64,000 nt of DNA, taken from positions 1,801,547 through 1,865,546 of the forward strand of contig CM020618.1 in the NCBI GenBank assembly GCA_009829735.1, read 5' to 3'. Positions 1 to 64,000 of the stretch are shown here, piece by piece. Each line of letters starts with the position of its first letter. Within the stretch, counting starts at the first letter, position 1. The notes below the pieces were generated by a model. It was not told the DNA's origin and ran no database searches. It saw only the letters and a program-made list of their open reading frames with translations. Made by a program: the position numbers and the translations under genes. The DNA comes from Pyropia yezoensis. Lineage: Eukaryota; Rhodophyta; Bangiophyceae; Bangiales; Bangiaceae.

Positions 1-1360
1 GTCCTTGTCCTCGTCAGCCAGAGGGATCTGCCAGTAACCGGCATTACAATCCAGCGTCGAGAAGAGGGTGGCATCACCAAGAAAGTCGAGGCAATCATCC
101 ATCCGGGGTATCGGGTATACATCCTTGACTGTCATCTCGTTCAGGCGTCTGTAGTCAACGCAGAAACGGAAGTGACCGCCAGGTTTCGGGACGACTACCA
201 CCGGGAAAGCCCACTCGCCATCAGACGGCTCGATAACATCCATCTTGAGCATCTTGTTAACCTGCTTCTCAATCTCATCCCGGCGATGAGGTCCAGCCCG
301 GTATGGGTGCATGTGCACTGGTTTGGCATCTGGCTTGAGTTGAATCCGGTGTAGGGTGGCGTCCATCTTGCCCAGCTCTCCAGACCACAGGTGCCGATAT
401 TCCTGGAGAAGCTTCTCCAGTGCCTCCTTCAAGTCGGGAGGGACGTTTTCTTGGTTGACCTTCGGCATCCCGGGCGGTGCTTGTTCGGGCTTCGGAGTAG
501 TACGGCCAGCCTGCTCTTGTTCCGGAGATACGTCTAAGGCCGTCAAGTTGGATGCCAGCTCTTGTTGCAGGTTGAAGAGGTCTTCCTTGCTCATAGCGCG
601 GGCGGACCCCCGGTAAGGCTCTGCTGTACCAAATCGAGTGCCCTTGGCGAGGGTTATTGGCTTCCGGCTCACGTTGACGATCAGCACCGAGAACGGGGTG
701 TGCCTCTCCACCTTCTTGTGGTGTCCGTGGGCTAGGTATAATCGGTGTTTCGCCAGAAATTCCTTGCGTCCGTAGATCAGGCATTGACCTGCAGTCCGGG
801 TCGTGACTTGAACCTTGGTCTCCGAGCGAGGAGGTAGGAGCACCGGTTTGATGAGGGTCAAGGTAGAGGGTGGGATGCGTTCCTTCTGGTTCTTGGCCAC
901 ACGAACCTTGGTGTCCAGGTGCTCCAGCACTGGTGACACAAACCCATGGTTGAACTGCACCTTTCCTTCTCCGGGTAGGATGCTCTTGACATGCTGCTTC
1001 TGGAAGTCCCAGCCTAGGATGAGGGGGACTGATAAGGTCTTGACTACTAGAAAGGGAAAAAGCATTGGTTCATTGTTGACATAGATGGCGACGGGAAGAC
1101 GGCCAAGCGGTCGTAGGGTTTGACCTGATGCGTCTACAATCCGGGTCTTGGTAGGCGCTCTCCAGGCATGTCGACGCCAGCCCGGAGGTAACAGGTTCTC
1201 AGTGATGACGCTTGGTCCGGCTCCCGTGTCGACCACCGGCGTAACAGCTTGGGGGAGGCTATCCCCCACACGCATACGAGCATTAATCTTGAGGTTTTCC
1301 TTACGCAGGACGAGCAAGGTCCCCTTGAACAAACAGGGTGTCCAGGCGGCTACCGGTTGA
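1..1360 (-). pseudogene. Family A pol remnant: aspartic protease and start of reverse transcriptase
   Basis: In the minus orientation the protease signature VVDTGAGPS lies near 1240-1212, and RT motifs including the conserved WQIPLADED-type block reach the left edge. Similarity to the plus-strand family A copy (29313-31785) is continuous along the whole stretch. The frame is broken several times, so this is a fossil of a Ty3/gypsy polyprotein. In a living element it would process Gag-Pol and copy the genomic RNA. The remainder lies outside the window. Confidence 0.8.
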
Positions 1361-1460
1361 GCAGGTAACTGCCGTCCTTTCTCCCGGCACGCAAGGGGAG
1401 AACAGGTAGAAGTACCCTGCCGTTGGAGATTCGGGAAGACACTTGGGGAGAGCGCCTGCC

Positions 1461-3221
1461 CTACTCGTTTCCCGGCTCCGAGGAGTCCTTAGAGGTTTCG
1501 GTCTCCAGGTCAAAGTCCGTAGGAGCTTCCCTTGCCAGAGCCTCCGTGATGCTCTGTAAGGTTGCCACTCGGATGGCATGTACCTGTGCCTTGTCCATCT
1601 TGGAGGGTGCCCGCCGGTCAGCCCAGTTGACCGCCTTTGCAAACACCAGTCCTTGACGCTTGAGTTTCTCCTGGAGATCCTCGGGAATGGTCGGGCACTG
1701 GTAGGACATATGATCCTCCTTCTGGCACAGCCAGCAAGACCGGAACCGCTGGTTCCTGATCTGCTTGGGGGCGACCAGGGAAGGTTGCTCCTTAGAAACG
1801 AAGCCGCCCCACTTGTCCCTTGACTCCATGGGTGAGGCCTCGCCAACTGCGAGTACCGGTACAGGGTTATCACCTCCCTTATACTTGTCGGGTCCGGGAC
1901 GAACTCGCGACAACGGCTTGGGGGTTGATACCATAGGAGCCTGGAGGGCCTTGGCTTGCCGGTGCTTGCCCTGGGTGTAGGCCATCAACTGCTGGAAGGT
2001 ATGTCCTTGATGTTCCTGGTTGTAGTTCTCCGCATCCACTTGAAGATATTCAGGAAGCCCCTCCGAGAAGATCATCTTGAGCCTGTCCTCAGGGTAAACG
2101 TTGCCACAAGCATCGCTCATCTCCCGGACACGACGGGCGAACGCCTCTGGAGTCTCTTGTCTCTCCATGGTTGCCCGGTTCAGCCTACCGACTGCCTTAC
2201 GCAGGGAGTCCGCGTCTGCGTAGTTGGACAGGAGCCAGTTGACCGCTTCCGGATAACTCGCGACGGTACGTCCAACAATGTGCCCGGCAGAGTCTGGTAG
2301 AACCTGTGCAAACCGCTGTTCCGCTTCTCCGGTCATGAAGTTAACCAGGAGATAGAGAGCCTTGCCCTCGGACACATCGTTGTCATTGCATGCCTTGACA
2401 AACCGGCGCAGGAAGGCAAAGATAAGCGCCGGTCTCTTCCCGGAAAACTTAGGATGTCCCCCAAAGCTCGGCTGCATTCGCCGGTTCAGGGATGCCATCT
2501 TCTTGGCCATCTTCCGGGTGTAACCTTGGTCTTGGTTCTCCAGCCGGTAGTTACCCCAATACGTGACCTTGTTCAGGGTGGCATCTCCCACTTGGTGGGC
2601 AGGGAAGTCGAACTCGACTAGCCTGCGCCGGGTAGGACCGGGAGATGCATCCCAGTCATATCCCTCCTCAGAGCTGGAGGAACTGGTCTCGCTGGTGCTA
2701 GAGCGGCGGCGACGACGCCGACGCCTACGGCTGCTCCGGTCACCGGTCTTGGAGCTCCCCGCCCCATAGGACGCAAGGGGAGGAAAAGCTTGGCCGGTCC
2801 CAGGAGTCGAAGTCTCAGGAAGACCCGTAGAACCAGTCATAGCGGTGCCTCTGGCACTGCTAGTGCCCACAGGAAGAGGTGTATACACCCAGCTGCCATG
2901 TGTGGGTCCAGGAGTAAACACACCAGGGGCTATCCCTGGAGGTTGAAGAGTAGAACCGACAGGAGGGAGACGTCTGCTGCGAGCGGACTCAAACGCCGTT
3001 GACCCCGGGGTGGCTCCCACAGGAGGAACAGCCGGAGGAACGGGAGCAGGCGGTACTTGGCCGCCTGTAGACTCCAGTCCGCTACCGGATGTCACGCCCA
3101 GGTCTGCTTCACCCGTAGGGAGAACGCCGGGTTGGGCACCGTCCCCCGCGGTGACCAGGGATGCGTCAAGGGACGCGGGGTCTACCCCTTCGGGCACCGT
3201 CGTGCCAGGGAGGGTAGCCAT
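1461..3221 (-). CDS. Family A Gag-like protein
   Basis: A 586-residue open frame starts MATLPGTTVPEG, the same start as the second family A copy. The first ~165 residues are rich in Pro, Gly and Thr. A run of Arg is followed by Ser/Glu-rich sequence (roughly residues 165-190), giving an SR-like basic and acidic patch. The middle part (about 230-420) resembles the retrotransposon gag capsid-type domain (LRRFVKACNDNDVSEG, then FARRVREMSDACGN). A CCHC zinc knuckle of form CX2CX4HX4C sits at CWLCQKEDHMSYQC. Gag of this family should package element RNA in cytoplasmic particles. Of the visible family A genes this is the only one still fully open. Confidence 0.85.
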   Translation of the reverse strand: MATLPGTTVPEGVDPASLDASLVTAGDGAQPGVLPTGEADLGVTSGSGLESTGGQVPPAPVPPAVPPVGATPGSTAFESARSRRLPPVGSTLQPPGIAPGVFTPGPTHGSWVYTPLPVGTSSARGTAMTGSTGLPETSTPGTGQAFPPLASYGAGSSKTGDRSSRRRRRRRRRSSTSETSSSSSEEGYDWDASPGPTRRRLVEFDFPAHQVGDATLNKVTYWGNYRLENQDQGYTRKMAKKMASLNRRMQPSFGGHPKFSGKRPALIFAFLRRFVKACNDNDVSEGKALYLLVNFMTGEAEQRFAQVLPDSAGHIVGRTVASYPEAVNWLLSNYADADSLRKAVGRLNRATMERQETPEAFARRVREMSDACGNVYPEDRLKMIFSEGLPEYLQVDAENYNQEHQGHTFQQLMAYTQGKHRQAKALQAPMVSTPKPLSRVRPGPDKYKGGDNPVPVLAVGEASPMESRDKWGGFVSKEQPSLVAPKQIRNQRFRSCWLCQKEDHMSYQCPTIPEDLQEKLKRQGLVFAKAVNWADRRAPSKMDKAQVHAIRVATLQSITEALAREAPTDFDLETETSKDSSEPGNE

Positions 3222-3408
3222 GTTGGTCTCTTGACAGCCACAGTCCAGTTACCTGCGTGTCCAAAGATCGCAAGACCACAAGAGAGGGGTTGGAGAGCCA
3301 GGAATGGGGTTCCCGTGAACGGGTGCAAATAATTCCCAAACCACAGAAAAAGACAGAATAGGAACAACGCAACCGCTGCTCCCAAATGTCTCTTCTCAAA
3401 CACTCCAA

Positions 3409-3426
3409 TCCCCTGCTGCTCCACCA
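3409..3426 (-). other. Primer-binding site of A1
   Basis: On the minus strand the 18 bases TGGTGGAGCAGCAGGGGA lie a few bases inside the LTR. They are complementary to a tRNA 3' end including its CCA tail. The tRNA should begin GGAGCAG. The same site is used by families B and C. Confidence 0.8.
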
Positions 3427-3430
3427 AATA

Positions 3431-4006
3431 TGTGGTATAAAACTCGATCCTCTCAGACACGTGTCAATATCCCTCGGGGGAAAGGGACAGGTAACGCAGA
3501 AAGGGGAACTACGAGAATGGTATGCCTGTTGCCTCACGTGCCTGCTCGCAGGGCAAACAGATACGCACGGTAGTGCACACGGGGAAGAGGAAAGCAAACG
3601 CGCAGTTGTCTTTTTCCCTGAGGGCGCGGGCCGAGGGCGCCTCGCTGTCCCTCTTAACGTGCATCTGGGGGAACCCCGGCACGTTGGCCCGGTAGCCCCC
3701 CCATAACCCCGAGTGGCCCCGACCCGAGTCTAACCTCGTCAGGTCGGGGGCCACTATCACTACTAATTCTATTCCCACTCACTAATCTCACACTCAAATT
3801 CTCTCAAATCAAGTCCCTCACAAATATGCAAAAACACATCAGAAATCCCTCTCTCGCGTGTGGATAGCGTAGTCCACCGCATCCCAGTGCCGGGCACGGG
3901 CCACGGCCGCCAACCATCGCCACACGGCGGGCGTGTTCTGGCACCTGGTGCCCTCTGGTTGCAGTCCCGGGTCGGCGCCAAGTCGGGGCCAGGGATGCTA
4001 CACACA
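3431..4006 (-). repeat. 5' LTR of family A copy A1
   Basis: About 576 bp, matching the plus-strand LTR at 26764-27340. In element orientation it begins near TGTGTGTAGCATCC and ends ATACCACA, just before the primer-binding site. The outer boundary is set by where similarity to the other copy stops, so it may be off by a few bases. The partner LTR is outside the window, so no age can be read. Confidence 0.75.
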
Positions 4007-4700
4007 CCATCGCGGTCAATATGGTCCGGGCGGGTGAGTGAACAGTCAGACTGGATAGACTGCACAATTGCTTCCGGGGTGTCGCCGGTCGAGGAGTTCG
4101 CATTGCGGCGCTTCTGCGGGAGGATCTTCTGGGACACAGAACCGCCCACCGATCTCGCGCCCTCTGGGTGGCTCTCTTGGCTTGGCGGCGGTAAACCAGT
4201 GATGCTTCGCGATGGGCTTGCGCCCGAGTCGCTCGGCATTGTGCCCAAGAGACAGCTCAGGGTCGAGGCGGGTGGGGGAGCAGGAGCGGGGGGCGTCGAG
4301 GACGGTGGCGGAGCAGGAGGGGCGGACGGGGAGGACAGGAGCGTGACGCTGGCTGGCACCGAGAGCAATCGCACCACGCGCCAAGGCTCATATGGGTGCG
4401 GCACAGCAGGGCTGGCACCATTTTCTGAGCGGGCTCTGGTTGGTGCTGGCCCGGCGGTGCTGCACGCAGGGGCTACGTTGGGCTGCTCCTCGCCCAGGCG
4501 ATACGTGTGCCTGCGCGAGGAGCACTCGCACCGCCCTGCTCCCTGGTCCTGTGACGACTGCAACCCTGGACTGGAAGAGACGTCGGCCTCGGAGGCTCCC
4601 ACGTAGGGATGGTGGCGTGTCGTGATTGATGGACAGGCGGTTTGCGAAGAGGCTGCTGACCACCGCGGAAAAAACGGACAAGCGGCGCGTCTCGGAGGTC
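4007..4700. other. Unassigned DNA flanking A1
   Basis: Both strands are open for long stretches (plus about 3860-4606, minus about 4734-3769), as expected at this GC content. The minus reading is Pro/Ser-rich with no recognisable domain. Either could be the remains of an exon cut by the A1 insertion, but I see nothing that decides it. Confidence 0.4.
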
Positions 4701-4706
4701 CAAAAC

Positions 4707-4795
4707 GGCGCCACCCCACGTCCAAGCGTTTCAAATCCGCGCCGCCCCACGTCCAAGCGTTTCATAACGACGCCACCCTACGTCCAAGCACTGAG
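4707..4795. repeat. Short tandem repeat, three units of about 31 bp
   Basis: Three consecutive units share the core CCACGTCCAAGCGTTTC. The third unit has drifted (CCTACGTCCAAGC). The units contain an ACGT-type core, so they could be protein-binding sites. No coding role is apparent. Confidence 0.7.
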
Positions 4796-4836
4796 ACGCA
4801 CACTGCCTTATCAATTACTGGCTGAAGTCCTCCTGG

Positions 4837-4979
4837 TACCCTTGGGAATCTGCGCAGTGGGTATCTGATACTCTTGGCTGAAACGGTACTGTGTATGAGG
4901 CGAATATCGATTTCCGACAAGAGTACTCCAGATACCCTTGCTTCATACCCGCGTAGTACCCTTGGGCGCGATACCCTTG
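4837..4979. promoter_or_regulatory. Cluster of TACCCTTG-type octamers
   Basis: TACCCTTG occurs at about 4837, 4932, 4957 and 4972, and a variant TACTCTTG at about 4869. They lie just upstream of the G/C-run island and 2.7 kb before the bZIP gene start. They may be a regulator-binding cluster or a decayed repeat. A GTACAGTAC motif follows at 4998-5006. Confidence 0.35.
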
Positions 4980-5007
4980 ATCAGGCCTGCAATACATGTA
5001 CAGTACG

Positions 5008-5439
5008 TGTTTGGGGGGGGGGGGGGGGGGGATGGCGCTGGTAGAAAAAACAGCCGCGTGTGCGTGCGGGGGGTGGCGGGGGGTGCGCGTCGGTCAATGG
5101 TGGGGCTTTCCGGGAGGGGAGGCGGGGCAGGGGCGCGGGACAGCGACGGGGGGCGTCTGCGCGGTGCGGCGGGGCGGGACGGGGGCGTACGGACGGGCGC
5201 CGGTGCGGCGCGGTGCGACGCGCCGGTGCGGCGCGGCGCGGCGCGGCTGGCGGCGGCGCGGGCCGCGGCGCGGAGGGCTGGCGCGGCGACGCGAGCGTGA
5301 CGCGGCCGCGGCGGCACGCCACGGGGGCGCGGCGGCCGGGCGGGCGGCCGGGCCGGGCGGCCGGGCGGCCGGGGGGGCGAGGCCGCTGGCCGCCATTGCC
5401 GAGGGGCGTTTGGCGACGGGCGCCGCGGCTGGGGTGACT

Positions 5440-5477
<38 letters not shown>

Positions 5478-7476
5478 GGTGGTGGTGGTGGCGGTGGTGG
5501 CGGTGGTGGCGGTGACGGCGACCGGTGACAGCGCGCCCGCCGCCGCCGCGCCGCTGCCACCGCCGCCGTCGCTGACGCCGCTGACGCCGCCACCACCGGG
5601 CGGCGGGTCTCTTCTCTCCCCCGCAAGCCCCCCCCCCTCCTCCTTCCCCTTGTTCCACCCCCGCCCGTCCACCCCTCCCCCCGGTGGTGAAACGTGCACA
5701 GCAATGGACGGCGGGGGGAGGGGGCGGCGGCAGCGGCGGTGGCGGCGGCGGCCGCCCCCGTCCCCATTGACGGCGGCCGCGTCAGGCTTGACGGCCGTCG
5801 CGTAAGGCGATGGCGAGGGCACACAGGGGAAAAAAAGGGGGGGGGGGAGGGGGGTGGCGGGGGGGGGGGGGGGGGCAGAGGGGGGAAGGGGAAGGGGAAG
5901 GGGGAGGTGCCAGAGAGATCCTTACCAAGGTACCTACATACCTACGGGGCGGGGGAGGAACAGGAGAGGGCGGTACGTAAAAGTTGTTGCGGGGTGGCGG
6001 GGGGTGTGGGGGGAGGGTGGGTGAGTGAGTGGGGGGGGTGGGGGGGGGGGGGGTGGGGGGGGCGGGGAGGGAGGGGGCACGTTGGCGGGGATGCAGCCAA
6101 GACGAGCCCCCCCCCCCCCCGCCGACGCCCGGCCGCCGCGCGGCGGCGCGGCGGCGCTGCGGCGACGGGACGCCGCGGCGGCGCCGTCACGACGGCCGCT
6201 CGCGGGAGGGGCGGCGGCCGCCGCGGGTGGCGCGGTACAAGGGGCGCCGGGCGGTGGAGGCGGCGGCGGCGGCGGCAGCGGCGGCGGCGGCAGCGGCGGC
6301 AGCGGCCGCGGCGGCCGTGCCGGCAGCGGCGGGGGGGTGTCGTCTGGGCCGGCGCCCGGTCGGGTCCCAGAGGTGCACCAACGAGCCGCCGCCGCGGCGG
6401 CCGGCTGCCGCGCCTCTGCCCCGCGGGGGGGGTGGGCGGGCGGGCTGGCGGACGGGCGGGCGGGCGGGCGGGCGGGCGGGCGGCCCGGCGGGCGGGCGGG
6501 GGTGTGCGCGCGCATTGTCCCCCCCCCCCCCCCCCCCCCCCCCCTCCCTCCGCCTCCCCCCCGCCCCTTGACCCGCTCCCCCGCCGCCGCCGCCGTCCCC
6601 ATTGTCGGGGGTGGTTGGCCACGCCGCCCCCGGCGGGCCGCCCCGCGCGTGCGCTCGCTGCCGCCCCCCGCCCCGCGTCGACGGGCAACGACGGCAGCAG
6701 CGGCAGCGGCAGCGGCGGCGGTGGCGGCGCCATGGCCATTCCCCCCCGACGGTGGTCGGCACGGGCCCGTGGGGAGGGCCGGGGGGGGGGGGGAAGGGGG
6801 TGGGGGGCGGGGGGGGGGTTGGGCTGCTGCTCCCGTCCCCGCGAGGACAGACGCCACCGCGGGCGGGGGCGCGGGCGCATCGCCCGCGACTACCGCCCCG
6901 CTCACCCCGCCTCCCCCCCCCCCCGCCCCCCCCCCCGCTCTGTCCGCATCGTCTACCCCCCCCCCCCGCTTGGCGGCGGTGGACTGCGCGCCGGGGGGGG
7001 AGGCGCCACCCCCCCGCCCGCGTGCGCCCGCACCCCCTACAGGCTGCCGCTGCCGCTGCCGCCGCGCGCGCGCGCGCGCGCGCGCGTGACAGCCCCCCCG
7101 CGCTCCCCCGCCCGCCGCCCCCCCCTCGACCCCCGCCTTAGTTTTTTTTTTTCAACCCGCGCCCTAAAGGGGGGAGTTGAGAGCCCGTCGGGTCACACCA
7201 GCAGCAGCAGCAGCAGCAGCAGCACCACCACCACCACCACCCCCGCCCACCCCCCCCCCCTCCTCAACCCCCCCCTTCCAAACACACCCTCCCTGCCGGC
7301 ACCCCGCTGCCCGACCCCCCGTGCGCCTGCTACTGCCACCGCCGCCGGCCCCACACGGGCCGGCCCGCTGCCACACAGCCCCCCGTTTGGGGGCTGTGGG
7401 CATTGGGCGGGGTGGGACGGACGGGCAGGGCGGCCGCCAGCGGGGCCACCCTGCGCGGGAGGGGGGGGCGTTCTCC

Positions 7477-7510
<34 letters not shown>

Positions 7511-7678
7511 GGGACGCCGTGCTGAGCGACGCCGGCGGTGACGGTGGCCGCGGCGGCGGCGGCGGCAGCGGCGGCGGGCCGCGGTGGTGGCAGCGGCGAC
7601 CACAGCGACGGCGGCGGCAGGAGGCGCCGGCGCGTACTGTACAGCCGCGGCTGCGGAGGGTTCGGCGCTGGTCTGGCC
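5008..7678. repeat. Extreme GC low-complexity island with G and C homopolymer runs
   Basis: The stretch holds G runs of about 20 or more bases (5011-5030, 7482-7509), long C runs (about 6519-6545) and GGC/GCC triplet tracts (5443-5520, 6260-6330). It also has GGGC arrays (6438-6500) and a CG dinucleotide run near 7070-7085. All six frames are open for hundreds of codons because stop codons need A and T. The predicted products are homopolymers of Gly, Ala, Pro and Arg with no domain, so I call no gene here. It may be the 5' region of the bZIP gene that follows. The number of bases in the longest runs is probably unreliable in any assembly. Confidence 0.7.
7199..7240 (+). repeat. CAG microsatellite followed by CAC/ACC microsatellite
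   Basis: About eight CAG units run directly into about five CAC units inside the G/C-run island. This is a plain simple-sequence repeat and likely varies in length between individuals. Confidence 0.85.
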
Positions 7679-8815
7679 ATGCCGCCACCGCCGCCGCCGC
7701 CACCGCCGCCCCACAGCGTCCTCCTGCCCCTCCCCGCAGTGGCGGTCGGGGGGGGGGGCGTCATGCCCCTGCCGCTGCTCCCGCCGCCACCACCGCCCCT
7801 GCCGATGCCGACGCCGACGCCGACGCCGACGTCTGCGCCGATGCCGCTGCCGCTGCCGCTGCCCCTGCCGCTGCCGCTGCCGCTGCCGCTGCCGCCGCCA
7901 CCGCCGCCGCTGCTGCCGCCACCGCCGCCGCCCCACCGGCCCCCTCCGCCACCCCGGCGGTGGATAGGGGCGCCCCTCGGGGGGGGGGCGGCGGCGCTGC
8001 GTGGCGTGCCAAGGACGACGCCGTCGCTGCCGCTCCTGCCACCGCCGCGGCGGCGCGACGGTGGGGGGGCGGGGGGGGGACGGGGTTGGTGCGTCCGTGG
8101 CGGCCGCCCGCTACCGGCACTGCCGCTGCCGCTGCCGCTGCCGCCTCTCTCTGGTGATTGCGGCGGCGGGTCGGCAGCGGTGGTGACCGCGGCGACCGCC
8201 ACGGTGCTGGCGTCGGCAGCAGCGCCGCCGCCCTGCGGGGGGCGGGGCTGGGTGACTGCCGCGGACGGCGACGGCGACGGCAGCGGTGGCAGCGGCAGCG
8301 GCAGCGGCGGTGGCGGCGACGGCAGTGGCGGTGGCGGTGGCGGCGGTGGTGGCGGTGGCAGGGGGGGACGCGGACCGAGGGGGGGGGGGGAGGGTGGCCC
8401 CGACGGCGCCGCCGTCGAGGGCCACTCCCCCGTGGATGTGGTCGCCGCCGCGTCGGGGGTGAGGGTGTGGGGGGGGGGGGCGCCGCCGGGCTGGGCCGCC
8501 GCCGGCAAGGCCCCCCCGCCGGCTCCCGGCAGGGCCGCCGCCGGAAATGGCCGCAGCGGTGGCAGTGGCGGCAGTGGCGGCGGCAAGGGGGGGGGTGTGC
8601 CGGTGCTCGCTCCCCGCCCGTCCCGCGACGAGGCGGGCAGGAAGGCGGGGACGGCGACAGGGGCCACCGTCGCGGCCCCCGCCCCCGCCCCGGCGCCCGC
8701 CCCCGGCGCTACCGTCCCCACCGCCGTCCCCATCACAGCCGCCACCGCTGCCGCTGCCGCAAAGAGCAACAGCAGTGCCGCTGCTGCCGTGGCCGCCGAC
8801 GCCGGCGCGACGGCA

Positions 8816-8846
<31 letters not shown>

Positions 8847-9020
8847 CGGCGGCGGTGGCGGCGGCAACGGCCGACAAGCGGCGGCAAAACAAAGAGTCGG
8901 CCGCCCGCTTCCGGGTGGCCCAAAAGGCCCGCACCGCCGCGCGGGAAGCGGCGCTCGCCGCGGCGGTGGCAGAGGTGGCGGCGCTGCGACGGGCGCTCGC
9001 CGCCGCCGCGGGGCGCCTCG

Positions 9021-9053
<33 letters not shown>

Positions 9054-9700
9054 GCGCCGCGTGTGGCGGTGGTGGTGGTGGCGGCGGCGGCAGCGGCGGC
9101 GGCGGAGGGGGCCGCGGCGGCGGAGGCGGCGGCGGTGGCGGCGGTGTGGTGGCGGAGGCGCGGGTGGCCGCCACGGTGTTTGCCCCCCCCTCCCCCGCCC
9201 GCATGCCGCCGCCGGCTTCGCGGCCAGGCGCGGCTGCGTCACCGCCGTCGCGTAAGCGGGGGCGTGACGCGATGGCCATCTCCTCCCTCCTCAGCGGCAG
9301 CGACGTGACCGGCCCGTCTGGGGAGGGGCGGGGTGGCGGCGGCGGCCGCTGGTGCCCGTCCCCCCCATCGCCAATGGCGCAGGCAGGGGGGGGGGGGGAG
9401 GGGCGGGTGGCGGCCGGGCCCCCACCCACGGGCGGTGGCGGCGGGGCCGACGGCCTGCGGGCGGTGGGGGGACTCCCCCCCGCCGTCGGGCGGGCGGGTG
9501 ACGGGGGGGGGGGGTGGGAGGCAGGCGGGGAAGGGGGCGGCGGCGGCGGCGGCGGCGGTGGAGGTGGCCGGCCCCCCGCGGCCGCCGCCCTGCCCGCGGG
9601 GGAGTGGCGCGCCGGCGGGTGGGGGGGGGGGTGGGGGGGGTGGGCGCCCCCGTGGACGCCCGGCCGCCTCGGTGGGGGCCTCTCCAGCGACCGCAGGTGA
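7679..9700 (+). CDS. bZIP transcription factor with homopolymer-rich flanks
   Basis: From the first in-frame ATG the frame runs 673 codons. Residues 400-412 carry a bZIP basic region, KRRQNKESAARFR, with the invariant Asn and Arg in the N-x7-R spacing that contacts DNA. An Ala-rich helix follows, with Leu/Val at seven-residue spacing (L426, V433, L440, L447), i.e. a short weak zipper. Upstream are Pro-Leu and Pro-Thr dipeptide repeats encoded by 6-bp units at about 7800-7925. Downstream are Gly tracts, a basic PSRKRGR patch (possible nuclear signal) and AMAISSLLSGS, reminiscent of short motifs in fungal regulators. The basic region resembles the fungal Gcn4/Cys3 kind. The start is uncertain because the next in-frame stop upstream is at 7523, and a ~25-G run after the zipper makes the C-terminal frame uncertain. 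The role is presumably nuclear gene regulation; the target is unknown. Confidence 0.65.
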
Positions 9701-10048
9701 GGGAGGGCGCCGAGGGCGGGAGCCGCGGCAGCGGAGCGCGCGGGGGGGGGGTGACGGTACGACGGGGGCGCCCCCAGCGCCAAGCCTGTCTGGACGGCGG
9801 GGTGGGAAACAAAAAAAAGCATCGAGGCCGTTCGTGACACAGAACACTCCACACCGAGACGCTGCCGGCGGCCGCACCGAGTACAGGCGACCCGGTGGGG
9901 TGGCTCTACCGCCACCCACCTTCCCCACTTGGTGGACCTGCGACCGCGCCAGCCGCAGCCGCCGCCGACGCGTCCGCCCCCCCTCCTCCCCCCCTCCCCC
10001 CCCCCGCACCAGCCCTCCCCCGCCCGCCTACCTGCCCCAGCTTGCTTC
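9701..10048. other. Convergent intergenic spacer
   Basis: This lies between the bZIP frame and the 3' end of the molybdenum insertase gene. It is C-rich with no recognisable gene. Both transcripts should end here. Confidence 0.5.
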
Positions 10049-11479
10049 TCAGAGCAGGTACGCTGGCAGGCGCTCGCCAACCGCCACCAACCCCTCCCCC
10101 GGCTCGACCAGCAGCAGCGCGTTGGCCGCCACCGCGCTCGTCAGGCGGCTGCTCTGCTGCCCGCCCCCCCCGTCAACGACCACGTACCCCCCCGCGGACC
10201 ACGCAACGACGGCACGCACCAGCTCCAGCCGTCCCCGATCGCGCGCCACCCCCCGCCCCACCCCCGTGCCGACGGTCACGTCCACCCGGGGGAGGCCGCC
10301 GCCGGTGCCACCTGAGAGAAGGTCAATCGCCGCACGGGCGACCAGGTGGAAGCCCACAAACGCCGACGCGGGGTTGCCCGGGAGGCCCACCGCGCACTGC
10401 GTCGGCCGCCCGTCACGGTCGCCGTCGTCGGCGTCGGCGACGACGCCGCGGGGGGGGGGGGCGCCGGCGTCGTTGCGGCGGCCAAAGGTGGCAAACGTCA
10501 GCGGCTTGCCCGGCTTGATGCCCACCCGCCCCCACACCACCCGCCCCGCGGCGGCGAGCGCCGGCTTGACGTGGTCCGAGTCGCCCATGCTCACCCCGCC
10601 CGACGTGAGGAGGACGTCCACCCGCCCCACCGCCGCCGCCACCGCCGCCGCCACCGCCGCCGCCTCGTCCGCCACAATGCCCAGGTCCACCACCCCGCCA
10701 CTGCCGGCGGCCACCGCGTCGGCGGCGGCCGCAGCCGAGCAGGCAGGCACAGCCGCCGCGAGGGCGGCCAGCAGCGTCGGGCGGTTGGCGTCAATGACCG
10801 CAGCCGCGTCGTGCGGGGTGTCTGCGAGGTCGACTAGCTCATTGCCGGTGGACAGCACCCCCACGACGGGCATGCGGGTGACCGTGACGGTGGCCACCCC
10901 CGCAGCGGCGGCCACGCCAATGGCACCAGGAGTCAGCCGCGCGCCGGCCGGTACCAACACTTCCCCCGCCGCCACGTCACTGCCGACGGGGCGGACGTGG
11001 GTGCCCGCCGGCACCGCCGCCTTGACCACCACCGCCGCGACCGAGTCTGGGTCGCCGTCGCCGTCAGCGCCGTCGACGTTGCCGTCGGCGGTGGCGGCGG
11101 CGGCGCCTGTCACAAAATCCACGTCCTCCACCATGACCACCGCGTCGGCGCCCGCCGGCACCGCCGCGCCCGTCGTGATGTACGTGACCGTACCCCGCGG
11201 AAGGGGCAGCGGCGGGCCCGCGGAGCCCGCGGCCACACGGCCGCTCACCCGCCATGTACCCGGCCCGTCGGCAGAGGCGACGGCATAGCCGTCACGGGTG
11301 GAGGCGGGGAAGGGGGGCTGCGGGGCGGGCGCCACCACTGGCGTCACGAGGGTGTGGTGGAGGGCCGCTGCCAGGGGCAGGGTGACGGGGGGGAGGCGCC
11401 CCAGCGACGCGCGCAAGCGGTCGAGCGCCTCGTCCATCGGGATGATGGGGTAGGTGGAGTACTGCGGTGGGGGGGGCAT
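10049..11479 (-). CDS. moeA: Molybdopterin molybdenumtransferase (MoeA / Cnx1 E-domain type)
   Basis: A 476-residue single-exon protein that inserts molybdate into adenylated molybdopterin, the last step of molybdenum cofactor synthesis, in the cytosol. Landmarks in order are PMDEALDRL near the N-terminus, PPFPASTRDGYAV, the TTGAAVPAGADAVV block, GVLSTGNELV, LLTSGGVSMGDSD with GIKPGKPLTFA (the MoCF-binding fold with GGVSMGD), and VGLPGNPASAF. The order and spacing match plant Cnx1 E and bacterial MoeA (about 400 residues). The extra length comes from Ala/Gly- and Asp-rich loops. I chose Met at 11479 because conserved sequence starts just after it, whereas the 71 extra in-frame codons upstream look like leader. 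No MogA/G domain is fused in this frame, unlike gephyrin and the usual fungal and plant two-domain proteins. Confidence 0.93.
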   Translation of the reverse strand: MPPPPQYSTYPIIPMDEALDRLRASLGRLPPVTLPLAAALHHTLVTPVVAPAPQPPFPASTRDGYAVASADGPGTWRVSGRVAAGSAGPPLPLPRGTVTYITTGAAVPAGADAVVMVEDVDFVTGAAAATADGNVDGADGDGDPDSVAAVVVKAAVPAGTHVRPVGSDVAAGEVLVPAGARLTPGAIGVAAAAGVATVTVTRMPVVGVLSTGNELVDLADTPHDAAAVIDANRPTLLAALAAAVPACSAAAAADAVAAGSGGVVDLGIVADEAAAVAAAVAAAVGRVDVLLTSGGVSMGDSDHVKPALAAAGRVVWGRVGIKPGKPLTFATFGRRNDAGAPPPRGVVADADDGDRDGRPTQCAVGLPGNPASAFVGFHLVARAAIDLLSGGTGGGLPRVDVTVGTGVGRGVARDRGRLELVRAVVAWSAGGYVVVDGGGGQQSSRLTSAVAANALLLVEPGEGLVAVGERLPAYLL

Positions 11480-12592
11480 CGTGGCCAGTTGGTTGGGACG
11501 ACCCGTGGGGGGGGGGGGGGGGGATTGGGAGGAGGGGGAGAGAAGAAAGAGGCAGTTGTGGTGGGAGGCCCTGGGTCCGCAGGGGAGGAGAGCGGTGGTG
11601 GGGGAGCGTAAAGGCAAGCGGGCGGATGGTACGCAGGGAGCACCGAAAGAGCGCGGACGGTGGTAGGGACATATAATATGGCATACGGCCACGCGAATGC
11701 ACAGCGCGCGGGCTGTGCAGATGGTGATCCACCAACCTCCGACGGGGCGTGCCCGCAGGCAAAGTGTTTGGGACCGTGTCCCAGCGGATCGCGACGCTGC
11801 TTGGCCCGTTCTTGGGCGTACTCGATGAGTATCTCCCTGTCAGCGCTGGATCGCAACACCGGTTTGGCCGTCGGGCGCGAGAGAGTTCTGTAGCCTCCAG
11901 GGCGTCCGCCCCCGTCAGCCCGCCCCCGCCAGCGACGGCTGAGGAAGCAAACTCCCCCCTTACGTAGAACACTAGTCGGCGCCATACAGGCGTCCCTCGC
12001 CTGGCGGGGAGCAGGGGACGAGTTCCCCAGACGACTCCGTTTGCCGCCGAAGGGGAGGGGGGTTGCCTGTGGCGGAGGCGGGTGTGTCCAGCCACGGGGG
12101 TCTTTCCTCCAACCCGGTGGGTCCATCCCCTCCAGCCGGAAGAGGCCCCTTTGGCCGACCCCACCTTCCACCCCTGTGGCCGACTACCGAATTCGCCCGT
12201 CTGGCTGTGAAATGTATGTGTGTGTGTGCTCGGCGCCCACTCACCTCTCCACGTCAAGGACAGGAAGGACAGCAACCAGTCAAGCAACACCCAAGGAAAC
12301 GACTCGGTCGTGAGAGGAGCCCCCGTCGCGAGCGCGTGCGCGCCTGAGAACCCGTGTAAAACAGCTCGTGGATGCTGAGCAGTGGCGCAGGTTGGGTGGG
12401 CGGGGGGGCGCGCGTCCCTTACGACGGAAACAGGGAACGGATGAGGATGGGTCGCTACGATGGGACTACGGAAGGCTTGAGAACACAATTCACACTAACA
12501 CACAGCGCGAAGGACCCCGACAAGCATAATGCCACGGAAGAAGGAGCCCCAGCAGGTCCCTCGTCTCCCGTCAGCCCCTCGCCCACACTTGC
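11480..12592. other. Spacer between CAP and the molybdenum insertase gene
   Basis: Minus-strand frames cover much of it but show no domain and read Pro/Ser-rich. It should hold the CAP 3' end and the promoter and leader of the insertase gene. No RNA gene or repeat stands out apart from a poly-G run at about 11508-11523. Confidence 0.45.
11669..11680 (-). promoter_or_regulatory. Possible TATA element of the molybdenum insertase gene
   Basis: On the minus strand the A/T-only stretch around ATATTATATG lies about 190 bases before the chosen start codon, in otherwise very GC-rich DNA. It is placed by position and composition only. Confidence 0.35.
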
Positions 12593-13614
12593 CTAGTCAT
12601 CGTGAGACACCGCTTCGGTGACCCACTCGCCATTCTTGCGGTGGGTCAAAAACTGCTCGGGGATAGGCGTCTCCTTGATGTCGCCGTCGCCGTCGGGCAC
12701 AATGATGTTGATAGCCGCCGACTTGGACGTGATGACGTGCGCCGTCTCCATGCTCTCCTTGGACAGGTAGCAGGTGACCGCGACGCAGCCGTCAATGCTC
12801 ACGCTGGGGGCCATCTCGGTGCACTGCACCTGGATGTCCTTGCTGTTGACAATGTCGCAGGTGGAGAGGGCGTTCTCGAAAATCACATCCACCTTGGAGC
12901 ACGCGTCAATGCAGATGCTGTTCGGCTTGCCCTTGATCTGGAGCGTGCTCTTGTTGCACTTGTACACGTACACTGCCAGTTATCAAAGGCGTACCGGCAG
13001 CCAAAGACAAACACAATCCAGAAGGCGTGTGCGTGTACATACAATGAAGACCAAGCAAGTAGATGCGGAACGTCCCAGTCATCCCCAGAACAAAGTGCAA
13101 CGTTAGATACCGAACGCCCAACCGAAATCGCCCACACAGCTCTGTCCTGCAACACTTGTCTCGCCCGTTCGCACACAAGCCCCTTCGCCACAAACATGCC
13201 GCCGTCTACCCAACCGTGCAGCCGCCCCACAAGAAGCGCTCGCCCGACCAACTTACCCGACTGCTTGATCGACGACACCTCAACGACCAGCTCCTTGGCA
13301 CCCTCCTGGTACTCGACGGCCCACTTCTTGCCGCTGAGCTCGCACTTGGGTGGGTAGGTCTTCTTGGCGGGCGACGCGGCCGGGGCCTTCACAGGGGCAG
13401 CGGCGGGCTTGGTCGCCTCGGTCGGCAGCTCGTCATTGACGGGGCCACGGGTGGCCTTCTTCAGGCCCGCTCGCACGCCGTCCGAGCCCAGGGCATTGAT
13501 CGATGCAAACAGGGCGGCCGCCGAGTCCTCGTTGGAGCCTGTATCCCCACCCGCAGAGGGTGCGGGCGGCGGCGGCGGCGGCGGCGGCGGGGGAGGGGGG
13601 GGGGGGCCAGCCAT
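12593..13614 (-). CDS. CAP: Cyclase-associated protein, short C-CAP form, two exons
   Basis: Exons are 13614-13257 and 12972-12593. The intron starts GTAAGT and ends CAG, and splicing gives a 245-residue protein. Residues 4-17 are a polyproline run (profilin or SH3 ligand). Residues 33-54 (LFASINALGSD then GLKKAT) match the WH2 region of CAPs that binds actin. Residues ~88-240 are the C-CAP/CARP beta-helix, with SGKKWAVEYQEG, VYVYKCNKSTLQIKG, the IDGC block, YLSKESM and the PIPEQF motif near the end. The exon junction restores the family motif KQSVYVYKC exactly, which supports the intron. CAP recharges ADP-actin with ATP and helps cofilin turnover in the cytosol. The N-terminal helical domain that binds cyclase and cofilin-actin in fungal and animal CAPs is absent, and upstream DNA shows no frame for it. 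A distant 5' exon is not excluded. Confidence 0.93.
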
Positions 13615-15817
13615 GACGACGACGGTGAGTGAGGGGGGATGAACAGGTGTGGTGGACTGGGGAGAGGAGCGGTGGGTGAAGAAGCGGCAGGAGGTGGTAG
13701 CAACGGTGGTGGTGGGGGTGGTGTGGTGTGGGAGGGGGGGGGCGCGGGGAGGTAGGCAATTGGAAGATCGGACGGTATAGCAGCGCCGGTTGGACCAGCC
13801 CGTGGGATCCTATACAGTACACTGCCTGTGAGGGAAAGGTCCACCTGCCACGCACGATGCACGGCAGACGAGGGCACAGGGGGTGTGGGCGTGGCCGACC
13901 GCGGTCCATGTGCGGCCGAGGGTCAGGTGGCAGGCGAGACGCCCCCCCCTAGGGCCCTCTGGCCCACCCTGTGCGGGCTTGTGTCAGTCTCCATCCGCGG
14001 CACAGGCACGGCGATTGCAATCGCCCGCACGGGCTCCGCCTGGAGCTGCAGCTGGAATAAGGTATTGGTGCCCAGGCACCAGCGAGACGGTGGGATGGGT
14101 CCCCAAAGCCGGGTTGACAGACACGACACCCGTGCAGCCGCATCTAGCTCTCCTTGCGCACCGCGTTTTGAACGATGGGAGAGCAAGAACTGTCAGCAGG
14201 AGCACACACGACGGATTTCAAAACGTTTACGGCGGACCAACCCAAGCCTTGCTTTTCAAAATTAGTATGCGACATTACCCGTATAATTGTTATGCCTATG
14301 TTGTTAGCACCCACCAGCCCGAACGCAGAATAACTACCTATTCCTCTCGTGCTACCCGAGAAACACCTCTAATTCTTGCTTGATTCTGTCGTTCCCTCTG
14401 CCTACCCCAACGAGTGTCTCCGGGCCTTGCCCCCACCTTCCAGCCACACTGATGCCGACCATTGGCGCAGTCCGCGCATCGCCGCTGCTGTCGCACACGT
14501 ATCCGCCCGGGCAGCAGCGGCCGCACCAACCTGGGCCGGAGGGAATACTTTGCGATCGAGTACCGCGGCCCCGCCGTCGGCCGTTTGTGTTCTCCGCCAG
14601 TGCTGCTGGCCTCGCCGCTACCTCCATTGCGGCTGCTGCCGCCGCCCCGGCGCTGCCGCACTGGCGCCAGCGCCGCTCTGGCCGCCGCCGCTGTCTTCTC
14701 GCCGGTGCAGTAGCCGTCGCAGCCGCCGCTCGCAATCACAGGCGCAGCTACTATACTCTGCTGTCGGGGGAGGGGGGGGGGAGCTTGGCGCGTGTCCAGT
14801 AAAGGGGGGCGACTTTGGCAACCGCGATTTTTGGCCGCTGACATGCCGCGCGACCGACGCCCCTTGAGGGTACACGAGCGGATGGCAAGATAATCCCTCG
14901 CTCATGCCCCGCCCTCCCGCCGCCGCTCTGCCCCGCCACCAAGGGAGAGAAGCTGGAGGGTGGAAGGGTGCGGGGCGGGGGGTGGATTGCTCGCGAGCGT
15001 TTTGTACCAATGGCTGGCCAGCACCCTGGCCGTCGACACTTTGTGCCATGGCAGGTCAAGTTGCCCGCCACCGCGCCGCAGTGGACGCGGCACGCCCGAT
15101 GGAAGCCCGCCACCCGGGAATAAGACCGACGCGGCCACCTCCCGCCGCTGCTTCTGTCGTGCAGGAGCCACGAACGTTCCAAGCCTGCCCTCGGTGCCAC
15201 CGGCGATGTAGCCACCGCTGCCAACGTCATCCCACGCGGAGAAAACGAATACCTGGGCATGTGGAGGCTTTCCTTCCTCACATACTCTCCACCTTCCCCT
15301 CGGAAGACTGCAACGACAACGCACCGGAACCCCTGCTCTCACCCGTGCCGCGGTAAGCAGTAACTGTAGGACGCCCCGGCCGCCGTCGTCTTCGCCGCAG
15401 CCGCCACCACCACGATGGCAGCCCGGAAAGCTCCCATCGTCGCCCACGTCAACCATGATACTCACCCCACCCCCGTAGTGGCTGGCGCCGTCACCTCTCA
15501 CGGACGCCTTCATCACCACCATAAGGCGTATACACGTGTCTCGTCAGCCGTACGTGCAGACTTTCTCTATAATTGCTGGTGGATGGGATTGACACTGAAA
15601 CAGCTGACAGCTTCTCAAAGACGAATTTGTGTGTATCATATTAAATACAAGTGCCAAAGTCGACTTGCCCCGAAACCCTTCTGACCTGTAGCCCTCTTCG
15701 ACAGCGCCCACCACAGCCCTTCCGCTGCACCAACCGTCAAACCGGGCACTCTCTGGCTCGCCCTCGTACTACAGCCCTTCCCCTTTCATCCCTCCCACTT
15801 TGGGGGGCCCTTTTATA
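13615..15817. other. Divergent spacer between CAP and V-ATPase c''
   Basis: 2.2 kb with no frame I can assign. Two islands are clearly AT-richer than the surroundings (about 14200-14400 and 15540-15670). The second includes a CTATAATT run about 245 bases before the V-ATPase start that could be its TATA region. Open frames at 14376-14867 and 15522-14902 read as low-complexity Ala/Arg/Pro or Gly sequence. Confidence 0.45.
13807..13824 (-). promoter_or_regulatory. Possible CAP promoter motif
   Basis: On the minus strand GTGTACTGTATAGG lies about 200 bases before the CAP start codon. The GTACTGTA core with a following TATA-like run is shared with the NDUFAF3 upstream site at 18569-18595. Confidence 0.35.
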
Positions 15818-17035
15818 ATGGATGTGTCAACGATGGTGGTGGACGCCGCTGCCCGCGCGGCAGTGGTGCCAGTGGCTGTGGCAGCGCCCGTGGCGGTGGC
15901 ATCAGGGTCCTTCTTCTCCTCATGCATCTTCTTCTGGTTCATGCCCGCTTGTTATGCTTCGTGGTGGGCGCTGTTCACCTCGATTTCTCCGTACCTGTTT
16001 GCGTCCGTTGGCACGGCTCTGGCCATTGGGCTGTCGGTGCTCGGTGCGGCGTGGGGCATCTTCATCACGGGTGTCAGCCTGTTGGGGGCAGCCATCAAGC
16101 ATCCTCGGATCCAATCCAAGAACCTCATCTCTGTCATTTTCTGTGAGGCCGTGGCCATCTATGGCGTCATCATGGCCATCATCATGCAGAGCCGCATCGT
16201 TGAGGCGGAGGACGGTGGACTGCCGTCGGCGTACCTCGGCTACGCGCTGTTCGCGGCGGGGTTGACGGTTGGGTTTTCCAACCTGTTTTGCGGGTACGTT
16301 TCTTCTCGGTTTCGTAGTTTCTTTTTCCCATGGTTACCGCTATGGGGCCAGCTGAGTACTCATCTGGCCGGCCTCGCTACTCGCGTCGGCGGACGGGCGC
16401 TCATCCCAGGTGGGTGGCGTGGGAGCATGACGCTCTTGAGGACGTGTGTTGTGCCCTGGTGGCTCAGTTTGCTGATGGCTTCCGCACAGAATGAGTTGGG
16501 CCAGCTGACCAATGACGGTTGCTCCTTTCAATATCGGGGTCCCGATGCCCGTGGTCGGACTACTCGGGACCGGCGGCCGCCGCCCGCCCTGCCCCTAATT
16601 CGCGCTTGGACCTGTGGCCGCTCGTTTCCCCCTTGGTGACGCCGCTTTCCACCACGGACCACGCTCTCCGGCTGTGGAAGAAACTCCCAGTTCTCCCAAG
16701 GGGGGGTGATCGCTATGCCCTAGAGGCGCCGTGAGTGTCGAGATCGGAGTTGCTGACACAGTCTCTCTTGTCGTATTTTGTCCGTCTTAACGCTTTGGTT
16801 GGTGCCTCTGCCTGGCTGTGGTTTTTATTCTTTGTTGGCGGTCATTCTCGGTTCGACCTCATCCACTGTTTCGACGCCCCCTCTCAGGTTGTGTGTCGGC
16901 GTGACTGGTAGCTCTTGCGCTCTGGCCGACGCACAAAACGGTACCCTCTTTGTCAAGATCCTTATCGTCGAGATCTTTGGCTCTGCTCTTGGCCTGTTTG
17001 GTGTCATTGTGGGTATCATCTTGGCATCCCATTGA
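15818..17035 (+). CDS. VMA16: V-type proton ATPase proteolipid subunit c'' (V0), two exons
   Basis: Exons are 15818-16293 and 16888-17035, with a 594-bp intron from GTACGT to CAG. The spliced protein is 207 residues (yeast Vma16 213, human ATP6V0B 205). Several hydrophobic helices are visible. The proton-carrying Glu lies in FCEAVAIYG (E110) and a second one in [14 protein letters not shown]. The blocks [15 protein letters not shown] and [12 protein letters not shown], joined across the splice to [17 protein letters not shown], match the family closely. It forms part of the rotating proteolipid ring that moves protons into vacuoles and endosomes. The start at 15818 lies in ATAATGG; a second ATG six codons downstream could also serve. 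The N-terminal Ala/Val-rich stretch is longer than the core needs and may form the extra first helix typical of c''. Confidence 0.95.
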
Positions 17036-17374
17036 GCTGCTGAGATGCTTGCGTGATGTGTGGGAGGGGGGGTGTGAAAGGACGGGGATTGGGACATCTC
17101 GCTTTGCGGCTGGGCGCTCTGTTTCCCCAGCGGGTGGCCTGTCCGTGTGGCATTCCAGTGTGGGGTACTGTGCCGCCCTGTATGGCGCATCGCGGTGGCG
17201 CCGCTCTCTCCCCATGGTGGTGGGATAGCCCCGGGCCGCTTGGTTTTTTTTTAAGACCCAACGCCGCGGCGTGGACGCCGTGTAGTAGCTGATGTCGTCC
17301 CCTTAACTTTTGTGCCTGCGCTTGCCTTGGCGCAGTCCGGCTTGGCAAGGTGGCGCCCGGACGCCCCAGCGCTA
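17036..17374. other. Convergent spacer
   Basis: This lies between the 3' ends of the V-ATPase c'' and NDUFAF3-like genes. It contains a short T run near 17244 and no recognisable gene. It should hold both transcript ends. Confidence 0.45.
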
Positions 17375-18459
17375 CTACTTCCCATCTGTCACAACATTGC
17401 CCGTCCCCCCCCCCCGTCCCCCCTCGCCCCCCAGCGCCCCTTGGGTGACGCACCCAAGCGCCACCCCCACCCCGTCCCCGTTGAGCAAATTGAATGTGTG
17501 GCACGCTTCGCCGACGCCCATGACTTCAAGGCCCACCCCCAGCTCCGCGGCCCAGGCACGGAGGATCGGCGGCGGCGGCACCTGCACGGGCAGGCCCAGT
17601 AGCAACACCGCAGGTCGTGGGCGAACGACCTTGACCAGCGTGAGCGCGTCGGAGGAGAGGGCCGACGCTAGCGAAGGGACCTCCCAGTAGGAGGGAAAAT
17701 GGGGGAAGAGCAGCACAGGGGCAGAGACGCGCACCCCAGAGACGGTCAAGGAGGTGTCTCCGTAGGCTTGGAGGGGGGACGAGCAGGGAGAGGCGTAGAA
17801 GGCGGGGCAAAGGTGCATCCACACCAGGTGCGAGGGTCAAGGGGGAGGCCACAGCAATAGTGACACTGGTTAGCAGGAGAACGCCACGGGAAAAGCACTG
17901 TGTGCTCGTGGTCCCGCAGCCGGACCGCATCGGCAAAGCCGGTTCACAACACAGGATGGCGACAGCCCAACGCCGCCGCGACAGCGACAGCTGTGCGGCC
18001 ACGCACCCCGCCATGGCTCTTCACAGCCAAAGCACAGCGGCTCCACCCGCGGGTGGTGCCCGTCAAAGCCGTACCATTAATCACCAGCCGCTCGCGCGCG
18101 GCGGTGGCGTGGCCATCCCCCGCGCCGCCCCCCCCCCCTCCCCCCCCGCCACCGCCCGCCTCCCATGAAGCGCCGGCGACGGCGACCAGTCCAGCGGGGC
18201 CACCAGGTCCGTCCCACTGGTAGGGACGGTCGTCCCCACCACGGTCGTCCCCACCACCACCACTACCGTCGAGGGCAGGTCGACGGGAGGAAGGCACTGT
18301 AGGGGGGTGGTCGCGGCCGCCACGGACGGCGACGCCCACCCGGAGCTGTCGCGCCCACGTCAGCGACGAATGCGGCGGGAGGGGGGTGCGAAAGCCACCC
18401 GTGGCCGCTGCCGCCGCCGCCGCCGCGGCGGTGCGCAAGCTTAGTGGGAGTCGGTACAT
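17375..18459 (-). CDS. NDUFAF3: NDUFAF3-like mitochondrial complex I assembly factor (Mth938 domain)
   Basis: The 3' exon (17766-17375) encodes a clear Mth938/DUF498 domain. It starts SLTVSGVRVSAPVLLFPH, has VVRPRPAVLLLGLP, RAWAAELGVGLEVM and the closing EACHTFNLL. These align in order with human NDUFAF3 (MINGNRVLGPCALLPHS, LEPRIEIVVVGTG, RQRGIAVEVQDT, ACATFNFL). Its acceptor AG follows a good pyrimidine tract. The 5' part probably starts at Met 18459 with MYRLPLSLRTAAAAA, which looks like a mitochondrial presequence (basic, no acids), followed by Gly/Pro-rich sequence. The donor site is not resolved, so the intron between about 18000 and 17767 is approximate. NDUFAF3 acts with NDUFAF4 in building the Q-module of complex I in the matrix. 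If correct, the organism has a proton-pumping complex I. Confidence 0.75.
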
Positions 18460-18568
18460 GACGCGGCAGCCAGGCGAGGTGGCGGGTGATCGAAACAGAG
18501 GGAAAAGAAAAAGTGAGGGTAGACTGCAACCGCGACGGTTGGGCGGGTGGCCACCATGAAAGAGGTGC

Positions 18569-18595
18569 CTATTTATGTACAGTACAGTACTGTAC
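18569..18595 (-). promoter_or_regulatory. Palindrome plus TATA-like promoter site
   Basis: 18582-18595 is a perfect 14-base palindrome, GTACAGTACTGTAC, overlapping a further GTACAGTAC at 18577. On the minus strand it is followed by CATAAATAGG, and the NDUFAF3-like start is about 110 bases downstream. The layout suggests an activator site next to a TATA box. Confidence 0.45.
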
Positions 18596-19269
18596 TCCCC
18601 CGAGTTTAGTGGGGCACAAGTGAAAAGTGCTCATAAAACGGGCACGAAAAAGAACGTGCTGGTCAAAAAGAGAAGAGCTCGACCCACCCCGGACGGAAAA
18701 ACGCTCCCGCGACTGGAATGCCTCGCCCCCGACCGTGCCGGCGCTGTGGCTGGCGCTACATATCGCGGAAAGCGCTACAAGGGGGCCATTAAGCCATGTA
18801 GGGGCTAGCCTCGCAACCCCGTCACAAGCATTGCGAGTTGCGTCGTAGGAGCACACGGGCGGCGGGAGGGGAAAACCGGCAGCGTCCCAGTGTGTCTCCG
18901 ACCAGGGTTGGTCAACGTGAGGCCACCCCGAACGTGTCCTCCATGCCGTGAAGGGCGACAGCGAAACTCCAGAAGTGAGCAACGTGCCACACGCCCGGGA
19001 GGTAAAAAACATAACCGACAGCCGAAGCCAGTGGAGGGCACGGGGCAGTGGGGCGAAGGCAAGCAGCAACGCACGTTGGACACCCGGCCAAAGCGGCAGC
19101 GGCGTCAGGTCTGCGGACAGCTGACTACCTCGCCCATACGCCACCACCACCGGTCGTTCGCTTCCACTCCCAAACAGCCGAGCAGGCATCTGCCAGGCGC
19201 AACAGGCAATTCAGCCCCCACCCACGCGCCGCCCGCCCTCAACCCCCCTCCCCCTCCACTCCGGTCAGC
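18596..19269. other. Spacer between TLC gene and NDUFAF3-like gene
   Basis: Open frames exist on both strands but none shows a domain. It should hold the 3' end of the TLC gene and the upstream region of NDUFAF3. Confidence 0.4.
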
Positions 19270-20364
19270 TCAGGCACGCATGCCCTGCCGAGACGCCTGT
19301 GTGGTCTCCTTCTCGTCAATCGCAGCAACAGCGGCAGCCACAGAGTTCCGCTCGTCCTTGGCGTCCACCGCACTTCGCACGCGGCGGCGCACGATCGGTG
19401 TCCCTCCCCCCCCTCCTATCCTCCTCCCCAAAGGAACGCCATTCTTGCCGGCTGAGGCGTCAGCGCACCCCTCACCCCCACTGGCAGCGGCGGCACCTCC
19501 CTTCTTCTTGCGTCCCCCCCGCTGGGCGAGCCGCCAAATCTCGCGTAGCCACACCATGTTGAGCCCCCACCCGGCCACCACAAACGCCAAAATCGCCGCG
19601 ACGAGCACGCCCCCACGGCGCCAGCCGCCGACCCACGGTACCACCAGACGGACGCTGCGGAGGAGGCCCAGTAGGCCAGTGCCATACACCACAAAGCGGG
19701 TGCAGAAAAAAACGATGGCAAACGCCGTGGACGCCCACACCACCCCAGGGCCGTCGCCGCGGCCCGCCTTAATCAGCGCCCACCGCAGGTTGAGCAGCGG
19801 TGTCGACGCCTCGCCGATAACCAGCCACCCAAACATGAAGGGGAAGAGGTGAAGGCTACCCGCAGCAGCCGAACAAAAGAAAAAAGCTATGTGGTGGGCG
19901 ACCGTGTCCGCCTTGCCCAGCCGCGGGTACGCAGCGAGGACATGGACCAGGTCAAAGGCCAGGTAGGCGCCAAGCATACAGTTGGTAGTCACAGCCATGC
20001 GAGCGGCCGTCAGCCACGTTGCCACTGTCGCCGCGGGGGGGGCGCCCGCGACGCCGGGTGCCACACCCGACGCGACCAGCACGCCGGGCAGGGATGCAGC
20101 CGACGGGAGGTGCAGCTGCAGCAGCGGCGGGGCTGATGCCAGCGCCCGCACGTGACCCACCCCACGGGCAGTCACGACCAGCGCGTGGACGGTAGAAATG
20201 AGGTACGAAGGGCCGTCGGCAGCGAGAGTCGCCCGGCACTCGGCGCTCGGCACCAGCCGCGCGGCGGAGGTGGTAGCCAGCACCCGCCGTAGAATAACAG
20301 AAGACAAGCTGTGGGCAACCTGCCACAAGGCCAGAAAGATCAGAAAGTACAGCAGGTCGCTCAT
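19270..20364 (-). CDS. TLC-domain multi-pass membrane protein (TLCD4/TMEM56-like)
   Basis: A 364-residue single-exon protein. It opens with a hydrophobic helix (MSDLLYFLIFLALWQVAHSL), and further helices lie at about 120-145, 157-185, 203-225 and 238-262. TLC landmarks are the helix with FDLVHVL (137-143), the His pair in AHHIAFFF (157-158) and GEASTPLLNLRW (184-195). In TLCD4/TMEM56 proteins the equivalent blocks are YDL, MHH and AELSSPFVNQRW. The C-terminal ~90 residues are Lys-, Gly- and Ala-rich and cytosolic-looking (GGRKKKGG). TLC proteins include ceramide synthases and membrane-composition regulators. This one lacks the Lag1 double-His motif context of ceramide synthases, so I leave the activity open. 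It sits back to back with delta-COP. Confidence 0.8.
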   Translation of the reverse strand: MSDLLYFLIFLALWQVAHSLSSVILRRVLATTSAARLVPSAECRATLAADGPSYLISTVHALVVTARGVGHVRALASAPPLLQLHLPSAASLPGVLVASGVAPGVAGAPPAATVATWLTAARMAVTTNCMLGAYLAFDLVHVLAAYPRLGKADTVAHHIAFFFCSAAAGSLHLFPFMFGWLVIGEASTPLLNLRWALIKAGRGDGPGVVWASTAFAIVFFCTRFVVYGTGLLGLLRSVRLVVPWVGGWRRGGVLVAAILAFVVAGWGLNMVWLREIWRLAQRGGRKKKGGAAAASGGEGCADASAGKNGVPLGRRIGGGGGTPIVRRRVRSAVDAKDERNSVAAAVAAIDEKETTQASRQGMRA

Positions 20365-21303
20365 CGTGATGAGAGGGGGGGGAGCAGGGGAGTAGACGTT
20401 CCCTCCGGATGACCGCGGGGAAGCGAGGGGGGGGGGGTGGGTGGGCGGGGGTTACCCCGCGTCACATTCGCAAGTGCCAATGGAAAGAGGTCCCTTCGGA
20501 GGGGTGGGGATGAGCGTGAAGCAGAAGACACGTCACTCCAGGGGACCAGGGGCTACGAACACAATGGTAACCACAAAAAAACAGGAAGCCCCCTCACCCG
20601 ACAGATTGGCGCAGGCCTCGCGGGGAGCGGTGGGACGGAGTGGCGGCAGCCCGGGTGCGCGCCCGAAATAGAAAGCCGGCTGCGCAAAAGGGGGAGACGA
20701 CAGGTACGGGTGCCAGCAACAGCGGCTCAGGGACGGCCAGCAACGGCACGCCGTGCGCAGTGTGTGACCCCAATGATGAGCACTGGCTTTACCGAAGCCC
20801 GGCAGGGGGTTGTGTGGGGGTGAGGGCCAGGCTGGCGGGGGGGGTGGGAGAGGGCGGAGGGGAGCGGTGCAATGACCACATGGGCTTCTTACATACGTGC
20901 CAGGTTGCACAGTAGTTGTCTTGTAAGGCATAATTGTTGCACAAAAAGGTCAATCGTCGATCGAAGAGGCATGGGGGACCACTAATTTCTGGTGGATGCT
21001 TCCGCGGCCACACTGGCTGTCAGCTGTGCGCGGGCACAGACGAAGTCAAAGCTGCTGTGGGCATGTACCCAGCTGCCGCACTCGGTGCGTGCACCGGTAC
21101 TTGCACTGACTGGGCTTTCGCGACAGTCATCCCCCCCAACGGCTATCTGTCGGGCTGGTCCTGCTTGCTTGCAGTCACGTCACTGGCGCTCTCTTATCGG
21201 CTTTTTGGGCTGTTATTCCGTTGGCGCTGTGTGTTTCGTGTTCTTTCTCTCCAGGTGACTGACCTGTGGTTCCAAGTGACGGCGCTGCCTCGAGGCCGCA
21301 ACG
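20365..21303. other. Divergent spacer between the TLC gene and delta-COP
   Basis: 939 bp that must hold both promoters. A pyrimidine-rich run ending CTCCAG at about 21244-21254, some 50 bases before the delta-COP start, resembles a splice acceptor, so a 5' UTR intron is possible. No gene was recognised. Confidence 0.4.
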
Positions 21304-23142
21304 ATGGTGGTCCTCTCTGCGGCTGTCCTTACCAAGGGCGGGAAGACCCTCCTAGCCCGTCAGTTCGTTGAGATGAGCCGTATCCGCATCGAGGGCCTTC
21401 TCGCCGCCTTCCCTGGCCTGGTTCAGGCGTCGGCGGAGCACACGTTTGTCGAGACCGATGCTGTGCGCTACCTCTACCAGCCGATCGAATCGTTGTACGT
21501 GCTGCTCATCACTACCAAGAAGTCCAACATTGTTGAGGATCTTGAGACGCTGCGTCTCATCTCCAAGATCCTCCCCGAGTATTCCCCCCGGTATGGCATT
21601 GTGGACGAGGAGGCGGTCACCGACGCGGCGTTTGAAATTCTCTACTCCCTGGACGAGGTGCTTGACTGGGGGGGTCTCCGCCAAGCAGTGTCGCTCCAGC
21701 AGATTGCCACGTACACGGAGATGTACTCGCACGAGGAGCGTCTGTCTCAGATGATCAAGGAGTCCAAGATGGCGGAGGCCAAGAAGGAGTCCACGCGCCG
21801 CGCCGAAGCAATTGCGCGCTCCCGTGGGCCAGCCACGGGCGGGGGGGGCGATGACCGCTTTGGCGGGCTTGCTGGGGAGCTGTCGCGTACGTTTCAGAAT
21901 GTGGGGCTCGGCGGGCTCGCGCGTGACATTGGGTTGGCGCCATCTGGGCCCCGGGGCGGTGGGGGGCCAGGCGGCGTGTCGGCATACGCAGCGCAGGGCG
22001 GGATGTCGTCCGATGACTTTGCGGCGGGGGGTGGGGGTGGCGGTATGGGGGGCGGCGGCTTTGGGGGTGGCGGCGGTGGCGGCGGCGGCGGTGGTGGCGG
22101 TGGCTTTGGCGGTGGCGGGATGGGTGCGGGCGGTGGTGGTGCCTATGGTGGGGGTGGCGGCTTTGACGGCTCTACCTCTGCCGGCTCCTTCGGCTTGGGC
22201 GGGTCAGGTGGCGGCCGCCCCGCCCCTGTGACAGCTCCTATGCCCGGCTCTGGGAAGGGCATGTCCCTGGGCAAGGCCCGGCGGCAAGACACGCTGCTGG
22301 ATGCGATGCGTAAGGAGGGTGAGGTTGTCGACGCGCCTGTGCCCAGCCGTTCTTCTGGTCGGCCCAGCGTGGCGGCTGCAGCGGCAGCGTCGGCAGCGGC
22401 TGTGTATGCACCGCCGATGGCAGCGGTGCATGTGAGCACGACGGAAAAGATCAGCGTGGCGGTATCCCGTGACGGGGGCGTATCGTCCCTAGACATCAAG
22501 GGCGATCTCTTCTTGCGTATCAACGATGCCGCGTCGGCGGCGGTACGAGTTGTGGTTGCGATGGGCGACAACGCGGGCCTGCAGATGCGGACGCATCCCA
22601 ATATTGACAAGACCCTGTTCGCGACGGAGAGCACCCTCGGCCTCAAAGACCCTAGCCGGCCATTTCCCACTGGAAACCCCCTGGGCGTCCTGCGTTGGCG
22701 CCTGCAGTCCAAGGATGAGTCTCTGCTTCCGCTCTCCGTAACGTGCTGGCCCAGTGACAGCGGCGACGACAGCGTCGTCAATCTCGAGTACGACCTCGGC
22801 TCTGTCAGCCCTGAGCTCCGCAATGTGGACATCACCGTGCCCGTGCCGAGTGGTGCTCAGCCGGTGGTGAGCTCCTGTGACGGTGAGTTCACTGTCCTTC
22901 CCCGGGAGCAGGCTGTGCGGTGGAGCATCCCAGTGGTGGACGGGGGGAACAACCAGGGGAGCCTTGAGTTCTCTGTGGCGGCCTGCGACCCAGACGCGTT
23001 CTTCCCGGTACGCGTGTCGTTTGAGAGTGCTCACACGTTTGCCAAGATCGCGGTGAATGGAGTGTCGGCGGCGGCAACAGGAGAGCCTGTCAACTTCACG
23101 CACAACGCGACGCTCACGCCCGAGCAGTTTACCATAGAATGA
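21304..23142 (+). CDS. ARCN1: Coatomer subunit delta (delta-COP / archain)
   Basis: A 612-residue single-exon protein. Residues 1-140 form the longin domain and start MVVLSAAVLTKGGKTLLARQ. Family landmarks are RIRIEGLLAAFPGLV, HTFVETDAVRYLYQP and NIVEDLETLRLISK, all close to human ARCN1. A Lys/Glu/Arg-rich helix (about 150-175, KMAEAKKESTRRAEA) follows as in the family. A linker of roughly 120 residues (about 180-300) is almost pure Gly with Met/Phe. Residues ~369-612 are the mu-homology domain (TTEKISVAVSRDGG, SLDIKGDLFLRI, GVLRWRLQ). The human protein is 511 residues; the excess lies in the Gly linker. As part of the COPI coat it binds the beta subunit and cargo or tether motifs on Golgi vesicles. 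The ATG at 21304 is fixed by the conserved N-terminus. Confidence 0.96.
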   Translation: MVVLSAAVLTKGGKTLLARQFVEMSRIRIEGLLAAFPGLVQASAEHTFVETDAVRYLYQPIESLYVLLITTKKSNIVEDLETLRLISKILPEYSPRYGIVDEEAVTDAAFEILYSLDEVLDWGGLRQAVSLQQIATYTEMYSHEERLSQMIKESKMAEAKKESTRRAEAIARSRGPATGGGGDDRFGGLAGELSRTFQNVGLGGLARDIGLAPSGPRGGGGPGGVSAYAAQGGMSSDDFAAGGGGGGMGGGGFGGGGGGGGGGGGGGFGGGGMGAGGGGAYGGGGGFDGSTSAGSFGLGGSGGGRPAPVTAPMPGSGKGMSLGKARRQDTLLDAMRKEGEVVDAPVPSRSSGRPSVAAAAAASAAAVYAPPMAAVHVSTTEKISVAVSRDGGVSSLDIKGDLFLRINDAASAAVRVVVAMGDNAGLQMRTHPNIDKTLFATESTLGLKDPSRPFPTGNPLGVLRWRLQSKDESLLPLSVTCWPSDSGDDSVVNLEYDLGSVSPELRNVDITVPVPSGAQPVVSSCDGEFTVLPREQAVRWSIPVVDGGNNQGSLEFSVAACDPDAFFPVRVSFESAHTFAKIAVNGVSAAATGEPVNFTHNATLTPEQFTIE

Positions 23143-23708
23143 AGGGGTGCAGCGATGGGGTGCCCACGTGCAGCTGGCGATCCCGCTTCTGTGGACTGTG
23201 ATGGTATTGGTGAGGACGCGGAAGAGGGTCGCCGTGTTTCTCTTTTTTCTATTTTGTTATCTCCTTTTCCTCTTGACCATCCCGTTCTCTCCCCTTTCGA
23301 GAAGAATATCATATCAAGAGTTGGCGCTTAGAAAACAACCATGCAGGCACTTTGCGACTGTCAGCCGAAATATGTGCGCGTACGCGCAACAGTACACGTA
23401 CAGTGAAAGAACGGGTCACAGTCGGGCAGCGACAATCGCCATGACTGTCGATGCGTGCCGCCGACACACCACGCGCTGCTACCCTCGCCGTCGCCAAACT
23501 TGCAACACGCGCAACAGGAGAGAGGCAAACCCTTCACCACTGAGGAAAACATCGACGGCCACACGCCGGGGTATGAATAGCGCTACGCCTGTTCGCAATC
23601 CAGCCAACGACGTCGGTGACTGCAACACCGCCCCCTTCGCCCTCGCATGGACGCGCTCAGTCCCAAGCCATGAAGAAACAAAAAAAATAGACCAATCCGC
23701 GTTCAGCC
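23143..23708. other. Convergent spacer
   Basis: This lies between the 3' ends of delta-COP and the PP1 inhibitor gene. It contains T-rich stretches just after delta-COP (23235-23275) suited to transcript ends, and a GTACACGTACAGTG motif near 23390. No gene was recognised. Confidence 0.45.
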
Positions 23709-24326
23709 TCACCTCCCAGTCCCGTGCCCATGCCCCCCGTCTCCGTGGCCGTGATGTGAGCACGACCCCTCCGCCTCCCCGGCGTGCCGCTGCCCCCTTT
23801 CCATGTGCGCCCGTCGTGCCCTCGACACCCGCACGGGCCCGCCGCTGCTGCTGCTGCTGCTGCCGGAAGAGCCGTCCGAATCCCCCCCACTGTCATCCTC
23901 CCCGTCCGAGTCATCCGTGGAGCTCTCATCAAACGCCCGGGGCTTGACATAGATGCAGCAGCTCTTGGAGGACTTCTTGTCATCAAACTCATTATCGTGC
24001 GTGTCGGCCGTCCACGTCACCCGCCGCCGTCGTGGCCGCCGACGGAGCCGCAAAATGGGTGCCGGGAGGCCATCTGCAGGATTCCCATCCCCAGGTGCTG
24101 ATAAGGTCAGCGTAATGGTGCGGGTGCCGCCGGGCGGGGGGGCCACCCGTCCGCCGCCCCCACCGCCGCCAAGGCCTCCTCCGACTCCGCCCGCACCGCC
24201 AGCCACGTCGCCGTCACCGCCACCGCCGGCGGCAGGGCCTTCCACGGGTGCGTGAGGGGTAGGGACGACGCCACCGCCGCCGGCACGAAAGATAACGCGT
24301 TGACGCGCCTGAGGTCGGGTGGCCAT
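23709..24326 (-). CDS. PPP1R11: Protein phosphatase 1 inhibitor-3 (PPP1R11 / YPI1)
   Basis: A 205-residue single-exon protein. Residues 91-137 carry the family core: ILRLRRRPRRRRVTW, where RVTW (102-105) is the RVxF-type PP1 docking motif, then TADTHDNEFDDKKSSKSCC and IYVKPRAFDESSTDDSD. Human PPP1R11 has the same order (KVEWTSDTVDNE, SSKCCCIYEKPRAFGESST). An acidic/Ser tract (about 132-162) follows. The tail has Cys and repeated His (residues 189-202), in the place where the family has its Cys/His metal-binding GCGHTH segment. The first 65 residues are Gly-rich and poorly conserved. It binds and inhibits or steers the PP1 catalytic subunit in nucleus and cytoplasm. Start Met 24326 is preferred over longer in-frame extension because the upstream reading shows no conservation. 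Confidence 0.94.
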   Translation of the reverse strand: MATRPQARQRVIFRAGGGGVVPTPHAPVEGPAAGGGGDGDVAGGAGGVGGGLGGGGGGGRVAPPPGGTRTITLTLSAPGDGNPADGLPAPILRLRRRPRRRRVTWTADTHDNEFDDKKSSKSCCIYVKPRAFDESSTDDSDGEDDSGGDSDGSSGSSSSSSGGPVRVSRARRAHMERGQRHAGEAEGSCSHHGHGDGGHGHGTGR

Positions 24327-25089
24327 GGGAAGCGGGGGGGGGGGGGCGCGAATGGGTGACCCTAACGACACTGGTTCGTTCACGGCTAAGGGGAACGCAA
24401 TCAAGAATGAGCTGCCACGATAGATACAAGTGGGGAACCATGTAACAGCAGCAAACCTGCTGTAACGAGGAGCACAGAAGGATGCACTAGACACAGAAGC
24501 GTGCAGAGCGGCTGGGCGCAGCACGCGTGAGTCGACGAGAAGGAAACCGGCTTGGCGAACGTACGCACATGTGTGGAATGACGCACTCGTCGCAATGGCA
24601 AGGAGCAATTCGCCCAATTCATACATTGTGTGACGGACACACCACTTGGAATCAAACGATGAGCAACTCCCCGCTTGATGACAAAGGACGATGGTCGCAG
24701 ACGAATGAAATGCGCGACACACAGGGTTGCAAAACTAAAAATACCCCTAAATAGCAACGACCATTAAACTATGAAAACTTTCGAGGTCGGAAAAAAGCGG
24801 CCCCATAATTATCGCCACGTGCGTACACGTGTTGGTGAGATTCAGAAGTGCTTCTCGCCTCCGAAGAACGACCAGGTGTAGCTGGGTGATGGCGGCGTGG
24901 GCCGGGACCACGCGTACTCAACACCCACTGCACCGGCTCATTTGGATTCTCGTTCGATACGCGCAAGCCTTCTGGCTCTAGAGTCCAATTATGTCTTCTC
25001 CTTAGACAGTGATCTTCTGTCGGCCAGCCTCGATTCTCTTAGTGATCAATCCTTCACGAAGAAGAACCTACTTCGACAAGGGTCCTCTG
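24327..25089. other. Upstream region of the PP1 inhibitor gene
   Basis: Much less GC-rich than the gene block. It includes a poly-G run just before the start codon and an AT-rich stretch at 24735-24790. The promoter should be here. No gene was recognised. Confidence 0.4.
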
Positions 25090-25558
25090 TGTGGCAAAAC
25101 CCGCTCACAGTAACCTCCACCAAGTTGGTGGCAACGGTGAGGGTGCCTCTCGTATAATTGAGAACCGGAAGGAGTGCAAGCCGCACCCACACTGTCCCTG
25201 CTGTGGGGCAAGCCCCCCACTACGAAACAAGAGGATGGTGTTTTGGGCCAACAGTTTCTTGGTCGGGACGGAGAAGCGAGGCCAAGCCCCGCTGTCTCTC
25301 CCATTATCCCCCCAGAGCCCCCTCAAAATCTCGCCACTCAGAATCTCCCACCCCAGCACCTGCCAACCGGGCCACACGAAAATTCAAGACGATAAAATGC
25401 AGAAAACACTCAAATCCAAGTTGGACTTACTACTACACTATCTATCCCTTACTTAGGGTATACGTACCCAAATGCATGGGGAGAAACGGGTCAGACGAGC
25501 TGTCTGCCGCCCCTCGTCTGGCACGTCCGGCCCCCTACCTGGTGTCAATACTGCCACA
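25090..25558 (-). repeat. Lone LTR related to family C (called D here)
   Basis: 469 bp with inverted ends TGTGGCA and TGCCACA. It is colinear with but clearly divergent from the family C LTRs at 32116-32584 and 55541-56008. No primer-binding site lies on its left. On its right, in element orientation, is a purine run GAGGAGAGGGGAG that fits a polypurine tract, so this may be a 3' LTR whose element once extended to the right. The flanking five bases do not match. Confidence 0.75.
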
Positions 25559-25602
25559 CTCCCCTCTCCTCAGTTCCGACCGACCCGGTCGGCCCTGGGA
25601 GG

Positions 25603-25612
25603 GGTATAAGAG
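25603..25612 (+). promoter_or_regulatory. Possible TATA box
   Basis: GGTATAAGAG lies 45 bases right of the lone LTR and about 170 bases before the ATG at 25781. A similar TATAAGCGCG core sits upstream of the antisense ORF of family B (minus strand, 59400-59391). Confidence 0.4.
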
Positions 25613-25780
25613 CGCGTGTTGCGCTCCCCGGGGACGCGACTCGCTATTCCCCGGTACGTCACGTTGACGTGGAGGCGGTCTCGTCGACCGCCCCTCTCCT
25701 CAAGCTTGCCCACTTTGCAGCTTGCACTTACCTCTTCCGCACCAACACATCCCCTTCACCTTACCCGGGGCCATTCCACG

Positions 25781-26197
25781 ATGGGGAGGCCCCCTGTCTA
25801 CCCTCGAGCCAGGTCCCCCTCGACTCAAGATGGACCTCGGGAAGCTGTGACCGAGTTGTCTGTCCCCAACTTAGGGACAGCCATGGTGAGTCCGGGGTTG
25901 GACCCTGGCTCCCTGGACGAGCGTATGGAGGATACGTTCCGCGTCGTAGCACCCGTCGTAACTTTCGGCGGGAGCTCCGCGGTTGCCCCGGGGGATGGGA
26001 TGCCTGCGCCACCCGACTCTGGGTTAGCGGCGGGCTCTCCCCCGGAGGCAGGCCCCGTAAATACACGGGAGGGCCGGGGAACGTGGTTTTACCCGCCCTG
26101 GCCTCTGTATGAGGATCTTGACGGTCATCCGCTGCGGCGGAATTGGTCCAGCGATGGAACGCATCTGGGGGCGCCTACAGGAAAAGTTCTCCCGTAG
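25781..26197 (+). CDS. Unrecognised ORF beside the lone LTR
   Basis: 138 codons from an ATG preceded by a possible TATA box. The protein starts MGRPPVYPRARSPS, is Pro/Gly/Ser-rich, and has an aromatic segment TWFYPPWPLYEDLDGHP near the end. Relative to the lone LTR (minus orientation) it lies on the opposite strand next to the presumed 3' LTR, the same placement as the antisense ORFs of families B and C. I do not recognise the protein. It may be a remnant of such an element gene. Confidence 0.4.
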   Translation: MGRPPVYPRARSPSTQDGPREAVTELSVPNLGTAMVSPGLDPGSLDERMEDTFRVVAPVVTFGGSSAVAPGDGMPAPPDSGLAAGSPPEAGPVNTREGRGTWFYPPWPLYEDLDGHPLRRNWSSDGTHLGAPTGKVLP

Positions 26198-26321
26198 GGT
26201 CAGTGTCCGTCCTGACTTCAAGACGGACTAATTCGCCTTGCTCGACGAGCAGGAGGTCGAAGACGTGTAGCGGATCAATAACTTGTTGAACCGCGGGGGT
26301 ACTAAGGAGGGCCCCGGCAAC

Positions 26322-26763
26322 ATGCCGATCTTCACCGGGGATGCGGTGGCAGCTCGCCCCGCGTACCTACGTACGACGGACCTCCACCTGCATCGTTGTG
26401 ATGCACGGATGGAGAGGGACATCTGGAGAAGTCCTTACATGGTGACCACAGCTCAAATTGAGTGTGCGCAACCAGCGCCGGCGAACAAGGAGCAACTCTA
26501 CACCAAGAAGCCTGAGTGGTGCCCTCAAGTTGAGGTCCCTTATCGGTTCCCGGCATTGTTGCCGCGGTTGGTTGCCCACTTTGGCTCCGTCATGTTGACG
26601 GCTAGACCGGACCACCTAGTGTTCGCCATGTTGGCAACACTGTGGCTCCTCGAGGTCATGTCAACCAGGGTAGCATGCGTACTGCGACACAAGATTGTTT
26701 GGCACTTTTTCGCCCGCCTGATCCAATGTTGGGAGCAGCTCACCTCTCGGCTAGTTGCTGAGG
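26322..26763 (+). CDS. Unrecognised ORF cut by the family A insertion
   Basis: An open frame starting MPIFTGDAVAARPAYL runs into the left LTR of the family A element. The block VAHFGSVMLTARPDHL followed by LEV resembles LRYFGSVLASRPVHPL and LEV in the family B antisense protein, and a YT..P.W pattern precedes both. The similarity is short and judged by eye, so the link is tentative. It probably belongs with the ORF at 25781 as debris of one element. Confidence 0.35.
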
Positions 26764-27340
26764 TGTGTGTAGCATCCCTGGCCCTGACTTGGCGTCGACC
26801 CGGGATGGCGACCAAGTGACACCAGGTGCCAGAATACGCCCGCCAAGTGGCGATTGGTTGGCGGCCGTGGCCCGCGCCCAGCACTGGAATGCGATGGACT
26901 ACGCTACCCACACGTGAGAAAGGGACTTTCGATGGTTTTTTGCATATTTATAATGGAATTATTTTGAGAGACTTTAGTGTGAGATTAGTGAGGGAGAATA
27001 GAATTAGTAGTGATAGTGGCCCCCGACCTGACGAGGTTAGACTCGGGTCGGGGCCACTCGGGGGTAGGGGGGGGGCTACCTGGCCCACGTGCCGAGGCTC
27101 CCCCATATGCAATTTAAGAGGGACAGCGAGGCGCCCTTGGCCCGCGCCCTTAGGGAAAAAGACAACTGCGCGCTTGCTTTCTTCTTCCCCGTGTGCACTA
27201 CGGTGCGTAACTGTTGGCTCTGCCGACAGGCAAGTGAGGCGACGGACATACCACTCTCGTAGTTCCACTTTATGCTTTACCTGTCCCTTTCCCCCGAGGG
27301 ATATGAATACATGTCTGAGAGGATCGAGTTTTATACCACA
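26764..27340 (+). repeat. 5' LTR of A2
   Basis: About 577 bp, similar throughout to the A1 LTR. It contains an AT-rich promoter-like stretch (CATATTTATAATGG near 26941) and ends ATACCACA directly before the primer-binding site. Confidence 0.75.
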
Positions 27341-27341
27341 T

Positions 27342-27359
27342 TGGTGGGGCAGCAGGGGA
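27342..27359 (+). other. Primer-binding site of A2
   Basis: TGGTGGGGCAGCAGGGGA is the shared 18-base site with one difference from the A1, B and C copies. Confidence 0.75.
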
Positions 27360-27546
27360 TTGGAGTGTTTGAGAAGAGACATTTGGGAGCAGTGGTTGGG
27401 TTGTTCCTGTTCTGTCCTCTTCAGTGGTTTGGGAATTATTTGCACCCGTTCATGGGAATCCCATTCCTGGCTCCCCAACCCCTTTCTTGTGGTCTGACGA
27501 TCATTGGACACGCAGGCAACTGGACTGTGGCTGTCAAGAGACTAAA

Positions 27547-29307
27547 ATGGCTACCCTCCCTGGCACGACGGTGCCCGAAGGGGTAGAACCTGCGTCGCTT
27601 GAGGCATCCCTGGTCACCGCGGGGGACGGTGTCCATCCCGGCGTTGTCCCAGTGGGCGAAGCAAGCCTGGGCGCGACACCCGGTAGAGGGCTGGAGTCTA
27701 CAGGCGGCCAAGTACCGTCTGCTTCGGGTCCTCCGGCTGTCCCTCCTGTGGGAGCCACCCCGGGGTCAACCGCGCTCCAGGCCGCTCGAAGCAGACGACT
27801 CCCTCCTGTCGGTTCTACTCCTGAACTTCAAGAGATACCCCCTGGTGTGTTTACTCCAGGACCTACACATGGGAGCTGGGTGTATACTCCTCTTCCTTTG
27901 GGCGCAACCAGTACCGGAGGCACAGCTGTGACTGGCTGTACGGTTCTCCCTGAGGCCTCGACTCCTGGGTCCGGCCAAGCTTTTCCTCCTCTGGCGTTCT
28001 TTGGGGCGGGAAGTTCCAAGACCCGTAACCGGAGCAGCCGGGGGCGGCGGCGTCGCCGTACTCACTCTAGCTCCAGTGAGAGCAGTTCCTCCAGCTCCGA
28101 GGAGGGATACGACTGGGACACGACCCCTGGTCCCACTCGGCGCAGACTGGTCGAGTTTGACCTTCCTGCTCACCAAGTGGGGGACGCTTCCCTGAAGAAG
28201 GCCACGTACCGGGGCAGCTACCGGGTGGAGCACCAAGAACAAGGTTACACCCGGAAGATGGGCAAGAAGATGGCATCCCTGAACCGGCGCATGCAGCCGA
28301 GTTTCCGGGGACATCCCAAGTCTTCTGGGAAGAAGCCGGCGCTTATCCTTTCCTTCCTGCGCCGGTTTGTCAAGGCATATAACGACAATGATGTGTCGGA
28401 AGGCAAGGCACTCTACCTTCTGGTCAACTTCATGACCGGAGAAGCAGAACAGCGGTTCGCACAAGTTTTCCGGACTTAGCCGGTGACATTGTCGGGCGTA
28501 CCGTTGGTAGCTATCCGGATGCGGTCAACTGGCGCCTGTCCAAGTACGCCGACGCGGACTCCCTGAGCAGGGCGGTGGGAAAGTTGAACCGGGCAACCAT
28601 GGAGCGACAAGAGACTCCAGAGGCCTTCGCCCGCCGTGTCCGGGAGATGAGCGAGGCTTGTGGCAACGTTCACCCTGAGGACAGGCTTAAGATGATCTTC
28701 TCGGAAGGGCTTCCTGAATATCATCAAGTTCATTCTGAGAACTACAACGAGGAACACCAAGAGAATACCTTCCAGCAGCTGGTGACCTAAACCCAGGGCA
28801 AGTACCGGAAAGCCAAGGCACTCCCAGTCCCCATGGTGTCGACTCCCAAGCCGTTGTCGCGAGTTCGTCTCGGACCCGACCAGTATAAGGGATGCGATAA
28901 CCCGGTACCGGTACTGGTGGCTGGCGATACCTCTCCCGTGGCGTCAGGTGACAAATTGCGGTGGCTTCGCTTCCAAGGAGCAACCATCCCTGGTCGCCCC
29001 CAAGCAAGTCAAGAACCAGCGGTTCCGGTCTTGTTGACTGTGCCAGAAGGGGGATCACATGTCCTACCAGTGCCCGACCATTCCCAAGGACCTCCAGGAG
29101 AAACTCAAGCGTCAAGGACTGGTGTTTGCAAAGGCGGTCAACTGGGCTGACCGGCGAGCACCCTCCAAGATGGACCAGGCACAGGTACACGCAATCCGAG
29201 TGGCAACCTTACAGAGCATCACGGAGGCTCTGGCAAGGGAAGCTCCTACGGACTTTGACCTGGAGACCGAGACCTCTAAGGAATCCTCGGGCTCGGCAAG
29301 CGAGTAG
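27547..29307 (+). pseudogene. Family A gag remnant (A2)
   Basis: Starts MATLPGTTVPEG as in A1 and aligns along its length, including the Arg run, the Ser/Glu tract and the capsid-like middle (LRRFVKAYNDNDVSEG). It is broken in a few places. The end sits just before pol, as in A1. Confidence 0.85.
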
Positions 29308-29312
29308 GGCAG

Positions 29313-31785
29313 GTGCTGCCCCCAAGTGTCTTTCCGAATATTCGACGGCAGTGTACTTCTTCCCGTTCTCCCCTTGCGTGCCGGGAGAAAGAACGGCAGT
29401 TACCTGCTCAACCGGTAGCCGCCTGGACACCCTGTTTGTTCAAGGGGACCTTGCTCGTCCTGCGTAAGGAAAACCTCAAGATCAATGCTCGTATGCGTGT
29501 GGGGGATAGACTCCCCCAAGATGCTACTCCGGTGGTCGACACGGGAGCCGGTCCAAGCGTCATCACTGAGAACCTGCTACCTCCGGGCTGGCGCAGACGA
29601 GCCTGGAGAGCTCCTACCAAAATCCGGATTGTAGACGCCTTGGGTCAAACTTTACGACCGCTTGGCGGCCTTCCTGTCACCATCTTTGTTAACAATGAAA
29701 CAATGCTTTTTCCCTTCCTCGTAGTCACGACCCTCTCAGTCCCCCTAATTCTAGGCTGGGACTTCCAGAAGCAGCATGTTAAGAGTATCCTGCCAGTAAA
29801 CGGAAAGGTGCAGTTTAACCATGGGCTTGTGTCGCCGGTGCTGGAGCACCTGGACACCAAGGTTTGTGTAGTCAAGAGCAAGAAGGACCGTAGCCCACCA
29901 GCTACCCTAACGCTCTTCAAACCAGTGCTTCTTCCTCCTCGTTTGGAGACCAAGGTTCAAATGACTACCCGGACAACGGGTCAATGCCGCATCTTCGGAC
30001 GCACTGAGTTTCTGGAGAAGCACCGGTTAAATCTGGCCCATGGGCACCACCGGAAGGAGGAAAGGCACGTCCCATTCTCCGTGCTCGTCGTCAACGTGAG
30101 CCGGAGATCGATAACTCTTGCCAAGGGCACGCGAGTTGGGACAGCAGACCCTTATCGAGGCTCTGCCCGTGCCCTGAGCAAGGAGGAGCTCTTGAACGTG
30201 CAACAAGAGCTGGAGTCCAGCCTACCCGCCCTGAACGTACCTCCGGAACAAGCACTGGATGCTGGCATTGCCCAAAATCCCGAGCAAGCACCGACCAAGA
30301 TGCCGAACGCCAACCAAGTAAATGTTCCTCCTGACCTGAACGAGGCTCTGGAGAAGCTTCTCCAAGAATATCGGCACCTGTGGTCGGGAGAGCTGGGCAA
30401 GATGGACGCCACCCTACATCGGATTCTACCTAAGCCGGATGCTAAGCCAGTACACCAGCAATCGTACCGGGCTGGACGACATCGCCGGGATGAGATTGAG
30501 AAGCAGGTTAACAAGATGCTGAAGATGGATGTTATCGAGCCCTCATATGGCGAGTGGGCCTTCCCGGTGGTGGTCGTCCCGAAACCTGGCGGTCACTTCC
30601 GTTTCTGCGTCGACTACAGGTGCCTGAACGAGATGGCGGTCAAAGATGTGTACCCGATACCCCCGATGAATGATTGCATCGACTTCCTCGGTGACGCCAC
30701 CCTCTTCTCAACTCTGGATTGTCATGCCGGTTCCTGGCAGATCCCTCTGGCCGACGAGGATAAGGACAAGACCACTTTCACGTGCCGTATAAGGCTATTC
30801 CGGTGCAAGCATCTTCCTTTCGGCCTCACCAATGCTCGGGCTACGTTCCAGAGAGCGATTGACATCATCCTGTCGGGGCTAAGATGAAGGACATGTCTGG
30901 TTTACTTGGACGATATCATCGTCTTCTCCGACACCCTGGCGGAGCACTTAGAGCACCTCCGAGAGGTCCTGGCTTTCCTGTCTAAGGCTGGAGTCACCCT
31001 GAAGGCAGAGAAGTGCCACCTGTTTAAGGCCGATGTTGAATACCTGGAGCATGTGCTGAGTTCGGGGGAGCTCCGGGTCAATGAGAAGAATATCAAGGCC
31101 CTTCGGCAAGCCCGGAAACCCAAGACCCAGACGGAACTCAAAAGCTTTCTGGGTATGTGCAACGTCTACCGCCGGTTTGTACGGAACTATGCTCTGATTT
31201 CCAGGCCGTTGACCAAGCTCACCAGCAAGTAGCTCCCCGTACAACTCCCGGTTTTCGATGAGAAGCAGACAGCCGCCTTCGAGGAGCTCAAGAAGCGCTT
31301 GACGACCACTCCAGTACTGGCGCTACCCAAGCGGGAGGGCCAGTTTGTTCTAAAAACTGACGCCTGTGGCGTCCAGGTGGGGTGCTCTCTACTCCAGCAA
31401 CAACCTGATGAGCACTTCCTCTCGGTGGGCTACTACAGTCGTGTCTTGACTCCAGCAGAGAAGAACTATTCCACGACGGAACGTGAGTGCTTGGCGGTCG
31501 TCTTGGCCTGCTTCCTGTTACGCACCTATCTAAAAGGACAAGAGTTTCGCATCCGCACGGACCACGCCAGCCTTAAGGTGGCTGCTATGCATGGACAGCA
31601 GCCAAGGAAGGGTCGCCCGGTGGCGTCTACGCCTCTCGGAATTCAAGTACAAGGTGTGCACCAGAGCAAGGAGGGAGCACGACTGCGCCGACACCATGTC
31701 CCGGTTGGCAGTGAGTTTTAGGCTCGCCGATAGTCAACTGACCATCGAGCGCGAGGTCATATGCGCATCTGATTGGCGGAAGTGA
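29313..31785 (+). pseudogene. Family A pol remnant (A2): protease, RT, RNase H
   Basis: The retropepsin motif VVDTGAGPSV comes first. RT blocks follow (FRFCVDYRCLNEM, WQIPLADEDKD, then YLDDIIVFS), and an RNase H part has TERECLAVVLA with a FRIRTDHASL block. The order is that of Ty3/gypsy. A few breaks interrupt it. No integrase was recognised at this site. Confidence 0.85.
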
Positions 31786-32115
31786 TGTCCAAGTTGAGGC
31801 GGAAGGTAAGTAGATCGTGCATACCGAAAACCAATGAGTGGTCTCGTGTAAGTCTCCCCGTTAGTGCACGTTGGGGTGTATGCCTTCAGCGCCTGACTTT
31901 AGTTTCCAGTGCGCGGCGACAAAACGCTGTGTTTCAGACCAACTTGACTAAAGTCGAGGCGTGTCCTTGTGGCAGTTATCCAACTGCATGTTGTGCTTAA
32001 GGCACTTCTTGACTGAAAGCGCGTTTTATGGCTGCTGTGATACGGCACACATGGGCATAGGGTGTAGAAAAAGAATGAAAATTAGTGCTTGGGGCGCACG
32101 GTACCGTGCGGGGAG
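31786..32115. other. Spacer between A2 and C1
   Basis: 330 bp, less GC-rich than the elements on either side. No gene or repeat was recognised. It ends in the pre-insertion flank of C1. Confidence 0.4.
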
Positions 32116-32584
32116 TGTGGCAGTATTGACCCCCAGGTAGGGGGGCAGCGCGTGCCATTCAAGGGGCGGCAGGCCACTAGCCTGATCCGTTCCTCCCCCT
32201 GCATTTGGGTCCATATTCCCTAAGTTTGGGATAGTTAGCGTAGTAGTAAATCCAACTTGGATTTGAGGGTTTTCTGCATTTATCGTCTTGAAGTTTCGTG
32301 TGGCCCGGTTGGCAGGTGCTGGGGTGGGAGATTCTGAGTGGCGAGATTCTGAGTGGACCCTGGGGGGATAAGGGGAGGGACAGCGGGGCTTGGCCCTGCT
32401 TCCCCGTCCCGACCAAGAAACTGTTGGACCACGCACCATCTCCTTGTTTGTCAGTGGGGGGATTGCCCCACAACAGGGATAGAGTGTGTGCGACTTGCAC
32501 TTCTTCCGGTTCCCCCGACACGGGAGGCAGCCCTAGCACACCGCCCCAACTTGGGTGCCGTGTGTGCTAGTGGTTTTTGCCACA
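32116..32584 (+). repeat. 5' LTR of C1
   Basis: 469 bp, with inverted ends TGTGGCA and TGCCACA, followed two bases later by the primer-binding site. Similar to the C2 LTR (55541-56008) and the lone LTR at 25090. Confidence 0.88.
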
Positions 32585-32586
32585 TT

Positions 32587-32604
32587 TGGTGGAGCAGCAG
32601 GGGA
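32587..32604 (+). other. Primer-binding site of C1
   Basis: TGGTGGAGCAGCAGGGGA, identical to the site in A1 and both B copies. It predicts priming by a tRNA that begins GGAGCAG. Confidence 0.85.
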
Positions 32605-32703
32605 CAGAGAAAAACTTTACCTCCGGGTGCACCCGGGTGTAGGGGGCCCTCTGTCTCAGAGGAACGGTGGACTTGGACCGTGTCATACGGATCGTCAGCC
32701 AAC

Positions 32704-34650
32704 ATGGCTAGTTCGGACCCCCCGTCGCCCGGGGAGTACACGGGTGACGCACGTACTTCAGTGCCTTCGAATACTGGTGAGACACATGTGGGTTTACCTG
32801 GGGTCGCAGAGGGACTAGAGGTCCCTCAAGCCAGCAGGACTGGAAGTACGGGCGGGCAACAGGCCACCCCGACTCAGTCGGGAGTTCGCTCGGGTGACAC
32901 TTCTGATGTGGGTGGGCCGAAGTCTGGCCACCTTGTGGTACACTCAACGGGAAAGTCCCAAGGGGTGAGGACTGTCCCCGCGGGTTCCACTCGGGTTGGA
33001 GCCAGCTTTGGCTTGGAGCCGTCGCCAACTAGGCTTTCGGAGGACGGCGGACCTCCGTTGGTTGGCGATGGGCTCGCGCCCATGCCCCCGGTTGAGACCC
33101 CTGAGGAACGTGGTTACCCCTCAGGTGGACTCCCGGAGGCGGACCGAGACTCAACTGGAGTCGACAATCCACTCCTCGCGGAAACTGTCCGTCGGGAGGC
33201 GGCCAATGTGTTACGGCAGACTTTGCCGGACCTGGTAGTCACGATGACGAATACTATTCTGAATCAGATTGTGGCGAGTTTGCCAGATGGCCTTAATGTC
33301 CAGACCGGATTGGGGCTTTCGAGCCCGCAGGCGCAGGGGGAATCCCTCCTCACGCCTATCTCAGGTCGCCCCGAACAGGGGGCGACACCTGTGACTCCCA
33401 ACGAGGGAGCCACACCATTCTCGGTGGGGCGTACGCCCTTCACGGGGGAGTTTCCCTTGGAAACGCCGGCCGCTACATCAAGCGCGCCGCGCCAGACTAT
33501 GGGCACTGAGGGTGAACTTGCCCCAGTGCCACAGCGCCTGTTCCCTCAACGTGAGGTGCCGCCCAAGATCCAGGTAGCCAACCCGGTCTACCAGAGGATC
33601 TTTGACTGTGAGACCTACGCCCTCCAGAACAAGTCGGTGGCGTATGGTCCTGACCAGGCCCGAGCCATGGGCCGTGCCAAGAAGAATGCACCTCACTCTT
33701 TTGGGCACAAAGCGGAGTGGGATGGAACTCCCCCCCTCCGTGTCTTTGAGTTTCTACGTCGCTTCACAAAAGCCTGTGACGACAATGCCATAAGTGAAGG
33801 CATGGCTTTTTACATGCTACAGGAGTTTACGAAGGGCGACCTACGGACAGAACTTATGTCCGTCATGCCCAGCTCCTTAAGTGGAGGCGCTGGGGAGGTG
33901 ACGTCCTATTTGGAGCTCGTCAACTGGTTGTTGAGAGCCATGGTTGATGAGGCAGCGTTGGCTTCTCAAGTCGAGGAGTTTCCGCAAGCCCATCAGGAAG
34001 AGGCGGAGGACGAGTTGTCCTTTGCGGAGCGAGTCCGTAAGCTCAACAATCTTTGTGGGTTTCTTCATCCACAAGCTGTGGTGAAGAGTCGGTTTGTGGA
34101 GGGACTCCATTGGTCAGTCCGGATGGAGACCCGGGAGCATAACACTGCCCGGGCGACCCTGGCCGAGTTGGCCAGGTTCGCCTATCGCAGAGGCGAGGCC
34201 TACCGCAAGTTGCGGGAGGAACAACGCCAGGAGCGTCAGGCCGAGTTGGCCAAGGAACGGGAGGAGGCGCGCCAGGCCAGAGAGTTGAGAGAGGCACGCC
34301 GAATCCGCAAGGAGAGAGTGGTAGCTGCCGTGGGAACTTCCCAGGTTATCCCTTCGTCTTCCCCAGTTGGGAAGACCCCTCCCGGAACAGACCATCGGTG
34401 TTGGAACTGCAACTCCGATGGACACTGGGCATATGATTGCCCCAAGTTGAGTAAACGCATCCAACAACTTGTTAGGAATGCGAGTAAGAAGTCGGCTACG
34501 AACGAAGTACGTTCACGCCGCGAGGGTGGGTCTCGACCGGTGGTGGCGATCGCCACACCCTCGGCGGAGGGGGCGGACACGTCGTCCTCGGACTCGTCGT
34601 CTTCCCCTTCGTCCTCAGATTTGGACGCCAAGTCGGCGGGAGACGAATGA
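32704..34650 (+). CDS. Family C Gag
   Basis: 648 residues, starting MASSDPPSPGEYTGD; the C2 copy has the same length and start. The first ~300 residues are Pro/Gly/Thr-rich. The capsid-like region (about 330-490) has LRVFEFLRRFTKACDDNAISEG and LSFAERVRKLNNLCGF. A strongly charged helix (about 500-540, with REEQRQERQAELAKEREEAR) is probably a coiled coil. A CCHC knuckle CWNCNSDGHWAYDC binds RNA, and the C-terminus is a Ser/Asp run. The last codon overlaps the pol start as ATGA. It forms the particle that carries element RNA. Confidence 0.9.
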   Translation: MASSDPPSPGEYTGDARTSVPSNTGETHVGLPGVAEGLEVPQASRTGSTGGQQATPTQSGVRSGDTSDVGGPKSGHLVVHSTGKSQGVRTVPAGSTRVGASFGLEPSPTRLSEDGGPPLVGDGLAPMPPVETPEERGYPSGGLPEADRDSTGVDNPLLAETVRREAANVLRQTLPDLVVTMTNTILNQIVASLPDGLNVQTGLGLSSPQAQGESLLTPISGRPEQGATPVTPNEGATPFSVGRTPFTGEFPLETPAATSSAPRQTMGTEGELAPVPQRLFPQREVPPKIQVANPVYQRIFDCETYALQNKSVAYGPDQARAMGRAKKNAPHSFGHKAEWDGTPPLRVFEFLRRFTKACDDNAISEGMAFYMLQEFTKGDLRTELMSVMPSSLSGGAGEVTSYLELVNWLLRAMVDEAALASQVEEFPQAHQEEAEDELSFAERVRKLNNLCGFLHPQAVVKSRFVEGLHWSVRMETREHNTARATLAELARFAYRRGEAYRKLREEQRQERQAELAKEREEARQARELREARRIRKERVVAAVGTSQVIPSSSPVGKTPPGTDHRCWNCNSDGHWAYDCPKLSKRIQQLVRNASKKSATNEVRSRREGGSRPVVAIATPSAEGADTSSSDSSSSPSSSDLDAKSAGDE

Positions 34651-35788
34651 CCGTTGGAGCTGGTCGTCCGAAGCTCACAGCGGTAGCCTCGGCCAAGTGG
34701 GTCAAGAGGACGAACCAACCGTGCCGGATACTGCGGCGACCTAAGGGAGTCCGCCCACCTCGGGTAGGGCTCACCAAGAACGTAAACCCACGTCGGGTCA
34801 TCGCGGTCCTGACGGGTGAGAACTTTCAGGTCGCTGGACGGGTGCAACTTGCCCCCGGCCGCGCCTGCTGTGCCCGTATCGTACTTGATACCGGGTCAGG
34901 AGCCTCCTTGATACGCAAGTCGCTATTACCAAAGGAGATGAAGCTCCAACGCTGGAAGTCTAAAGCTGACCACCTGATCGATATCAATGGTGGGGTACTT
35001 CCCATCGTTGGTGCCGTGACCCTACCAACTAGGTTGGGGACCCATGAGGTCGACGTCACCTATGGAGTAGTGGAGAATATATCGGTACCCCTGCTTCTGG
35101 GTACCCCTTATGTTGTTACACAAGTGCCTTTGATTTGTGGCTTCGAGTACTGGATCAAGTTGATGAATGGGGAAACCATCCCCATCCTTGGTAAGGGAAA
35201 GTCTGTGGCTCCTGTGACAGTCTCACAGTCGAAGCCTGTTTGTTCGGTGAGGGAAGGGTTTACTGCTACCCTGCGTTTAGCCCGTAAAGTCACGTTGCCC
35301 CCCAACTCGGTGGCGCACGTTGACGTTGTAACTGAGTATACGGGGAACGGGTTGGTGGACCCTCACCCCCGTCTTGCTCGCAAGCACCAAGTGCATGTTG
35401 CCTTTGGCACGATGGACTCCAAAGCCGGAGTCCCGTGGAGGATCCAGGTTATGAATCTGAGCTCGTCGCCCAAGTACTTCAAGTCGGGAGCCAAGTTCGG
35501 CTATATCGACCAACATGAGGGACCGGTAATAGCGGTCACCCTCAACGCGGGCGCGAGTAGCGGCCCGAAGCTCGGGAAGGAGAAGCATCAAGCCAAGTCG
35601 GCCGCCTCTCCTCGGCCCCATGTGAACATGGAGGGTGTTCCACCCAGGTTGAGGGTTCAAGTTGAACGCCTCTTGGACCAATACCACAAGTTGTGGGATG
35701 GTCAATTGGGACTCATGAGAGCCACCCAACACCGGATCGAGCTGAAACCCGGTGCACCCCCTATACGCCAACAACCGTATAGGGGGGG
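34647..35788 (+). pseudogene. Family C pol, left part (protease to early RT), cut by B1
   Basis: Begins with its own ATG overlapping the gag stop in ATGA. Protease motif VLDTGSGASLIRK is at about residues 75-90. The region ends at KPGAPPIRQQPYRGG, where the B1 LTR begins. The uninterrupted sequence can be read in C2 at 52320-52370, which shows this is a clean target site. Confidence 0.9.
35784..35788. repeat. Target-site duplication GGGGG, left copy (B1)
   Basis: The left side carries seven G and the right side (60233-60237) five G. The empty site in C2 has seven G. That fits a 5-bp duplication, the usual size for Ty3/gypsy integrases. Confidence 0.85.
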
Positions 35789-36151
35789 TGTAGCAATATG
35801 GTTGACCGTATTATGACCCTAATGTTAGGGGGGCTACTTCTAATCCTTGGCTTTCAATTTGAGAGTCCGTACTGGTCACGGTATCTGCAAGTTACGTATG
35901 ACCAGAGGGACTTGCATCTTGGGGTGGAGGGTAGTTAGTAGTGTCTCCGAGGGCTTATAACGAGGGGGCCGGCGGCGAATCCACCGCCGGCCAAGGTAGA
36001 ACAACAAACCCCTCCCATTTGGGCTCCCATCTTGGTCCCGTGGCTTGTGCTCCAAGGACAGCAACCTTGGCCTCCCGGTGACGTTGGTGCCGATCCCCCT
36101 TGGTGAGTGTTCCCTGAGAGTGGACGTGCGACGGATTCCTATTGTGCTACA
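35789..36151 (+). repeat. 5' LTR of B1
   Basis: 363 bp with inverted ends TGTAGCA and TGCTACA. It contains a TATA-like GGCTTATAACGAGG near 35955 and a GCCGGCGG/CCGCCGGC inverted repeat just after it. Confidence 0.93.
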
Positions 36152-36152
36152 T

Positions 36153-36170
36153 TGGTGGAGCAGCAGGGGA
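36153..36170 (+). other. Primer-binding site of B1
   Basis: The shared TGGTGGAGCAGCAGGGGA, one base inside the LTR. Confidence 0.88.
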
Positions 36171-36376
36171 CGGGTTTCCGTCACCCTTGTGGTGACGCCG
36201 TCTTCGGCCCTGGCACACGGATAGGGATCCGGTCCTTTTCTTGTACTCGTGGTGTTGCGACCTGATCGATTGTGTTGAGTTTTTACCTTTGACTGTGATC
36301 TACTGTTACCCTCCCCAATCTACCCCCTCGCTCTCTTATTCGTGGTGATTGTTACGTCGGTTGACTGATTGTGACT

Positions 36377-36811
36377 ATGTCTACCCAAGAGACGGGGAAC
36401 GTTCAAGATGACGGATCGGCGTCGACGCCGACTCCGGAGGTGACTACGGGAACCGGGATCGGGAACCCGATCGATAACATTGAGACGCCAATGCTTTCCG
36501 GTGCCGGATCGACGTTTGGCACGGCTCCGACGGCAGGAGGCGGGGGCCCGCCTCAACTGTCGTCGACCGACCTCACTCCGCCGCCTCCTTCACCAGGGGA
36601 TTCCCTGATGGCATCATTGGCCCGCATCGAGGCCCGGTTTTCCGGGCTCGACGCCCGTCAAGATCGGACGGAGGACGCAATGGCAGTGTTGATGTCAACA
36701 CGGCACACGACGGGACCCCGTCGTGTTCCTCCCACACCGGTACGGTTCGAACCGGCCGGACTACTTTCGGAGTCCACCAGGGTCAACCCCGGTGTTGCTA
36801 CTCCTGGATAA
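36377..36811 (+). CDS. Short leading ORF of family B
   Basis: 144 residues, MSTQETGNVQDDG at the start, Thr/Pro/Gly-rich, with a short helical stretch MASLARIEARFSGLDARQDR. It precedes gag by 12 bases and is the same in B2, so it is part of the family layout. I do not recognise it. It could be an N-terminal Gag-like segment or a leader peptide affecting gag translation. Confidence 0.6.
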   Translation: MSTQETGNVQDDGSASTPTPEVTTGTGIGNPIDNIETPMLSGAGSTFGTAPTAGGGGPPQLSSTDLTPPPPSPGDSLMASLARIEARFSGLDARQDRTEDAMAVLMSTRHTTGPRRVPPTPVRFEPAGLLSESTRVNPGVATPG

Positions 36812-36823
36812 CCCCCGGACACA

Positions 36824-38560
36824 ATGGGGTATGGGTCCGACTCGTCGGCAGAGTTGGAACGGAGTCACACGGAGCGATACGCTCGGAGCACCCGAAGCGG
36901 ACTCCGCGGACACGACCCGGCGGATACGTACGCCGGGGGAGAGTCGGTTTTTGGGGGAGGAGGTACCCTCTCGCAGTACCCCCACGACGAAGGAGGCCAG
37001 GCAACTCGGGTTCCCGAGGTGCCGACGCCTGAAGTACCATCTTCAGTGGTGGAAGCTATGACCGCGCAGGTAACTGCGAGCCTACTGAAGCGGATGGAGT
37101 CCGATGAGTTCGCTCATCAACTGGCTAAGCGACTGGATATCCAGGACGCTGACACGGAGATCGTCAACGAGGTCTTCCGGTCGGTTCTTACTCCGGAACG
37201 TTATCGATTGGAGGACCGCTCTACCACCGTATCGGAATCGATGCGTAATACGTCGCATCGGGCGATCCGCTCTATGCAGACCCTTATGAAGGGAGTCCCT
37301 ATGTTCGGGGGGCCGAACGGACGCCCGTTGGCAGTCATCGGCTTCTTGACTAGCTTCAAGGCAGCCGCAGACAAGGCGCTCGTTAACGAGGGGCTGGCCC
37401 TGGAGATCCTCCCGTTCTTTGTTGATGAACGGGTGCGAGGCATTCTTCGCCAGGCATCCCCGATGCCGGGAATGAGGGTCGCGGCCACCCCCATGGATTA
37501 CCGTGGGATATTGAAGGAGCTGCTGAGCAGCTACCTCAGTGAGGACAAGTGCGAGGACCACTATCGGGCCCTTCGCACTGGCACCGCCCAGTCCTGGGAG
37601 GATGAGGAGATGTTTGGACGCCGGATCCAAGAGCTCGCCTACGAGCTGGGGAAGCTCCTCGGAGAAGGGGAGCTACGGGCCATCCTGTTCGCAGGAGTAC
37701 CCAACTACGTGCGGATATCCGCACGGGGCGCCAACACGGCACGGACGAACTTCAGTCGACTGATGCATATGTGCAAGTCCCTAGGGGACGCATACCGGGT
37801 TCTACACCCGGAGTGTGCCTTGGCCCCGAAGCCCAAGGGTGAGGGAGGCAAGCCCAGTCTTACCCCGGTACCGAGGCAAGAGAAGGTGGAACGCAAGGCC
37901 GTACCAGTACTGGTGGCGACCGAACATACCCCTATTGGTGAGGATGACCCTCTAGTCTACCAACAGGGCCACCTGTTGCTACCGGCGACGCCGGTGATTG
38001 ATGAACACGGTACGGTAGCGTACATCGCCCCGGCTGGAACCCAGTTCCAGGTCAACGAAGGAACGGGACGGCGCGTCCCGTATGTGCGGACTACGGGGTA
38101 CTCTTCGGTGACGGGTAACCCTCACCAACCCTTGCCAACATGGGCGGTGCGCACGGAGGCACCTCCGCAGATTTCGGGCCGACCCAACCGGTTGGGGGAG
38201 TCCATGTTCCGGTTGACCCAAGGACCCAAGGCCTACCAGGGAGCAGGCACTCGGGCGCCCGAGGGAGGCAACCGCAGCTACGGGGCTACCCCGATGCGAC
38301 CTCAAGGGGGGACCGGCACGTCCGGGTGTATGTTGTGTGGGGATCCCCAGCACTCGGTGTCTTCCTGCCCACTCATCCCCGAGGAGTCTCGGCGGGCAGC
38401 GGCGCAACGCAAGGCATCCACCGGGGGGTATCCCGCCCGAGCACCCGGACCCGCACCGGGTAGGCAGCCAGCTCCAGGTGGAGTACTGGCCGTCGAGGGG
38501 GCACCTCCTCAGCCGGATGTCCCGGCGGACAGCACCCTACCAAGGGCGGGAAACGAGTAA
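36824..38560 (+). CDS. Family B Gag
   Basis: 578 residues from MGYGSDSSAELERS. A capsid-like helical domain spans about residues 70-330 (ASLLKRMESDEFAHQLAKRL, IGFLTSFKAAADKALVNEG, FGRRIQELAYELGKLLGEG). A CCHC knuckle CMLCGDPQHSVSSC is near 505, then a Pro/Ala-rich tail. Pol starts from its own ATG eight bases after the stop. This spacing suggests reinitiation rather than a frameshift. Confidence 0.88.
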   Translation: MGYGSDSSAELERSHTERYARSTRSGLRGHDPADTYAGGESVFGGGGTLSQYPHDEGGQATRVPEVPTPEVPSSVVEAMTAQVTASLLKRMESDEFAHQLAKRLDIQDADTEIVNEVFRSVLTPERYRLEDRSTTVSESMRNTSHRAIRSMQTLMKGVPMFGGPNGRPLAVIGFLTSFKAAADKALVNEGLALEILPFFVDERVRGILRQASPMPGMRVAATPMDYRGILKELLSSYLSEDKCEDHYRALRTGTAQSWEDEEMFGRRIQELAYELGKLLGEGELRAILFAGVPNYVRISARGANTARTNFSRLMHMCKSLGDAYRVLHPECALAPKPKGEGGKPSLTPVPRQEKVERKAVPVLVATEHTPIGEDDPLVYQQGHLLLPATPVIDEHGTVAYIAPAGTQFQVNEGTGRRVPYVRTTGYSSVTGNPHQPLPTWAVRTEAPPQISGRPNRLGESMFRLTQGPKAYQGAGTRAPEGGNRSYGATPMRPQGGTGTSGCMLCGDPQHSVSSCPLIPEESRRAAAQRKASTGGYPARAPGPAPGRQPAPGGVLAVEGAPPQPDVPADSTLPRAGNE

Positions 38561-38568
38561 GAGGAAGG

Positions 38569-41500
38569 ATGACCGGGGGGCGCTGGGGTTACCCAAGCAA
38601 GCCACCCCGGAGTACCGCGGGGAAAGCCCCACGGAGAGCGCGGTTGAGCCGACGCCGCATCAACCCCCGGGTACACCTTCCGGCCCCGACGACACGGCGT
38701 CAGGGGATTGATGACCAACCTCCAAGGTTGGGAGGAGAGGACGGGAAGCCCCGTCACGTGGAACCAGACAAGGGCCCTGTTCAGGATGCCCGAGCTACAC
38801 CGGATATCGGTGTAGGACATGTGTTGTTTACATTGGAGAACTTCAAGGTATCAGCCACACTGGGGGTTGACCCCCAGTCGACACGATCGTACTACCCTGT
38901 ACTGGACACAGGGGCTGGACCCAACCTTATCCGGAAGGATACCCTCCCGGACAAGTGGCTTCCACGAGTCAGAGTGACTCGGGGACCCACCATCAAGGAC
39001 GCGAATGGTCGACTCATTCGTACGACCGCAGCGATGTCGCTGCAGGTTACCATCGGGGATCTCACCACGGAAGTTGACTTCCTGGTATGTGAAACGCTAT
39101 CGGTGCCCTGCATACTGGGGTGCACCTTCATCAACGTTCACGTTGATGCAATCCGGCCAGGCCGGAGGACCGTCGAGCTTCAAGAAGCCGACGGGACGAA
39201 GCGAGGACACACGGCTATCGTCAGGGACCTGACGCTACAAGGAAGCCACGTTAACGTGGCTGAGGTGTACGCAAGCGTCGAGCCGAAGACACTTCGGTTG
39301 GCCAAGCGAACTCGCTTTGAGCCGTTGTCAGAGACAGTCCTCCCGGTTAACTGCGACCTCGCAGGCATCTGCAGAGTCCAGTCCAACCTACGGACGTACA
39401 AGCGCCATGGGTTGACCATGGCCAACGGTCTCATAGACCTCCCAGCAGGAGGGTCGTCCCTCCTAGTGATGGCGAACTATCGCCGTAAGGCAGTCACCCT
39501 CCCGAAGGGAACTATCCTCGGGATTGCCGAACTCTACGAAGGAGATATCCTTACCCCTGACAAGGAAGGTCAAGTGGAACCACTTGAAGTACTGGCGGTC
39601 GCCGAGACCACCGAGCGACAGCAACCCGACGACGGGAAGCCTAACCCATCGGCGGCTCCGGCGGACCTGCCGCCAAAGGACCAAGAGGCCTTGAAGGCAC
39701 TGGCCGAGGCTGACCTCGACCACCTTTCCCCTTCGGTAGCCGAAGGGGTACGACGGATGCTAAGAAAGCATGACGTTATGTGGACAGGCGGGGCCTTGGG
39801 GACCATTGGGGCAACCCAACATCGTATAGACCTGGTACCAGGCGCACGACCCGCCCGCTCACAACCGCACCGAGCGGGACCTATGCAACGAGAGATCGTT
39901 GATGGAGAAGTGAAGAGGATGAGTGAAGCTAAGGTGATCCGACCTTCGATGTCGGAATGGGGTGCCCCAGTCGTTATTGTGCCGAAGAAGGATCAAACTC
40001 CTCGGTTTTGCATCGATTATCGACGCCTCAACTTGGTTACCAAGAAGGACTCATACCCTTTAGCAAGGATGGATGAATGCATCGACTCCCTGGGGGAGGC
40101 TACGGTGTTTACCACCATCGACTGCAATGCCGGATACTGGCAGATCCCGGTGGCGGACGAGGATATCCCCAAGACGGCATTCGTCTGTCACAGTGGAGTG
40201 TACGAGTTCCTAAGGATGCCCTTCGGATTGTCCAACGCCCCCGCTACATTCCAGCGGGCTATCGACATCATACTGTCGGGGGTGAAGTGGCGTAACTGCC
40301 TAGTGTACCTCGATGACGTCATCGTCTTCTCGCGTAACATGGATGACCATGTACAACATGTTGACGAGGTACTTACCCTCTTGAGGAACGCCGGGGTAAC
40401 CCTGCGTCTGAAGAAGTGCGCCTTCTTCCAACAGACGGTCGAGTATCTGGGCCACCAGATAATCCCTGGTAAGCTAGGGGTACTCGAAGCCAATACCCGG
40501 GCACTCCGGGATGCCCGGTTCCCTAACACCCAGACGCAGCTCAAGAGCTTCCTGGGAAGGTGCAATGTATACCGACGGTTCGTCAAGGACTTCGCTCGGA
40601 TAGCTAAACCGTTAACGGTTCTTACGAGCAGTACCTTACCCAAGGTACTCCAACCCCCTTCGCCTAGCGAAGAGGAGGCATTCGAGTCGCTGAAGCGAGC
40701 CCTACTATCCCCACCCGTCCTTGCGTTACCGCATAGACGGGGTACCTTCGTCATCGATGTCGATGCGTGTGATACACAAGTGGGATGCACCCTGTTACAG
40801 GGAGAGACGTTGATCGGTACCGATAACGTTATCCCGGACCTACGTCCGGTAGGGTACTTCAGCCGGACACTCAACCCGGCTGAGCGGAACTATAGTGCCA
40901 CCGAGCGTGAATGCCTCGGAGTTATATGGGCAGTGCAACTGCTCCGTCCATACCTGGAGGGCTCCAGGTTCATCGTGAGGTCCGACCACGAACCCCTACG
41001 ATGGCTCCTCAACCTTGGTGACAAGGATTCCGATAGCCATGGGAGGCTAGCCCGATGGAGGCTGAAGATGGCCGAGCACGACTACCGCACGGTGTATAAG
41101 GCTGGGTCAACCCACCACCTCGGAGACGCGTTGTCTCGACTCGACACCCCGAGCGGGGATACCCGCCCGGTGGACGAGGACATCCCGGTGGTACCGGTGT
41201 GCATGGTGGGTAATGCTACCCAGGGTATGGCTGACCATACCATGGCACACCTTGCGTGCCCATTGACCCTCGCGGACTTCCGCGAGGCACAGGCCAACGA
41301 CGATGACTGTAGACGTCATCGTGCTAACCTCCTGGCCGGTACGGCCGGCATCTTCTCCGAGAACGAAGACGGACTCATATACCGGCGGGCACCCGCCGAT
41401 GGACGACATCAAGTCGTGGTTCCCGTGTCCTTACGGCAAGCCGTCATGGAACGAGAACATGAGAACCCTACAGCCGGACACCCGGGGGGTTCACGTATGT

Positions 41501-42828
41501 TCGCAGCAATGCGAAGGTTCTTCTACTGGCCAGCGATGGCCGTCGACGTGGTCGACCACATAAGGGGATGCCACCCCTGTGCACGTAACCGCATGAGCCT
41601 ACATAGGCAGGCGTCTGCCATGAAACTGTTCCCACCGGATGGGCCCAACGAGCAAGTCGCTATCGACATACTCGGGCCACTTCCGATAACGGAAGAAGGG
41701 AACAGGTACGTCCTGGTCATGTCTGACCGATTCACTAAGCTGTCAAGAGCGGCAGCCATCCCGAATGATACGGCATACACGATCATGAACGCAGTGGTTG
41801 ACCACTGGATCAGTGCATACGGAGTCATGAAGCAACTCCTCTCCGATAACGGAGCAAACCTTACGTCGGCATTCTGCACTAAGGTCCTGGGCATGTTCGG
41901 TATCGAACCACGTCGGGCATCCGACTACCACCCGCAGTCCAACGGGCAGGTGGAGCGGTTCAACCGCACCATCGTCAAGATGCTACAGTGCTACGTGGCA
42001 GAGCACACGAACACTTGGGACAGGCTTCTGTCCGTACTCACCCTGGCATACAATGCCAGGCCACATCGGAGCACAAACATTGCTCCGCTGGAGTGGGTCA
42101 TGCCACTAGGCGTCGGTAACCTGACGCTGCCACCCGGCAGGTGCACTCGGTATGATACACCGAAGGGCCGACCCGCCGAACGCATCCACCTAGCTTGGTT
42201 GGCCAAGCTATCGTGGATGATTCCTAAGCTCAAGGGTGCCCTTGACAGAACACAACTTCGGTACAAGAAGAACTTCGACGCCCGGCTACGGGTGCGCAAC
42301 GCAACCCTGGTAACAGGTGACTGGGTCTATATCAGACACCAGAAGTTCCGAGGGAACAAGCTTATGCAACCGGTCAAGGGACCGTACCAGTTCTTACACA
42401 GAGATGATCACTCTGTCATGCTGCTCTCCGATACGGAGATACAACGCATCAACATCAATGATGTGACACCTGCTCCGAAGCCGGAACAGCCTCAGCCGGT
42501 ACCGGCCGGGTTGCTACATGAAGCTCTTACAACCCACCGGTCAGATGACCCGGTGGGACCGGATGGGATTCCATACCAAGTAGAGAGCGTGGTCGGACAC
42601 ACCGACCCGGACCTACCAGGACCCTGGTACGTCAAGGTTATGTGGGTTGGATACGACTCACCCACCTGGGAACAGGCGGCAAATATACCCCGCCAACTCC
42701 TCATGCCTTACATGAGGCGACGACGCCTACTCCAACAACCCAACCGACACCGACTTCGGCTGTTGGGCGGTGAGGCTTGTACCTACTCAGTAGGGTGTCA
42801 CATGGTTACGGCAGACTTAGGTTTCTAA
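38569..42828 (+). CDS. Family B Pol polyprotein with chromodomain
   Basis: 1419 residues in one open frame. Order: aspartic protease (VLDTGAGPNLIRK, Asp113), reverse transcriptase (FCIDYRRLN, FGLSNAPATFQRA, YLDDVIVFS near 580), RNase H (DVDACDTQVGC, TERECLGVIWA), then integrase. The integrase has a zinc-binding HPGGSRMFAAMRRFFYW with HPCARN, and a catalytic core with D near 1032 (DILGPLP), D near 1094 (LLSDNGANL) and E in QVERFNRT near 1128. A chromodomain closes it at about 1338-1384 (WYVKVMWVGYDSPTWEQAANI). This is the chromovirus arrangement, in which the chromodomain is thought to direct insertion to marked chromatin. It ends inside the first of the hairpin repeats. It looks whole. Confidence 0.95.
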   Translation: MTGGRWGYPSKPPRSTAGKAPRRARLSRRRINPRVHLPAPTTRRQGIDDQPPRLGGEDGKPRHVEPDKGPVQDARATPDIGVGHVLFTLENFKVSATLGVDPQSTRSYYPVLDTGAGPNLIRKDTLPDKWLPRVRVTRGPTIKDANGRLIRTTAAMSLQVTIGDLTTEVDFLVCETLSVPCILGCTFINVHVDAIRPGRRTVELQEADGTKRGHTAIVRDLTLQGSHVNVAEVYASVEPKTLRLAKRTRFEPLSETVLPVNCDLAGICRVQSNLRTYKRHGLTMANGLIDLPAGGSSLLVMANYRRKAVTLPKGTILGIAELYEGDILTPDKEGQVEPLEVLAVAETTERQQPDDGKPNPSAAPADLPPKDQEALKALAEADLDHLSPSVAEGVRRMLRKHDVMWTGGALGTIGATQHRIDLVPGARPARSQPHRAGPMQREIVDGEVKRMSEAKVIRPSMSEWGAPVVIVPKKDQTPRFCIDYRRLNLVTKKDSYPLARMDECIDSLGEATVFTTIDCNAGYWQIPVADEDIPKTAFVCHSGVYEFLRMPFGLSNAPATFQRAIDIILSGVKWRNCLVYLDDVIVFSRNMDDHVQHVDEVLTLLRNAGVTLRLKKCAFFQQTVEYLGHQIIPGKLGVLEANTRALRDARFPNTQTQLKSFLGRCNVYRRFVKDFARIAKPLTVLTSSTLPKVLQPPSPSEEEAFESLKRALLSPPVLALPHRRGTFVIDVDACDTQVGCTLLQGETLIGTDNVIPDLRPVGYFSRTLNPAERNYSATERECLGVIWAVQLLRPYLEGSRFIVRSDHEPLRWLLNLGDKDSDSHGRLARWRLKMAEHDYRTVYKAGSTHHLGDALSRLDTPSGDTRPVDEDIPVVPVCMVGNATQGMADHTMAHLACPLTLADFREAQANDDDCRRHRANLLAGTAGIFSENEDGLIYRRAPADGRHQVVVPVSLRQAVMEREHENPTAGHPGGSRMFAAMRRFFYWPAMAVDVVDHIRGCHPCARNRMSLHRQASAMKLFPPDGPNEQVAIDILGPLPITEEGNRYVLVMSDRFTKLSRAAAIPNDTAYTIMNAVVDHWISAYGVMKQLLSDNGANLTSAFCTKVLGMFGIEPRRASDYHPQSNGQVERFNRTIVKMLQCYVAEHTNTWDRLLSVLTLAYNARPHRSTNIAPLEWVMPLGVGNLTLPPGRCTRYDTPKGRPAERIHLAWLAKLSWMIPKLKGALDRTQLRYKKNFDARLRVRNATLVTGDWVYIRHQKFRGNKLMQPVKGPYQFLHRDDHSVMLLSDTEIQRININDVTPAPKPEQPQPVPAGLLHEALTTHRSDDPVGPDGIPYQVESVVGHTDPDLPGPWYVKVMWVGYDSPTWEQAANIPRQLLMPYMRRRRLLQQPNRHRLRLLGGEACTYSVGCHMVTADLGF

Positions 42829-42902
42829 GTCAAATCAGACTTAGGTTTCTAAGTCGAACCAAGCTTAGGTAACTAAGTAGAGCCAAGCTTAGGTAACTAA
42901 GT
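42814..42902. repeat. Four tandem palindromic repeats after B1 pol
   Basis: Two units GACTTAGGTTTCTAAGTC and two units AGCTTAGGTAACTAAGT, spaced about 24 bases. Each can fold into a six-base stem (ACTTAG/CTAAGT or CTTAG/CTAAG) with a tiny loop. The first overlaps the end of pol. Confidence 0.85.
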
Positions 42903-42980
42903 GAATCCTGAACCTTAATAAGTTAACTTAAAAGGTAAAGGCTAACTCCGATGATATTGAAGTAACTAGAAAGCTTACAA

Positions 42981-43032
42981 GGGAGGATAACCTCCCCAAG
43001 CCAAGACACAAAGTAAGGGAGGATGACCTCCC
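42981..43032. repeat. Two GGGAGG hairpins
   Basis: GGGAGGATAACCTCCC at 42981 and GGGAGGATGACCTCCC at 43017, each a perfect six-base stem with a four-base loop. They lie between the ends of pol and the convergent antisense ORF, together with the four palindromes upstream. Confidence 0.85.
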
Positions 43033-43412
43033 CAAGCAAGAACCAACCGGAAGAAGTTGGACGGGAGGCAAGGCACCACTGAGCCAGAAGGGGTACTCCC
43101 CAGGGCAGCAAACAGAGGCAAGCAATGCCCCCAAAGGGGATGAGTTTATACTCACTACTACCCGGCCACCATAAGGGTCACCGCGGCCCTCTCCCGCACT
43201 CACAATAGCGCTCCTCAGTGGGTAGACCCACTGCCCGAGGGAGGCCACTCACGCGTAATCGCGTATACCTCCGTGCTCCACCGGTCGGCAACCTCACGAC
43301 GGTCAATCTCCCGAGTTCCCTCGATGCATAGCTGAACGAGGGTGCTGCGGCCAGCCTCCACGTCCTCCAGAGCTCTCTGGAGGCGGTCAAGCACGCCACC
43401 GAAGCAACGCGC

Positions 43413-45042
43413 TCACCCAACCAGCGCAGCACCTGGGGAGATTTCCCCCCAGCTGACAGAGAGACCCCCACGCATTGCGCGGGTAACAAGGGCGTCAACG
43501 CCCTCGTACCAGAGACGGGGACCCCCGTCATGTAGGACAGGGGCGGGAGGTGACACTGGCGCAGCCAGAGGAGCCACATGAGCCGACACGGCCACCACCG
43601 GAGCCGGTGGCGCCTGATATGAGGCCCGGTAGGACCCCACCGAAGGGGCTCCACCGTAACCCCGGCGGGGCTCCGCCCGACGACGGGACACCTCACGCTC
43701 CCCACCCGCAGAGCCCCACTCTCGGGGACGACGGCCAACCGCCGCCGGTATCGGGTTACCGAACCACGGGGCAAGGACCTGAAGAGGGTCATGGATAACC
43801 ATGGGAATACCCAGGTCAGCAACAGCCTCGGTGGACGCCCACCCATGGCAACTGGGCTCACCCGGCTGAGTACGCCGGATACGCAACGAGTGACGAGGCA
43901 AGGGGTAAGCCCCAGCCTGCGGATCCCGGTACAGGGGAAGGGCCAACACCCCAGCCCAGTTCACGGCATCGTGAACAGCCAGCAGGGCCTCGAACTCCCG
44001 GGCCAACCCGGTCTTGGCGGCTATCAGGTCCACGCCCAACTGCGCGATGTGCCGAAGGACACCCGTCGGAAGATGAAACAGGCGCCCCTGCCGGCGGACG
44101 GACAGCAAGATGGAGGAAGCCTGCCCGAGGGTAACCTCAAGGGTGAAGGTACCCTGCAACGGGTGGACCGGCCGTGAGGCCAACACACTCCCGAAGTATC
44201 GGAGACAGGAACCGGTGTCAAACCGGAAAGCAGGGGCGGGTTCCCACCCCTCCTGCCACAGAGGCGGGCGCACGGGAGTGTATACCGGCGCACGACCGTT
44301 GCCGGTCTGCAACGCACACGTTATATCGGTGCGGAACGCATCCGCCATGACACCCTGGTTACGTCGCCAGCTCGACGCCGACTTCAAACTCGCCATAGGC
44401 GGGTAGGGAGCCGTCAACGACAGATACGGGGAAACCCCCGGGTAATAATCGAAGTCGGGATACCGACCGGTGTCGCCCACCGTCTCCCCAAACGCAACCG
44501 GCTCCGCCGCCGCCGCGATCCCCCGTGCACTAGCCGGGTAGTCAACCTCCCGCGGCAACGCGGGAGCAATCAGGTCGCATACCCCGAAGGCGGGGTCAGG
44601 GTAGACCTCACCCCGCCCCACCTGGGTGCGCCAGAGCTGAGCATGCCGGTCGTCCGGCTGACTCAGGATCCAATGGTGTTCCACCCGCACCGCGTTCGGC
44701 TGGTTGACCAGCCGCACCAACTCCCGCTCCCAACTCGGGTCCACCTTGACGCGCCGGGAGGACTCTCCACGGGGATGGGGCAGGTGGAAGTCCACCCGCA
44801 TCCGCCCATCGGACTCCATTGACTCTTGCACAGTCAGGCCGCGAACCCGAGCCACCAAGTCGGACATCGACATGGCGGGTTGACCCGCCGCCACGGCGAC
44901 GCCGCCACCCAACGGGGCAACCCGGGCAGGACCAGGAAGAATCGGGGGCGCCGGGGGAAGCCCCACCGGCAGATGGACCGGTGCCGGAGGTGCACGGGGC
45001 CGAGGAGGAAGAAGAAGGGCGGGCGCCCGCCCGGAGTAACTA
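43413..45042 (-). CDS. Family B antisense ORF, C-terminal part (B1), cut by B2
   Basis: An open minus-strand frame of about 540 codons, opposite to gag-pol, lies between pol and the 3' LTR. It begins in this piece at SGRAPALLLPPRP and runs through a conserved block MSDLVARVRGLTVQESM, DGRMRVDFHL, VRVEHHWILSQPDDRHAQLW, YPDFDYYPG and FRFDTGSCLRYFGSVLASR to a Pro/Ala-rich end. The B2 copy (57788-56009) encodes the same protein with many silent or mild changes, which argues for past selection on the protein. No known domain was recognised. B2 is inserted in it, so this copy is broken. Confidence 0.75.
45038..45042. repeat. Target-site duplication AACTA, left copy (B2)
   Basis: AACTA directly before LTR 45043-45405 and again directly after LTR 58376-58739 (58740-58744). 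This pairs these LTRs as the two ends of B2. Confidence 0.88.
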
Positions 45043-45405
45043 TGTAGCAATATGGTTGTCCGTATTGTGACCCTAATATTAGGGGGGCTACTTCTAATCC
45101 TTAACTTTCAATTTGAGAGTCCGTACTGAACACGGTATCTATAAGTTACGTATGACCAGAGGGACTTGCATCTTGGGGTGGAGGGTAGTTAGTAGTGTCT
45201 CCGAGGGTTTATAACGAGGGGGCCGGTGGCGAATCCACCGCCGGCCAAGGTAGAACAACAAACCCCTCCCATTTGGGCTCCCATCTTGGTCCCGTGGCTT
45301 GCGCTCCAAGGACAGCAACCTTGGCCTCCCGGTGACGTTGGTGCCGATCCCCCTTGGTGAGTGTTCCCTGAGAGTGGACGTGCGACGGATTCCTATTGTG
45401 CTACA
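45043..45405 (+). repeat. 5' LTR of B2
   Basis: 363 bp, ends TGTAGCA and TGCTACA, followed by the standard primer-binding site at 45407-45424. It is closer to the LTR at 58376 than to the B1 LTRs (shared TTGTCCGT and CCTTAACTTT variants). Confidence 0.93.
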
Positions 45406-45630
45406 TTGGTGGAGCAGCAGGGGACGGGTTTCCGTCACCCTTGTGGTGACGCCGTCTTCGGCCCTGGCACACGGATAGGGATCCGGTCCTTTTCTTGTAC
45501 TCGTGGTGTTGCGACCTGATCGATTGTGTTGAGCTTCTACCTGTGACTGTGACCTACTGTTACTCTCCCCAATCTACCCCCTCGCTCTCGTATTCGTGGT
45601 GATCGTTGCGTCGGTTGACTGATTGTGACT

Positions 45631-47718
45631 ATGTCTACCCAAGAGACGGGGAACGTTCAAGATGACGGATCGGCGTCGACGCCGACTCCGGAGGTGACTA
45701 CGGGAACCGGGATCGGGAACCCGATCGATAACATTGAGACGCCAATGCTTTCCGGTGCCGGATCGACGTTTGGCACGGCTCCGACGGCAGGAGGCGGGGG
45801 CCCGCCTCAACTGTCGTCGACCGACCTCACTCCGCCGCCTCCTTCACCAGGGGATTCCCTGATGGCATCATTGGCCCGCATCGAGGCCCGGTTTTCCGGG
45901 CTCGACGCCCGTCAAGATCGGACGGAGGACGCAATGGCAGTGTTGATGTCAACACGGCACACGACGGGACCCCGTCGTGTTCCTCCCACACCGGTACGGT
46001 TCGAACCGGCCGGACTACTTTCGGAGTCCACCAGGGTCAACCCCGGTGTTGCTACTCCTGGATAACCCCCGGACACAATGGGGTATGGGTCCGACTCGTC
46101 GGCAGAGTTGGAACGGAGTCACACGGAGCGATACGCTCGGAGCACCCGAAGCGGACTCCGCGGACACGACCCGGCGGATACGTACGCCGGGGGAGAGTCG
46201 GTTTTTGGGGGAGGAGGTACCCTCTCGCAGTACCCCCACGACGAAGGAGGCCAGGCAACTCGGGTTCCCGAGGTGCCGACGCCTGAAGTACCATCTTCAG
46301 TGGTGGAAGCTATGACCGCGCAGGTAACTGCGAGCCTACTGAAGCGGATGGAGTCCGATGAGTTCGCTCATCAACTGGCTAAGCGACTGGATATCCAGGA
46401 CGCTGACACGGAGATCGTCAACGAGGTCTTCCGGTCGGTTCTTACTCCGGAACGTTATCGATTGGAGGACCGCTCTACCACCGTATCGGAATCGATGCGT
46501 AATACGTCGCATCGGGCGATCCGCTCTATGCAGACCCTTATGAAGGGAGTCCCTATGTTCGGGGGGCCGAACGGACGCCCGTTGGCAGTCATCGGCTTCT
46601 TGACTAGCTTCAAGGCAGCCGCAGACAAGGCGCTCGTTAACGAGGGGCTGGCCCTGGAGATCCTCCCGTTCTTTGTTGATGAACGGGTGCGAGGCATTCT
46701 TCGCCAGGCATCCCCGATGCCGGGAATGAGGGTCGCGGCCACCCCCATGGATTACCGTGGGATATTGAAGGAGCTGCTGAGCAGCTACCTCAGTGAGGAC
46801 AAGTGCGAGGACCACTATCGGGCCCTTCGCACTGGCACCGCCCAGTCCTGGGAGGATGAGGAGATGTTTGGACGCCGGATCCAAGAGCTCGCCTACGAGC
46901 TGGGGAAGCTCCTCGGAGAAGGGGAGCTACGGGCCATCCTGTTCGCAGGAGTACCCAACTACGTGCGGATATCCGCACGGGGCGCCAACACGGCACGGAC
47001 GAACTTCAGTCGACTGATGCATATGTGCAAGTCCCTAGGGGACGCATACCGGGTTCTACACCCGGAGTGTGCCTTGGCCCCGAAGCCCAAGGGTGAGGGA
47101 GGCAAGCCCAGTCTTACCCCGGTACCGAGGCAAGAGAAGGTGGAACGCAAGGCCGTACCAGTACTGGTGGCGACCGAACATACCCCTATTGGTGAGGATG
47201 ACCCTCTAGTCTACCAACAGGGCCACCTGTTGCTACCGGCGACGCCGGTGATTGATGAACACGGTACGGTAGCGTACATCGCCCCGGCTGGAACCCAGTT
47301 CCAGGTCAACGAAGGAACGGGACGGCGCGTCCCGTATGTGCGGACTACGGGGTACTCTTCGGTGACGGGTAACCCTCACCAACCCTTGCCAACATGGGCG
47401 GTGCGCACGGAGGCACCTCCGCAGATTTCGGGCCGACCCAACCGGTTGGGGGAGTCCATGTTCCGGTTGACCCAAGGACCCAAGGCCTACCAGGGAGCAG
47501 GCACTCGGGCGCCCGAGGGAGGCAACCGCAGCTACGGGGCTACCCCGATGCGACCTCAAGGGGGGACCGGCACGTCCGGGTGTATGTTGTGTGGGGATCC
47601 CCAGCACTCGGTGTCTTCCTGCCCACTCATCCCCGAGGAGTCTCGGCGGGCAGCGGCCGCAACGCAAGGCATCCACCGGGGGGTATCCCGCCCGAGCACC
47701 CGGACCCGCACCGGGTAG
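45631..47718 (+). pseudogene. B2 leading ORF and gag
   Basis: The leading ORF (from 45631) and gag (from 46078) are base-for-base almost the same as in B1, including the CCHC knuckle. The leader just upstream and the LTR differ by several percent. Gag is not whole at its far end. Confidence 0.85.
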
Positions 47719-47823
47719 GCAGCCAGCTCCAGGTGGAGTACTGGCCGTCGAGGGGGCACCTCCTCAGCCGGATGTCCCGGCGGACAGCACCCTACCAAGG
47801 GCGGGAAACGAGTAAGAGGAAGG

Positions 47824-50800
47824 ATGACCGGGGGGCGCTGGGGTTACCCAAGCAAGCCACCCCGGAGTACCGCGGGGAAAGCCCCACGGAGAGCGCGGTT
47901 GAGCCGACGCCGCATCAACCCCCGGGTACACCTTCCGGCCCCGACGACACGGCGTCAGGGGATTGATGACCAACCTCCAAGGTTGGGAGGAGAGGACGGG
48001 AAGCCCCGTCACGTTGAACCAGACAAGGGCCCTGTTCAGGATGCCCGAGCTACACCGGATATCGGTGTAGGACATGTGTTGTTTACATTGGAGAACTTCA
48101 AGGTATCAGCCACACTGGGGGTTGACCCCCAGTCGACACGATCGTACTACCCTGTACTGGACACAGGGGCTGGACCCAACCTTATCCGGAAGGATACCCT
48201 CCCGGACAAGTGGCTTCCACGAGTCAGAGTGACTCGGGGACCCACCATCAAGGACGCGAATGGTCGACTCATTCGTACGACCGCCAGCGATGTCGCTGCA
48301 GGTTACCATCGGGGATCTCACCACGGAAGTTGACTTCCTGGTATGTGAAACGCTATCGGTGCCCTGCATACTGGGGTGCACCTTCATCAACGTTCACGTT
48401 GATGCAATCCGGCCAGGCCGGAGGACCGTCGAGCTTCAAGAAGCCGACGGGACGAAGCGAGGACACACGGCTATCGTCAGGGACCTGACGCTACAAGGAA
48501 GCCACGTTAACGTGGCTGAGGTGTACGCAAGCGTCGAGCCGAAGACACTTCGGTTGGCCAAGCGAACTCGCTTTGAGCCGTTGTCAGAGACAGTCCTCCG
48601 GTTAACTGCGACCTCGCAGGCATCTGCAGAGTCCAGTCCAACCTACGGACGTACAAGCGCCATGGGTTGACCATGGCCAACGGTCTCATAGACCTCCCAG
48701 CAGGAGGGTCGTCCCTCCTAGTGATGGCGAACTATCGCCGTAAGGCAGTCACCCTCCCGAAGGAACTATCCTCGGATTGCCGAACTCTACGAAGGAGATA
48801 TCCTTACCCCTGACAAGGAAGGTCAAGTGGAACCACTTGAAGTACTGGCGGTCGCCGAGACCACCGAGCGACAGCAACCCGACGACGGGAAGCCTACCCA
48901 TCGCGGCTCCGGCGGACCTGCCGCCAAAGGACCAAGAGGCCTTGAAGGCACTGGCCGAGGCTGACCTCGACCACCTTTCCCCTTCGGTAGCCGAAGGGTA
49001 CGACGGATGCTAAGAAAGCATGACGTTATGTGGACAGGCGGGGCCTTGGGGACCATTGGGGCAACCCAACATCGTATAGACCTGGTACCAGGCGCACGAC
49101 CCGCCCGCTCACAACCGCACCGAGCGGGACCTATGCAACGAGAGATCGTTTGATGGAGAAGTGAAGAGGATGAGTGAAGCTAAGGTGATCCGACCTTCGA
49201 TGTCGGAATGGGGTGCCCCAGTCGTTATTGTGCCGAAGAAGGATCAAACTCCTCGGTTTTGCATCGATTATCGACGCCTCAACTTGGTTACCAAGAAGGA
49301 CTCATACCCTTTAGCAAGGATGGATGAATGCATCGACTCCCTGGGGGAGGCTACGGTGTTTACCACCATCGACTGCAATGCCGGATACTGGCAGATCCCG
49401 GTGGCGGACGAGGATATCCCCAAGACGGCATTCGTCTGTCACAGTGGAGTGTACGAGTTCCTAAGGATGCCCTTCGGATTGTCCAACGCCCCCGCTACAT
49501 TCCAGCGGGCTATCGACATCATACTGTCGGGGGTGAAGTGGCGTAACTGCCTAGTGTACCTCGATGACGTCATCGTCTTCTCGCGTAACATGGATGACCA
49601 TGTACAACATGTTGACGAGGTACTTACCCTCTTGAGGAACGCCGGGGTAACCCTGCGTCTGAAGAAGTGCGCCTTCTTCCAACAGACGGTCGAGTATCTG
49701 GGCCACCAGATAATCCCTGGTAAGCTAGGGGTACTCGAAGCCAATACCCGGGCACTCCGGGATGCCCGGTTCCCTAACACCCAGACGCAGCTCAAGAGCT
49801 TCCTGGGAAGGTGCAATGTATACCGACGGTTCGTCAAGGACTTCGCTCGGATAGCTAAACCGTTAACGGTTCTTACGAGCAGTACCTTACCCAAGGTACT
49901 CCAACCCCCTTCGCCTAGCGAAGAGGAGGCATTCGAGTCGCTGAAGCGAGCCCTACTATCCCCACCCGTCCTTGCGTTACCGCATAGACGGGGTACCTTC
50001 GTCATCGATGTCGATGCGTGTGATACACAAGTGGGATGCACCCTGTTACAGGGAGAGACGTTGATCGGTACCGATAACGTTATCCCGGACCTACGTCCGG
50101 TAGGGTACTTCAGCCGGACACTCAACCCGGCTGAGCGGAACTATAGTGCCACCGAGCGTGAATGCCTCGGAGTTATATGGGCAGTGCAACTGCTCCGTCC
50201 ATACCTGGAGGGCTCCAGGTTCATCGTGAGGTCCGACCACGAACCCCTACGATGGCTCCTCAACCTTGGTGACAAGGATTCCGATAGCCATGGGAGGCTA
50301 GCCCGATGGAGGCTGAAGATGGCCGAGCACGACTACCGCACGGTGTATAAGGCTGGGTCAACCCACCACCTCGGAGACGCGTTGTCTCGACTCGACACCC
50401 CGAGCGGGGATACCCGCCCGGTGGACGAGGACATCCGGTGGTACCGGTGTGCATGGTGGGTAATGCTACCCAGGGTATGGCTGACCATACCATGGCACAC
50501 CTTGCGTGCCCATTGACCCTCGCGGACTTCCGCGAGGCACAGGCCAACGACGATGACTGTAGACGTCATCGTGCTAACCTCCTGGCCGGTACGGCCGGCA
50601 TCTTCTCCGAGAACGAAGACGGACTCATATACCGGCGGGCACCCGCCGATGGACGACATCAAGTCGTGGTTCCCGTGTCCTTACGGCAAGCCGTCATGGA
50701 ACGAGAACATGAGAACCCTACAGCCGGACACCCGGGGGGTTCACGTATGTTCGCAGCAATGCGAAGGTTCTTCTACTGGCCAGCGATGGCCGTCGACGTG

Positions 50801-51622
50801 GTCGACCACATAAGGGGATGCCACCCCTGTGCACGTAACCGCATGAGCCTACATAGGCAGGCGTCTGCCATGAAACTGTTCCCACCGGATGGGCCCAACG
50901 AGCAAGTCGCTATCGACATACTCGGGCCACTTCCGATAACGGAAGAAGGGAACAGGTACGTCCTGGTCATGTCTGACCGATTCACTAAGCTGTCAAGAGC
51001 GGCAGCCATCCCGAATGATACGGCATACACGATCATGAACGCAGTGGTTGACCACTGGATCAGTGCATACGGAGTCATGAAGCAACTCCTCTCCGATAAC
51101 GGAGCAAACCTTACGTCGGCATTCTGCACTAAGGTCCTGGGCATGTTCGGTATCGAACCACGTCGGGCATCCGACTACCACCCGCAGTCCAACGGGCAGG
51201 TGGAGCGGTTCAACCGCACCATCGTCAAGATGCTACAGTGCTACGTGGCAGAGCACACGAACACTTGGACAGGCTTCTGTCCGTACTCACCCTGGCATAC
51301 AATGCCAGGCCACATCGGAGCACAAACATTGCTCCGCTGGAGTGGGTCATGCCACTAGGCGTCGGTAACCTGACGCTGCACCCGGCAGGTGCACTCGGTA
51401 TGATACACCGAAGGGCCGACCCGCCGAACGCATCCACCTAGCTTGGTTGGCCAAGCTATCGTGGATGATTCCTAAGCTCAAGGGTGCCCTTGACAGAACA
51501 CAACTTCGGTATAAGAAGAACTTCGACGCCCGACTACGGGTGCGCAACGCAACCCTGGTAACAGGTGACTGGGTCTAAAACAGACACCAGAAGTTCCGAG
51601 GGAACAAGCTATGCAACCGGTC
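47824..51622 (+). pseudogene. B2 pol remnant, running into the gap
   Basis: Protease, RT, RNase H and integrase segments are nearly identical to B1 pol and in the same order. The chromodomain end is lost in the gap. It is broken in several places. Confidence 0.85.
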
Positions 51623-52122
51623 NNNNNNNNNNNNNNNNNNNNNNNNNNNNNNNNNNNNNNNNNNNNNNNNNNNNNNNNNNNNNNNNNNNNNNNNNNNNNN
51701 NNNNNNNNNNNNNNNNNNNNNNNNNNNNNNNNNNNNNNNNNNNNNNNNNNNNNNNNNNNNNNNNNNNNNNNNNNNNNNNNNNNNNNNNNNNNNNNNNNNN
51801 NNNNNNNNNNNNNNNNNNNNNNNNNNNNNNNNNNNNNNNNNNNNNNNNNNNNNNNNNNNNNNNNNNNNNNNNNNNNNNNNNNNNNNNNNNNNNNNNNNNN
51901 NNNNNNNNNNNNNNNNNNNNNNNNNNNNNNNNNNNNNNNNNNNNNNNNNNNNNNNNNNNNNNNNNNNNNNNNNNNNNNNNNNNNNNNNNNNNNNNNNNNN
52001 NNNNNNNNNNNNNNNNNNNNNNNNNNNNNNNNNNNNNNNNNNNNNNNNNNNNNNNNNNNNNNNNNNNNNNNNNNNNNNNNNNNNNNNNNNNNNNNNNNNN
52101 NNNNNNNNNNNNNNNNNNNNNN
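51623..52122. other. Assembly gap of 500 N
   Basis: The round size suggests a placeholder. On the left is B2 integrase on the plus strand; on the right is C2 pol on the minus strand. The rest of B2 pol and of C2 should lie here, several kb more than 500 bases. Confidence 0.95.
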
Positions 52123-53478
52123 GAGAGTCCAGACAGTCATCCATCCGAGGTAGGGGATAACTATCCTTCACCGTGCTCTCGTTTGAGCTTACGGTAGTCG
52201 ATACAGAGCCGGGGGTCCCATCAACTTTGGGGACGATCACCACCGGACTCGCCCACTCGGCGTTTGCTGGCCTCGATCACATCGAGGGCCTCCATGCGAG
52301 CAACTTGCTCCTTAACGAGGGCCCTTGAACGGGGTCCCCCCCTATACGGTTGTTGGCGTATAGGGGGCGCACCGGGTTTCAACTCGATCCGGTGTTGGGT
52401 AGCTCTCATGAGTCCCAATTGACCATCCCACAACTTGTGATATTGGTCCAAGAGGCGTTCAACTTGAACCCTCAACCTGGGTGGAACACCCTCCATGTTT
52501 ACCTGGGGCCGAGGAGAGGCGGCCGACTTGGCTTGATGCTTCTCCTTTCCGGACTTCGGGTCGCTACTTGCGCCCGCGCTGAGGGTGACCGCTACTACCG
52601 GTCCCTCGTGTTGGTCGATATAGCCGAACTTGGCCCCCGACTTGAAGAACTTGGGCGACGAGCTCAGGTTCATCACCTGGATCCTCCACGGGACTCCGGC
52701 TTTGGAGTCCATCGTGCCAAGGGCAACATGCACTTGGTGCTTGCGAGCAAGACGGGGGTTAGGGTGCACCAACCCGTTCCCCGCATAATCAGTTACAACA
52801 TCCACGTGCGCCACCGAGTTGGGGGGCAACATGACTTTACGGGCTAAACGCAGAGTAGCAGTAAACCCTTCCCTCACAGAACAAACAGGCCTTCGACTGT
52901 GAGACTGTCACAGGAGCCACAGACTTTCCCTTACCAAGGATGGGGATAGTCTCCCCATTCATCAACTTGACCCAGTACTCAGGGCCACAAATCAAAGGCA
53001 CTTGTGTTACGACATAAGGGGTACCCAGAAGCAGGGGTACCGATATGTTCTCAACTACACCATAGGTCACGTCGACCTCATGGGTCCCCAACCGAGTTGG
53101 TAGGGTCACGGCACCAACGATGGGAAGTACCCCACCATTGATATCGATCAGATGGTCAGCTTTAGACTTCCAGCGTTGGAGCCTCATCCCCTTTGGTAAT
53201 AGCGACTTGCGTATCAAGGAGGCTCCTGACCCGGTATCAAGTACGATACGGACACAACAGGCGCGGCCGGGGGCAAGTTGCACCCGTCCAGCCACCTGGA
53301 AGTTCTCACCCGTCAGCACCGCGATGACCCGACGTTGGTTTACGTTCTTGGGAAGTCCCACCCGAGGTGGGCGGACTCCCTTAGGTCGCCGCAGTATCCG
53401 ACACGGTTGGTTCGTCCTCTTGGCCCACTTGGCCGAGGCTGCCGTTGTGAGCTTCGGACGACCAGCTCCAACGGTCAT
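52123..53478 (-). pseudogene. C2 pol, protease to RT
   Basis: Starts MTVGAGRPKLT with ATGA overlap to gag, as in C1. Protease motif VLDTGSGASLIRK is present, as is the uninterrupted target region of B1 (PPIRQQPYRGGPRSR). It then runs into RT and the gap and is not fully open. Confidence 0.85.
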
Positions 53479-55421
53479 TCGTTTCCCGCCGACTTGGCGT
53501 CCGAATCTGAGGGCGAAGGGGACGACGACGAGTCCGAGGACGACGTGTCCGCCCCCTCCGTCGAGGGTGTGGCGACCGCCACCACTGGTCGAGACCCACC
53601 CTCGCGGCGTGAACGCACTTCGTTCGTAGCCGACTTCTTACTCGCATTCCTAACAAGCTGTTGGATGCGTTTACTTAACTTGGGGCAATCATATGCCCAG
53701 TGACCATCGGAGTTGCAGTTCCAACACCGATGATCAGTTCCCGGAGGGGTCTTCCCAACTGGGGAAGACGACGAGGTACCTTGGGAAGCTCCCACGGCAG
53801 CTACCACCCTCTCCTTGCGGATTCGGCGTGCCTCTCGCAACTCTCTGGCCTGGCGCGCCTCTTCCCGTTCCTTGGCCAACTCGGCCTGACGCTCCTGGCG
53901 TTGTTCCTCCCGCAACTTGCGGTAGGCCTCGCCTCTGCGGTAGGCGAACCTAGCCAACTCGGCCAGGGTCGCCCGGGCAGTGTTATGCTCCCGGGTCTCC
54001 ATCCGGACTGACCAGTGGAGTCCTTCCACAAACCGACTCTTCACCACAGCTTGTGGATGAAGAAACCCACAAAGATTGTTGAGCTTACGGACTCGCTCCG
54101 CAAAGGACAACTCGTCCTCCGCCTCTTCCTGATGGGCTTGCGTAAACTCCTCGACTTGAGAAGCCAACGCCGCTTCATCAACCATGGCCCTCAACAACCA
54201 GTTGACGAGCTCCAAATAGGACGTCACCTCCCCAGCGCCTCCACTTGAGGAGCTGGGCATGACGGACATAAGTTCTGTCCGCAGGTCTCCCTTCGTAAAC
54301 TCCTGTAGCATGTAAAAAGCCATGCCTTCACTTATGGCATTGTCGTCACAGGCTTTTGTGAAACGACGTAGGAACTCAAAGACACGGAGGGGGGGAGTTC
54401 CATCCCACTCCGCTTTGTGCCCAAAAGAGTGAAGTGCGTTCTTCTTGGCACGGCCCATGGCTCGGGCCTGGTCAGGACCATACGCCACCGACTTGTTGTG
54501 GAGGGCGTAGGTCTCACAGTCAAAGATCCTCTGGTAGACCGGGTTGGCTACCTGGATCTTGGGCGGCACCTCACGTTGAGGGAACAGCCGCTGTGGCACT
54601 GGGGTAAGTTCACCCACAGTGCCTGTAGTCCGGCGCGGCGCGCTTGGTGTAGCCGCCGGTGTTGTCGGGGGGGACTCCCCCATGAAGGGCGTACGCCCCA
54701 CCGAGTATGGTGTGGCTCCCTCGTTGGGAGTCACAGGGGTCGCCCCCTGTTCAGGGCGACCCGAGATAGGTGTCAGGGGGGGCACCCCCTGCGCCTGCGG
54801 GCTCGAAAGCCCCAATCCGGTCTGGACATTAAGGCCATCTGGCAAACTCGCCACAATCTGATTCAGAATAGTATTCGTCATCGTGACCACCAGGTCCGGC
54901 AAAGTCTGCCGCAACACAGTGGTCGCCTCCCGACGGACAGTTTCCGCGAGGAGTGGATTGACGACTCCAGTTGAGTCTCGGTCCACCTCCGGGAGTCCAC
55001 CTGAGGGGTAACCACGTTCCTCAGGGGTCTCAACCGGGGGCATGGGCGCGAGCCCATCGCCGACCAACGGAGGTCCGCCGTCCTCCGAAAGCCTAGTTGG
55101 CGATGGCTCCATGCCAAAGTTGGCTCCAACCCGAGTGGAACTCGCGGGGACAGTCCTCACCCCTTGGGACTTTCCCGTTGAGTATACCACGCGGTGGCCA
55201 GACTTCGGCCCACCCACGTCAGAAGTGTCACCCGAGTGAACTCCCGACTGAGTCGGGGTGGCCTGTTGCCCGCCCGCACTTCCAGTCCTGCTGGCTTGAG
55301 GGACCTCTAGTCCCTCTGCGACCCCAGGTAAACCCACCTGTGTCTCACCAGTATTCAAAGGCACTGAAGTACGTGCGTCACCCGTGTACTCCCCGGACGA
55401 CGGGGGGTCCGAGCTAGCCAT
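53475..55421 (-). CDS. Family C Gag (C2)
   Basis: 648 residues, the same length and layout as C1 gag with scattered substitutions (MASSDPPSSGEYTGD, CCHC knuckle CWNCNSDGHWAYDC, charged coiled-coil helix). Retention of length and frame in two diverged copies indicates recent activity of family C. Confidence 0.88.
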   Translation of the reverse strand: MASSDPPSSGEYTGDARTSVPLNTGETQVGLPGVAEGLEVPQASRTGSAGGQQATPTQSGVHSGDTSDVGGPKSGHRVVYSTGKSQGVRTVPASSTRVGANFGMEPSPTRLSEDGGPPLVGDGLAPMPPVETPEERGYPSGGLPEVDRDSTGVVNPLLAETVRREATTVLRQTLPDLVVTMTNTILNQIVASLPDGLNVQTGLGLSSPQAQGVPPLTPISGRPEQGATPVTPNEGATPYSVGRTPFMGESPPTTPAATPSAPRRTTGTVGELTPVPQRLFPQREVPPKIQVANPVYQRIFDCETYALHNKSVAYGPDQARAMGRAKKNALHSFGHKAEWDGTPPLRVFEFLRRFTKACDDNAISEGMAFYMLQEFTKGDLRTELMSVMPSSSSGGAGEVTSYLELVNWLLRAMVDEAALASQVEEFTQAHQEEAEDELSFAERVRKLNNLCGFLHPQAVVKSRFVEGLHWSVRMETREHNTARATLAELARFAYRRGEAYRKLREEQRQERQAELAKEREEARQARELREARRIRKERVVAAVGASQGTSSSSPVGKTPPGTDHRCWNCNSDGHWAYDCPKLSKRIQQLVRNASKKSATNEVRSRREGGSRPVVAVATPSTEGADTSSSDSSSSPSPSDSDAKSAGNE

Positions 55422-55540
55422 GTTGGCTAACGATCCGTATGACACGGTCCAAGTCCACCGTTCCTCTGAGACAGAGGGCCCCCTACACCCGGGTGCACCC
55501 GGAGGTAAAGTTTACCTCTGTCCCCTGCTGCTCCACCAAA

Positions 55541-56008
55541 TGTGGCAAAAACCACTCGCACACACGGTACCCAAGTTGGGGCGGTGTGCGAGGGCTGCCT
55601 CCCGTGTCGGGGGAACCGGAAGAAGTGCAAGTCGCACACACTCGATCCCTGTTGTGGGGCAATCCCCCCACGGACAAACAAGAAGATGGTGTGTGGTCCA
55701 ACAGTTTCTTGGTCGGGACGGGGACGCAGGGCCAAGCCCCGCTGTCCCTCCCCTTATCCCCCCAGGGTCCACTCAGAATCTCGCCACTCAGAATCTCCCA
55801 CCCCAGCACCTGCCCACCGGGCCACACGAAAATTCAAGACGATAAATGCAGAAAACCCTCAAATCCAAGTTGGATTTACTACTAAGCTAACTATCCCGAA
55901 CTTAGGGAATATGGACCCAAATGCAGGGGGAGGAACGGATCAGGTTAGTGGCCTGCCGCCCCTTGCATGGCACGTGTTGCCCCCTACCTGGGGGTCAATA
56001 CTGCCACA
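55541..56008 (-). repeat. 5' LTR of C2
   Basis: 468 bp, inverted ends TGTGGCA and TGCCACA, with the shared primer-binding site at 55521-55538 on the minus strand. Confidence 0.88.
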
Positions 56009-57788
56009 GCAACGAGTGACGAGGCAAGGGGTAAGCCCCAGCCTGCGGGTCCCGGTACGGGGCATGGTCCAACACCCCAGCCCAGTTCACGGCATCGTGA
56101 ACAGCCAGCAGGGCCTCGAACTCCCGGGCCAACCCGGTCTTGGCGGCTATCAGATCCACGCCCAACTGCGCGATGTGCCGACGGACACCCGTCGGAAGAT
56201 GAAACAGACGACCCTGCCGGCGGACGGACAGCAAGAAGGATGAAGCCTGCCCGAGGGTAACCTCAAGGGTGAAGGTACCCTGCAACGGGTGGACCGGTCG
56301 CGAGGCCAACACACTCCCGAAGTAGCGAAGGCAGGAGCCGGTGTCAAACCGGAAAGCAGGGGCGGGTTCCCACCCCTCCTGCCATAGCGGCGGGCGCACG
56401 GGAGTGTATACCGGAGCACGACCGTTGCCGGTCTGCAACGCACACGTTATATCCGTGCGGAACGCATCGGCCATGACACCATGGGTACGTCGCCAACTCG
56501 ACGCCGACTTCAACCCCGCCATAGGCGGGTAGGGAGCCGTCAACGACAGATACGGGGGTTCCCCCGGGTAGTAGTCAAAGTCGGGATACCGACCGGTACG
56601 GCTCACCGTCTCCCCAAACGCAACCGGCTCCGCCGCCGCCGCAATCCCCCGAGCACTAGCCGGGTAGTCAATCTCCCGCGGCAACGCGGGGGCAATCAAG
56701 TCGCAGACCCCGAAGTTGGGGTCGAGGTAGACCTCACCCCGTCCCACCCGGGTGCGCCAGAGCTGCGCATGCCGGTCGTCCGGCTGACTCAGGATCCAAT
56801 GGTGTTCCACCCGGACCGCGTTCGGCTGGTTGACCAGCCGCACCAACTCCCGCTCCCAGCACGGGTCCACCTTGACGCGCCGGGAGGATTCTCCACGGGG
56901 ATGCACCAGGTGGAAGTCCACCCGCATACGCCCATCGGACTCCATCGACTCTTGCACCGTGAGGCCTCGAACCCGAGCCACCAAGTCGGACACCGACATG
57001 GCGGGTTGACCCGCCGCCACGGCGACGCCGCCACCCAACGGGGCAACCCGGGCAGGACCAGGAAGAATCGGGGGCGCCGGGGGACGCACCACCGGCAGAG
57101 GGGCCGACGTCGGAGATGGACGAGGCCGAGGAGGAAGAAGAAGGGCGGGCGCCCGCCCGGAGTAACTCCCGGTGTCAACCGCCATGGGAGAAGGAGCGTC
57201 TTGACCGCTCGACACCCGCGGCACCGCAGGTATGGTACCGGCGCCGGCACCACCCGTCGGCGTAGCCCCCGCCTCGGAAGGGGAAGGCACTTGGACAGCC
57301 TCCGGAGCCGGAGCCCCGGCCGTGCGGACACCCGCACCGTCTTGACCCACCGCACCGGGTGTCGCACCGCCACCACCACCCGCGTCAACGTCGGGACCGC
57401 CTCGAGGAGTCACCGCCCGGACACCCGGACCACCTTGACCAGCCGGAGTCGGCTGCGGGTCGCCACCTCCGCCGCAGGGCGGACCATCTTGAGGTAGCTG
57501 CGGTGAGCCGGCACCGGCACCAGGCTCCATCCGGGCAGCCGGCAGAGAGGGGGTAGAAGCCGCCACGCGCGGTTGACCACCGGGTTGACCTCCGGCCGAC
57601 GGCACCGTCGTGCCGCTGCACACGGACGACAGTCCTCCGGCCGACAGACGGACGGACACCGCAGGCCCGTCGTCGTCAGACGAGCTCACCCCGTAACGCG
57701 CGGCGTCGGGACCGACAGGCGCGTCGTCCTCCATCTCCTCCCCGATCAGGAGGTCTTCCTCCTCTTCAAGCACCTGGGGATAGGACAT
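56009..57788 (-). CDS. Family B antisense ORF, N-terminal and middle part (B2), cut by C2
   Basis: About 593 codons from Met 57788 (MSYPQVLEEEEDLLIGEEME), opposite in direction to gag-pol. The first ~30 residues are very acidic. A long Gly/Pro/Ala-rich region follows, then the block also found in B1: MSVSDLVARVRGLTVQESM, DGRMRVDFHLVHPRGESSRR, QPNAVRVEHHWILSQPDDRH, then FRFDTGSCLRYFGSVLASR. I see no signal peptide or membrane segment and no known domain. Start choice: a similar acidic N-terminus (MMVDDVPVSA nearby) lies at the matching place in B1. It is interrupted by C2 on its far side. Confidence 0.72.
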
Positions 57789-58363
57789 GATAACGGGTGC
57801 GGAGTCCCCCGCGCCCACAAGCCGTCGACGGCTACAACCCGGTACGGTGGGATAACCGGGACGAGCCAGGGAAGCGCGGACACCCGCGCTTATGACCACA
57901 TACGGCCACGAGAAGCGCCGCAGGCACGCGGGTCGACCCGCGCCCCACGGGGCTACGACCGCGCTCCACCCAGGCACCTGGGCGGGACGGGGCCACACCC
58001 ACACACGGGGTAAGTAAGGGGGGTCACCCCCAACCGCCCCCACGCAACGCGGGCAGCCCCCGCCCCCCACTCAATCGTCCACACGAGAGGGGCCCCCCTC
58101 CCACCAGGCACCTGGTGGCGGATCCGCTTGCACCACCCCTCGGAAAGGGGGGGCGTGAACAGCAACCCGCATCGGGAATTTAACGGTCCGGAAAACGGAT
58201 CGTGTGTGTGTACCACGCAAAGGGGGGCACCCCCCTCAGACAACCTCGAAAAGGGGTGTCTGTCGCGACGGGGCGCAAAGCCCCACCCGACGGGTAAACA
58301 GTCACGCGACCCACTTACATTCGGTAACCCGAATGCAACTCGACCCGAGGACGGACCGAATCT
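57789..58363 (-). promoter_or_regulatory. Upstream region of the family B antisense ORF (B2)
   Basis: About 575 bases between the antisense start codon and the polypurine tract. On the minus strand a CATAAGCGCGGG run near 57895 lies about 105 bases before the ATG, at the place where B1 has TTATAAGCGCGGG. No other gene was recognised. Confidence 0.4.
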
Positions 58364-58373
58364 AAGGGGGGGA
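58364..58373 (+). other. Polypurine tract of B2
   Basis: AAGGGGGGGA two bases before the LTR, the expected plus-strand primer site. The same occurs in B1 at 59858-59867. Confidence 0.85.
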
Positions 58374-58375
58374 TA

Positions 58376-58739
58376 TGTAGCAATATGGTTGTCCGTATTG
58401 TGACCCTAATATTAGGGGGGGCTACTTCTAATCCTTAACTTTCAATTTGAGAGTCCGTACTGGTCACGGTATCTATAAGTTACGTATGACCAGAGGGACT
58501 TGCATCTTGGGGTGGAGGGTAGTTAGTAGTGTCTCCGAGGGTTTATAACGAGGGGGCCGGTGGCGAATCCACCGCCGGCCAAGGTAGAACAACAAACCCC
58601 TCCCATTTGGGCTCCCATCTTGGTCCCGTGGCTTGCGCTCCAAGGACAGCAACCTTGGCCTCCCGGTGACGTTGGTGCCGATCCCCCTTGGTGAGTGTTC
58701 CCTGAGAGTGGACGTGCGACGGATTCCTATTGTGCTACA
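58376..58739 (+). repeat. 3' LTR of B2
   Basis: 364 bp, preceded by the polypurine tract and followed by TSD AACTA. Nearly identical to the LTR at 45043. Confidence 0.93.
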
Positions 58740-59286
58740 AACTACCGGAGTCCACTGCCATCGGTGTAGACCCACCTTGACCACCAGACGCCCGCGGCAC
58801 CGCGAGCAGAGCAACGCCGCCGCCCGAGCCCGACGGGGGCACCTCGGGGGCGGCAGGGGTAGACCCGTCACCCGCAGCCGCGGATGAACCACCCGGGCGG
58901 GCACCCGCGCCGTCTTGACCCGCCGTCCCGGTCGGGGTGCCACCATAACCGCCCGACACGCCGGCAACGCCGTCTTGAGGTTAAGCCGCGCCGGCACCGG
59001 CGACAGGAGCCATTCGGGCCGCCGGAGGAGTAGGGGTAGAAGCAGCAGCTACCCGCGGTTGCCCGCCACCCGACGGAGCCGTCGTGCCGCCGCACACGGA
59101 CGACAAACCGCCCGGAGCACCGGCCGGAGCCACGCGAACGGTCACCCGGTCGCCCTCGTCTTCGGACGAGCTCGCCAAGAAACACTCGGCGGCAGTGGCA
59201 GAGACGGGAACGTCGTCCACCATCACCTCCTCCTCCTCCTCAAGCAGGAGGTCGTCTTCACCTTCGGGTACCTAAGGGTCCGACAT
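58740..59286 (-). pseudogene. Family B antisense ORF, N-terminal remnant (B1)
   Basis: This is the part of the B1 antisense ORF on the far side of the B2 insertion. It encodes the acidic start region and the GGLSSVCGGTTAPSGGGQPR block that matches GGLSSVCSGTTVPSAGGQPG in B2. It is not fully open and is treated as a fossil. Confidence 0.7.
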
Positions 59287-59390
59287 GATGACCGGGGTAG
59301 CAGGGGCGCCCCGTGCAGAAAAGCCGAGGCCGGCTCGACCCGGTACAGAGAACGCTCGCACGGACGAGCCAGGGAAGCGCGGGCACCCGC

Positions 59391-59400
59391 GCTTATAACC
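59391..59400 (-). promoter_or_regulatory. Possible TATA box of the antisense unit (B1)
   Basis: On the minus strand GGTTATAAGC lies about 110 bases upstream of the antisense start at 59286. A similar core precedes the ORF at 25781. Confidence 0.45.
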
Positions 59401-59857
59401 ACACAGTTCAGCACGAGCGATACAGCAGCGCGGGACGACCCGCGCCAGCCGGGCTACGAGGGCGCTCCACCCAGGCACCTGGACCGGAGCCACGCCCCCT
59501 CCACACGGGGTAACCAGGGGGGTCACTCCCAACCGCCCCCACGCAACGCGGGCAACCCCGCCACCCACTCAATCGTCTCACGAGAGGGGCTCCCCTACCA
59601 CCAGACACCTGGTGGCGGATCCGCTTGCACACCCCTCGGAAAGGGGGGTCGTGAACAGCAACCCGCATCGGGAATTTAACGGTCCGGAAAACGGATCGTG
59701 TGTGTACCACACAAAGGGGGGCACCCCCCTCAGACAACCTCGAAAAGGGGTGTCTGTCGCGACAGGGCGAAAAACCCCACCCGACTGGTAAACGGTCACG
59801 CGACCCACTTACATTCAGTAACCCGACTGCAACTCGATCCGAGGACGGGCCGAATCT

Positions 59858-59867
59858 AAGGGGGGGA
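59858..59867 (+). other. Polypurine tract of B1
   Basis: AAGGGGGGGA two bases before the 3' LTR. Confidence 0.85.
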
Positions 59868-59869
59868 TA

Positions 59870-60232
59870 TGTAGCAATATGGTTGACGGTATTGTGACCC
59901 TAATGTTAGGGGGGCTACTTCTAATCCTTGGCTTTCAATTTGAGAGTCCGTACTGGTCACGGTATCTACAAGATACGTATGACCAGAGGGACTTGCATCT
60001 TGGGGTGGAGGGTAGTTAGTAGTGTCTCCGAGGGTTTATAACGAGGGGGCCGGCGGCGAATCCACCGCCGGCCAAGGCAGAACAACAAACCCCTCCCATT
60101 TGGGCTCCTATCTTGGTCCCGTGGCTTGTGCTCCAAGGACAGCAACCTTGGCTTCCCGGTGACGTTGGTGCCGATCCCCCTTGGTGAGTGTTCCCTGAGA
60201 GTGGACGTGCGACGGATCCCTATTGTGCTACA
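59870..60232 (+). repeat. 3' LTR of B1
   Basis: 363 bp, ends TGTAGCA and TGCTACA, followed by the right copy of the GGGGG duplication (60233-60237) and then by family C pol. Confidence 0.93.
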
Positions 60233-63079
60233 GGGGGACCCCGTTCAAGGGCCCTCGTTAAGGAGCAAGTTGCTCGCATGGAGGCCCTCGATGTGATCGA
60301 GGCCAGTAACGCCGAGTGGGCGAGTCCGGTGGTTATCGTCCCCAAAGTTGATGGGACCCCACGGTTCTGTATCGACTACCGTAAGCTCAACGAGAGCACG
60401 GTGAAGGACAGCTATCCCCTACCTAGGATGGATGACTGTCTGGACTCTCTGGGGGAGGCAAACGTGTTCTCTACCCTGGACTGTAACGCGGGGTACTGGC
60501 AAATTCCCATTGCCCCGGAGGACAGGCATAAAACTACATTTACCTGTCACTGTGGTACCTACCAGTGCAAGCGACTACCGTTTGGACTGTGTAACGCGCC
60601 GGAAACTTTCCCGCGCGCTATGGACATGATTCTGGCCGGAGTACGGTGGCAGATCTGTCTCGTGTACCTAGACGATATCATTGTGTTCTCCCGAAGTCCG
60701 GAGGAACACATTGGCCACCTTGGCCAGGTGTTCAAGCTACTTGCTGACGCCGGTGTGTCACTGAAGGCGAGTAAGTGCCACCTCTTCACTCAAGAGGTGG
60801 AATACTTGGGACATGTTGTCCGTCCGGGGCGTCTCAGTGTCAACGAGAAAAACTTGAGGGCCATCCGTAAGGCTCAGTACCCCCGGACCCAGACCCAGAT
60901 GAGGAGCTTCCTCGGGATGTGTAACGTGTACCGACGTTTCACCAAGGGCTTCGCCAAGGTGGCGAAGCCATTGAATGAGCTAGTTAGCTCAACGCTACCG
61001 AAGAACCTGCCTCCCCCAAGTCGGGTGGAGCAGGAATCCTTTGAGACTCTTCGGGACCTTCTGCTGAAGCCCCCTATCCTGGCTATTCCCAAGTTGGGAG
61101 GCCACTACATCCTGGATGTGGACGCTAGCTACGACCAACTTGGTTGTGTGTTGCTTCAGCAGCAGCCGGACAAGGAGTACTTGCCGGTGGGATACTTCAG
61201 CAAGGGGCTGAACTCGGCCGAGAAGAACTACGGAGTCACCGAGTTGGAAGGACTCGCAGTGGTGTGGGCGGTGACGTTACTTCGTCACTACCTAGAGGGT
61301 GAGAAGTTCCTCATCCGCTGTGACCACCGCGCGTTGCAGTTCATCTTTAAGACGGATTGTACAAACACTCGTCTCAACCGGTGGAGGGTGCGACTGGCAC
61401 CCTTCAACTTTGATATTGAGTACCGACCTGGCAGGCAACATGCCCTTGCCGACGGCCTTTCTCGGGTACCTACCGAGGGGCTGGACACTAACCCAGTCGA
61501 TGAGGACATCCCCATCGTGGGGGTAGTCACGCGCTCGGGTCAGGCGTTGAACCCCGAGGCGCCAGGGAACAAGAAGTACTTGCCCCTGTCCCTGGACGAG
61601 GTGGTGAAGGCCCAGGCCGAGGATCCCTTCTGCAAGTCGCAGAGGGATACACTGGACACGGTGGCGGAGACGCGGTTCTTTCTCGGAGACGATGGCCTCC
61701 TCATGAGGAGGGGGGTATTCCAGGGGGCCGAACAACTTGTCGTCCCCGCATCCCTCAAGGACAGTATCCTTGAGAGGGAGCATAACGCTCCCACAGGTGG
61801 ACTCCTGGGGTCTAGTAAACTGTACCGGACCCTGAGGACCAGGTACTACTGGCCGTCCATGGTGGTGGACATCTACAGTTGGGTGGCTGCCTGCACAAGT
61901 TGTGCACAGAACCGTCTGATGGAACGGCGGCCTACTACGGCTATGCTATTGTTCCCGGCCAAGGAGCCCTTTGCCGCGTTGGCAATGGACATCCTTGGGC
62001 CACTGCCAGTGACCGAGGAGGGCAAGCAGTACCTCCTGGTCATCTGTGACCGCTTCACGAAACTTACGCGAGCGATCCCACTGGCAGAGATCACGGCCAT
62101 GTCGGTCGTGTCAGCCTTCCTAGATCACTGGGTTGCCGCGTATGGCATCCCAGATAGTACACTATCGGACAATGGACCGCAATTTGCGTCTGTACTGTCT
62201 CAGGGAGTGCTGGATATGTTGGGGGTTAAGGCAAACTATGCCACCCCCTACCACCCACAAACTAATGCACAGGTGGAGCGCTTCAACAAAACTATTGTTC
62301 GGCAGCTGCGCCACTATGTGAGTGAGCACGTGAAAACGTGGGACCAATACATTTCTATTCTTACCACTGCCTACAATTCGCAGGTTCACTCATCTACCGG
62401 GGAAGTACCCCTCGCTTTTGTGACCCCCCGTCGCGTGCAGTCTATTGCGGTGCGGCGGCCGCTCCCAACTAGGGAGGATGTTGGCAGTACGCCTGCTCCT
62501 ACTGAGAGTAAGGCGGAGTTCGCCGCTAGGCTTGAAAACCTCATCCCTAAAGTCAGGGCTGAGATGGACAAAGCACAAAAGCGCTACAAGCGTACCTTTG
62601 ACAAAAAGGTGCGCAATGCTAAGCATGTCCCCTAGCAGGGTGACTGGGTGCTGGTACACTCGCACACCCCAACTGGGGGTAAGTTGGTATTCCAGACGAA
62701 GGGGCCGTACCAGGTCCTTCGTACTGATAGGTGGCGCTTCACCATCGAATGTGACGATGGGGTCCGCACAGTGAACGGATAGGACGTGGTCAAAATTGCG
62801 CCACCGCCTGCAGGCGACCCAGCTTGGGCGCGGGCGCTGGAAGCGTGGCGCCTCCCCTCGCTGCCTGCAGCCAAACAGGGCCCGCAGGAGTACGTGTTCG
62901 ATAAGTTCATCGACCACGGCTGGGATGAGGACACTGACCGCCTCATGTTGAGGGTGCGTTGGTTTGGCTACAAAGCCAAGGGTGATACGTGGGAGCATGT
63001 GCAGGACCTTCCCGCTGAAAAGGTCCGGGCATACTGTGCCCGGAATGAGATAAACCCTAACAGCCCTCCCTCAACGTGA
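60233..63079 (+). pseudogene. Family C pol, right part (RT to chromodomain), beyond B1
   Basis: RT (RFCIDYRKLNEST, WQIPIAPEDRHKTTF, YLDDIIVFS), RNase H (DVDASYDQLGCVLL, TELEGLAVVWAV) and integrase follow in the usual order. The integrase has a SSKLYRTLRTRYYWP zinc region with CTSCAQN, then MDILGPLP, LSDNGPQFAS and AQVERFNKT. The stretch closes with a chromodomain at about 62900-63060 (LMLRVRWFGYKAKGDTWEHV). A couple of breaks are present near the end. Family B pol has the same order but is only distantly similar. Confidence 0.9.
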
Positions 63080-63190
63080 GGGAAGGCCGAGCAACAGTGC
63101 CAAGAGAGTGCGTCAAGTCGAAGTGGTACGCAGAGTGGCTTTTAACTACAGCCCTAACCCTCACACTCTCAAAACAAAGGCAGCTGCCAA

Positions 63191-63991
63191 CTAGGCATGC
63201 ATGCTAGACTCTCCAACCCCACGGCCCTCGCCCTCACGAGGAGGCGAGCGGCGAGACCCACGGCGATAACGCTCCCCACCAGTCGGCGGGGCCAGCGGCG
63301 CCAAGTCGGAACCGTCGCGCCCCTCACGGTCGCGTAAGTGGCGACGACCGCGGCTACCCTTCTGCTTAGTCTTGCGCGCAAGTTGGCGACGCAGACGCCG
63401 GACCGACTCCGACTCTGACGGAGTGTAGGACTCCGAGACGGAGTAAGACAACTCGTCCTGCGACACGGAGGGAGAGCGCCGGGAGCGTCGGCGACGACGG
63501 CGAGGAGTCGAGTATGCTCGGCTCGCGCGACGTTTGCCACGCCCAAGCGGGGCTGGCTGGGGCATAATAGGCCCAATGCGAGCCAACTCGGCCGTCATAA
63601 ACTCCGCCACCGACTCGCAACTCGCGGTCGCCACCGCAGTACGAACGCGCTCCTCAAGTTGAGGAGTCTCGGAGACTTTAGGGGTTGCGGTCGACGCGGC
63701 CAACCAGTATATGGTGCGCACCAACGTGGTGATCATCATCTCTGAGGTCAGAGGCGTGGCCGATAACACCAACTTGGGGTAAACCGTCAGAAGGGTGGCC
63801 TCCAAGTTGGGGGACACCGGGGTGGACGACTTAACGGCCACGCTAATCGGGATGTCCCCGTGCGGCAGGTATGGGACAGTAGGAAGCGGAGGGGCACGCC
63901 GAGGTGGCGGTGCCCGGGTGTAACTGCGACCCCGACTTGGGGCCCCCGCAGTGGGTTGAGTCATATGGTCATCATGTGAGGGTACGGCCAT
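63191..63991 (-). CDS. Family C antisense ORF
   Basis: 266 codons on the strand opposite to gag-pol, starting 110 bases after the chromodomain. From Met 63991 it reads MAVPSHDDHMTQPTAG. It has a Pro/Arg-rich start, a hydrophobic or helical middle (LLTVYPKLVLSATPL, MMITTLVRTIYWLAAS), and a Ser/Arg- and Glu-rich end with several RRRRR and SESES runs resembling RS-domain sequence. No known domain was recognised. The true start may lie beyond the window. It occupies the same place and direction as the family B antisense ORF. Confidence 0.6.
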   Translation of the reverse strand: MAVPSHDDHMTQPTAGAPSRGRSYTRAPPPRRAPPLPTVPYLPHGDIPISVAVKSSTPVSPNLEATLLTVYPKLVLSATPLTSEMMITTLVRTIYWLAASTATPKVSETPQLEERVRTAVATASCESVAEFMTAELARIGPIMPQPAPLGRGKRRASRAYSTPRRRRRRSRRSPSVSQDELSYSVSESYTPSESESVRRLRRQLARKTKQKGSRGRRHLRDREGRDGSDLAPLAPPTGGERYRRGSRRSPPREGEGRGVGESSMHA

Positions 63992-64000
63992 AACTATGGC

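Follow-up and report, generated by a model that had tools for sequence, protein, structure and literature searches.

Antisense genes of LTR-retrotransposons

Antisense ORFs situated between pol and the 3' LTR (aORF-3R) have been described for plant Ty3/gypsy elements, namely maize Grande (gene23), rice RIRE2, Silene Retand (ORF4) and PvRetro13 (PMC7264820). Gene23 of Grande possesses its own promoter and encodes a nuclear protein, and the roles of antisense genes of LTR-retrotransposons are given as undetermined in the same review (PMC7264820). The Ty3/gypsy element Boty of Botrytis cinerea also has an ORF in this position and orientation (PMC7264820), while LTR elements of bdelloid rotifers carry exchanged, modular third ORFs that are common to diverse elements (PMC5408684).

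Analysis of the window (the whole stretch of 64,000 nucleotides of Pyropia yezoensis examined here) showed that an antisense gene of a Ty3/gypsy family, designated family B, resembles the plant aORF-3R as these are described in that it occupies the interval from pol to the 3' LTR in reverse orientation, occurs in many copies and is conserved like the other proteins of the element. The comparison with Grande and RIRE2 drawn in the first-pass annotation was therefore apt, the host being a red alga and no land plant. Besides this difference in host, the TRP28 domain (PF04195) gave no match up to an E-value of 10 in any of the eight Pyropia members scanned. Furthermore, the Retand lineage is non-chromoviral (PMC11963269), whereas the Pyropia pol has a weak chromodomain match, and diverged gene types on a nearly common backbone were found in Pyropia, with no mention of such types in the parts of the plant aORF-3R accounts consulted (PMC7264820, PMC11963269). 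Boty, as described, is like the Pyropia element in being a non-plant element of the same layout, with a fungal host. In the bdelloid elements the ORF types are described as unrelated enzymes or env (PMC5408684), whereas those of Pyropia are strongly diverged homologous versions of one antisense gene.

The Pyropia gene can also be set beside a retroviral one, for which sequence similarity is not expected. HBZ of HTLV-1 is a gene transcribed in antisense from the 3' side of the provirus, and the N-terminal part of its protein is acidic. It is like the Pyropia gene in both layout and acidic N-terminus, but differs in that the promoter-like box of Pyropia lies within the internal region and not in the LTR. 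Deltaretroviruses (HTLV-1 HBZ) are named among the elements having antisense genes in PMC11963269.

Nested elements in the window

A younger Ty3-type element was found to sit within the antisense gene of an older one. The features of this region are as follows (family A being another Ty3-type family).

35789 to 36151, plus strand: 5' LTR of the outer B element (363 bp), ends read from the sequence, 9 differences in 363 positions to its own 3' LTR
36824 to 38560, plus strand: gag-like ORF of the outer B element, 578 amino acids, named gag by position
38569 to 42828, plus strand: pol ORF of the outer B element, with protease, RT, RNase H, integrase and a weak C-terminal chromodomain match
43413 to 45042, minus strand: main piece of the antisense gene of the outer element (type b1), ended by a nonsense codon at 43413-43415, with the homologous frame continuing to approximately 43218
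45043 to 58739, plus strand: inner B element, inserted in the outer antisense gene, with LTRs at 45043-45405 and 58376-58739 and the duplication AACTA
52123 to 56008, minus strand: part of a family A element, inserted in the inner antisense gene, breakpoint 56009 taken from the match to copy L060
56009 to 57788, minus strand: type b2 antisense gene belonging to the inner element; its start codon is at 57788, and the family A insertion has cost it the C-terminal part
57889 to 57894, minus strand: CATAAG promoter-like box, by comparison, approximately 100 nt upstream of the inner start codon
58076 to 58375, minus strand: block of approximately 300 nt adjoining the polypurine tract, column conservation 0.92-0.99 across 56 loci
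58740 to 59286, minus strand: N-terminal piece of the outer antisense gene, interrupted by two in-frame stops
59392 to 59398, minus strand: TTATAAG promoter-like box, by comparison, approximately 106 nt upstream of the outer start codon
59870 to 60232, plus strand: 3' LTR of the outer B element, with a polypurine tract ahead of it

The boundaries were set by comparison with an uninterrupted copy (L004), of which positions 1500-4626 correspond to 45042-41891 of the window and positions 11-1504 to 60232-58740. A five-base overlap, AACTA, flanks the inner element and was read as a target duplication. Together, these matches identify the outer element as 35789-45042 plus 58740-60232, and the inner as 45043-58739. 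The LTR of B elements is 363 bp in length and starts with TGTAGCAATATGG; those of the inner element have two differences in 363 compared positions. The outer B element itself lies within another family A element and has GGGGG on either side, which is consistent with a target duplication, ambiguous within a G run. A gap of 500 Ns (51623-52122) lies beside the family A piece that truncates the inner antisense gene.

The domain order of pol identified with Pfam was protease (residues 111-189, just under the cut-off at 25.2 versus 28.2 bits), RT (471-631), RNase H (726-836) and integrase (951-1122), which is that of Ty3/gypsy elements (Metaviridae). The C-terminal chromodomain match (PF00385) was below threshold, with an E-value of 0.057 and 13.8 bits versus a cut-off of 25.1, and was absent from the hits when the whole of pol was scanned at E-values up to 1. 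No Pfam match above the cut-off was obtained for the gag-like ORF. The pol of the outer copy runs to 1419 residues, as the stop at residue 1389 found in 63 of 64 loci is missing here alone (window 42735-42828).

The first-pass annotation had placed the antisense ORF between the chromodomain and the 3' LTR. For the family as such this layout holds. However, the LTR at 45043 belongs to the insert as its 5' LTR, and the chromodomain is a weak match; the true 3' LTR of the ORF-bearing element is that at 59870-60232, with the N-terminal gene piece resuming at 58740-59286.

Elsewhere in the window, inverted copies of a third Ty3-type family, 85-87% alike, were observed at 1-3710 and 27061-30767, with a frame in the gag position and with RT and protease domains in the second of these. 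The regions 7538-9700 and 6001-10000 have a GC content of 82-83% and very long overlapping frames on both strands, the longest plus-strand frame being without a Pfam match. The following host genes were also identified.

10049 to 11692, minus strand: MoeA-like molybdopterin enzyme
15800 to 16639, plus strand: frame with an ATP synthase subunit C domain
19270 to 20364, minus strand: TLC-domain protein
21304 to 23142, plus strand: adaptor/coatomer medium-subunit domain protein

Extent and integrity of the antisense frame

The reported ORF of over 500 codons was recovered as a minus-strand frame of 545 open codons at 43413-45050. A second copy had been said to keep the same frame (57788-56009); the frame is indeed open there, with the qualification that the gene type differs (b2 versus b1), and this copy is truncated at 56008 by the minus-strand family A element. 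Both ends of the window ORF are accidents of this copy, namely an insertion and a private stop, with the stop at 43413 found in the window copy only among 60 copies compared. The N-terminal piece of the outer copy contains two more in-frame stops. In less damaged copies the ATG start is situated approximately 590 nt from the LTR and the frame encodes 789 amino acids.

The gene frame was free of stops in 42 of the 60 copies, while none of the other five frames was stop-free in any copy (minimum of five stops per copy). In-frame stops were present in the remaining 18 copies (14/45 of b1, 1/12 of b2 and 3/3 of b3), most of them occurring in one copy and a few being common to two. Long frames are common in this composition, as dinucleotide shuffles of 42829-45042 averaged 201 codons, and to this extent a chance open frame in GC-rich DNA could be considered. 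However, none of 2000 shuffles reached 541 codons on either strand (maximum 461), thus indicating that the ORF length is unusual even so. With the selection described below and the cross-species homology at 44-53% identity also against it, the probability of a chance frame is negligible, and this candidate was rejected on selection.

Layout and copy number across the genome

Like an aORF-3R, the antisense gene runs counter to gag-pol and occupies the space from pol to the 3' LTR. The pol tail was found beyond the gene end on the opposite strand in all 64 loci compared, and an LTR beyond the gene start in 63 (all except L041; in the window copy, L001, the LTR is that of the insert). These loci are the best matches to the gene and are not an unbiased sample of layouts.

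When the genome was searched with tags of 25 to 28 bases, up to two mismatches being allowed, the gene core was matched 861 times, the pol tail 941 times and the LTR-primer site junction 1044 times; reversed-pattern controls gave 0 matches. Among the first 100 pol tags listed, an exact gene tag was present on the expected side for 67, mostly at 1720-1760 bases (approximately 1.75 kb), and was missing from the expected position for 33; over the same stretch, 21 of 88 gene tags were unpaired. The antisense gene is thus present in most copies of the family. At approximately 10.7 kb per element, the family may account for up to a tenth of the genome if copies are complete.

Other arrangements of these sequences were also observed. 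Four antisense gene copies occur at a spacing of 3489 bases at C2:9880067-9892399 of P. yezoensis, and in locus L065 the LTR end joins straight to sequence that corresponds to the window from 43092 on, the junction lacking a primer binding site; the repeats and this junction together point to amplification of the gene plus LTR in tandem. LTR-primer site tags are evenly spaced at approximately 1.7, 2.0, 1.23 and 2.0 kb at C1:602952-611541, 833539-837620, 1498628-1507247 and 1581578-1585660, respectively, a regularity which suggests tandem arrays of short elements with the B LTR.

Selection on the encoded protein

The ratio of non-synonymous to synonymous change, proposed in the first-pass annotation as a check, was determined with Nei-Gojobori counts for 60 of the 64 loci, leaving out L055 (patchy match) and L003, L006 and L063 (match split in two). 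Values of dN/dS were 0.36 within b1 (990 pairs), 0.38 between b1 and b2, 0.27 between b1 and b3 (dN 0.210, dS 0.790), 0.30 within b2 and 0.29 between b2 and b3, with 0.57 within b3 being from three pairs only. Bootstrapping of a single pair, L004 (b1) against b3, gave 0.21-0.32. Neutral simulations with the observed base changes had means of 0.92-0.94 and a minimum of 0.63, so that the ratios between and within the main types (0.27-0.38) are well below neutral, and the contrast of 0.27 with 0.92-0.94 indicates that a translated protein is being kept. Constraint was strongest in the core at residues 401-500 (dN/dS of 0.05 and 0.10) and weak at residues 601-700 (up to 0.55 between b1 and b2). 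Constraint is weaker in the gene (0.27-0.38) than in the pol tail, for which the same loci gave ratios of 0.13-0.19 (62 of 64 loci, leaving out L055 and L013, which is cut short).

The distribution of variants over codon positions was also examined. Among 45 b1 copies, singletons fell evenly on the three positions (142/148/157; 295 replacement, 152 silent), while variants in at least three copies were skewed to the third (28/26/76; 55 replacement, 75 silent), as were the fixed differences between b1 and b3 (125/86/226). Even singletons with skewed common and fixed variants are predicted by selection during replication followed by neutrality after insertion. Singletons of b2 (12 copies) were already skewed (47/34/77), an imperfect fit to neutrality after insertion.

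An alternative is that the antisense RNA is what matters, in sense-antisense regulation, with the frame as a passenger; non-coding antisense transcripts do exist in some retroelements, according to the review cited above (PMC7264820). The codon-position skew, the low dN/dS (0.27) and the absence of stops from the frame in 42 of 60 copies nevertheless need translation, making this alternative very improbable, and a pure antisense RNA was rejected on selection. The existence of a functional protein gene is, by comparison, close to certain. This is an accessory gene of a high-copy Ty3/gypsy element, encoding a 789-amino-acid protein that is under selection while the element replicates. The earlier suggestion of an accessory protein gene is thus borne out by the purifying selection, by the constant layout in the loci read and by gene tags that are nearly as many as pol tags.

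Gene types and cassette exchange

Comparison of b1 and b3 showed that 20-33% of positions differ over most of the gene, while outside it the difference is 1-4% in the 160 bases beyond the gene and 1-5% near the LTR. At the gene end, divergence falls from 0.47 (L004:3310-3349) through 0.13 to 0.01 (3390-3429) within approximately 80 nt, the stop codon being at 3325-3327. This drop at the stop codon indicates transfer of the gene as a cassette. On the left side the transition is less abrupt and lies at approximately 680-800 of L004, upstream of the start codon (958). Between the two types, silent divergence is 0.79 in the gene versus 0.26 in the pol tail, and differing selection on the protein therefore cannot explain the jump. 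Type b2 is a mosaic, b3-like up to approximately 1510-1590 (L004 coordinates) and b1-like after. The gene, including a stretch upstream of the start codon, has been exchanged between elements as a cassette for b1, b2 and b3.

Further types exist in the same genome. The P. yezoensis locus C2:6021275 is 97% identical to protein P0016; with the same protein, loci C2:9543317 and C2:9532415 have 65% and 64% identity, and b1, b2 and b3 have 58-59%. These identities (58-65% where measured) imply that at least four deep gene lineages coexist in one genome; the evidence for cassettes covers b1, b2 and b3.

The fast divergence of the protein beside a conserved backbone, with types 58-65% alike in one genome and exchanged cassettes, is in keeping with a protein that counters host silencing, RNA- or chromatin-based, the diverged cassettes then reflecting an arms race or escape from recognition. 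As selection is purifying overall (ratios 0.27-0.38) and no similarity to a known suppressor was found, this role is considered rather unlikely. It is also conceivable, though doubtful, that promoter and frame form an exchangeable antisense module that elements swap through template switching since a type-specific interaction depends on the protein, for which self-recognition between copies, copy-number control and escape from host silencing would be candidates. If true, retrotransposons would have a counterpart of exchangeable specificity modules.

Upstream region and candidate promoter

Across the 56 loci that have both an LTR and a start codon, conservation is 0.92-0.99 over the 300 nt adjoining the polypurine tract. 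Approximately 115 nt upstream of the start codon a [C/T]ATAAG motif was identified, followed by a GC-rich inverted repeat. In raw counts, this box is present in 52 of the 56 loci (39/41 of b1, 12/12 of b2 and 1/3 of b3), while exact TATAAG is present in only 19 of 56. Judged by its sequence, the box is a candidate promoter of the antisense gene.

Protein features and relatives

The N-terminus of the protein is acidic, with a net charge of -15 in the first 50 residues. Gly, Ala, Pro and Ser are abundant as far as approximately residue 240 (linker), and an arginine-rich stretch is situated near residues 620-645. A membrane span is not likely, the highest mean hydropathy over 19 residues being 1.37.

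Three protein searches, each scoring the best approximately 8000 candidates by shared words, identified 23 distinct relatives, 12 named as hypothetical in the bangialean red alga Pyropia vietnamensis and 11 from other contigs. The first P. vietnamensis hits were 32-53% identical to the query. An acidic D-L-L-x-E-E stretch close to the start is also found in several P. vietnamensis proteins, and such similar beginnings support the assigned start codon. The idea of a captured gene, also raised in the first-pass annotation, is left without support, as among these best-scoring candidates relatives were found only in P. vietnamensis or other contigs.

With Pfam, only DUF6214 was matched, below the cut-off and in two of eight members scanned. 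A PDB profile search gave one match that is not meaningful (E-value of 0.81), and of 11 stretches of viral contigs fitting a pattern none encodes a relative. AlphaFold models of P. vietnamensis P0004 with nine rows (pLDDT 29.1) and of the window core with nine rows (28.3) provided no usable fold. Kinship with the own gag, the own pol and the family A gag was rejected at hhalign probabilities of 0.5, 0.1 and 0.1 percent, these being weak tests with few effective sequences and single targets. P0021 of P. vietnamensis (MMPV_000838) starts like the antisense gene and then resembles the family A gag by eye; it is probably a gene model spanning a nested insertion.

A structural or particle-associated factor encoded in antisense, either env-like or a second capsid protein, may also be weighed against these features. 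Env exchange occurs in retroviruses, and the cassette exchange could be likened to it. The position would also suit, since env-like ORFs lie between pol and the 3' LTR (PMC7264820). Against this, the gene is antisense and its product without a membrane span, which does not agree with an env-like third ORF, and the (weak) profile tests gave no similarity to the own gag, the own pol or the family A gag. Such a factor is thus judged distinctly unlikely.

Proposed function and significance

The acidic N-terminus, the Gly/Ala/Pro-rich linker, the arginine-rich stretch and the lack of a membrane span suit a regulator better than an envelope protein. There is about an even chance that the gene encodes an accessory, probably nuclear regulatory protein expressed from its own antisense promoter, as in maize Grande. 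Transcription would proceed toward pol from a promoter near the [C/T]ATAAG box, and the protein would act in the nucleus, regulating transcription, RNA export or integration of the element, as has been proposed for Grande gene23 and Retand. This reading of a nuclear regulator agrees with what PMC7264820 states on Grande and Retand, and likewise with the discussion in PMC11963269.

Among the papers listed by searches of open-licence literature, none gives an account of this gene or of a red algal retrotransposon antisense ORF in its title or at the start of its abstract. While antisense genes are known in some plant and fungal elements, novelty lies in the red algal host group (as far as the literature was checked), in the protein family, in the selection as measured and in the exchange of cassettes. 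The Pyropia gene represents an independent red algal case, in which purifying selection is confined to the replicating phase of the element and the antisense gene moves as a unit. Its approximately 860 tagged copies, its several naturally diverged versions, two of which have nearly the same backbone, and its homologs in another Pyropia species make the function testable by comparing versions.
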